Below, one piece after another: positions 1 through 34,431 of a stretch of DNA of 34,431 bases; position 1 is the first letter of the stretch; each line of letters opens with the position of its first letter. The stretch comes from Pseudomonadota bacterium (GTDB lineage: Bacteria; Pseudomonadota; Gammaproteobacteria; Steroidobacterales; Steroidobacteraceae). A program made the position numbers and the translations under genes. Under the pieces are notes generated by a model that had not been told where the DNA came from, searched no databases, and was given only the letters and a program-made list of their open reading frames with translations. The stretch lies in contig JAJZFQ010000287.1 of assembly GCA_021805275.1 (NCBI GenBank), positions 1-34,431 of the forward strand, in the 5' to 3' direction.

Positions 1-521
1 TGGTGCTGCCCCAAGCCGTAGAACGCCTCTCCCGGAGTCGATTCGAACTGCTGACGGATCGCGAAGTATGGAACACCGTCGATCGTCACCGGTTTGAAGC
101 TGCTGCCGCCCGGCAGCTCGCGCGAGAGCACCTGACCGCGCGCGTTGCGAAAGATGACCTGACCATCGCCCAGGCGGACCTGCACGGTCAGATCCGCCGT
201 GCTGAGCGCCACGGTATTGTCGGTCTGACGCACCGTGAACGGCACGCCCGAGCCGACGGTACGAACCGCCATGAGACTCTTCGGCAGCGTCAGACTCGAA
301 CCCGGGAACGCCGTGACCCGGATGATCTGCGGCGCAAGCGCCTCGAGGCGCACCCGCCGTGCCGCGCCGGCGCGTGGCGTGACAATGACGCCGTCGGCAA
401 TCCGCTCGAGCGCCCCGGCGGCGCGCGCCGCGTCCGGCACCAGCACTGCGGTGAGCACGGCCCATCCGAGCAGGCCGCAGGTCAAGATGCGGCGCGGTGC
501 CGTGAAATCGCTCTGTGACAT
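1..521 (-). CDS. GH31 alpha-xylosidase, N-terminal part (cut by window edge)
   Basis: The first 173 residues of an exported glycoside hydrolase are visible; the gene runs off the left edge. A signal peptide covers about residues 10-35 (hydrophobic stretch ending in ARA-A). The following beta-sandwich segment ends in FESTPGEAFYGLGQH (about 158-172), the characteristic end of the GH31 N-terminal domain in alpha-xylosidases. The catalytic barrel is outside the window, so substrate is inferred: GH31 enzymes paired with GH35 usually remove xylose from xyloglucan oligosaccharides. The ATG at 521 has a good ribosome site (GAGGAA, 6 nt upstream) lying in the 16-nt gap after the GH35 gene, so the two are one operon. 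Confidence 0.85.
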   Translation of the reverse strand, partial: MSQSDFTAPRRILTCGLLGWAVLTAVLVPDAARAAGALERIADGVIVTPRAGAARRVRLEALAPQIIRVTAFPGSSLTLPKSLMAVRTVGSGVPFTVRQTDNTVALSTADLTVQVRLGDGQVIFRNARGQVLSRELPGGSSFKPVTIDGVPYFAIRQQFESTPGEAFYGLGQH

Positions 522-537
522 GAGTCGTTCCTCGAGA

Positions 538-2142
538 TCAGTAAGTCCCCAGGTGCACGTGCAGCACCTGCGGGATGGAGGTGAAGTTCAGGCCCCAATC
601 GGTCTGGTCTCCGTTCCAGATGCGCATGAAGCGCCACCGGCCGTCGGCATAGCGGCCCTGAACGACGCGGGCGTACTGCGCGTATTCGCCGGGGCGCGGA
701 TGCGCCAGAGAGAAGCCGACACGCACATGCACACCGGTCACCAGGAACTCATTCGGACCGAGCTGCGCAATGAGCGCACCGCCATCGGGCACCGCTCGGT
801 GCGTGCGCACCGTCGTGCCGAACATCGGCATGTCGTAGGTCACGTTGGCCTGCCAGCGTCCGAGCGCGAGAGTCTGCGCCCGCCCATCGTCCGGCTCCGC
901 CACCGCGTGCAGGCGGCCGGCGAAACTCAGCCGCGCGAGCAGCGATTGCATGGGCCGAAGCAGCTGGTATTCCAGTGCAAAGGGGGCGAGCGTCGCGGCG
1001 TCGACCACGTGCGCGCCGAGCGGATAATTGGTGTACCCGGTGAAATCGATGCCGAACGGGTCGAAGCCGATGGCCTGGTGCCCGAGGGCGGCAAAGAGGT
1101 AGCGGGCATAGACGGCAGCATTGCCGGTCTCGGCCACGAACAGGGCGTTGTCGGGACGGTGATACAGCTGCAGCACCCGCCGATAGCGCGCCGAGTCGGG
1201 CATGTAGATGTCCGGCCCGATCAGTCCGATGTCGGGCGCCGCAGCCTTCCACACCCCGAGCGCATCGTCGGTCGGCCCACCGCTCTCGTAGGTGACCGGC
1301 GGACCGGGATGCAGCGGATCGCGCAGCGCCGCATTGACGTACATCGGCAGAGGATCGATTGCCTGGCCGGCAGCGGCCACTTTCTCAACGAAGCGGGCGA
1401 TGTTCCAGGCGTGAAAAAACTCACCCGCCTTTGCTCCGAACAGCTCACGCCAGGTGCCCGGTCCGAGGTGCAACGCTCGTCTCAGCCGCACCGGCACGGG
1501 TCCATCGAACAGCCGATCGGCGCGCGCGGAGTAATCGCGCACGCAGCCGTAGGTGCCGGCCTCATTCTCGACCTGCACCATGATCACGGTATGCTGCGGG
1601 TCGATCGCCTTGACGTGGCGCATCAGGGCCACGAACGCGCGCCGGTCGGCCGCGAGCGTCGCGTGCGCGAGGGGCGAAAGCGAGGGCATCGGTCGGCCCT
1701 GGCGGTTGACGACCCGCGGGAATTGGCGGTTGTCGAGCTTCACCCAGTCCGGGGTGTACCCCGGCCCGCCGTTCTTCCAGGTTCCGAACCAGAGCAGAAT
1801 GGCATGCAGATGATGGCGGCGCGCGGCGCGCACGAACTGATCGAGAAACGAAAAGTCGAAGTGCCCCTCGCGCGGCTCGATCTGCTCCCAGGCGATGGGC
1901 ATGACGATGGTGTTGGCGTCAATCGCGCGCATCGCCGGCCAGACCTGCGGCAGCATTGCACCGTAATTGCTGGAGTTGTTGACCTGGGCGGCGAGCACCA
2001 GGTATGGCTTGCCGCCGACCTCGAGCTCATAGCGGCCGTGCGCCCGGATCAACCGCGGCGCCGGCTGGGCATGGACGCCCGTGGCGAGCAGCACCCCGAG
2101 GGCCAGCGCCCTCCGTGCAAGGATCCCCCACGCGTGTCTCAT
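538..2142 (-). CDS. GH35 beta-galactosidase-like exported enzyme
   Basis: 534-residue exported enzyme that should remove terminal beta-galactose. A signal peptide ends near residue 25 (GVHA-Q). The clan GH-A barrel carries the acid/base motif VQVENE (Glu194 by this start) and the nucleophile in VAETGN (Glu338). The C-terminal part looks like the beta-rich domain of the Cellvibrio Bgl35A type of GH35, an enzyme acting on xyloglucan galactose; that closeness is from memory and not aligned. I chose ATG 2142 because GGAGGGGAGG precedes it. A GTG at 2166 is in frame but would leave almost no leader downstream of the predicted promoter. The GH31 gene follows after 16 nt. Confidence 0.88.
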   Translation of the reverse strand: MRHAWGILARRALALGVLLATGVHAQPAPRLIRAHGRYELEVGGKPYLVLAAQVNNSSNYGAMLPQVWPAMRAIDANTIVMPIAWEQIEPREGHFDFSFLDQFVRAARRHHLHAILLWFGTWKNGGPGYTPDWVKLDNRQFPRVVNRQGRPMPSLSPLAHATLAADRRAFVALMRHVKAIDPQHTVIMVQVENEAGTYGCVRDYSARADRLFDGPVPVRLRRALHLGPGTWRELFGAKAGEFFHAWNIARFVEKVAAAGQAIDPLPMYVNAALRDPLHPGPPVTYESGGPTDDALGVWKAAAPDIGLIGPDIYMPDSARYRRVLQLYHRPDNALFVAETGNAAVYARYLFAALGHQAIGFDPFGIDFTGYTNYPLGAHVVDAATLAPFALEYQLLRPMQSLLARLSFAGRLHAVAEPDDGRAQTLALGRWQANVTYDMPMFGTTVRTHRAVPDGGALIAQLGPNEFLVTGVHVRVGFSLAHPRPGEYAQYARVVQGRYADGRWRFMRIWNGDQTDWGLNFTSIPQVLHVHLGTY

Positions 2143-2182
2143 CCGCCTCCCCTCCGACCGCCGCACTCATCGCCCGGCAGAC

Positions 2183-2212
2183 ATGGTACCGCTATCATGC
2201 TCGCCGGGCCAA
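2183..2212 (-). promoter_or_regulatory. Predicted promoter of the GH35-GH31 operon
   Basis: On the minus strand TTGGCC (2212-2207), an 18-nt spacer and TACCAT (2188-2183) form a plausible sigma-70 promoter. The -10 box is inside the operator, so a bound repressor would block polymerase. It predicts a leader of about 33 nt to ATG 2142. Read by eye. Confidence 0.45.
2184..2197. promoter_or_regulatory. LacI-type operator 1 (GH35-GH31)
   Basis: TGGTACCGCTATCA fits the locus consensus TGRTANCGNTAYCA at all 14 positions. It is in the 142-nt gap between the exported-protein gene and the GH35 gene, so GH35-GH31 has its own repressible promoter and is not just the tail of the receptor operon. Confidence 0.75.
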
Positions 2213-2284
2213 GGTACCCTCCCGCCCCGGATGCGCTCGGCACGCGGCTCCGCGGCTCGCGCCTCGCCCCTGCAGCGTCGGCAC

Positions 2285-2938
2285 TCATCGGGCGCGCCGC
2301 GCCTGAATGGTGAAGGTGTACCGCGCACCCGCAAACTCCACGTCGACGTGCACAAAGTGTGGTTCATGCCGGCCGAAGCGCACAGCACGCGTGACCACCT
2401 CGCCGCCGTGCACCTGGCCGGGTGCAATCCGCATCGGCTGCAGGATGGCCGCCTTGAGACTCGCACGCTGCCGCTGCAGCGCGCGCCGTTCCAAGCCGCT
2501 CAGCCGCCGACGCGAGGCGATCTGCGTGTCCTCGGTGTCTCCGCCGGCGAAATTCTGCAGATTCGGCTGTCCCGAGCGGTTATACGTCACCGTCGGCCCG
2601 CCCGATGAGGCGATCTCATACGAGTGCGTGTCGCCTGAGGCGCCGGCGCGGCCTCGGGTCTGAGCCAGGAGCGCAGCGAGGCTCATCAGCGGCACCGTCG
2701 TTCCGCGCGCAGTGGTGATCCGAATGTCATCCGGGCCGAACGCCTGCACGTGATGCGTGCGATTCAATGCGACGATTTTCATGATCAGTTCGCCGCCGCG
2801 GCGCAACGGCTCCGGCAGGATGACCACCTCTGCGCGGGCATTGCTTGCGGTGAGCGGCGCACTGGACGCGCGCGCGCTCCGCAGCCCCAGCGTCCCAAGA
2901 ATCGCGGCGGCAAGCGAAATCGCGAAGATGTCTTTCAT
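2285..2938 (-). CDS. Exported protein of unknown function, last gene of receptor-halogenase operon
   Basis: 217-residue protein I do not recognise. A signal peptide is clear (hydrophobic residues 4-20, likely cut after ARA-S near residue 25). The mature part starts with a strand-rich, Ig-like stretch (about 30-75), then a Gly/Ser/Asn-rich middle, an Arg-rich helix (about 140-165), and a second strand-rich end. No catalytic motif, lipobox or transmembrane segment is visible, so it should be periplasmic or secreted. The gene begins just after the halogenase stop at 2954. ATG 2938 is preferred because GGAG sits 6 nt upstream; ATG 2950 is the alternative. Its position suggests a partner of the receptor or the halogenases, which is only inference. 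Confidence 0.7.
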   Translation of the reverse strand: MKDIFAISLAAAILGTLGLRSARASSAPLTASNARAEVVILPEPLRRGGELIMKIVALNRTHHVQAFGPDDIRITTARGTTVPLMSLAALLAQTRGRAGASGDTHSYEIASSGGPTVTYNRSGQPNLQNFAGGDTEDTQIASRRRLSGLERRALQRQRASLKAAILQPMRIAPGQVHGGEVVTRAVRFGRHEPHFVHVDVEFAGARYTFTIQARRAR

Positions 2939-2953
2939 GACGGTCTCCATGCA

Positions 2954-4507
2954 TCAGGGATCCTCTGCCGAGCGTTCGACTTCGTGCGGCGCGGAGCAGT
3001 ATCGTGTGATGAACGCCTCGTGAGTCGGCATCGCCTCGGCGGCCTGCTGAATGCTGCGGTGCGCGAGCGCGAGGCGCTGCCTGAGCGAATCGTCCGCGCC
3101 CACTGCGGCTACAGGATCGGCACGCTGCGGAACGATTCCCTGGCCGAGCAGCACGGCGATCCAGCTCGTCTCGAGGAATAATTCGTGGCCGAGCGGAATC
3201 AGTCGGCCGTGGGCCCGGAAATGCGCGATCTTCTCGGCGAGCAGTTCCGGGATCGACATGTCGCGGCAGTAGCGCCACAGCGCGCTGTCACGCCGCTGCC
3301 CGGCTTTGTAATGCAGGATGATGAAGTCGCGAATCCGCTCGAATTCCAGCCGCGACTGCCGGTTGAACTCCTCACGCAAGCGTGGCTCAAAATCCCGATC
3401 CGGTAGATAGCGCAGCAGCCGCGTGAGCGCCGTCTGGACGAGGTGGATGCTGGTCGACTCCAGCGGTTCGAGAAATCCGCCTGCCAGCCCCAGCGCAACG
3501 CAGTTCTTCGCCCAGGCGAGACGGCGCATGCCGGTGCTGAAGCGGATCGTGCGCGGCTCGGCGAGCGCTTCGCCTTCGAGGCTGCCGAGCAACGCCTCGG
3601 CAGCCTGATCCGGGCCCAGATGCTCGCTGCAATAGACGTATCCGTTGCCGACCCGATGCTGCAGCGGGATACGCCATTGCCAACCCGCCTCGCGTGCAGT
3701 CGCGCGCGTGTACGGGGTCAGCGGGCCGGTACCCCGGCACTGTACGGTCACCGCCCGGTCACACGGCAGCCACGCACTCCAGTCTTCATAGCCGGAATGC
3801 AACGCCTGCTCGATCAGCAGCGCGCGAAACCCGGTACAGTCGATGAACAGGTCCCCCTCGAGTCGCTCACCGCCCTCGAGCCGCAGCGCCTCGATGAACC
3901 CATCCGCGGCTCGCAACTCGACTTCGAGCACCCTGCGATCGTGCCGGATCACGCCGTGTTGCTCGGCGTAGCGGCGCAGAAACCGTGCGTACCGCACCGC
4001 ATCGAAGTGATAGGCATAGGTGAACCGCGAAGCGACCGAACGCGGATCCTGGCTCGGCCGACTGAAACGCCCGAGCCGAGCCGCGCGTGCCGCGAGCGAG
4101 AACTCCTCGAGGGGCGGTGCGCCCCCGAGCGCGTTCAGCCGCAACCAGTAATGATGAAACTCGGTGATCTCAGGCGCTGCACCGTAGAAGCCGAACGGAT
4201 GGAAATACCGGTGGCCCGGTCGCATCCAATCGACGAACTCGATGCCGAGCTTGAAGGTCCCCCCGACGCTGCGCACGAACTCGTTCTCCTCGAGCCCCAG
4301 CAGCCGGTTGAACGCGTGCAGCGGCGGAATCGTCGCCTCACCAACACCAACCGTGGCGATGTGCGAGGATTCGATCAGCTCGATGCGGCAGAACTGTGTG
4401 CCCAACACCCGCGAGAGCGCTGCGGCCGCCATCCAGCCGGCCGTGCCGCCACCGACGATGACGATGCTGCGCAGGCGCCGTTCAGAAGACCACTGGGATG
4501 TCGTCAC
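2954..4507 (-). CDS. Flavin-dependent tryptophan halogenase family protein (copy 1)
   Basis: 517-residue FAD-dependent halogenase-family protein. These enzymes use FADH2, O2 and halide to make HOX, which a lysine directs to an aromatic carbon. Visible are the FAD motif GGGTAG (19-24), GVGEATIP (54-61), the lysine equivalent to the catalytic one (Lys86 in [10 protein letters not shown]), the family motif WQWRIP (276-281) and FLEPLES near the flavin. No signal peptide is seen, so it is probably cytoplasmic. An open frame extends to 4897 but lies in copy 2; I chose GTG 4507, which lies 17 nt past the end of copy 2 and follows CAGGGG. It is a clear paralogue of copy 2 (shared SW..LG.G.VPQR and MPTH.AFI blocks). 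Substrate unknown; no flavin reductase gene is nearby. Confidence 0.88.
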
Positions 4508-4523
4508 GCCCCTGTCCTGCCCG

Positions 4524-6032
4524 TCACGCCGGGCGCGAGAGCGCGCTGCGGCGCTCGATGAATGCTTGATGCGTCGGCATCGTGCGGGCCACCCGTTCGA
4601 TGCGCTCGCGTCGCTGCTGCATCGCCCGCCGCAGCTCGGCGGCATCGAGCCCCTCGATCTGCGGATCGTAGCGCTGCGGCACGCACCCCATGCCGAGAAA
4701 GATCGACACCCAGCTCGATTCGCGATAGGACTCCTCGCTGTACAGCGGCACTTTCGCGCACGCGCGCCACACGTCGATCTTGTGGCGCAGCGTCTCCGGC
4801 AGCGGCATGTCGCGACAGTATCGCCAGAACTCCGTGTCCTCGCGCGTGCTGAGGCAGTAATGCAGGATGAGGAAATCGCGGATGCGCTCGTACTCATTGC
4901 GCGTCAGGCGGTTGTATTCGGCTGCCACAGCCGGATCGAAGCGACGATCCGGCAGGAACTCAATCAGGCGTGCCGCGGCATTCTGGATGAGCTGGATACC
5001 GCTCGACTCGAGCGGCTCGAGAAAGCCCGCCGCAAGACCGATCGCGATGCAGTTGCCCACCCACGCGTTGCGCCGCAGGCCAGCGGTAAATCGCAGCTGG
5101 CGCAGCTCATCGAGCGCAGGCCTCTCGAGGCTGCCGGCCAGTTGCTCGGCCGCATGCTCGTCGCTGAGGAAGCGGCTCGAGTAGACGTAACCGTTGCCAA
5201 GCCGCTGCTGCAGAGGGATGCGCCACATCCACCCCGCCGCCTGTGCCATCGCTACGGTGTACGGTGTCGGTTCCACCTCGCGCTCGCACGGCACCACGAC
5301 CGCTCGGTCGCAGGGCAGCCACTGCGACCAGGACTCGTAGCCGACCTGCAGGGCCTCTGCGATGAGGCGCGCGCGAAAGCCCGACGCATCGATGAACAGG
5401 TCCGCATCGATTTGCCGGCCATCCGCCAAGGTCAGGCCGGCGATGAATCCGTCGTGCGGCCGCAGCCGCACATCGGCCACCAGACCCTCGGTGCGCCGCA
5501 CGCCGTTGCGCTCCGCGACCGCGCGCAGACACCGGACATACCCGCTCGCCTCGAGATGGTAGGCGTACCGATAGGCCGCAGCCGGCGAGCCCGCCTCGCT
5601 CGCGGGCGGGGCGAACCGGCCGAGCCTACCGGCAACGTACGGGAAGGAATACGCCCCCAGCGGCGTCGGATCGCCGAGCGCGCGCAACCGCAACCAGTGA
5701 TGATGCGGTGCGATGCCATCGATGTCGGCGCCAAAGTCCCCGAAGAAATGGAAGTGACGCCCGCCCGCCGCACACCAGTCACGAAATTCGATACCGAGCT
5801 TGAACGTCGCTGAACTCTGTCGCAGCAGCTCGCCCTCCTCGATCCCGAGCAGACCGTTCAGCGCGCGGATGATCGGTACGGTGGCCTCGCCGACGCCGAT
5901 GGTACCCAAGTCCTCGGACTCCACCAGCTCGATCGCGACGCGGCCGCGCAGAAACCGCGCCAGCACCGCCGCGCTGATCCACCCCGCGGTACCGCCGCCG
6001 ACAATGACGATTTTCTCAAGCGGTCCGGCCAT
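4524..6032 (-). CDS. Flavin-dependent tryptophan halogenase family protein (copy 2)
   Basis: 502-residue FAD-dependent halogenase-family protein directly upstream of its paralogue. It has GGGTAG (12-17), GVGEATVP (46-53), the presumed catalytic lysine (Lys78 in [10 protein letters not shown]), WMWRIP (268-273), FLEPLES, and the C-terminal MPTHQAFIE block. ATG 6032 follows an AGGGGGG stretch; the longer open frame to 6191 has no reason to be used. It lies 82 nt after the receptor gene, separated by a strong hairpin. Family biochemistry predicts halogenation of an indole or other electron-rich aromatic ring. Neighbours suggest a role connected with the receptor or its cargo, not a diffusible antibiotic. 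Confidence 0.88.
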
Positions 6033-6066
6033 TGAGCGCCCGCCCCCCTTATGCACACCGCGAACA

Positions 6067-6102
6067 GCGGCGCCCGGCGAGTCTAGCCCAGCCGGGCGCC
6101 GC
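6067..6102. repeat. Strong hairpin between receptor and halogenase genes
   Basis: Perfect 12-bp GC-only arms (6067-6078 and 6091-6102) with a 12-nt loop lie between the receptor stop at 6115 and the copy 2 start at 6032. No U-run follows, so it is not a classical terminator. It could stop part of the transcripts or protect the receptor mRNA 3' end, giving much receptor and little halogenase. Function is inference. Confidence 0.7.
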
Positions 6103-6114
6103 GCACGGCGCACC

Positions 6115-9100
6115 TCAGAACTGCATACGCACCGCAAGGGCCACGGTCCGGTCCGTGGTCGTCCAGCTGTAGATCGGCGCGAACGTGGCACCGCCGACGT
6201 CGATCTTGGTGCGCGACTGCAGGATGTTCGTCGCTTGCAGTCCGACCTTCAGGTAGCGGTTGACGTCGTAGAACACCTCGCCGTCGAGCTGACCGTAATT
6301 CTCCATCCAGGCCGGCTCGTTGAGGTTGGCCGCCGAGGTCGTCAGCAGGTAGCGCTCGCGCCAGTTCCAGGCCAGTCGCCCCTCGACGTGGTGATTCTGA
6401 TACATCACCGCCGCGTTGTAACTCCAGCGCGACATGCCCTCGAGCGGCAGGTTCTGATCCTGCGCCCCGCCGCCGCGGCAGGAGTTCTGGTTCACGCCCG
6501 CACTCGCCGTCACCGTACTGCCCACCTCGCAGTTGTTGAACACGTTGATCGCGGCGTTCGAGCCTCCGGCGCTGTCGACGAAGGTGAGATTCCCGGTGAA
6601 CCCCAGGCCCTGCAGGTACCACGGCAGGAAGTGGTAGAACTGCTGATACGCCAGCTCGAACCCTTTGACCGAGCCACGCTTGCCGTTCATGTTCTCCATG
6701 ACCTGGAAGGTCTGGGTCACGCCGTTGCGTGTAAACGTCTCGTTGTTCACGCCGGTAAAGATGTAATTACTGATGTCCTTGTAGAAGATGTCGAACGTGA
6801 TGTCGCCCGCCGGCGCGAAATACCACTCGAGACTCGAATCGAGGTTGATCGCCTCGATGGGCTTCAGTTCGGGATTGCCCGCCGTCCCGCTGGTGGCATT
6901 GACCAAAGCCGGCAGCGGCGTACTGCCCTGGAATCCGTAGCCGATGGTCTTGTAGGGCAGCATCTGGTCGAACGACGGGCGGGTCATCCCTTCGCTCGCC
7001 GCGATGCGCCACTGCAGATCGTGAGTCAGCAGGAAGCGCACGTTGAAGCTGGGCAGCACGTTGGTGTACGTGTTCGCCGGGAATGTGTACGGCGTGGCTC
7101 CGCCGTTGCCGGTGAATTGGATCGCGCTGGAGATGTACTGGCACTGCGTCGCGCTGTAGCCGCCCGAGAGGCAACTCGCCACCGAACCGGCTTTGATCGG
7201 AGCGATTTCGAGCACGCCGGTCGCCGGGGAGTCGACCGTGCGCACCACGCGCACACCGAAGTTGCCATCCATCGGGCCAACTGGCGTGTGGTGGTGGAAG
7301 TCCAGTTCGACGTACCCCGCATAGGTATGCTGCGCCTGGTCATTCACACCGTTGGCGGCGTTATCGGCGCTGAGCGGACTGTAATTGTTCCAATTGGTGG
7401 TCTCCGGCGTCCAACCCCAGCCCGCGCCGCTCGCCTGCTCGACTGACTGCAGCACGGAGTTGTAGGCGTACTGGGTGCCGTTGCGCACCAGTTGGTAGGA
7501 GGGAAAGATGCCTCCGCCCGGATACGGGACGCTGCCGCCCATGAAGTTGCTGAAGCTCTCGTACTGGGTGGCCCAGCTCGGGGAAGCCGTGATCGGCACG
7601 GGCTTGCCGCCGAACTGGTAATCCCACGACAGCAACGACCAGTTCCAGTTGCCCTCACGAGTGATCGCGTGACGATCCTCGACCCGCGCACCGAAACGGA
7701 AGTCATCGAGCCAAGGGTTGTGCTCGAACTTGACGGTGCCGTCGAGGCGCTCCGCCCACTGGTGCGCGTCATTGTTCTCGATGTGATCCATCGCGCAGCA
7801 CCACCAGTAATCGGCCGGGTTGTTCATCTCGTACGGAGTCTGGCTGAGCTGCATCGTCGGGGAGTTGGCGGCGGTGTTGAACGTGAGCCACTGACCGCCG
7901 GTGGCGCCGCCCAGCGGCGCTCCGCTCGGCAGCGTGCCGACCTGCGTGTAGGCCGTCATGCTGACCATGTCGGCATGCGACTGCACGTACTGCACATCGC
8001 CGCGCAGAGAGAAATCCGCAGTCGGCCGCCAGCGCAGATCGGTGGTGAACATCTGCGTCGAGTGATGGTCCTTCTCGTAGCGGGTATCGAGCTGTGGGGT
8101 GAACCACACCTTGCCGGCGGTCACCACGCCCGCGGGCGTAACGCTGGTGTAGCTCGCGGTCGGGCAGTATCCGGAACAGCCGGCGGCCGGGGTCGGCCCC
8201 GGTGCGCCGAGATACTCCCCGTAGCTGCCCTCGGCATGCTCGAGGTCGGTCGGGTTGTCCTTCGTCTGAAAGGCGTGCGCGGTGAACAACCAGGTATTAT
8301 TGGGCGACTCCCACTGGAAGACGCCATCGAGCGCCTGGCGGTTCTGCTTCCAGTCAAGACGCCGCCAGCCCATCGAGTTCGGCACGTACACCGTCGAGCC
8401 GGCCGGCAGGCCGGCTTCGGCGACCGGCAGCGTCTGTGCGACGTAGTCGCCAAGCTGGATGCTGTCGGTGCGATTACCCTCTTGCGCATAGGTGCCCGAG
8501 AGCAGCACGCCCATTTTACCGATGCCGGTGTGCCAGTAGTTACTCCACAGGGCATTCACGGTCGGGAAGCCCTGCTTGATCATGTCCCCGTACTGGTAGT
8601 TCGCCGAGAAGGCCGTCAGGTTGTGGCGGCTCGTCAGCGGTTTGCGGGTGACCATGTCGACGACGCCGCCAATTCCCCCCTCGATCTGGTCGGCGGTCGG
8701 GCTCTTGTAGACCTTGATCGCGGAAAGCAGGTCCGGGGAGATGTCCTCGAAGCTGATCTGACGGCCATCGTTGGCCGAGAAGATCTCCTCGCCGTCGAGT
8801 TCGCTCTTGACCCAGGAGAGGCCACGAATGAACACATTGCCGCCGGAGTCGGTAATGCGCGCCGGATCGCGATTGTTATCCGTACGCTCGATCATCACAC
8901 CGGGAATGCGCTCGAGCGCCTCCGCGACGCTGCTGTCGGGCAGCGCGCCGATATCCTCGGCCGTGACCGCATCGACGATCTGCGGCGCATTGCGCTTGAT
9001 CGCCTCGGAGGAAATCATCATCTGGCGCAGACCGCTCACCACCACTTCGTGCAGCAGCGCCGGCGGTGATTTCGGTGCCGGCGAGGTGCCGCTCGCCGGG

Positions 9101-9267
9101 GCCGTCGCCGGCTGAGCCGACTCCGCAGGGCGGCTCTGTGCCTGCGCGGTCTGGGACATCGCCAGCACCAGCGCCAGCGCGGTTGCGGCGGCCGGGACTC
9201 GAAGCGGCACCGAGGACAGATCCACGGCGCGGACATGGCTGCGGCGACGATGCAAAGGAATAGCCAC
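6115..9267 (-). CDS. TonB-dependent outer-membrane receptor (Xanthomonas/Caulobacter type)
   Basis: 1050-residue outer-membrane receptor. Order: signal peptide (hydrophobic 25-40, likely cut after AQA near 43), an Ala/Pro-rich linker, a TonB-box-like HEVVVSG (73-79), a plug (about 95-205; VDAVTAEDIGALPDSSVAEAL), then a large beta-barrel ending in aromatic Phe (VRMQF). The plug sequence and size fit the group common in oligosaccharide uptake in Xanthomonas and Caulobacter. The likely cargo is a xylan-derived oligosaccharide, inferred from the operators and neighbours. The start is GTG 9267 after GAGGGGGG; an ATG in between is out of frame. Two halogenase genes and an exported protein follow. 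Confidence 0.92.
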   Translation of the reverse strand: MAIPLHRRRSHVRAVDLSSVPLRVPAAATALALVLAMSQTAQAQSRPAESAQPATAPASGTSPAPKSPPALLHEVVVSGLRQMMISSEAIKRNAPQIVDAVTAEDIGALPDSSVAEALERIPGVMIERTDNNRDPARITDSGGNVFIRGLSWVKSELDGEEIFSANDGRQISFEDISPDLLSAIKVYKSPTADQIEGGIGGVVDMVTRKPLTSRHNLTAFSANYQYGDMIKQGFPTVNALWSNYWHTGIGKMGVLLSGTYAQEGNRTDSIQLGDYVAQTLPVAEAGLPAGSTVYVPNSMGWRRLDWKQNRQALDGVFQWESPNNTWLFTAHAFQTKDNPTDLEHAEGSYGEYLGAPGPTPAAGCSGYCPTASYTSVTPAGVVTAGKVWFTPQLDTRYEKDHHSTQMFTTDLRWRPTADFSLRGDVQYVQSHADMVSMTAYTQVGTLPSGAPLGGATGGQWLTFNTAANSPTMQLSQTPYEMNNPADYWWCCAMDHIENNDAHQWAERLDGTVKFEHNPWLDDFRFGARVEDRHAITREGNWNWSLLSWDYQFGGKPVPITASPSWATQYESFSNFMGGSVPYPGGGIFPSYQLVRNGTQYAYNSVLQSVEQASGAGWGWTPETTNWNNYSPLSADNAANGVNDQAQHTYAGYVELDFHHHTPVGPMDGNFGVRVVRTVDSPATGVLEIAPIKAGSVASCLSGGYSATQCQYISSAIQFTGNGGATPYTFPANTYTNVLPSFNVRFLLTHDLQWRIAASEGMTRPSFDQMLPYKTIGYGFQGSTPLPALVNATSGTAGNPELKPIEAINLDSSLEWYFAPAGDITFDIFYKDISNYIFTGVNNETFTRNGVTQTFQVMENMNGKRGSVKGFELAYQQFYHFLPWYLQGLGFTGNLTFVDSAGGSNAAINVFNNCEVGSTVTASAGVNQNSCRGGGAQDQNLPLEGMSRWSYNAAVMYQNHHVEGRLAWNWRERYLLTTSAANLNEPAWMENYGQLDGEVFYDVNRYLKVGLQATNILQSRTKIDVGGATFAPIYSWTTTDRTVALAVRMQF

Positions 9268-9400
9268 GGTTCATTACCCCCCTCAAGAATTCGAATGTCG
9301 GTGGCGGTTCGGACCGCCCGTTGGACCAGCGCAACACTCCCCGCTGCACCTGTGCACCAGCCGCCAAAATCCCCAGGAAACCGGTGTGGCCTGAGCAAGA

Positions 9401-9414
9401 CGATAGCGCTGTCA
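9401..9414. promoter_or_regulatory. LacI-type operator 2a (receptor promoter, tandem pair)
   Basis: CGATAGCGCTGTCA matches the locus consensus at 12 of 14 positions. It directly abuts operator 2b, giving the only tandem pair in the window. The minus-strand TATCGT at 9405-9400 could be the receptor -10, with TTGGTA at 9429-9424 as -35 and an 18-nt spacer. Confidence 0.6.
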
Positions 9415-9428
9415 TGATTGCGCTACCA
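9415..9428. promoter_or_regulatory. LacI-type operator 2b (receptor promoter, tandem pair)
   Basis: TGATTGCGCTACCA matches the locus consensus at 13 of 14 positions. The pair lies about 135-160 nt upstream of the receptor start and about 70-100 nt upstream of the LysR gene, so it may act on both. Confidence 0.65.
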
Positions 9429-9448
9429 ATCTGAAATATGATAAGAAC

Positions 9449-9466
9449 CATATGAAATTTCGTATG
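9449..9466. promoter_or_regulatory. AT-rich 18-bp near-palindrome, candidate LysR site
   Basis: CATATGAAATTTCGTATG is a perfect inverted repeat except for one pair (positions 5 and 14). It is AT-rich in GC-rich DNA and lies just upstream of the LysR gene, the usual place for autoregulatory and divergent-target LysR binding. No other copy was noticed in the window. Confidence 0.45.
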
Positions 9467-9497
9467 GATTACAGAGCGTTCTGCCCTGGGGCCGTCT

Positions 9498-10487
9498 TTG
9501 AAGAAACATCGCCGACTTGAGTCATTCCTGCGCAATCGGTTGAATATCCGGCAACTGTCCTTCATTGCCGAGCTCGATACGGCCCGTTCCGTGGGCGGCG
9601 CGGCCCAGGCCGTTGGAATGTCCCAACCGGCCGCCTCGACGCTCTTGAAGGGATTCGAAGAGGCACTCGATGTCCAGCTGTTCGAGCGCCACGCCCGCGG
9701 CATCGTCCCGACGGAGTACGGCGAGGTCCTCACTCGTCACGCGCGCGCGATCATCGCCGAGCTCGACCAGGTGCAGGAACAGATCGCCGCGTTGAAGTCC
9801 GGCCTCGCCGGTCAGGCAACGATTGGCGCGGTGGCAACGCCGGGGACGAATCTCGTGCCCTACGCGGTGGCCCAATTGAAGCAGCAGCACCCGCGCCTGT
9901 TGATCAGTATCGACATCGACTCCAGCCGCCCGCTGATCGACCGGCTGCTGCGCGGGCAACTCGACATGGTCGTGGGCCGCCTGCTCGATGCGCAGGGTGC
10001 CGGTGAGCTCCAGATGGAGCCGCTCGCCGGTGAGGTGCATGCGGCGATCGCAGCCGCGCAGCACCCGCTCGCGGCCAGACCCCAGGTGCGCCTGGAGGAC
10101 CTGCTCACCCAGCTGTGGATTCTGCCACCGCCGGGGAGCCTCCTGCGCGAGCGACTCACCGCGGTCTTCCAACAGCGAGATCTGCCCATGCCGCTCAACG
10201 TCGTCGAAGCGCAGTCATTGACGGCGATTCTCGGCCTGCTGCATGCCGCACATGCCGTCGTGCCGCTGCCCTGCGAGATCGTGCAGCCGCTGTGCGACTC
10301 CGGCGACCTGACCGTGCTCATCGAGGATATCGGGCTTGATCTCGGCCCGTTCGGCTTGATCACGCGACGCCAGCATCGGCTCTCCGCAGGCGCACAGGCG
10401 CTGGCGGCAGCCCTGCGCTCGACCGCAGCGACGCTCTACGCGCGCTCCTCGTCCGGGAGTGAACCGTTGGCGCCCAGCTCGAGGTAG
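9498..10487 (+). CDS. LysR-family transcriptional regulator
   Basis: 329-residue LysR-type regulator. The N-terminal winged helix-turn-helix (about 15-75; SVGGAAQAVGMSQPAASTLLKGFEEAL) and linker helix are followed by a two-lobed effector domain (about 105-310) starting GQATIGAVATPGTNLVP, which resembles the GbpR sugar-responsive subgroup. It is divergent from the receptor operon, so it probably regulates that operon and itself with a sugar or sugar acid as effector (inference). The start is probably TTG 9498; TTG 9540 is a shorter option beginning just before the helix-turn-helix. Its last 52 nt overlap the 3' end of uxuB on the other strand. Confidence 0.88.
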   Translation: MKKHRRLESFLRNRLNIRQLSFIAELDTARSVGGAAQAVGMSQPAASTLLKGFEEALDVQLFERHARGIVPTEYGEVLTRHARAIIAELDQVQEQIAALKSGLAGQATIGAVATPGTNLVPYAVAQLKQQHPRLLISIDIDSSRPLIDRLLRGQLDMVVGRLLDAQGAGELQMEPLAGEVHAAIAAAQHPLAARPQVRLEDLLTQLWILPPPGSLLRERLTAVFQQRDLPMPLNVVEAQSLTAILGLLHAAHAVVPLPCEIVQPLCDSGDLTVLIEDIGLDLGPFGLITRRQHRLSAGAQALAAALRSTAATLYARSSSGSEPLAPSSR

Positions 10488-11896
10488 GCCTGCGCCACCG
10501 CGCTCCTGAACCGCGCCGCGCGCGCGAGGTGCGGCGGGAAGATCTCCGTGAGCGCCAGAAAGCCCTCGACGTCGTGCTCCGGTTGATCGGTACAGGCGCG
10601 GCCGAGGGCGAGCAGCCGCTCGGCCTGCGGATCGGTGAGCGCGCCTCGAGCGCGCGCCCGCCCGACCACGAAGCGCATCCATGCCGCGAGCGCCAGCGCA
10701 AGATGCCCAAAGGGTCGCCCGGCGGCCATCGCCTCCGCGACACTCGGCAGCAGACGTACCGGGAGCTTCTTCGATCCATCCCAGGCGATCTGCGCGAGCT
10801 GGTGTCTGACACTGGGGTTGCGAAATCGATCGAGCGTCGCCTCGATGTACGCCCCGACTTCAAACGAGCCGCTCGCACGCAGACCGGGTGCGACTTCCTC
10901 GCGCAACAGACGCTCGACGCAGTGCGCGAGCGGCAGGTCACGCATCGCCTCGGCCACCGTGGTGTGACCGCGCAACAGGCCGAGGTAGGCGAGCATCGAA
11001 TGCGCCCCGTTGACCACTCTCAGCTTGGCGCGGTCATAGACCGAGACGTCCCGAGCCAACGTCACGCCCACTGCAGCCCAATCGGCCAGCCGCACCGCCG
11101 GGACATCCTCGATGACCCACTGCGTGAACCGCTCGCGCTGTACCGGCCAGGCGTCATCGAGGCCGCACTCGGCGGCAACGCGGGCGATCAGGTCCGCATC
11201 GGTCGCCGGAGTGATGCTGTCGACCATGGTGCGCGGAAAGGACACCTCGAGCTCGATCCACCGGGCCAACGCCGGATCGCGCTCAGCGGCGAATGCCGTC
11301 ACCGCCGCGCGCAGCGTCGGTCCGTTGTCCGGCAGGTTGTCGCAGCTGACCACGACGAACGGCGCCACGCCGCGGGCGTGTCGCCGCCGAAGCCCTTCGG
11401 TGAGAAATCCGATGACGCTGCGGACCGCGCCGTCGGCCCGCAAGTCGTGTGCGATCTCCGGGTGCGCGAGATCAAGCTGCCCATCGCCCCCGAGACAGTA
11501 GCCCTTCTCGGTGACGGTGAGCGTCACCAGAAGCGTCTCGGGCGCCTCGAGGCGCGCAAACACCGCCGGCCGCTCACTCGGTGCCACGAGGATCTCGTGC
11601 AGCGCACCGATCACGCGCAGCGGCGCCGCCGCGGCGAGCTCGGCCAAGCAATACAGGTTATTCTGCGGCGCGAGCGCATCGCGAACTGCGCCGCTGTGCA
11701 GCGCAACGGCGCTGATGGCCCAGCGCGGATCGCGCTCGAGCAGCCGATCGGCGTAGTACGCTTGATGCGCGCGGTGAAACGCGCCGGGACCGAAGTGCAG
11801 CCAACCGACGCGGCAAGCCTCGCGCACGTAGCGCGGACGAGCCACCTCCGCACGCACCTGCGCCAGCGTTGAGTCGCTCAGCGGCCTGAGTTTCAT
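10436..11896 (-). CDS. uxuB: Fructuronate reductase (mannitol dehydrogenase family)
   Basis: 486-residue NAD-dependent polyol dehydrogenase that should reduce D-fructuronate to D-mannonate in the cytoplasm. Visible blocks are the Rossmann start with GPGAFHRAHQA (about 32-42), SCDNLPDNG, FPRTMVDSITPAT, and KLRVVNGAHS with the catalytic-type Lys291. The family also includes mannitol and tagaturonate enzymes; fructuronate is chosen because uxaC and a mannonate dehydratase gene are close by. The start is ATG 11896. No Shine-Dalgarno is visible, and the predicted -10 box ends only 13 nt upstream, so the message may be nearly leaderless. The gene is divergent from the alpha-glucuronidase gene across one shared operator. 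Confidence 0.88.
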   Translation of the reverse strand: MKLRPLSDSTLAQVRAEVARPRYVREACRVGWLHFGPGAFHRAHQAYYADRLLERDPRWAISAVALHSGAVRDALAPQNNLYCLAELAAAAPLRVIGALHEILVAPSERPAVFARLEAPETLLVTLTVTEKGYCLGGDGQLDLAHPEIAHDLRADGAVRSVIGFLTEGLRRRHARGVAPFVVVSCDNLPDNGPTLRAAVTAFAAERDPALARWIELEVSFPRTMVDSITPATDADLIARVAAECGLDDAWPVQRERFTQWVIEDVPAVRLADWAAVGVTLARDVSVYDRAKLRVVNGAHSMLAYLGLLRGHTTVAEAMRDLPLAHCVERLLREEVAPGLRASGSFEVGAYIEATLDRFRNPSVRHQLAQIAWDGSKKLPVRLLPSVAEAMAAGRPFGHLALALAAWMRFVVGRARARGALTDPQAERLLALGRACTDQPEHDVEGFLALTEIFPPHLARAARFRSAVAQAYLELGANGSLPDEERA

Positions 11897-11925
11897 TGCG
11901 GAAAGAGTAATGGTAGCGTTATCAC
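11896..11925 (+). promoter_or_regulatory. Predicted promoter of the alpha-glucuronidase-uxaC operon
   Basis: TTGCGG (11896-11901), 17 nt, TTATCA (11919-11924), or TATCAC one base later, is a plausible sigma-70 promoter whose -10 lies in the operator. It leaves a leader of about 30 nt to ATG 11958, preceded by GGGGGGC. Read by eye. Confidence 0.4.
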
Positions 11926-11937
11926 TTTGCAACGCAA
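11910..11937 (-). promoter_or_regulatory. Predicted promoter of uxuB
   Basis: On the minus strand TTGCGT (11937-11932), 16 nt and TACCAT (11915-11910). Initiation about 7 nt further on would fall only some 6 nt before the uxuB ATG at 11896. Read by eye; the weak spacer lowers confidence. Confidence 0.4.
11911..11924. promoter_or_regulatory. LacI-type operator 3 (uxuB / GH67, shared)
   Basis: TGGTAGCGTTATCA fits the consensus at all 14 positions. It is the only operator between the divergent uxuB and GH67 genes and overlaps the predicted -10 boxes of both, so a single bound repressor could shut both. Confidence 0.78.
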
Positions 11938-11957
11938 TCACTATCGCCGGGGGGCGC

Positions 11958-14195
11958 ATGTCGCAGTTCACCCAGGCAGCACGACGCTGCACAACAGTCC
12001 TCGGGGCCACCGCCCTGCTCGCCCTGCCGACGGTGTTCGTCGCCGCGCATGCCGAGGACGGCTACCGGCTCTGGCTGCGCTACGTGCCGGTGCACGGCGC
12101 ATGGCAGAAGCGCTACCGCCACTCGGCGCGTGAGCTGGTGCCGGGCGCGGCAGACTCACCGACGTTGCGCGCTGCGACCCAGGAGCTGGAGCGGGGGCTC
12201 ACGGGACTGCTCTCGCGCCCGGTCCCGAGCGAGCCGACCGTCACTCGCAATGGCGCGATCGTGCTCGGCACACCGCGCAGCGCACCGCTGCTGCGCTCGC
12301 TGCACCTGGGCCTGCGCCGGCTCGGTGCACAGGGCTACGTGATCCGTACCGCGCAGATCAACGCCCACCGCGTCACGGTGATCGCCGCCAATACCGATAT
12401 AGGCGTGCTCTACGGGGTGTTCCGCTTCCTGCGCCAGATCCAGACCCGCCAGCCGCTCGCGCCGCTCGCCATCGCCTCGCGGCCGAAGATCCGCCGGCGC
12501 GTGCTCGACTTCTGGGACAACCTCAACGGCAGTGTCGAGCGCGGCTACGCCGGAGACTCGATCTGGAAGTGGCGCGAACTGCCGCAGTACCTCTCGCCCC
12601 GCTACACCGACTTCGCGCGCGCGTGCGCCTCGGTCGGCATCAACGGGGTGGTGCTGAACAACGTCAATGCCAGTCCGTGGATCCTCACGCCCCTGTACCT
12701 CGCCAAGGTCGCTGCGCTCGCCAATGTGCTGCGGCCCTACGGGATCCGCATCTACCTGTCGGTGCCGTTCAGTGCACCCATCACGGTCGGAAAGCTCACG
12801 AGCGCCGACCCGCTCGATCCGGCGGTGCAGGCCTGGTGGCGGCACAAAGTCGCCGCGATCTATCGCGCGGTGCCGGATTTCGGAGGCTTTCTGATGAAGG
12901 CCGATTCCGAAGGCGAACCGGGACCGGAGAACTACGGCCGCACCCAGGCGCAGGGCGCCAATCTGCTCGCCCGAGCGCTCGCCCCTCATCACGGCATCGT
13001 CATGTGGCGTGCATTCGTCTACTCCACGAACCCGCACTCCGAGGACCGCGTTCGCCAGTCCTACGACATCTTCAAGCCGCTCGACGGCAAATTCGACCGC
13101 AATGTGATCCTGCAGGTCAAAAACGGGCCGCTCGACTTCCAGCCGCGCGAGCCGTTTCATCCACTGTTCGGCGCCATGCCGCACACGCACCTGATGCTCG
13201 AACTGGAGATCACCAAGGAATACCTTGGCCAGCAGACCAGCCTCGTCTACCTCGGTACGCTGTTCCAGGGAGCGCTGCGCGCAGACACCTGGGCCCGAGG
13301 TCCGGGCTCGACGGTCGCACGGGTCATTGACGGCTCGCTCTACGGCCAGCACGACACCGCAATCGCCGGCGTCGCCAACATCGGCTCGGACCGCAACTGG
13401 TGCGGCTCAATCTTCAATCAGTCCAATTGGTACGTGTTCGGACGGCTCGCCTGGAATCCCAACGCCTCGGCCCGCACCATCGCCGCCCAGTGGGTCCGCA
13501 TGACCTTCACCAATGCCGCAAAGTTCGTGCGTCCCGTAGTGCACATGATGATGGGTTCGCGCGAAGCGGTGGTCGACTACAGCGATCCTCTCGGGCTCGC
13601 CAGTCAGATGGCCGGCACGCACTACGGCCCGGGCCCGTGGATCGCCCCGAGCGCGCACGTCCCACCGGACTGGTCGGACACCTACTACAGCCGCGCGGAC
13701 GCGAGCGGCATCGGCTTTGACCGCACGGCCAGCGGCAGCGATGCCGTCGCACAGTACGCCCCGCACGTCGCTGCCCGGTTCGCGAGCCTCAAGCGCTGTC
13801 CGGAAAATCTGCTCCTGTGGTTCCACCACGTACCGTGGACGTACCGCCTGGCGTCCGGCCACACGCTGTGGGACTCGCTAGTCCTGCACTACGTGCGCGG
13901 CGTCACCGCCGTCAAGCGGATGCGCAGGACATGGCGCGGGCTTTCCCGCTTCGTCGATCCGCGTCGCTTCCAATTGACGGCCGCGTTCCTGACCATCCAG
14001 GTGCACGAGGCCGAATGGTGGCGGGATGCGAGCATCGCCTACTTCCAATCGATCTCCCATCTGCCGCTGCCCCCAGGGGTCGCACCCCCCCCCGATTCAC
14101 TCAAGGCCTACGAGGCGTTCTGCATTCCCTACCTCGAAGGAACACCCGGGACCGGAGCGGCATGCCCGCCGGATGACGCCCCGGTGCCGCGTTGA
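11958..14195 (+). CDS. GH67 alpha-glucuronidase, exported
   Basis: 745-residue enzyme that removes (4-O-methyl)-D-glucuronic acid from the end of xylo-oligosaccharides. A signal peptide spans about residues 1-31 (VFVAAHA-E). The GH67 N-terminal domain (about 45-160) precedes a barrel with all three family catalytic carboxylates in place: Glu318 in KADSEGEPGP, Asp393 in KNGPLDFQPREP and Glu421 in ITKEYLGQ. The C-terminal helical domain follows (HHVPWTYRL, about 625-633). Length fits the family. ATG 11958 has GGGGGGC upstream; an in-frame ATG at 11910 overlaps the operator and is rejected. uxaC follows after 70 nt, so the released uronic acid feeds the next gene product. Confidence 0.95.
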   Translation: MSQFTQAARRCTTVLGATALLALPTVFVAAHAEDGYRLWLRYVPVHGAWQKRYRHSARELVPGAADSPTLRAATQELERGLTGLLSRPVPSEPTVTRNGAIVLGTPRSAPLLRSLHLGLRRLGAQGYVIRTAQINAHRVTVIAANTDIGVLYGVFRFLRQIQTRQPLAPLAIASRPKIRRRVLDFWDNLNGSVERGYAGDSIWKWRELPQYLSPRYTDFARACASVGINGVVLNNVNASPWILTPLYLAKVAALANVLRPYGIRIYLSVPFSAPITVGKLTSADPLDPAVQAWWRHKVAAIYRAVPDFGGFLMKADSEGEPGPENYGRTQAQGANLLARALAPHHGIVMWRAFVYSTNPHSEDRVRQSYDIFKPLDGKFDRNVILQVKNGPLDFQPREPFHPLFGAMPHTHLMLELEITKEYLGQQTSLVYLGTLFQGALRADTWARGPGSTVARVIDGSLYGQHDTAIAGVANIGSDRNWCGSIFNQSNWYVFGRLAWNPNASARTIAAQWVRMTFTNAAKFVRPVVHMMMGSREAVVDYSDPLGLASQMAGTHYGPGPWIAPSAHVPPDWSDTYYSRADASGIGFDRTASGSDAVAQYAPHVAARFASLKRCPENLLLWFHHVPWTYRLASGHTLWDSLVLHYVRGVTAVKRMRRTWRGLSRFVDPRRFQLTAAFLTIQVHEAEWWRDASIAYFQSISHLPLPPGVAPPPDSLKAYEAFCIPYLEGTPGTGAACPPDDAPVPR

Positions 14196-14265
14196 CCCCG
14201 AGAACCCCCGGACCCATCGGGGTCCCGTCCTCAGCGGCGCCCCGAGCGCCCCACGAGCCGCGAAC

Positions 14266-15699
14266 ATGACTGACCCTGCCCGCCCTGCACTGCACCCCGA
14301 TCGATTGTTTCCGGCCGAGCCGGCGACCCGGGCCATCGCCCGACGTCTCCACGCCGAAGTGCGTGCATTGCCGATCATCAGTCCCCATGGGCACACCGAT
14401 CCGCGCTGGTTCGCGGCCAACGAGCCGTTCAGCGATCCGGCCGCCCTGCTGATCACCCCGGATCACTACATCACTCGGATGCTCTACAGTCAGGGTGTGC
14501 CACTTGAGGCGCTCGGCGTCGAACCGAACGGCGAGCGGCACAGCCCGCCGGCGCCCGAGGCCATCTGGCGCACCTTCGCCGCGCATTACCACCTGTTCCG
14601 CGGCACTCCCTCTCGCCTGTGGCTCGACTGGGTCCTCACCGAGGTGTTCGGCGCCGACAGCCCCCTCACGAGCGCGAACGCCGAGCAGACCTACGCGCGC
14701 ATCTGCGAGCGGCTCGCCGCGCCGGCCTTCCGCCCACGCGCGCTGTTCGAGAGATTCAGCATCGAAGTGCTGGCCACCACCGAGTCGCCGCTGGATTCCC
14801 TCGAGCACCACGCCGCCCTCCGCACGAGCGGCTGGCCCGGACGAGTGATCAGCGCCTATCGGCCCGATCCGGTGGTCGATCCGCACACCCCGGGATTCCT
14901 CACGCACCTGGAGCGCCTCGGCGCACTGAGCGGATTCGATCCGTTCAGCTGGCGGGGATATCTCGGCGCCCATCGGGCGCGACGCGCCTTCTTTGCCTCC
15001 CTCGGCGCGACTTCCACCGACCATGGCCACCCGACCGCGCTAACGACCGATCTGGGTGAACGGGACGCCGAGGCGCTGTTCGAGCGCGTCGTGCGAACCA
15101 CGCGCCGCGGGGAACTCACCGACGCCGATGCCGAGACATTCCGCGCCCAGATGCTCACCGAGATGGCCCGCATGAGCCTCGAGGACGGCCTGGTGATGCA
15201 GATTCACCCCGGTGCCTGGCGCAACCACAACACGCCGCTGTACCGTCGTTTCGGTGCGAACATCGGCGCCGACATCCCGACGCGGACCGACTATGTCGCC
15301 GCACTGCGTCCGCTGCTGAATCGCTTCGGCAACGAGCGCGCCCTCACGATCATCGTGTTCACGCTCGATGAATCGAGCTACAGCCGCGAACTGGCGCCGC
15401 TCGCCGGACACTATCCGGCGCTGCGACTGGGACCGGCCTGGTGGTTCCACGACAGCCCCGAGGGTTTGCTGCGCTTTCGCGAGCAGACCAGCGAAACGGC
15501 CGGGTTCTACAACACCGTGGGCTTCAACGACGACACGCGCGCGTTCTTGTCAATTCCGGCGCGCCACGACGCGGCGCGGCGCATCGACTGCGCATTTCTC
15601 GCCCGGTGGGTGGCCGAGCACCGCCTCTCTGAGGACGAGGCGCTGCAGGTGGCGCATGATCTGGTCTATCGGCTGCCCAAACAGGCCTATCGGCTCTGA
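14266..15699 (+). CDS. uxaC: Glucuronate isomerase
   Basis: 477-residue cytoplasmic isomerase converting D-glucuronate to D-fructuronate (also galacturonate to tagaturonate). The N-terminus HPDRLFPAEP and SPHGHTDPRWF (about 44-54, metal-binding HxH of the amidohydrolase fold) are diagnostic, as are LWLDWVLTEVFG, HPGAWRNHN, GPAWWFHDSPEG and the C-terminal LVYRLPKQAY. Length is normal. ATG 14266 gives the expected family N-terminus; the larger open frame from 14026 overlaps the preceding gene. It is the second gene of the GH67 operon, which gives uronic acid release and entry into catabolism in one transcript. Confidence 0.96.
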   Translation: MTDPARPALHPDRLFPAEPATRAIARRLHAEVRALPIISPHGHTDPRWFAANEPFSDPAALLITPDHYITRMLYSQGVPLEALGVEPNGERHSPPAPEAIWRTFAAHYHLFRGTPSRLWLDWVLTEVFGADSPLTSANAEQTYARICERLAAPAFRPRALFERFSIEVLATTESPLDSLEHHAALRTSGWPGRVISAYRPDPVVDPHTPGFLTHLERLGALSGFDPFSWRGYLGAHRARRAFFASLGATSTDHGHPTALTTDLGERDAEALFERVVRTTRRGELTDADAETFRAQMLTEMARMSLEDGLVMQIHPGAWRNHNTPLYRRFGANIGADIPTRTDYVAALRPLLNRFGNERALTIIVFTLDESSYSRELAPLAGHYPALRLGPAWWFHDSPEGLLRFREQTSETAGFYNTVGFNDDTRAFLSIPARHDAARRIDCAFLARWVAEHRLSEDEALQVAHDLVYRLPKQAYRL

Positions 15700-15780
15700 T
15701 CGGCTCCGCGCCCGGCCGGCGCCGCAACGATAGCGACGCAGGCCGGGGCGGGTCGATTCACAAGCGCCGTGCGGCTCGGC

Positions 15781-17727
15781 TCACTGCACCGCGAACGCGC
15801 GGTACGAATGGGGCGCGAGCCTGACGACGAAGCTGCTCTGCCCCTGTTCGCTCGGCAACGGATTCGGCGTGATGAGCGGCGAGGACAGCACCGTGCGCCC
15901 CGAGGCCAGATCGAGCAGCTGGCGAGCCCCTCGATGTACGAAGATGCGCACCGTCACGGGACGCGCCAGATACGACTCGACGACGAACGTGTGATTGCTA
16001 TAGGCGAACACTGCGACGTGCGCCGGCGCGTTGATGCGCACCGGGAAGTTCGCCAGCAGATACCCCCGCAGTGTATTCAGCACGGGTTCGGGCAATCGGT
16101 AGAGATCTCCCATGTTGCTCGGAACGTCCAGCACGTAGAGTTCCCCGCGCGAATAACCGGTCATCAGCAGCAGCGGCACGCCATGAGCCGACGCCTCCCC
16201 TTCGACCACCGGCCAGCTGTCGTTGGTGTAGAAGCGAATCTCCGGGAAGACGATCCGCGCCGCGCGTTCACCCGGAACGTTCAGTCCCGCAGTGGTGCCA
16301 CCGGCAATGCTGCCCAGATAGTGCCGCACCATGATCGGCAGTCCGGTGTAGGTGATGTCGGCGATGGCGCGGATTCCGCGATGCTCCTGCTCGAGCGTGT
16401 GCAGCAACCCGGAGGTGATGATCACATCGCCCCCGGCCTTCAACCGCGCCTGGATCTTCGCCACCAAGTGCGGGTCGGCCGCCGCCTCCGCGCTGAGCAG
16501 CACGATCGGAGCATGCCTCGGGAAGTGCGGCTCGAGATTGATCGGGATGCCGATGTTGCCCAAGTAGTTCTGCAGGAAGTCCTCGCCGCTTGACTGGAAC
16601 GGTTTGTAACTGGCGATCCCGATCGGGTGCCCGAGCTTGCCGAGAATTTTGTCGACTTTGCCGAGCGCATAGCCGGCAACGCTGGCCCAGCCCGGCACCG
16701 CCTCGCTGCCCGGTGGCGCCTTGAACGCACGGACCATGGCGTTCCAGTCGAAGCTGGTGCGATCCGCCGCCCAGGCATAGCGTGCACCGGGGCTCACCGC
16801 CTCGGGCACGGCGAGCTGTGGCCAGCTGAACAGCGTGATTTCCGGCGACTTGGCGAACAGTGTGTCCCAGAGCTGCTCGGCGTAGCGATCGACGTACCGG
16901 TCGCCGAAGGTATCGACCCAGCCGCCCTTGTCCCCGTGCGGGCGGATGTTGTGATAGTAGCGGTAGATCAGATAGCTCTCGTACTGCTGAAGCATCTGCG
17001 CGGTGTGCACCGGATCGCGAGTCTCGGTGCCGGTGTAGATGCCGCTGAACATCTTCGCCTCGCGGTCCAGATCGAAGCCCAGCCCTTGGAAGTGCTCGTA
17101 CCAGTTCGGGTACTTGATGATCACTTTGGCATGCGGGTTGACCTGGCGCGCCGTATCGATGATCAGATGCTGCGCCACCCAGCGCATCTTGCGCAGCCGG
17201 TACTGCGTCCAGCTGAGGGACCCCTTGGCCTTGATGTCGGCGTTGCTGCGCGTATTGAAGAACGTGAAATCATCGAGAATGATGGTATTGAAATGGCCCG
17301 CCGCCATGCGCACCGCGCGCTCGCAGATCGCGACGTCGTGCGGGTTCTCGAAGTCAAAAGAATTGTACTGATTGTACTGGTTGCGACCGGCGAACAGCGT
17401 GATGCCGCCGTCTACCGTGATGCCTCGGCGGCGAAAGAACGCCGCGATCCGATCGAGCGTCGCCGGGTCGGCGAACACCTGGTCGCGGTACACCTCGAGG
17501 TACACCTTGTTGAAGTGCACCTGGCTCCAGATGCGCTGGAACTGTCGACGCAGCGTCTGCGGGTTGGCAAGCTGCCGAGTCGAGGTGACTGGGATGTACA
17601 CCGCGACGCTGAAGTTCTTGTATGGGCGCACCGCGGTGCGGGCGGGCGCAGCGCCACCCGTCCCCGCGCACAGCACCCCGCACAGTGCGGCCAGCATGCC
17701 CGCTGCTCGATGGATTCGCCTCATCAT
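15781..17727 (-). CDS. Large exported protein, putative glycoside hydrolase of unassigned family
   Basis: 648-residue exported protein whose family I cannot name. A signal peptide spans about 1-27. Residues about 38-340 read as a TIM barrel: FSVAVYIP, VYLEVYRDQVF, RRRGITVDGGITLF, FNTIILDDFTFFNTR (paired Asp at a barrel strand end), KVIIKYPNWYEHFQG, SGIYTGTETRD and ITLFSWPQLA, all plausible sugar-site elements. Residues about 400-480 (IVLLSAEAAAD, LKAGGDVIITSGLLHTL) look like the Rossmann-like glutamine-amidotransferase-type domain seen in GH42-like enzymes, and a beta-rich C-terminal domain follows. It is last in the transporter-manD operon. ATG 17727 follows GAGGGG. A role on (glucurono)xylan fragments is inferred from context only. 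Confidence 0.7.
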   Translation of the reverse strand: MMRRIHRAAGMLAALCGVLCAGTGGAAPARTAVRPYKNFSVAVYIPVTSTRQLANPQTLRRQFQRIWSQVHFNKVYLEVYRDQVFADPATLDRIAAFFRRRGITVDGGITLFAGRNQYNQYNSFDFENPHDVAICERAVRMAAGHFNTIILDDFTFFNTRSNADIKAKGSLSWTQYRLRKMRWVAQHLIIDTARQVNPHAKVIIKYPNWYEHFQGLGFDLDREAKMFSGIYTGTETRDPVHTAQMLQQYESYLIYRYYHNIRPHGDKGGWVDTFGDRYVDRYAEQLWDTLFAKSPEITLFSWPQLAVPEAVSPGARYAWAADRTSFDWNAMVRAFKAPPGSEAVPGWASVAGYALGKVDKILGKLGHPIGIASYKPFQSSGEDFLQNYLGNIGIPINLEPHFPRHAPIVLLSAEAAADPHLVAKIQARLKAGGDVIITSGLLHTLEQEHRGIRAIADITYTGLPIMVRHYLGSIAGGTTAGLNVPGERAARIVFPEIRFYTNDSWPVVEGEASAHGVPLLLMTGYSRGELYVLDVPSNMGDLYRLPEPVLNTLRGYLLANFPVRINAPAHVAVFAYSNHTFVVESYLARPVTVRIFVHRGARQLLDLASGRTVLSSPLITPNPLPSEQGQSSFVVRLAPHSYRAFAVQ

Positions 17728-17791
17728 GCCCGTCCCCTCTCTTTTGTAAAAATGCTGTACTGCGCCAACTCGAATGACTCTGCGCCCCGGC

Positions 17792-19042
17792 TCACCAGTC
17801 CCACATCGTACCGTCGGTCAGACGCGCCACCGGCAGTTGCTTGGGGTTGTAGGGAAAGCGCTCGGCCAGCGTCTCGTCGAGTCCGACACCGTGACCGGCA
17901 CTCTCCCCGCAATGCAGGCAGCCGTCCCGGAAGGTGTAGTCGTGCGGGAACACCTCGTCGGTCTGCTCGGTGTGCCGCATGTACTCCTGGATACCGAAGT
18001 TCGGCACCCAGGTATCAAAGTGCAGCGCCGCCCCGAGCGTGATCGGCGAGAGATCCGTCGCACCGTGAAAGCCAGTGCGTACCCGGTGCAGGGCGGCCAG
18101 ATCGGCGATGCGGCGCACGTGCGTGATGCCTCCGCCGTGCACGAGTGTCGTGCGGATGTAGTCGATCAGCTGCCGCTCGAGCAGCGTGCGGCAGTCCCAG
18201 ATGGAGTTGAATACCTCGCCCACCGCGAGCGGCGTGACCGAGTGGCGGCGGATCAGCTCGAAGCCCTCGGGGTTCTCCGCCGGCGTGGCGTCCTCGAGCC
18301 AGAACAGGCGGTACGGCTCGAGGTCCCGGGCCAGGCGCGCCGCCTCGATCGGGCTGAGGCGGTGGTGCACATCGTGCAGCAGTTCGACCTCGGGGCCGTG
18401 ATCGGCGCGCAGACGCTCGAACAGCCGCGGCACGATCTGCAGGTACGGTGGCGTCGACCACACGGTTTCGAGCGGCAGTTCGCTCTCCGCCGGCTCGTAC
18501 GCGTTCTTCAACCGCGTCACCCCGTAGGGCTTGGCGAGTCCGGGCACACCGCATTGGGCCCTGACCGCGTGATAACCCTGCTCGAGGTACCGGCCGACTT
18601 CGGCACTGGCCTCCTCCACATCCCGCCCGCTGGCGTGACCGTAGACGAGGATGCCTTCGCGGCTGCGCCCGCCGAGCAGTTGGTAGAGCGGCAGCCCGGC
18701 CATCTTGCCGAGGATGTCCCACAGAGCCACGTCCACGGCCGCAATCGCAGTCATGGTCACCGGTCCGCGGCGCCAGTACGCGCCGCGATAGAGGAACTGC
18801 CACGTGTCCTCGATGCGGCCCGCGTCGCGACCGATCAGGTTCGGAATCACGTGATGCTCGAGGTACGCGGCGACCGCGAGTTCGCGGCCGTTGAGCGTGG
18901 CATCGCCGATGCCCCAGACGCCCGAGCGCGTCTGGATCTTGAGCGTCACGAAGTTGCGTCCCGGCGAGGTGACGATCACTCGCGCGGCAATGATCTCCCG
19001 GTCGCGGTGCGAGCCCTGCGGTGAAGAGGGTTCGTGTGTCAT
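17792..19042 (-). CDS. manD: D-mannonate dehydratase, enolase superfamily (ManD type)
   Basis: 416-residue cytoplasmic enzyme dehydrating D-mannonate to 2-keto-3-deoxygluconate. All ManD active-site residues can be placed with a constant offset from the Novosphingobium enzyme as I remember it: Arg161 ([10 protein letters not shown]), Tyr173, metal ligands Asp224 (LLHDVHHR), Glu250 (WLEDATP) and Glu276 (AVGEVFNS), with His226 and His326 ([11 protein letters not shown]). This supports true mannonate activity over gluconate-specific or inactive relatives. It replaces the unrelated UxuA dehydratase of enteric bacteria. ATG 19042 is chosen because TTGGAG lies 9 nt upstream; ATG 19075 is less likely. 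It is the middle gene of the operon after the transporter. Confidence 0.93.
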
Positions 19043-19121
19043 AAGTGCGATCTCCAAGACGGACGGTGCGGCCACGCTATCGGCGCGGCGGCAGATGAGA
19101 GGTCCCGAGCCGCTGCAGCCC

Positions 19122-20420
19122 TCATGCGTCCGCCAGGGACACGGGGGTCAGCCGCGGCGCGAGCAGCTGGAACAGACCGAGGGCGATGATGTACATGCCG
19201 CCGGCCAGCGTAAACAGCAGCGAATAGCTACCGGTCGCCTGCAGCAGGTAGCCGACCGCGGTGGACACCAATGCGCCGGAGACGGCGCCAGCGAAACCGC
19301 CGAGTCCGACGGCAGAGGCCACCGCTGCGCTCGGATACAGATCGGACGTCGTGGTGAACAGGTTCGCCGACCAGCCCTGGTGCGCCGCAGCGGCCAATCC
19401 GATCAGCGCCACCGCCGCCCACAGCGAGTGCACTTCAGAGGTGAACACGACCGGCACGACGGCGATTGCGCACAGCAGCATCGCGCCCTTGCGAGCGCCA
19501 TTGACGCTCCAGCCGCGGCGCATCAGCCATCCGGCCATCCAACCGCCGCCGATGCTGCCGGCATCGGCCATGACGTACACGGCGATCAGCGGTGGACCGA
19601 GATCGGTCAAATTGAGCCCATAGCGGTGAGCGAGATACTTCGGCAGCCAGAACAGCAGGAACCACCACACCGGGTCGGTGAGGAACTTGGCGACCACGAA
19701 CGCCCAGGTCTGCCGGTGCCGCAGCAATTCGCGCCACCGCACCCGGCGCGCCGGCCCAGCCGGCGCTGGATCATCGGCACGGATGTAGGCAAGCTCCTCG
19801 GGGCTGACCTTCGGATGCTGGCCCGGGGGGCGGTAGACGATGAGCCAGGTGATCAGCCACAGCGCGCTCAGCACGCCGGTGAGTAGAAATCCGGACCGCA
19901 GCCCCCAGAGCGACACCGCGACCGGCACCACCAGCGGGGCGATCAATGCGCCGATGTTCGAGCCGGCGTTGAACAGCCCCGTAGCCAGTGCTCGCTCACG
20001 GCGCGGAAACCACTCCGCGACGGTTTTCACCGCCGCTGGAAAGTTGCCCGACTCCCCGAGCCCGAGCAGGAAGCGCACCGCCGCGAACTCCAACACCGTG
20101 CGCGCCAGCGCATGGCTCATCGCCGCGCAGCTCCACAGCGCGATGGCGAGCGCGTAGCCGAGTCGCGTACCGAGCTTATCGATGAGCGCCCCGGCAAACA
20201 CCAGGCCGAGTGCGTAAGCGATCTGAAACGCCGCGACGATGTCGCCGTAGTCGACCTGGGTCCAGCCGAGCGAATGACCCAGCGCCGGCGCGAGCACGCC
20301 GAGTACCTGGCGGTCGATATAATTGAGCGTGGTCGCCCAGAACAACAGTGCGCAGATTCGCCACCGGTAAGCGCCGAGGCGAGCGGTGGAGTCCCGCACT
20401 GACTGAGGCTCGACGGCCAT
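19122..20420 (-). CDS. MFS transporter, hexuronate (ExuT/anion:cation symporter) family
   Basis: 432-residue inner-membrane permease with about 12 hydrophobic segments. Family blocks are visible: [15 protein letters not shown] after the first helix, [62 protein letters not shown] and the second-half [10 protein letters not shown]. These are typical of the ACS family containing ExuT, which imports glucuronate, galacturonate or aldonates with protons. Its position upstream of manD, and near uxaC and uxuB, points to glucuronate or a related uronate. ATG 20420 is the start; a ribosome site is weak. First gene of a three-gene operon (gaps 79 and 64 nt). Confidence 0.9.
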
Positions 20421-20453
20421 ACTCGGACGTGTCCCATACCCAAGGGGTGGCCG

Positions 20454-20482
20454 ATGGTAACGCTCCCATTTTTGGCTCGCAA
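20454..20482 (-). promoter_or_regulatory. Predicted promoter of the transporter-manD operon
   Basis: Minus strand: TTGCGA (20482-20477), 17 nt, TACCAT (20459-20454). The -10 box is half of the operator. Leader to ATG 20420 about 26 nt. Read by eye. Confidence 0.5.
20455..20468. promoter_or_regulatory. LacI-type operator 4 (transporter-manD operon)
   Basis: TGGTAACGCTCCCA matches the consensus at 13 of 14 positions (C instead of A at position 11). It is 35 nt upstream of the transporter start. Confidence 0.65.
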
Positions 20483-20525
20483 CTTCGCCCCGGATTCCTT
20501 TCAGCGGTCTCCAGCACGCAAATTT

Positions 20526-20555
20526 TGTTTACGAATCGGAACGGTCAGTTATGAT
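20526..20555 (+). promoter_or_regulatory. Predicted promoter of the GH3 gene
   Basis: TTGTTT (20526-20531), 18 nt, TATGAT (20550-20555); TTTACG at 20528 with 16 nt is an alternative -35. The good -10 overlaps the left half of the operator. Leader about 30 nt. Read by eye. Confidence 0.5.
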
Positions 20556-20565
20556 AGCGATACCA
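20552..20565. promoter_or_regulatory. LacI-type operator 5 (GH3)
   Basis: TGATAGCGATACCA fits the consensus at all 14 positions. It lies 26 nt before the GH3 start codon and overlaps the predicted -10 box. Confidence 0.78.
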
Positions 20566-20591
20566 ATCATCGGTTTCGGGGGGATCAACCA

Positions 20592-22949
20592 ATGAAGGAT
20601 CACAGTACTCGCGCGCGCGTGCTCGGCGCCCTGACCGCCGCAGCGCTGCTCGCCGCGCTCCCCGCACCGGGCGCGCACGCGGCCGGTGTGCCGCTTTACA
20701 AAAATCCGCACGCCCCGATCGCCGCCCGGGTGAAGGATCTGCTGCGCCGCATGACGCTGCCGGAGAAGATCGCGCAGATCACCTCGATCTGGGACGACAA
20801 GCCACAGATCGAGAACGCCGCCGGGGACTTCGATCCGGCCAAGGCGGCCCGCAACTACCCCTATGGCATCGGCCAACTCGCCCGACCGGGCGACTACGCG
20901 CCCGATCAGTTCCGACTGCGCACCCTCGCGCAGACCATCCAGTTCGTGAACGCCGTGCAGCGCTACGACATCGACCATACGCGCCTCGGCATCCCGACGC
21001 TGTTCCATGCGGAAGGACTGCACGGATACGTGGCCCGAGGCGCGACCAGCTTCCCGCAGGCGATCGGACTGGCGAGCACCTGGGACCCGGCACTGATTAC
21101 TCGGGTGTTCGGCGTGGTGGCCCGCGAGGCCAGCGCCCGCGGCGTCGACATGCTGCTGACGCCCGTGATCAACCTCGGCCGCGATCCTCGCTGGGGACGC
21201 ATCGAGGAGACCTTCGGCGAGGATCCCTACCTGGTCGGCCGGATGGGCGTCGCCGAGGTGCGTGGCCTGCAAGGCCCGGCGCTGCCTCTGACCCCGGGAC
21301 ACGTCCTCGCGGTGCTGAAGCACATGGCCGGCTACGGCGTGCCGCAGGCCGGCACTAACGTCGGCCCGGTCGAGCTGACGCACCGCACGCTGCGACAGAT
21401 GTATCTGCCGGCGTTCCACCGGGCGATTGACCAGGCCCACGCCCAGGTGGTGATGGCCGCGTACAACGAAATCGGCGGCATCCCGTGCACCGCCAATCCC
21501 TGGTTGTTCCAGCAGGTGTTGCGCAAAGACTGGGGCTTCAAGGGGGTGGTCGTCAGCGACTATCTGGGCATCGAGCAGCTCATGACGCTGCATCACGTCG
21601 TGCCGAATCTGACCGATGCCGCCGCTCGCGCCCTGAATGCCGGTGTCGACGTCGATTTCCCCGACGGCCAGGCGTTCGCGCACCTGCCGCAGGCGCTGGC
21701 GGCCGGTAAAGTGTCGATGCAGCAGATCAACGCGGCGGTCGCCGGCGTGCTGCGCCTGAAATTTCTCTCCGGGGTGTTCGACCATCCCTATGCCAGTGTG
21801 CGCAACGCGCGCGCGATCACCGATGACCCGCAGGCACGCGCCCTCGCGCTGAAGTCGGCGCAGGAAGCGATCGTGCTCTTGAAGAACGACGGCACGCTGC
21901 CGCTGCAGGTGAGCCGCCTGAAGACCCTGGCCGTGATCGGCCCGAACGCCGCGCCGGTGCGCCTCGGTGGCTACTCGGGCATCCCGAGCCACCCGGTGAG
22001 CATTCTGGCGGGCATCCGCCGCTACGTCGGAGCGCGGGTGCACGTGGTGTATGCCCGCGGCGTGAAGCTGCTCGCGTACGGCAACCAGGACACCAATCGC
22101 GAAGTGCTCGAGTCGAACTCGGCAAACCTGCCGCGCATCCGCCACGCCGTGGCGGTCGCCCGCCGCGCCGATGCGGTCGTGCTGGTGCTCGGCACCCGCG
22201 TGGCGATGTGCCGCGAGGGCTGGGCCACCTATCACCTGGGAGATCGCGACACGCTGCGCCTGCGCGCCGACCAGAATCGCCTCGCGAGCGCCATCTTCGC
22301 CCTCGGCAAGCCGGTGGTGGTGGTGCTGATCAACGGCTGCCCGGTGACGGTCAACCGCATCCTGCCGCGTGCCAACGCCCTGATCGAGGGCTGGTATCTC
22401 GGTCAAGCCGGCGGCACCGCGATGGCGGACGTGCTGTTCGGCAAGACCGATCCGGGCGGCAAGCTGCCGGTGACCATCCCGCGCTCGGTCGGCATGGTGC
22501 CGTACAACTACGATGAGAAGCCGAGCGCGCATCGCGGCTATCTCTTCACGCGGAACTCGCCGCTGTTCCCGTTCGGCTATGGACTGTCGTACACGACCTT
22601 CCACGTCGGGCGCCCGCAGCTGTCGGCGCCGACCCTCGCCGCGCACGGCACCGTGACCGTCACGGTCAATGTGCGCAACACGGGCAAGGTCGCCGGCAGC
22701 GAGGTGGTGCAGCTGTACGTGCACGAGCTGGTGACCTCGGTGACCGAACCGGTCAAGGAGCTCAAGGGCTTCAAACGAGTATGGCTCGCGCCCGGCGCGG
22801 CCACGCAGGTGCGCTTCAGGCTGCAGCCGCGGGTCTTTGCGATCTGGAACGAGAACATGCGCAAGGTCGTCGAACCCGGCACGGTGCAGGTGATGGTGGG
22901 CGCCGATTCGGTGCACCTGAAGTCCGCGATGCTGCACCTGGCGAGCTGA
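20592..22949 (+). CDS. GH3 beta-xylosidase/beta-glucosidase, exported
   Basis: 785-residue exported GH3 enzyme releasing terminal xylose or glucose from oligosaccharides. Order: signal peptide (about 1-30, PGAHA-A), the (beta/alpha)8 domain with FHAEGLHG and the nucleophile Asp323 in VVVSDYLG, the alpha/beta sandwich domain with the likely acid/base Glu542 in MCREGWATYH, and a C-terminal fibronectin-like domain (VNVRNTGKVAGSEVVQLYV). Beta-xylosidase is favoured because of the xylan context and the operator; GH3 sequence alone does not settle xylose against glucose. ATG 20592 follows GGGGGGAT. It is a single-gene unit, divergent from the transporter operon. Confidence 0.92.
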   Translation: MKDHSTRARVLGALTAAALLAALPAPGAHAAGVPLYKNPHAPIAARVKDLLRRMTLPEKIAQITSIWDDKPQIENAAGDFDPAKAARNYPYGIGQLARPGDYAPDQFRLRTLAQTIQFVNAVQRYDIDHTRLGIPTLFHAEGLHGYVARGATSFPQAIGLASTWDPALITRVFGVVAREASARGVDMLLTPVINLGRDPRWGRIEETFGEDPYLVGRMGVAEVRGLQGPALPLTPGHVLAVLKHMAGYGVPQAGTNVGPVELTHRTLRQMYLPAFHRAIDQAHAQVVMAAYNEIGGIPCTANPWLFQQVLRKDWGFKGVVVSDYLGIEQLMTLHHVVPNLTDAAARALNAGVDVDFPDGQAFAHLPQALAAGKVSMQQINAAVAGVLRLKFLSGVFDHPYASVRNARAITDDPQARALALKSAQEAIVLLKNDGTLPLQVSRLKTLAVIGPNAAPVRLGGYSGIPSHPVSILAGIRRYVGARVHVVYARGVKLLAYGNQDTNREVLESNSANLPRIRHAVAVARRADAVVLVLGTRVAMCREGWATYHLGDRDTLRLRADQNRLASAIFALGKPVVVVLINGCPVTVNRILPRANALIEGWYLGQAGGTAMADVLFGKTDPGGKLPVTIPRSVGMVPYNYDEKPSAHRGYLFTRNSPLFPFGYGLSYTTFHVGRPQLSAPTLAAHGTVTVTVNVRNTGKVAGSEVVQLYVHELVTSVTEPVKELKGFKRVWLAPGAATQVRFRLQPRVFAIWNENMRKVVEPGTVQVMVGADSVHLKSAMLHLAS

Positions 22950-23274
22950 TCGGTCGGTTTGTCTCGCCGGTGATCCCCTCGGGCTTTTCTCTCCCCGGCC
23001 CGACCGGGGATCACCGGCGGGTGTTTGCCCGCGACGTCCCGGCCGACCCTTCCGGGCAGCAGCTGCGCCACCCGCACCGCATCTTCATCAGACGCAGAAC
23101 GCGCGGTCGCTGAGCGAGCGGCGCCACCGCCACCAGCCCCGCGACGTCGTCACGGCGATCGAGATCGAAACGCAGGGAGCTCGGCGGGTGCCGCGGCCTC
23201 GAGGAGAGCTCGATGAACGGACGGCGCGGGGCCTGCCGCACCCGCGCCTTGCCCACCGGGCGCGCGCCGCCCGG
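22950..23274. other. Gene-free stretch between convergent GH3 and xylulokinase genes
   Basis: 325 nt without a credible gene. Short open frames here lack family features and good ribosome sites. The first part holds a large hairpin (22965-23019); nothing else is recognised. Confidence 0.6.
22965..23019. terminator. Long hairpin between convergent genes, possible bidirectional terminator
   Basis: Perfect 14-bp arms (22965-22978 and 23006-23019) enclose a further 5-bp GC stem (22980-22984 with 22998-23002). It starts 16 nt after the GH3 stop and could end transcription from both sides, but neither side has a clear U-run. Confidence 0.5.
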
Positions 23275-24732
23275 CTAGGCGAATTCCGCGAATGCGCCCT
23301 TGAGGTCGCGGTAGAGTCGCTGGAACGTGCGGCGACGGCTCGCCAGCAGGGCTGCGAGGGCGGCATCGGGGTGCACGATCCGCGCCACCGGCGGTGCGGC
23401 GCAGACCTCGGCCTCATCGCCCTCACCGACCGCGAGGCGAGCCAGCCGGGCCGCCCCCAGCGCGGCACCGACTTCCCCGCCCTCGCGATACGTCAGCGGC
23501 CGGCGCAGCGCCGCGGCGATCAGCCGGCCCCAGTACGGCACGCGCGCCCCGCCGCCGGTCACGCTGATCTCCCCGACCTGGTCGCTCTTCTCGGTGAGCA
23601 CGTCGAGTCCGTCCGCGAAGGCGAAGGCGACCCCCTCGAGCACCGCGGCAGTGAGCTCCGCCGGCGCCGTGTCCGGCCGCAGTCCGAAGAACACTCCGCG
23701 CGCATGCGGATCATTGTGCGGGGTACGCTCGCCGGTGAGATACGGCAGGAACAGCGGGGAGTGGCGCGTCAACCCTTGCGCTTCGGCAGCGGCCGCGAGC
23801 GCGCCGAGATCCGCACCGCCGACCACCTGGGCGATCCAGTCGAGCGTATTGGCCGCGCTCAGCATCACCGACATCTGATGCCAGCGGTCCGGCAGACAGT
23901 GACAGAACGCGTGCGCGGCACGCTCGGGATTGGGTCGGAACCGGTCGGTCACGACGAACAGCACCCCGGAGGTGCCGAGGGAGAGAAACGCCTGACCAGG
24001 TCGTACCACGCCGAGACCCACCGCGCTCGCGGCATTGTCGCCGCCGCCGCCGGCCACGATCACCCGCGGCAGTCCGAGCTGCTCGGCGGCCGCGGCGGTC
24101 AGCGTGGCGGACGGGCTAGATCCCTCCACCAGGCGCGGCATGTGCGCACGCGTCAAATCGCTCGCCGCCAGCATCGCATCCGACCACTCGCGCCGCGCCA
24201 CATCGAGCCAGCCGGTGCCGGCAGCATCGGACATGTCGCTGACGCGCTCGCCGGTGAGACGCAGCCGGACGTAGTCCTTCGGCAGCAGCACGTGTGCGGT
24301 GCGGCGGAAGACCTCCGGCTCATGCCGCGCCACCCAGAGCAGCTTCGGGGCGGTGAACCCCGGCATCATGATGTTGCCGGTGATGGTGCGGGCCGCCGGT
24401 TCGCGCCGCTCGAGCTCGAGGCACTCCTCGGCCGAGCGCCCATCGTTCCAGAGAATGGCCGGACGCAGCGGCTGATCGCGGGCATCGAGCAGCGTCGCAC
24501 CGTGCATCTGCCCGGAGAGGCCCACGGCCCGTACCGCGGCGCGCGCCGCGGCCGGCAGCGCGAGCACCGCCTGCACGCTCGCCTGCCACCAGGCGTGCGG
24601 ATCCTGCTCGGAGAATCCCGGTGCGGGACGGTTCACCTCGAGGGGTGCGGAGGCGTGCGCGGCGATGCCGCCGTGCGCATCGAGCAGCACCGCTTTGACG
24701 CTGGAGGTGCCAATATCAATTCCGAGGTACAG
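23275..24732 (-). CDS. xylB: Xylulokinase (FGGY family), probable CTG start
   Basis: 485-residue (from CTG 24732) cytoplasmic kinase phosphorylating D-xylulose. Visible: phosphate-binding YLGIDIGTSSVK at the N-terminus, LSGQMHGATLLD (the Met-His pair of xylulokinases), ILWNDGRS, PGFTAPKLLW, SDAAGTGWLD and the second ATP motif GGGGDNAASAVG. Family N-termini begin at this YLGID-type motif. The frame is open to ATG 24783, but those extra 17 codons contain the operator and the predicted -10 box. CTG 24732 has GGGAG 7 nt upstream and gives the normal length, so I prefer it; ATG 24783 cannot be excluded. Xylose isomerase is not in the window. Confidence 0.93.
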   Translation of the reverse strand: MYLGIDIGTSSVKAVLLDAHGGIAAHASAPLEVNRPAPGFSEQDPHAWWQASVQAVLALPAAARAAVRAVGLSGQMHGATLLDARDQPLRPAILWNDGRSAEECLELERREPAARTITGNIMMPGFTAPKLLWVARHEPEVFRRTAHVLLPKDYVRLRLTGERVSDMSDAAGTGWLDVARREWSDAMLAASDLTRAHMPRLVEGSSPSATLTAAAAEQLGLPRVIVAGGGGDNAASAVGLGVVRPGQAFLSLGTSGVLFVVTDRFRPNPERAAHAFCHCLPDRWHQMSVMLSAANTLDWIAQVVGGADLGALAAAAEAQGLTRHSPLFLPYLTGERTPHNDPHARGVFFGLRPDTAPAELTAAVLEGVAFAFADGLDVLTEKSDQVGEISVTGGGARVPYWGRLIAAALRRPLTYREGGEVGAALGAARLARLAVGEGDEAEVCAAPPVARIVHPDAALAALLASRRRTFQRLYRDLKGAFAEFA

Positions 24733-24761
24733 AGCGCTGCTCCCGTCTTGAGTGTCGCCAG

Positions 24762-24791
24762 ATGGTAGCGATACCACTTCCATAGTGTCAA
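24762..24791 (-). promoter_or_regulatory. Predicted promoter of xylB
   Basis: Minus strand: consensus -35 TTGACA (24791-24786), 18 nt, TACCAT (24767-24762). The ATG at 24783 lies between the two boxes, so a transcript from here would start downstream of that ATG and use a later start codon. Read by eye. Confidence 0.55.
24763..24776. promoter_or_regulatory. LacI-type operator 6 (xylB)
   Basis: TGGTAGCGATACCA fits the consensus at all 14 positions and is the most symmetric copy. It overlaps the predicted -10 box of xylB and would fall inside the coding region if ATG 24783 were used. Confidence 0.78.
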
Positions 24792-24836
24792 TTTTGCGGC
24801 CGATCGAAATCTCCTTTGGGACGAGCGGATCTTCGG

Positions 24837-24865
24837 TTGTCGCTCAGACGTGATATCGCTACCAT
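24837..24865 (+). promoter_or_regulatory. Predicted promoter of the esterase operon
   Basis: TTGTCG (24837-24842), 17 nt, TACCAT (24860-24865). The -10 box is the right half of operator 7. Leader about 63 nt to the SGNH gene. Read by eye. Confidence 0.5.
24851..24864. promoter_or_regulatory. LacI-type operator 7 (esterase operon)
   Basis: TGATATCGCTACCA fits the consensus at all 14 positions. It is 75 nt from operator 6, so one tetrameric repressor could bridge the two; looping is speculation. Confidence 0.75.
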
Positions 24866-24934
24866 GTCCACCGGCTCCGCGCCGGCAGCCGTCCGGCGGC
24901 GGCGAGCGGCGTGCCGTAGAATGAGGGGAATGCC

Positions 24935-26272
24935 ATGCCGATGCTGATCAAACGCCTCCTGCCGTGCCTGTGTGCGCTCTCGGTCTGTGCCGCACTGACC
25001 GCCTGCGGCGCCGGTGGCGCCGGTGGCGGGCACCGTCCGCAGGCCGCGGCGACGGCCCCGGCGCGCCCGCCCGCCCGGGCCACGGCGCAGTGGCTCGGAA
25101 CCTGGGCGGCCTCGCAGCAGATTCCCGAGCCCGGCAACACGCTGCCGAGCGCGGCGCTCACCCGAGCGACGCTGCGTCAGATCGTGCACCTGAGCGTCGG
25201 TGGAAGCGAACTGCGCGTGCGGTTCTCGAACGTCTTCGGCACCACACCGCTGCACATCCTGGCCGCGCACATCGCGGTGCCGGTCTCGCGCACCACCGGG
25301 GCGATCAACCCGGCCACCGACACCCGCCTCACGTTCGGCGGCCGTCCCGGCATCCGCATCCCCCCCGGAGCCGCCTACTACTGCGATCCGGTCGCCTTCC
25401 ACGCCGCGCCGCTCTCGGACCTCGCAGTGACGATTTATCTGCGCAAGCCGCCGCAGCGCCAGACCAGCCATCCCGGCTCTCGCGAGACGTCCTTCCTGCT
25501 GCACGGCGAGCACGTGGCCGCGGCGAGCCTGCCGGGCGCGATGCGTTTCAACCACTGGTTCTTCCTCTCCGGCGTCGACGTCCGGGTGCACGGACCGGCC
25601 GCGGCGATCGTCACGCTCGGGGACTCGATCACGGACGGTCATGCCACACCCAACAACAGCGACACCCGCTGGCCGGATGATCTGGCCCGCCGGCTGCAGG
25701 CCTCGCCGGCCACGCGTCAGTTGAGCGTGCTCAACGTGGGCACGGGCGGCAACCGCCTGTTGCGCTACGGTCTCGGACCCGATGCCCTCGCCCGCTTCGA
25801 CCGCGACGTACTCGGCCAGACCGGCGTGCGCGACCTGATCGTGCTCGAGGGCGTCAATGATCTGGGCGTCGCCACCTTCCACGGGCGGATTTCCGCCGCA
25901 CAGCACGCCGCACTGGTGCGCAACATCATCGGCGCGTACCGGCAGATCATCCTGCGCGCCCACGCGCACGGCATCAAAGTCATCGGCGGCACGATCACCC
26001 CGTTCGGCGGCTCGACCTACTACCACCCCTCGGCCGCGACGGAACGCGACCGCCGCGAGATCAATGCCTGGATCCGCGCGCCCGGACACTTCGATGCCGT
26101 CGTCGACTTCGCCAAGGTGGTGCGCGACCGGCAGCATCCGCAGCGGCTGAACCCTGCGTTCGACTCCGGGGATCACCTGCACCCGAACCCCGCGGGCTAT
26201 CGCGCCATGGCGGCGGCCATCCCCCTGTCGCTGTTCTCGCCGGCGAAGCACCCCGACGGCACGCCCCGATGA
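24935..26272 (+). CDS. SGNH/GDSL esterase lipoprotein
   Basis: 445-residue SGNH-fold esterase, probably deacetylating xylan or its oligomers. A lipoprotein signal ends in the lipobox LTAC (Cys about 26), so it should be anchored in a membrane. An N-terminal beta-rich domain (about 50-215) precedes the SGNH domain with block I GDSITDG (Ser231), block II GTGGNRLL, block III GVNDLG and block V DHLHPN (Asp413, His416): the full catalytic set. The sequence resembles the XynE-like subgroup. Starts at 24935 and 24941 both suit GAGGGGAA; the latter has better spacing. Its stop overlaps the next start (ATGA), so the products are translationally coupled. Confidence 0.88.
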   Translation: MPMLIKRLLPCLCALSVCAALTACGAGGAGGGHRPQAAATAPARPPARATAQWLGTWAASQQIPEPGNTLPSAALTRATLRQIVHLSVGGSELRVRFSNVFGTTPLHILAAHIAVPVSRTTGAINPATDTRLTFGGRPGIRIPPGAAYYCDPVAFHAAPLSDLAVTIYLRKPPQRQTSHPGSRETSFLLHGEHVAAASLPGAMRFNHWFFLSGVDVRVHGPAAAIVTLGDSITDGHATPNNSDTRWPDDLARRLQASPATRQLSVLNVGTGGNRLLRYGLGPDALARFDRDVLGQTGVRDLIVLEGVNDLGVATFHGRISAAQHAALVRNIIGAYRQIILRAHAHGIKVIGGTITPFGGSTYYHPSAATERDRREINAWIRAPGHFDAVVDFAKVVRDRQHPQRLNPAFDSGDHLHPNPAGYRAMAAAIPLSLFSPAKHPDGTPR

Positions 26273-27834
26273 GTCCGCGCGCCGGCGGGGTGTGCGCCGC
26301 CGCCGCGGTGACCCTCGCCTGCGCTGCCGTGCCGGCGCCGGCCGCGCCCGCCCGACACGGGCGGGCGCCGGTGACGTTCACGACCGCCCAGGACCATCGC
26401 AACATGATGGAGCAGCTGGGCATCGAGGCGCTGCGCCCGGGCGCGAGCGGCAATGAGAACTCGCCCCATCATGCCAACCACGATGAAGCCCTGGCCGATC
26501 CCTACGGTGCGCTGCCTGATGCGCTGCGGCTCGCGGACGGCCGCCCCGTCACCACGGCGCAGACCTGGTGGCAGGTCCGCCGCCCGCAACTCGTTGCCGC
26601 GTTCGAACACGACGTGTACGGCCGGATCCCGCGCGGCGTGCCCCAGGTCACCTGGAAGGTGGCGGCCCGTGGGCGCACCCGCCTCGGCGGATATCCGGTC
26701 ATCTACCGCCGTCTGATCGGCACCGTGGACAACAGCGCCTATCGGCCCCTCTCGGTGCACATCCCAGTGACGCTGGTGTTGCCCGCGCACGCGCATCATC
26801 CGGTACCGGTGCTCATCATGTTCACCTATGGCGCCCCTCCCGTGCCGCGCCGCGGGCCGGATCGCAAGCAGCTCGCGGCGCTCAATGCGCAACTGCGTGC
26901 CGTGCTCGCGCGCCACGATGCGCCCGCGCGTGCCGTGCTGCGGCAGGACCCGCATGCCGAGCTGATCTCCCGCTCGATGTTTTCCCCGCGCGCGCGCAAC
27001 GTCGATGGCGGTGCCCCGTCGATCGTGCAGTTGATCGCCGCCGGGTGGGGCTTTGCCTCGCTCGATCCGACGGCCGTCCAGGCCGACGACGGCGCCGGGC
27101 TTACGCGCGGGATCATCGGTCTGACCAACCACGGACGTCCGCGCTCACCGGGTCAGTGGGGCGCGCTGCGTGCCTGGGCCTGGGCGGCGAGCCAGGTGCT
27201 CGATGCGCTGCGCACCGACCCGGCGGTCGATGCGGCACACGTGGGCATCGAAGGCGTGTCGCGCTTCGGCAAGGCGGCACTGGTCGCGATGGCGTTCGAT
27301 CCTCGCTTCGCCATGGGCCTGATCGGCTCCTCCGGCAAGGGCGGGGCCACGCCGCTGCGGCGCCACTTCGGGGAGACCGTCGGTAACCTCGCCGGCGCCG
27401 GCGAATATCACTGGATGGCGGGGAATTTCCTGCGCTACGACGCCGCCCGTGCCGCGTTCGGCCCGCGCACGCCCGCGGATCTGCCGGTTGACGCCAACGA
27501 GTTGATCGCGCTGTGCGCGCCGCGGCTCGTGTTCATCAGCTACGGCATCCCCGCCATGGGCGATGCCCGCTGGCTCGATCAGCGCGGCAGTTTCATGGCG
27601 GCAGTCGCGGCGAGCGCCGTCTATCGGCTGCTCGGCGTCCCGGGGCTGCCGGTGCGCGGCAACGCACTCACCGCGCCGATGCCACCGGTCAACGTCGGAC
27701 TGCTCACCGGCCGGCTCGCCTGGCGCCAGGATGACGGCGGTCATACGGATGCGCCCAACATGAAATACTTCATCGCCTGGGTCGATCAGGCCATTCACTA
27801 CCACGCTGCGCAGCGCAGGGAACTCCCCCGATGA
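26269..27834 (+). CDS. Glucuronoyl esterase, CE15 family
   Basis: 521-residue exported alpha/beta hydrolase that cleaves ester links between glucuronic acid of xylan and lignin alcohols. A signal peptide spans about 1-26. CE15 blocks visible: FEHDVYGRIP, the nucleophile elbow GVSRFGKAAL (Ser331), GSSGKGG (353-359), VDANELIALCAPRLVFISYG and the catalytic His492 in DGGHTDAPNMK. At the place of the fungal acid Glu (23 residues after the Ser) there is Ser354, so the acid is probably Asp408 or another residue, as in some bacterial CE15 enzymes. ATGA overlaps on both sides tie it to its neighbours. Confidence 0.88.
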   Translation: MSPRAGGVCAAAAVTLACAAVPAPAAPARHGRAPVTFTTAQDHRNMMEQLGIEALRPGASGNENSPHHANHDEALADPYGALPDALRLADGRPVTTAQTWWQVRRPQLVAAFEHDVYGRIPRGVPQVTWKVAARGRTRLGGYPVIYRRLIGTVDNSAYRPLSVHIPVTLVLPAHAHHPVPVLIMFTYGAPPVPRRGPDRKQLAALNAQLRAVLARHDAPARAVLRQDPHAELISRSMFSPRARNVDGGAPSIVQLIAAGWGFASLDPTAVQADDGAGLTRGIIGLTNHGRPRSPGQWGALRAWAWAASQVLDALRTDPAVDAAHVGIEGVSRFGKAALVAMAFDPRFAMGLIGSSGKGGATPLRRHFGETVGNLAGAGEYHWMAGNFLRYDAARAAFGPRTPADLPVDANELIALCAPRLVFISYGIPAMGDARWLDQRGSFMAAVAASAVYRLLGVPGLPVRGNALTAPMPPVNVGLLTGRLAWRQDDGGHTDAPNMKYFIAWVDQAIHYHAAQRRELPR

Positions 27835-29303
27835 ACCGCACCCCGGCGACCCGCCGCCTCACCCGCACCCTCGGCCTGACACTCGCCGGCGGCCTGCTGC
27901 CGCTGGCCGCGCTCGCCGCACTCCCGCAGGTCCAGTTCACGCCCCTGCATGCGGATGGCATTTACCGCCTCGGCCAGACGGTCGGCTGGACGGTGACGGT
28001 GCCTGCGGGCGCACCGAACCCGCGCGGCCGCTTCGCCTATACGGTCAAACGCAACGATCTGGATGTCGTCAAGACCGGGAGCTTCTCGCTCGCCTCCGGC
28101 CACGCGACCCTGGCCCTGCGCTTCGATGCGCCGGCCATGCTCTACGTCACGGTCGACTACGAGCCGACCCCATCGGCGCTGTCGCGCGCGCAGTACCTCA
28201 CGTTGAACAGGAGCCTGAAGGCGCTCCTGAGCCAAGGCGATCCGGCGCTGCAACGGCTGTTGGCCCACTACCCGCACTTTCAGCCGCTCGCCCCGCCGTT
28301 CCCGTTCGGCGCCTACGCCGAGCACCGGGTCGCCACACTCGGCGCGGCGGTCGCCCCGACGCAACTGCGCGCATCGCTGCCGCCGCCGCGCAACTTCGAT
28401 GCCTTCTGGGCCCGCCAGCTCGCCGCGCTGCGACGCGTGCCGATGCACGTGAAGCTCACTCCTCTGCCGAGCGCCCAGGCCGGCGTGAAGCTGTTTCGCG
28501 TGCGCCTGAAGAGCCTCGGCTCCGACGTGCGCGGCTATTTGGCGATGCCGGCGCATGCCGGGCGCTTTCCGGCGCTCATCCTCTACCAGTGGGCCGGCGT
28601 CTATCCTCTGCACAGCGCGTGGGCGACCAATCGTGCCGCCGAGGGCTGGCTGGTGTTCGACGTCGATTCACACGACATCCCGCCGAGCCGCGGGACCGGT
28701 GTGGCACAGAACTATCCGGACCTCGGGGTGCACAGCCCGCAAACGTCGTATTTTCTCGGGATGTATCTGCGCGACACGCGAGCGCTTCAGTACATCCGCC
28801 ACAACCGGTGGTGGAACGGCCAGACGCTGGTCCTCACGGGCACCAGCATGGGTGGACAACAGAGCCTCGCCACGGCCGGACTGAACCCCGGGAAGGAAAC
28901 CGCGGTGATCGTCAATGAACCGTCGGGCGCGGACATGAACGGCCTGGCACACGGTCGCCGGCCGGGCTATCCGTTCTACGCAACGCAGGATCCCTCGGTG
29001 CTGCACACCGCGGCGTACTTCGACACGGTCAACTTCGCCCCGCACATCACCGCGCCGACCCTCATCGCCATGGGATTCATCGACACCACCGCGCCGCCGG
29101 CCGGACTGTGGACCGAGCTCGATGAGATCCCGGCAGCGAAGGAAGCGGTACCAATGATCGACTCGGCGCACAACAACATCACGCCCGACAAGCAGGAGGC
29201 GTGGCTGTCGCGTTCGGAGGAGCTGCTCGCGCAGCTCGCTCAGGGCGATCCGTTCGTGCCCAACCAGGCGCTCACCCGCCCGCAGACCGGCCGCGTACGC
29301 TGA
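27831..29303 (+). CDS. Acetyl xylan esterase, CE7/AXE1-like
   Basis: 490-residue exported alpha/beta hydrolase, probably removing acetyl groups from xylose units. A signal peptide spans about 1-30 (ALA-A). A beta-sandwich domain (about 30-125) precedes a CE7-like hydrolase domain (about 190-470) starting NFDAFWARQLAAL. The catalytic set is Ser339 in GTSMGGQQ, Asp418 in GFIDTTAPP and His447 in DSAHNN, with RGYLAMP and QWAG upstream as in cephalosporin-deacetylase/AXE1 proteins. Third gene of the esterase operon, sharing ATGA with the CE15 gene. It ends 16 nt from the convergent KDG kinase gene. Confidence 0.88.
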   Translation: MNRTPATRRLTRTLGLTLAGGLLPLAALAALPQVQFTPLHADGIYRLGQTVGWTVTVPAGAPNPRGRFAYTVKRNDLDVVKTGSFSLASGHATLALRFDAPAMLYVTVDYEPTPSALSRAQYLTLNRSLKALLSQGDPALQRLLAHYPHFQPLAPPFPFGAYAEHRVATLGAAVAPTQLRASLPPPRNFDAFWARQLAALRRVPMHVKLTPLPSAQAGVKLFRVRLKSLGSDVRGYLAMPAHAGRFPALILYQWAGVYPLHSAWATNRAAEGWLVFDVDSHDIPPSRGTGVAQNYPDLGVHSPQTSYFLGMYLRDTRALQYIRHNRWWNGQTLVLTGTSMGGQQSLATAGLNPGKETAVIVNEPSGADMNGLAHGRRPGYPFYATQDPSVLHTAAYFDTVNFAPHITAPTLIAMGFIDTTAPPAGLWTELDEIPAAKEAVPMIDSAHNNITPDKQEAWLSRSEELLAQLAQGDPFVPNQALTRPQTGRVR

Positions 29304-29319
29304 GGTGCGGCGCGGCGCC

Positions 29320-30345
29320 TCAGCGCACCAGCGCCGCGCCGCCGCGCAGCAGCGCTTCGAGTTCCTCGGCCGTGGCCTGGTTGAAGTCCGTGCCGAGCGA
29401 GTGCTTCAGACTCGCGGCGGCCGCTGCGAACTCGAGGGCGTGCTGCGGATCGAAGCCGCCGCGCACGCCGTAGAGCAGGCCGGCGGCAAAGGCATCGCCA
29501 CTGCCGATCCGCTCCACGATGCCGCGCAGTTCATGCGTGCGGGAGCGAAAATCCCCGTCCCGCGTCACACAGGCGGCCGACAGCGTCTGCTCGTCCGGGC
29601 CGCGCTCGAGCCGAAAGGTGCACGCCACCTGGCGCAAGTGCGCAAAGCGCTCGAACGCCGCGCGCGCGGTGCGCGCGTACGAATCCGCATCACTCGCCGT
29701 CGGCGCCGACTGCCCGAGCATCAACGCCAGGTCGAACTCGCTGGCAAAGAGCACCTCGGCGTGCGCGGCGATGCCCGCGAGCCGCGTGCCGGCCTGCGCG
29801 GCACGGCCCTGCCAGAGCGAGGGGCGGTAGTTGCAATCAAAGGACACTCCCAGTCCCCGGTCACGCGCGGCGCGGACCGCCGCGAGCAGCGCCTCGCCAG
29901 CCGCAGGACCGAGTGCTGCCGTGATGCCCGACACGTGCAGCCAGGCGCACCCCTCGAGCAACGTCGCCCAAGGCAGCTTGACGTCCAACGCGCGGCAGAA
30001 GGCCGAATCCTCGCGGTCGTACACCACCCGCGCCGGGCGCGCACCCGCGCCGCGCTCGAGGAAATACAGGCCCATGCGGCCCGCAGCACGGCGCACCGCG
30101 GTCGTATCCACCGCATGGCGGCGCAGCTCCGCCAGCGCTCGCTCACCGAGCGGGTTGTCCGGCAACACCGTGATCATCGCGCTCGGGGCCCCGAGGTGGG
30201 CCAGCCCGATCGCCACGTTCGCCTCCGCACCGCCGACGTAAACGCGCAGCTCATCGGCCTCGCTCAGGCGCTCCCCGCGCGCCGCCGCGAGCCGCAGCAG
30301 CATCTCCCCGAAACACGCGATCCGGCCCGGCTCACGCAGGGTCAA
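29320..30345 (-). CDS. kdgK: 2-keto-3-deoxygluconate kinase (PfkB family)
   Basis: 341-residue cytoplasmic PfkB-type kinase forming KDPG, the last uronate step before aldol cleavage. Visible: N-terminal FGEMLLRL, the glycine pair block YVGGAEANVAIGLAHLG, the KDG-kinase-like FDCNYRPSLW, and the anion-hole/base motif GSGDAFAAGLL (Asp284). Substrate is inferred from FDxNYRPxLW and from uxaC, uxuB and manD nearby; other sugar kinases of the family are possible. The start is TTG 30345, whose TGA overlap (TTGA) with a short upstream frame suggests coupling or a decayed upstream gene. No LacI-type operator was found close to it. Confidence 0.88.
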   Translation of the reverse strand: MTLREPGRIACFGEMLLRLAAARGERLSEADELRVYVGGAEANVAIGLAHLGAPSAMITVLPDNPLGERALAELRRHAVDTTAVRRAAGRMGLYFLERGAGARPARVVYDREDSAFCRALDVKLPWATLLEGCAWLHVSGITAALGPAAGEALLAAVRAARDRGLGVSFDCNYRPSLWQGRAAQAGTRLAGIAAHAEVLFASEFDLALMLGQSAPTASDADSYARTARAAFERFAHLRQVACTFRLERGPDEQTLSAACVTRDGDFRSRTHELRGIVERIGSGDAFAAGLLYGVRGGFDPQHALEFAAAAASLKHSLGTDFNQATAEELEALLRGGAALVR

Positions 30346-30731
30346 GACGCCGCCCCGAGCTGCGCAGGCAAGCGTTTGGTCAGCGAACCGATCACCTGCA
30401 CGCGCATGTTCTTCTGAATCCTCTCGGTGAGAGGACCGAGGATACCGCGCCGTTTCCCCGCAAGGTATGGGACCGGCTCCCGGCCGGTGCGGACCACCTC
30501 ATGCTCGAACCTCGCGCGCCACACGTCCCGGCGGCTCTTAGGCCGCCCATGCAGGGCACGTAGCGTGTGGGCCCGCGCCCCGCGCGCACGGCTTCACGGT
30601 CCGCTCCCCTGCAATTGAGCACCTGAAGTTCACTGACAGGTAGAGCGGCTCGGGCGACTCTATGGTCAACGGACGCGTGCGTATCATGCCTTCGGTCTTC
30701 GTGCGTGATCACCCTCGCGGCGGCGCTCGGG
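30346..30731. other. Gene-free stretch between kdgK and the cupin gene
   Basis: 386 nt with no recognisable gene. It holds a minus-strand frame of about 60 codons (30342-30524) ending at TTGA on the kdgK start, Arg-rich and without family resemblance, and two short hairpins: 30420-30434 (6-bp arms, 3-nt loop) and 30530-30547 (6-bp arms, 6-nt loop). The kdgK promoter should be here but no convincing one was found. Confidence 0.55.
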
Positions 30732-31751
30732 TCACCCGCCTCGCATCAAGCGCATGATGCGCGCCCGCAGGTGGCCGTAATTGTCCGGCTTCAGCGGTCC
30801 GAGCAGCCCGTGTTGCGCCGCGGGCAGATGGCGCAGCGGATGGCCTTCCGTGCGGAACACGAAGTGATCGAAGAACGCCCGCCACGCCTGCCGCTCGGCC
30901 GGCGGACGTTCGGCGATGCTGATCATCGCCAGCAGCAGGCTGGTGTAGGGCGCATCCGGGCCGGCGCTGAAGGCGTCCCACCAATGGTTGACCATGACGT
31001 TGAACGGCGCCACCGCCTCGACCTGATGCCACCACAGCTTCGGCAGGTACAGCGCATCCCCGGGCTCGAGCTCGGCCACCAGCGCCTCGGCGCGGATCTC
31101 CTCGAAACGCGGAAAGCGCTGCGGGTCGGCGCCGTCCGCCGAGGCCGCCAGGCTCACCGGCGGACCGGCCATGGTGTGATCGATGGGCCCCATGTAGAGC
31201 CGACCGATCTGCTCCGGAGCGAACAGCGTGAAGCGGCGCTTGCCGGCCACCACACAGGCGAGATTGTCGAAGGTGTCGTAGTGGCTCGAGACGTTGGAGC
31301 GGTGCCCGATCCAGATGCGCGCACCGGCGCTCTGTGGCAGCAGCGGCGTGGGATTGGCCGCCATGAATCCCGGCATGCACTGCGGAACCGGTACCGATCC
31401 GACGTAGAGCGTCGCGCTCTCAGGACGCTCGAGCGTCTCGATCATCTGCCCGATGGCATCGAGAAACCTCATCGGTCGCCGCTCGAAGTTGAATCCCTTC
31501 AGATCCGCGGTGTAGTAGTACTTGCCGGCGATCGCCGGATCGCCGACGAACGCCTCGACCTGCAGTCCGGTATCAAAAGTCGCCAAATACTGCTGCAGCT
31601 GCCGCGGCGAGAGGCGGGCGGCCTGCACGGCCGGCCACGCATCGATGAGTCCGCGCAGCACGACGGGCTGGCACGGTTGGAGAATGTCGCGATGGAACTG
31701 CTCCGGTCCGCTCAGCTCGCGGCCGTCGATCTCCCTCGGGGCGCGTGCCAT
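30732..31751 (-). CDS. JmjC-like cupin (cupin_8) Fe(II) oxygenase
   Basis: 339-residue cytoplasmic protein of the JmjC/FIH-like cupin group: 2-oxoglutarate- and Fe(II)-dependent oxygenases that often hydroxylate protein side chains. The iron triad is intact: His157 and Asp159 in SSHYDTFDN and His242 in LPKLWWHQVE. The N-terminus (PVVLRGLIDAWPAV, about 29-42) is the typical entry to the fold, and LEPGDALYLP precedes the last His. Last gene of the receptor-halogenase-SapC operon (27 nt after SapC). The substrate is unknown; a protein or the halogenase product are possible targets (inference). Confidence 0.85.
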   Translation of the reverse strand: MARAPREIDGRELSGPEQFHRDILQPCQPVVLRGLIDAWPAVQAARLSPRQLQQYLATFDTGLQVEAFVGDPAIAGKYYYTADLKGFNFERRPMRFLDAIGQMIETLERPESATLYVGSVPVPQCMPGFMAANPTPLLPQSAGARIWIGHRSNVSSHYDTFDNLACVVAGKRRFTLFAPEQIGRLYMGPIDHTMAGPPVSLAASADGADPQRFPRFEEIRAEALVAELEPGDALYLPKLWWHQVEAVAPFNVMVNHWWDAFSAGPDAPYTSLLLAMISIAERPPAERQAWRAFFDHFVFRTEGHPLRHLPAAQHGLLGPLKPDNYGHLRARIMRLMRGG

Positions 31752-31778
31752 GCGAAATCCCTCGACTCGGCCGCGCGC

Positions 31779-32516
31779 TCAGCGCGCCGCGGCGTCGGGT
31801 GCGGCGGCCAGCCCCGCGGTGTGCTCGAGCAGACGCGCGTTCTTCACTCGCGCCATCTCGCGCACCTGTTTCAGCGAGGCGATCATGAGCTGGATCAGCG
31901 TCAGGTAGCCACGCCGGAACAGCTCGACCACCACCGCATCGGGCAGCCTCGCGAGCGTGTCCTGATTGATGGTGTAGAGGCCCTCACACTGGCGCAGTGT
32001 GCCGTCCTCGAACTCCACCTCGATGTCGATCGGCTCGATCAACTCGAGCTCGAGCAGACGGGTGATGAAGATCCGGGTGCGCTCGATGCCGGGCACCAGG
32101 TCCTGAAAGGCCCAGATGATGCTCTGCAGGTAGCGGCTCGGCTCGCCCTGTGCACTGAACAGCGGCTTGCCCTCGCCGACGGCGACCCGCGGGTGATCCA
32201 GGTCGACGGCGAGCCCCGGGCCCTGGGCGTAAAAGGGCTCGCGCTGCAGGCTGAGCGGTCGGTAGAACTGCGCGTCGCGCTGCCAGTCGTGAAGGAACTG
32301 ATTCTCTCCCGCGACGAACCCAAGCATCGCACCGCAGAAGAACTGGCCGGTCTGCGCCTCTTTGCCGAACAGGATCGGATAGTGCACCAGCAGATGCGGG
32401 AATTCATTGACGATCACCTGCACGAAGTGCCGGTTGTCGCCATAGGCGGCCGAGGCGCGCGCGTCGATCTTCAGTTCGCGGTGCGCTTCTTTGCTGAGCG
32501 GTACGATGTTCGTCAT
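31779..32516 (-). CDS. SapC family protein
   Basis: 245-residue protein of the SapC family, named after an S-layer-associated Campylobacter protein; its biochemical role is not established. Family features: N-terminal IVPLSKEAHRELKI, FVQVIVNEFPHLLVHYPILF (about 31-50), the QREPFYAQG block, LDHPRVAVGEGKPLF and the C-terminal LIQLMIASLKQVREMARVKNARL. No signal peptide or membrane segment is seen. It starts 12 nt after the halogenase and is co-operonic with receptor and cupin, an association seen around TonB receptors in Xanthomonads, Caulobacter and Sphingomonads as I recall. Confidence 0.88.
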   Translation of the reverse strand: MTNIVPLSKEAHRELKIDARASAAYGDNRHFVQVIVNEFPHLLVHYPILFGKEAQTGQFFCGAMLGFVAGENQFLHDWQRDAQFYRPLSLQREPFYAQGPGLAVDLDHPRVAVGEGKPLFSAQGEPSRYLQSIIWAFQDLVPGIERTRIFITRLLELELIEPIDIEVEFEDGTLRQCEGLYTINQDTLARLPDAVVVELFRRGYLTLIQLMIASLKQVREMARVKNARLLEHTAGLAAAPDAAAR

Positions 32517-32527
32517 GGCGGCGGCAA

Positions 32528-34075
32528 TCAGATCGGCTGCAGGCCGTATTGGTGAATCTTATTCAAAAGCTCGCGGTTCGTCGGCAGCCGCATGCTCAGC
32601 TCGCCGATCATCTTCTCATTATCCTGCACGCAGCGCCGCGCGGTCGCAGCGGTATCGATGGTCTCCTCGGCAGCCACTTCGGTCTTGAACCCCATGCCGT
32701 AGAGCACGTACTGGTAGCTCGCCGCCGGGAATACCTCCTCCAGCCGATCGAACTCATCATAGAACCACGGCGACTGGTAGCGCCAGAGCGTCAAGAGTTC
32801 CCGCAGCCGCTCCGGCACGGTCGCCGGATCGCAGTTGTCGCGCCAGAATGCGGTGTCGGTGCGCCGGGTCAGCACATAGTGCAGCTTGAGAAAATCGATG
32901 ATGCGGCCCCAGCGATACATCGTGGTCTCGTTGAACCGCTTGGCCACGAGATCCATGACCTCGTGGCAGGCCGGCAGCTGCTCGGCGAGCAGCTTCGCCG
33001 ACAGCTCCACCAGCACGATGGCCGAGGACTCGAGCGGCTCGAGGAAGCCGCTCGAGAGGCCCACGGCCACGCAATTGTTCTTCCAAAACGTCTCGCGGTG
33101 TCCGGCATGGATCGGGATCTTGCGCACCGGCAGATCGCGGTGCCGAGGCCCGATGTAGCGCAGCAGCGTCTCGCGCGCGGCCTCCTCGCTGGTATGGCGG
33201 CTCGAGTACGCGTAGCCGACCCCGCGGCGCGTCGGCAGACAGATATCCCAGGTCCAGCCGGCCTCGTGGGCCGTGGAGATGGTCTGCGAGGCGAGCGGTG
33301 CATCGGGAGATTCGTACGGCACCTGCACCGCGAGCGCCGTATCGCAGAAGAGAACATCGCCGCACTCGCGAAAGCCGACCCCTAGGGTCTTGCCGATCAG
33401 AAGTGCCGAAAAGCCCGTGCAGTCGATGAACAGGTCACCCTCGATCTGTCCGGCCTGGCGGGTGATCAGGCTTTCGATGTTGCCGGATTCACTTTGCCGC
33501 ACCGACTCGACATCGGCCAGCACGTGACGGACACCGAGCGTCTCGCTGCAATGCCGTGCGAGAAACACGCCCAATTTGCCGGCATCGAGATGGTAGGCGT
33601 AATTGGCCGGCGCCCGATACTCGCCGTGCGCAATGGTCTTTGGCGCAAGCCCGGCATCGCACAGCCGGCCTTGCGGAGTCACGAAATCACAAAAGCTGAC
33701 GGGGCCGCCGGCCTGTAGCCAGTGCGGCACGAGGTTCACCCGACTGAAGCCCTGAGGAACCATGAGGGGGTGGTAGTAGGCATCGTCGGCCTCACCGGTG
33801 GTCCAGCCGACGAACTTCGCCCCCTGCTTGAACGCCGCATCGCATTCGCGAAACAGCGCGGTCTCCGAGACGCCCATCCGCTCCAGCGTCGAGCGCATCG
33901 TCGGCCACGTGCCCTCCCCCACGCCGATCGTCCGGATTTCCGGAGATTCGATCAGCGTGATCGAAAGGCCGCCCGCCTTCATCCGAGCTTGATGGCGGGC
34001 GGCGATGATGCCTGCGGTGAGCCAGCCAGCGGTTCCTCCGCCGACGATGACGACCGCCTTGACAGGCTTGTTCAC
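32528..34075 (-). CDS. Flavin-dependent tryptophan halogenase family protein (copy 3, variant motif)
   Basis: 515-residue FAD-dependent halogenase-family protein, clearly divergent from copies 1 and 2. FAD motif GGGTAG (12-17), GVGEGTWP (51-58), the presumed catalytic lysine (Lys83 in DAAFKQGAKF), FLEPLES and the C-terminal LPTNRELL are present. The usual WxWxIP is WTWDIC here (274-279), with Cys279 in place of Pro. The start is GTG 34075, placed directly after the receptor stop TAG with no gap; an in-frame stop just before it excludes a longer protein. Translation is therefore likely coupled to the receptor. Whether it halogenates is uncertain. Confidence 0.87.
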   Translation of the reverse strand: MNKPVKAVVIVGGGTAGWLTAGIIAARHQARMKAGGLSITLIESPEIRTIGVGEGTWPTMRSTLERMGVSETALFRECDAAFKQGAKFVGWTTGEADDAYYHPLMVPQGFSRVNLVPHWLQAGGPVSFCDFVTPQGRLCDAGLAPKTIAHGEYRAPANYAYHLDAGKLGVFLARHCSETLGVRHVLADVESVRQSESGNIESLITRQAGQIEGDLFIDCTGFSALLIGKTLGVGFRECGDVLFCDTALAVQVPYESPDAPLASQTISTAHEAGWTWDICLPTRRGVGYAYSSRHTSEEAARETLLRYIGPRHRDLPVRKIPIHAGHRETFWKNNCVAVGLSSGFLEPLESSAIVLVELSAKLLAEQLPACHEVMDLVAKRFNETTMYRWGRIIDFLKLHYVLTRRTDTAFWRDNCDPATVPERLRELLTLWRYQSPWFYDEFDRLEEVFPAASYQYVLYGMGFKTEVAAEETIDTAATARRCVQDNEKMIGELSMRLPTNRELLNKIHQYGLQPI

Positions 34076-34431
34076 CTAGAAGCTGGCGCGCAGTCCAATG
34101 GTATACGAACGGCCGTAGTCTACCAGATTGAGCGTCTGGTTCTTAAACCGGCCATAGGTGTGGTACACCGAATCGGTCAGGTTCAGCGCCTCGAAATACG
34201 CAGTCAGATGCTTATTGATCGCGTAATTCGTGCTGAAGTCCACTTCCGTATTCGACGCCAGATACACCGGCTCGGCCCCGAACGCTCCACCGCTCTGCTC
34301 CTGTCCGAGCCCGAGCAGCTGGGAGGCCTGCCACTGCACCGCGAGGCGCGCCTGGATTCCGTGCTTCTGGTAGAACGCGATCAGGTTTGCCGAATTGCCC
34401 ACACCCGGCAGCGCGAACTGGTTCGAGGTCG
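34076..34431 (-). CDS. TonB-dependent receptor, C-terminal end (cut by window edge)
   Basis: The last 118 or so codons of a second outer-membrane receptor; the rest is beyond the right edge. Alternating strands, YLASNTEVDFSTNYAINKHLTAYFEALNLTD and the end GRSYTIGLRASF with a terminal Phe are typical of the last barrel strands and OM insertion signal. Cargo cannot be told from this part. The stop TAG touches the GTG of the halogenase gene, so the receptor heads an operon with halogenase, SapC and cupin; its promoter is outside the window. Confidence 0.88.
   Translation of the reverse strand, partial: TSNQFALPGVGNSANLIAFYQKHGIQARLAVQWQASQLLGLGQEQSGGAFGAEPVYLASNTEVDFSTNYAINKHLTAYFEALNLTDSVYHTYGRFKNQTLNLVDYGRSYTIGLRASF

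Follow-up and report, generated by a model that had tools for sequence, protein, structure and literature searches.

CUT loci of Xanthomonas and Caulobacter group a TonB receptor with a transporter, degradative enzymes and a regulator, and putative xylan and xylose loci are among those given in the main text of their description (PMC1790865). In vitro, the PF04820 enzymes BrvH and Xcc4156 accept indole-type compounds (PMC5945002, PMC7336383); PMC7336383 states that native substrates are unknown both for BrvH and for relatives in Xanthomonas, and treats 2pyx as an unpublished structure. Here we analyse a 34,431-nucleotide stretch of DNA, hereafter the window, which ends in a four-gene minus-strand run encoding the 3' end of a TonB receptor, a PF04820 flavin halogenase, a SapC protein (PF07277) and a Cupin_8/JmjC oxygenase. 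In some bacteria a recurring set of oxygen-using enzymes and a protein of unknown fold are encoded beside such a sugar-importing receptor, a hint at possible chemical modification of the receptor itself ahead of its export. The first-pass annotation held the job of this arrangement to be undescribed, and we likewise found no description of the cassette in the open-licence literature, where no paper joined a halogenase with SapC or a SapC family protein with a TonB-dependent receptor; because only open-licence papers were covered, this absence is weak evidence.

Results

The coordinates of the open reading frames bear out the earlier proposal of one operon, with intergenic gaps of 0, 11 and 27 nt. 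The receptor is cut by the window edge and its remainder lies outside, leaving a 117-residue fragment (34076..34429, minus strand) that matches TIGR01782 at 85 bits, to be read against a cut-off of 310 for the whole protein, and for which no Pfam match was found. All 117 residues are identical to the last 117 of a full-length receptor of 1069 residues in G001, the nearest of the genomes compared (L016:15202-18411). Within the fragment lies the codon of Trp985 (34331..34333, minus strand), a residue kept in 46 of 49 SapC-linked receptors and 4 of 15 unlinked ones.

Directly behind the receptor, a gene with a GTG start encodes the flavin-dependent halogenase (32528..34075, minus strand), which scores 398.5 bits against PF04820 (curated cut-off 21) and whose nearest solved chain is 2pyx. 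It belongs to a receptor-proximal clade, a placement made through a near-identical G001 gene in L016, and this is the only halogenase type in the window cassette. The protein carries GGGTAG (GxGxxG), Lys83 and Glu349, and the catalytic Lys and Glu, at positions that we assumed from PrnA, are each kept in 116 of 121 aligned halogenases. At the site of the halogenase motif WxWxIP it reads WTWDICLP, and the proline of that site is missing from 21 of 21 proximal halogenases and present in 36 of 41 distal ones; because the motif is missing from the window's enzyme, it is more safely called "halogenase-like". Two flavin enzymes with a role in the maturation of other proteins, QhpG and GoxB, which set a precedent for protein targets, show faint profile similarity to it, at 27.7 and 19.5 bits, and membership was rejected against NCBIfam cut-offs of 240 and 400, respectively. 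Its solved relatives include PrnA and RebH, halogenases of natural-product pathways, which would suit a scheme in which a small signal or siderophore-like compound is produced by the flavoprotein and cupins and taken back up through the receptor. We nonetheless regard this scheme as very improbable, given that no synthetase or carrier family was found among the window genes scanned or the families shown for module flanks.

The SapC family protein (31779..32516, minus strand) scores 192.9 bits against PF07277 (cut-off 28.9), and its AlphaFold model is confident (pLDDT 95.1) and found no match in the PDB. The Cupin_8/JmjC-type Fe(II) oxygenase (30732..31751, minus strand) scores 204.7 bits against PF13621 and 30 bits against JmjC_2. 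Its HxD...H triad, earlier described as intact, is indeed so (H157, D159, H242) and is present in 88 of 88 aligned relatives. Most of the closest solved relatives of the cupin hydroxylate proteins (FIH, JMJD5 and JMJD7), in agreement, at the level of similarity only, with the previous remark that JmjC-like cupins often hydroxylate proteins; the list also includes C2orf60, a tRNA enzyme. In a crude hydropathy test neither SapC nor the cupin had the N-terminus of an exported protein, and the halogenase begins with a Rossmann strand.

Downstream on the same strand, and of interest as context only, lies a PfkB sugar kinase (29320..30345) closest to ketodeoxygluconate kinases, with matches below the curated NCBIfam cut-offs. 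Family matches around the module (11958..29303, recorded without strand) comprise GH67, UxaC, MFS, GH3, XylB, GDSL, CE15-like and AXE1-like genes, the MFS transporter lying at 19122-20420, and a LysR regulator is found at 9540-10487. We read this cluster as probably glucuronoxylan-type, a pathway label taken from the gene families. A second TonB-dependent receptor (6115..9225, minus strand; PF00593 and PF07715) is followed on that strand by two further halogenases, one at 4524-6032 (PF04820, 585.6 bits, motif WMWRIPL) and one at 2954-4432 (602.5 bits, motif WQWRIPL), with no SapC or cupin adjoining either of them in the window. The tree places the halogenase at 4524-6032 among distal-type enzymes, and 6frl and 6y1w, the latter presumably Xcc4156, are among its three nearest solved chains. 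More broadly, a receptor precedes seven of the nine strong halogenase genes of G001.

A survey within one phylum identified 48 receptor-SapC modules in 33 sampled genomes and 10 family codes, 11 of the modules lying outside the window's class. Within this phylum the arrangement is thus a recurrent module rather than random scatter; the first-pass annotation had placed its recurrence in related phyla. At the level of presence in the genome, all three families (halogenase, SapC and cupin) also occur in the control genome, that of Caulobacter vibrioides. Gene orders were few and fixed: SAPC-CUP-HAL (21), HAL-SAPC-CUP-HAL (15), SAPC-CUP-HAL-HAL (5), HAL-SAPC (4), HAL-SAPC-CUP (2) and SAPC-CUP (1). 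Two halogenases occur in 20 of the 48 modules, nearly always one from each of the two clades. Among gaps in the survey, our own gene caller called no SapC in L032 and no cupin in L098, and the run in L044 has no receptor. Of 72 module-type cupins, 63 have a receptor at a distance of three genes or fewer, and 68 have a receptor, a halogenase or both at that distance, the four exceptions being in L112, L128, L131 and L133. By comparison, the count was 0 of 20 for other Cupin_8 genes, a control hand-picked from lower-scoring matches; in three of its regions (L193, L209 and L211) no gene at the centre was labelled cupin, and the most central gene served instead. The co-occurrence of the cassette genes is not chance. 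Co-evolution was operon-wide, with no single pair standing out, a pattern compatible with a nutrient-regulated operon that is merely co-inherited, each gene having a separate role outside any shared pathway. That order and pairing recur across the 10 family codes, and in none of the 20 other Cupin_8 genes, argues against this explanation, which we rate as quite unlikely. Within single genomes (nine pairs), receptor distance does not follow cassette distance, a point against modification of the receptor by the cassette.

Of 147 genes flanking the modules, 98 were scanned. The leading families were GH3 (12), LacI (10), MFS_1 (6) and MFS_2 (4), and as none exceeded 12 of 98, it appears that the cassette remains constant beside changing sugar genes. 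No conserved second exported protein was found among the 25 most frequent of the 123 families in these 98 neighbours. This result weighs against the idea that the cassette modifies some other protein, such as a TonB/ExbB partner or an unlinked exported protein, with receptor linkage reflecting a need for the same nutrient. Such a role, which would accord with the protein targets often found among relatives of the oxygenases and with the LacI regulators close by (10 of 98), seems to us unlikely.

SapC genes outside the cassette offer a second view of the family. Of these 34 genes, 23 have a protein of at least 1200 residues encoded no more than three genes away, as compared with 0 of 50 SapC genes linked to receptors and 13 of 747 genes of L082-L141; 25 of 26 such giants are encoded on the SapC strand. 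A scan of 27 proteins from 21 loci, picked mostly on size and position, placed secretion genes of two-partner or type I types near non-cassette SapC in 10 loci. In the other 11 no secretion family was found, and matches there included a tRNA synthetase, malic enzyme, EF-G, FecR, dUTPase and a cyclase, or nothing. Receptor-linked SapC nearly forms its own clade (two changes on the tree). The common feature of SapC loci is an exported surface protein. The first-pass annotation had left open whether the substrate is a ligand or a protein, and the giants and secretion genes beside other SapC genes shift the balance to an exported protein. They also count against cytoplasmic action of the enzymes on an imported ligand or an attached aromatic, which for xylan would be ferulate or lignin fragments released by esterases: the other SapC partners are giants near secretion genes rather than catabolic loci, and the cassette is found repeatedly next to general sugar genes (98 neighbours). 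The glucuronoxylan-type cluster, with its CE15-like and AXE1-like esterases, and the activity of BrvH and Xcc4156 on indole-type aromatics, reported in vitro in PMC5945002 and PMC7336383, speak for such a ligand, and we consider it a possible though rather unlikely substrate.

A scan of the whole receptor alignment singled out W422, N465 and N867, near-invariant in SapC-linked receptors (48, 49 and 49 of 49) and found in a minority of the unlinked receptors (1, 5 and 3 of 15). W422 is present in just two of seven receptors with a halogenase alone behind them and is therefore not a universal target. SapC-linked receptors form approximately one clade, and a test on independent pairs had six pairs, nearly all without a difference. 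The association of Trp422 with SapC linkage is thus confounded by phylogeny, and W422 is no more than a candidate target.

DUF6445, which does not occur in the window, is a frequent further partner, present in 10 of the loci examined. Its model resembles a 2OG-Fe(II) oxygenase, with a double-stranded beta-helix fold, HxD...H and a distal Arg. The best Z scores were to OGFOD1 (14.9) and lysyl hydroxylase (13.8) and the best Foldseek match was PolD, with the small-molecule enzymes PasI, HygX and GriE and the DNA enzyme ABH2 also among the matches. The substrates of DUF6445 and of the cupin are not fixed by their folds.

Discussion

Because an exported surface protein is common to SapC loci, we favour, if still tentatively, a reading in which the cassette modifies the receptor precursor while it is in the cytoplasm. 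The operon would then comprise a carbohydrate TonB receptor and its own cytoplasmic maturation cassette, in which SapC could hold or present the unfolded receptor precursor ahead of Sec export. Side-chain hydroxylation might fall to the JmjC-type cupin, with its intact HxD...H, whereas the flavin enzyme, with its intact catalytic Lys and Glu, might halogenate or oxidise an aromatic residue in the receptor. The modified receptor would be exported and inserted, its mark altering glycan binding, gating or stability. The window's version would work with the receptor-proximal halogenase only, and fuller versions would also include another halogenase and, in 10 of the loci examined, the DUF6445 oxygenase. 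The earlier description of two oxygen-dependent, probably cytoplasmic enzymes holds as to their catalytic residues; the cytoplasmic location remains probable, judging from crude hydropathy of the cupin and the Rossmann start of the halogenase. In its most general form, the proposal casts SapC as an adaptor that serves exported surface proteins while they are in the cytoplasm, and in its receptor-linked branch it would bring in a JmjC hydroxylase, one or two flavin halogenases and, frequently, a DUF6445 oxygenase to mark the TonB receptor precursor before export; we regard this extended version as doubtful.

Tying these halogenases to a recurring receptor/SapC/oxygenase cassette gives them a concrete candidate substrate and a directly testable prediction, and would offer a starting point for working out what SapC and DUF6445 do. 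If true, it would represent a new kind of sugar-uptake control, and we know of no example of outer-membrane nutrient receptors that bear enzymatic halogen and hydroxyl marks.

Several described systems share parts of this arrangement. FIH, JMJD5 and JMJD7 share JmjC/cupin sequence similarity with the window cupin, including HxD...H (residues 146-260 for FIH), but this similarity is weak, at no more than 55.5 bits, and to our knowledge no bacterial target is known. BrvH (6frl) and Xcc4156 belong to PF04820 as does the cassette halogenase, yet they are related to the other, distal clade, whereas the cassette enzyme is nearest to 2pyx and has WxWDIxLP in place of WxWxIPL. The SapC family name, which we take to come from surface-layer secretion loci of Campylobacter, joins proteins of PF07277, and non-cassette SapC genes here likewise sit near giant proteins and secretion genes, while the receptor-linked proteins stand close to a separate clade. 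Finally, the window resembles the CUT loci of PMC1790865, whose main text does not contain the terms halogenase, SapC or cupin, in grouping a TonB receptor with a transporter, degradative enzymes and a regulator, here two receptors, MFS, GH67, GH3, esterases and LysR.

A receptor-linked oxidative module in a glucuronoxylan-type setting

The first-pass annotation had placed a TonB receptor, a halogenase, a SapC protein and a cupin oxygenase in one run at 30732-34431, and all four genes are indeed found there on the minus strand, separated by gaps of 0, 11 and 27 nt. Pfam matches were obtained for the halogenase (Trp_halogenase, 398.5 bits), SapC (192.9 bits) and the cupin (Cupin_8, 204.7 bits). 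For the receptor fragment the match is to TIGR01782, and its 117 residues are the same as the last 117 of a 1069-aa receptor in G001, the nearest of the genomes compared. Around this cassette lie genes for GH67, glucuronate isomerase, an MFS transporter, GH3, xylulokinase, GDSL, CE15-like and AXE1-like esterases, and a sugar kinase closest to ketodeoxygluconate kinases, and by gene families these surroundings look like a glucuronoxylan locus. This cluster also encodes a 638-aa protein (15781-17697) for which no Pfam family was matched. Elsewhere in the window, two halogenase genes in tandem (2954-6032) stand behind a second TonB receptor (6115-9225), with neither SapC nor cupin beside them.

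In G001, ten genes account for 11 PF04820 matches, and nine of these genes score strongly; the genome also has two SapC genes and one Cupin_8 gene. Seven of the nine strong halogenases sit behind a receptor, and one of those that do not lacks a receptor within the stretch examined. The other, at G001:C9:56298-57662 (L017:3274-4779), has no adjoining receptor and lies directly behind a xylose-isomerase-like TIM barrel gene (PF01261). The second SapC of G001 follows a receptor and a halogenase but has no cupin, and at loci L019, L020 and L021 of this genome a receptor is paired with a halogenase and no SapC.

The module recurs across Pseudomonadota

Among 276 genomes drawn evenly from Gammaproteobacteria, SapC was present in 36 (48 genes), PF04820 in 97 (83 above the cut-off, with many weak matches) and Cupin_8 in 35 (29 above the cut-off). 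In a phylum-wide draw of 397 genomes, Cupin_8 scores fell into two groups, with 66 matches of at least 197 bits and a next best of 146.5 bits; the regions of all 66 were examined, with 62 matches lying in 60 new regions and four in earlier ones. In 69 loci from 40 genomes and 13 family codes, a profile search recovered 72 distinct cupins with a length of 290 aa or more. Of these module-type cupins, 46 lie directly behind SapC and 46 directly before a halogenase, and a receptor (63), a halogenase (63) or either (68) lies within three genes. By contrast, none of 20 other Cupin_8 genes, which served as a control, has a receptor, halogenase or SapC within that distance.

Receptor-SapC modules numbered 48, across 33 genomes and 10 family codes, with two halogenases in 20, one in 27 and none in 1. 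Their median gaps are 21 nt between halogenase and SapC, 4 nt between SapC and cupin and 18 nt between cupin and halogenase. Behind the receptor gene the median gap is 173 nt (0-305) if a halogenase follows and 141 nt (61-243) if SapC does, as against 0 in the window; an attenuator or terminator may lie in the longer gaps. Four close relatives of the window module (L070, L075, L076 and L079) carry a second Cupin_8 gene of 364-375 aa directly behind the first, which is absent from the window.

Two halogenase clades and a DUF6445 partner

In a tree of 84 halogenases, the receptor-proximal type, between receptor and SapC (21 rows), separates from the distal type, behind the cupin (41 rows), with two label changes. 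By this tree, 19 of 20 two-halogenase modules hold one enzyme of each clade, the exception being L049, in which both are of the distal clade. Because its sole halogenase is of the proximal type (nearest PDB chain 2pyx) and fuller modules pair both clades, the window module is a reduced form. The proximal motif is mostly WxWDIGLP; WxWxIPLQ is the motif of the distal enzymes and of the aligned 6y1w and 9luq. Lys and Glu at the positions that we take, from PrnA, to be catalytic are kept in 21/21 proximal and 41/41 distal enzymes.

Twelve of the loci examined carry DUF6445 (PF20043), namely L104, L101, L087, L106, L090, L121, L089, L107, L125, L046, L176 and L120; in 10 of them it immediately follows the final halogenase of a receptor-SapC module. 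The window lacks it. His116, Asp118, His206 and Arg224 are invariant in 12/12 proteins, and the model (pLDDT 94.2) matches 2OG-Fe(II) oxygenases, whose fold and metal triad DUF6445 shares. By Z score OGFOD1 leads (14.9; rmsd 2.7 over 176 residues), ahead of a viral lysyl hydroxylase (13.8) and a near-tie between Tpa1, prolyl and lysyl hydroxylases on one side and PasI and PolD on the other; PolD is the top Foldseek match. The modelled fold does not decide between a protein and a small-molecule substrate.

SapC accompanies proteins that are probably exported

A confident model of SapC (pLDDT 95.1) returned no match in a structure search of the PDB. Receptor-linked SapC proteins (50 rows) form nearly one clade, with two changes on the tree. 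Outside this group, 23 of 34 SapC genes have a protein of 1200 aa or more no further than three genes away, as against 0/50 receptor-linked ones and a rough background, from other genomes, of 13/747 genes in L082-L141. Of 26 such giants, 25 share the strand of SapC. Those in the halogenase-free loci L024-L066 are cysteine-poor, and several of these loci also carry genes for two-partner or type I secretion. Pfam searches of 27 neighbours that we chose from 21 SapC loci found secretion families in 10 loci, namely ShlB-type exporters (L024, L029, L037, L056, L066), a TPS exoprotein (L055), HlyD (L026, L034, L062) and the outer-membrane efflux family OEP (L028, L062). From these partners we infer that the giants are secreted, and an exported surface protein is the element common to these SapC loci. 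SapC may have a role with exported proteins more widely.

Candidate substrates of the cassette

By a crude test, the best 12-residue N-terminal hydropathy has a median of 0.48 for SapC, 0.87 for the cupin and 1.95 for the receptor; the halogenase medians are 1.62 and 1.29, and the six halogenase starts inspected are a Rossmann strand. Since an apparently cytoplasmic system is tied to an exported protein, the data point to a cassette that would modify the receptor precursor with SapC as a putative adaptor, a proposal that reaches beyond the gene, residue and fold level. The main rival, in which the enzymes modify the ligand, is strongest in a lignin-carbohydrate setting like that of the window, but is weakened, while still plausible, by flanking genes elsewhere, which are general sugar genes (GH3 12, LacI 10, MFS_1 6 and MFS_2 4 among 98 scanned).

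For modification of the receptor itself, a scan of every receptor alignment column selected four residues that distinguish SapC-linked from unlinked receptors: W422 (48/49 versus 1/15), N465 (49/49 versus 5/15), N867 (49/49 versus 3/15) and W613 (45/49 versus 3/15). The surroundings of W422 are poorly conserved (mean local conservation 0.30), which is what a functional site would show, although a sugar-stacking tryptophan would look alike. Because SapC-linked receptors form nearly one clade and an independent-pair test had no power, and because W422 is found in just 2/7 receptors with a halogenase alone behind them, we name no residue as the target.

Relation to known systems

We found no description of the cassette in the open-licence literature searched. 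The words halogenase, SapC and cupin are absent from the main text of the CUT-locus paper (PMC1790865), and the Xcc4156 paper states that the native substrates of BrvH and three Xanthomonas halogenases are unknown (PMC7336383). As far as these searches reach, the oxidative cassette is undescribed, while the kind of locus that houses it is known.
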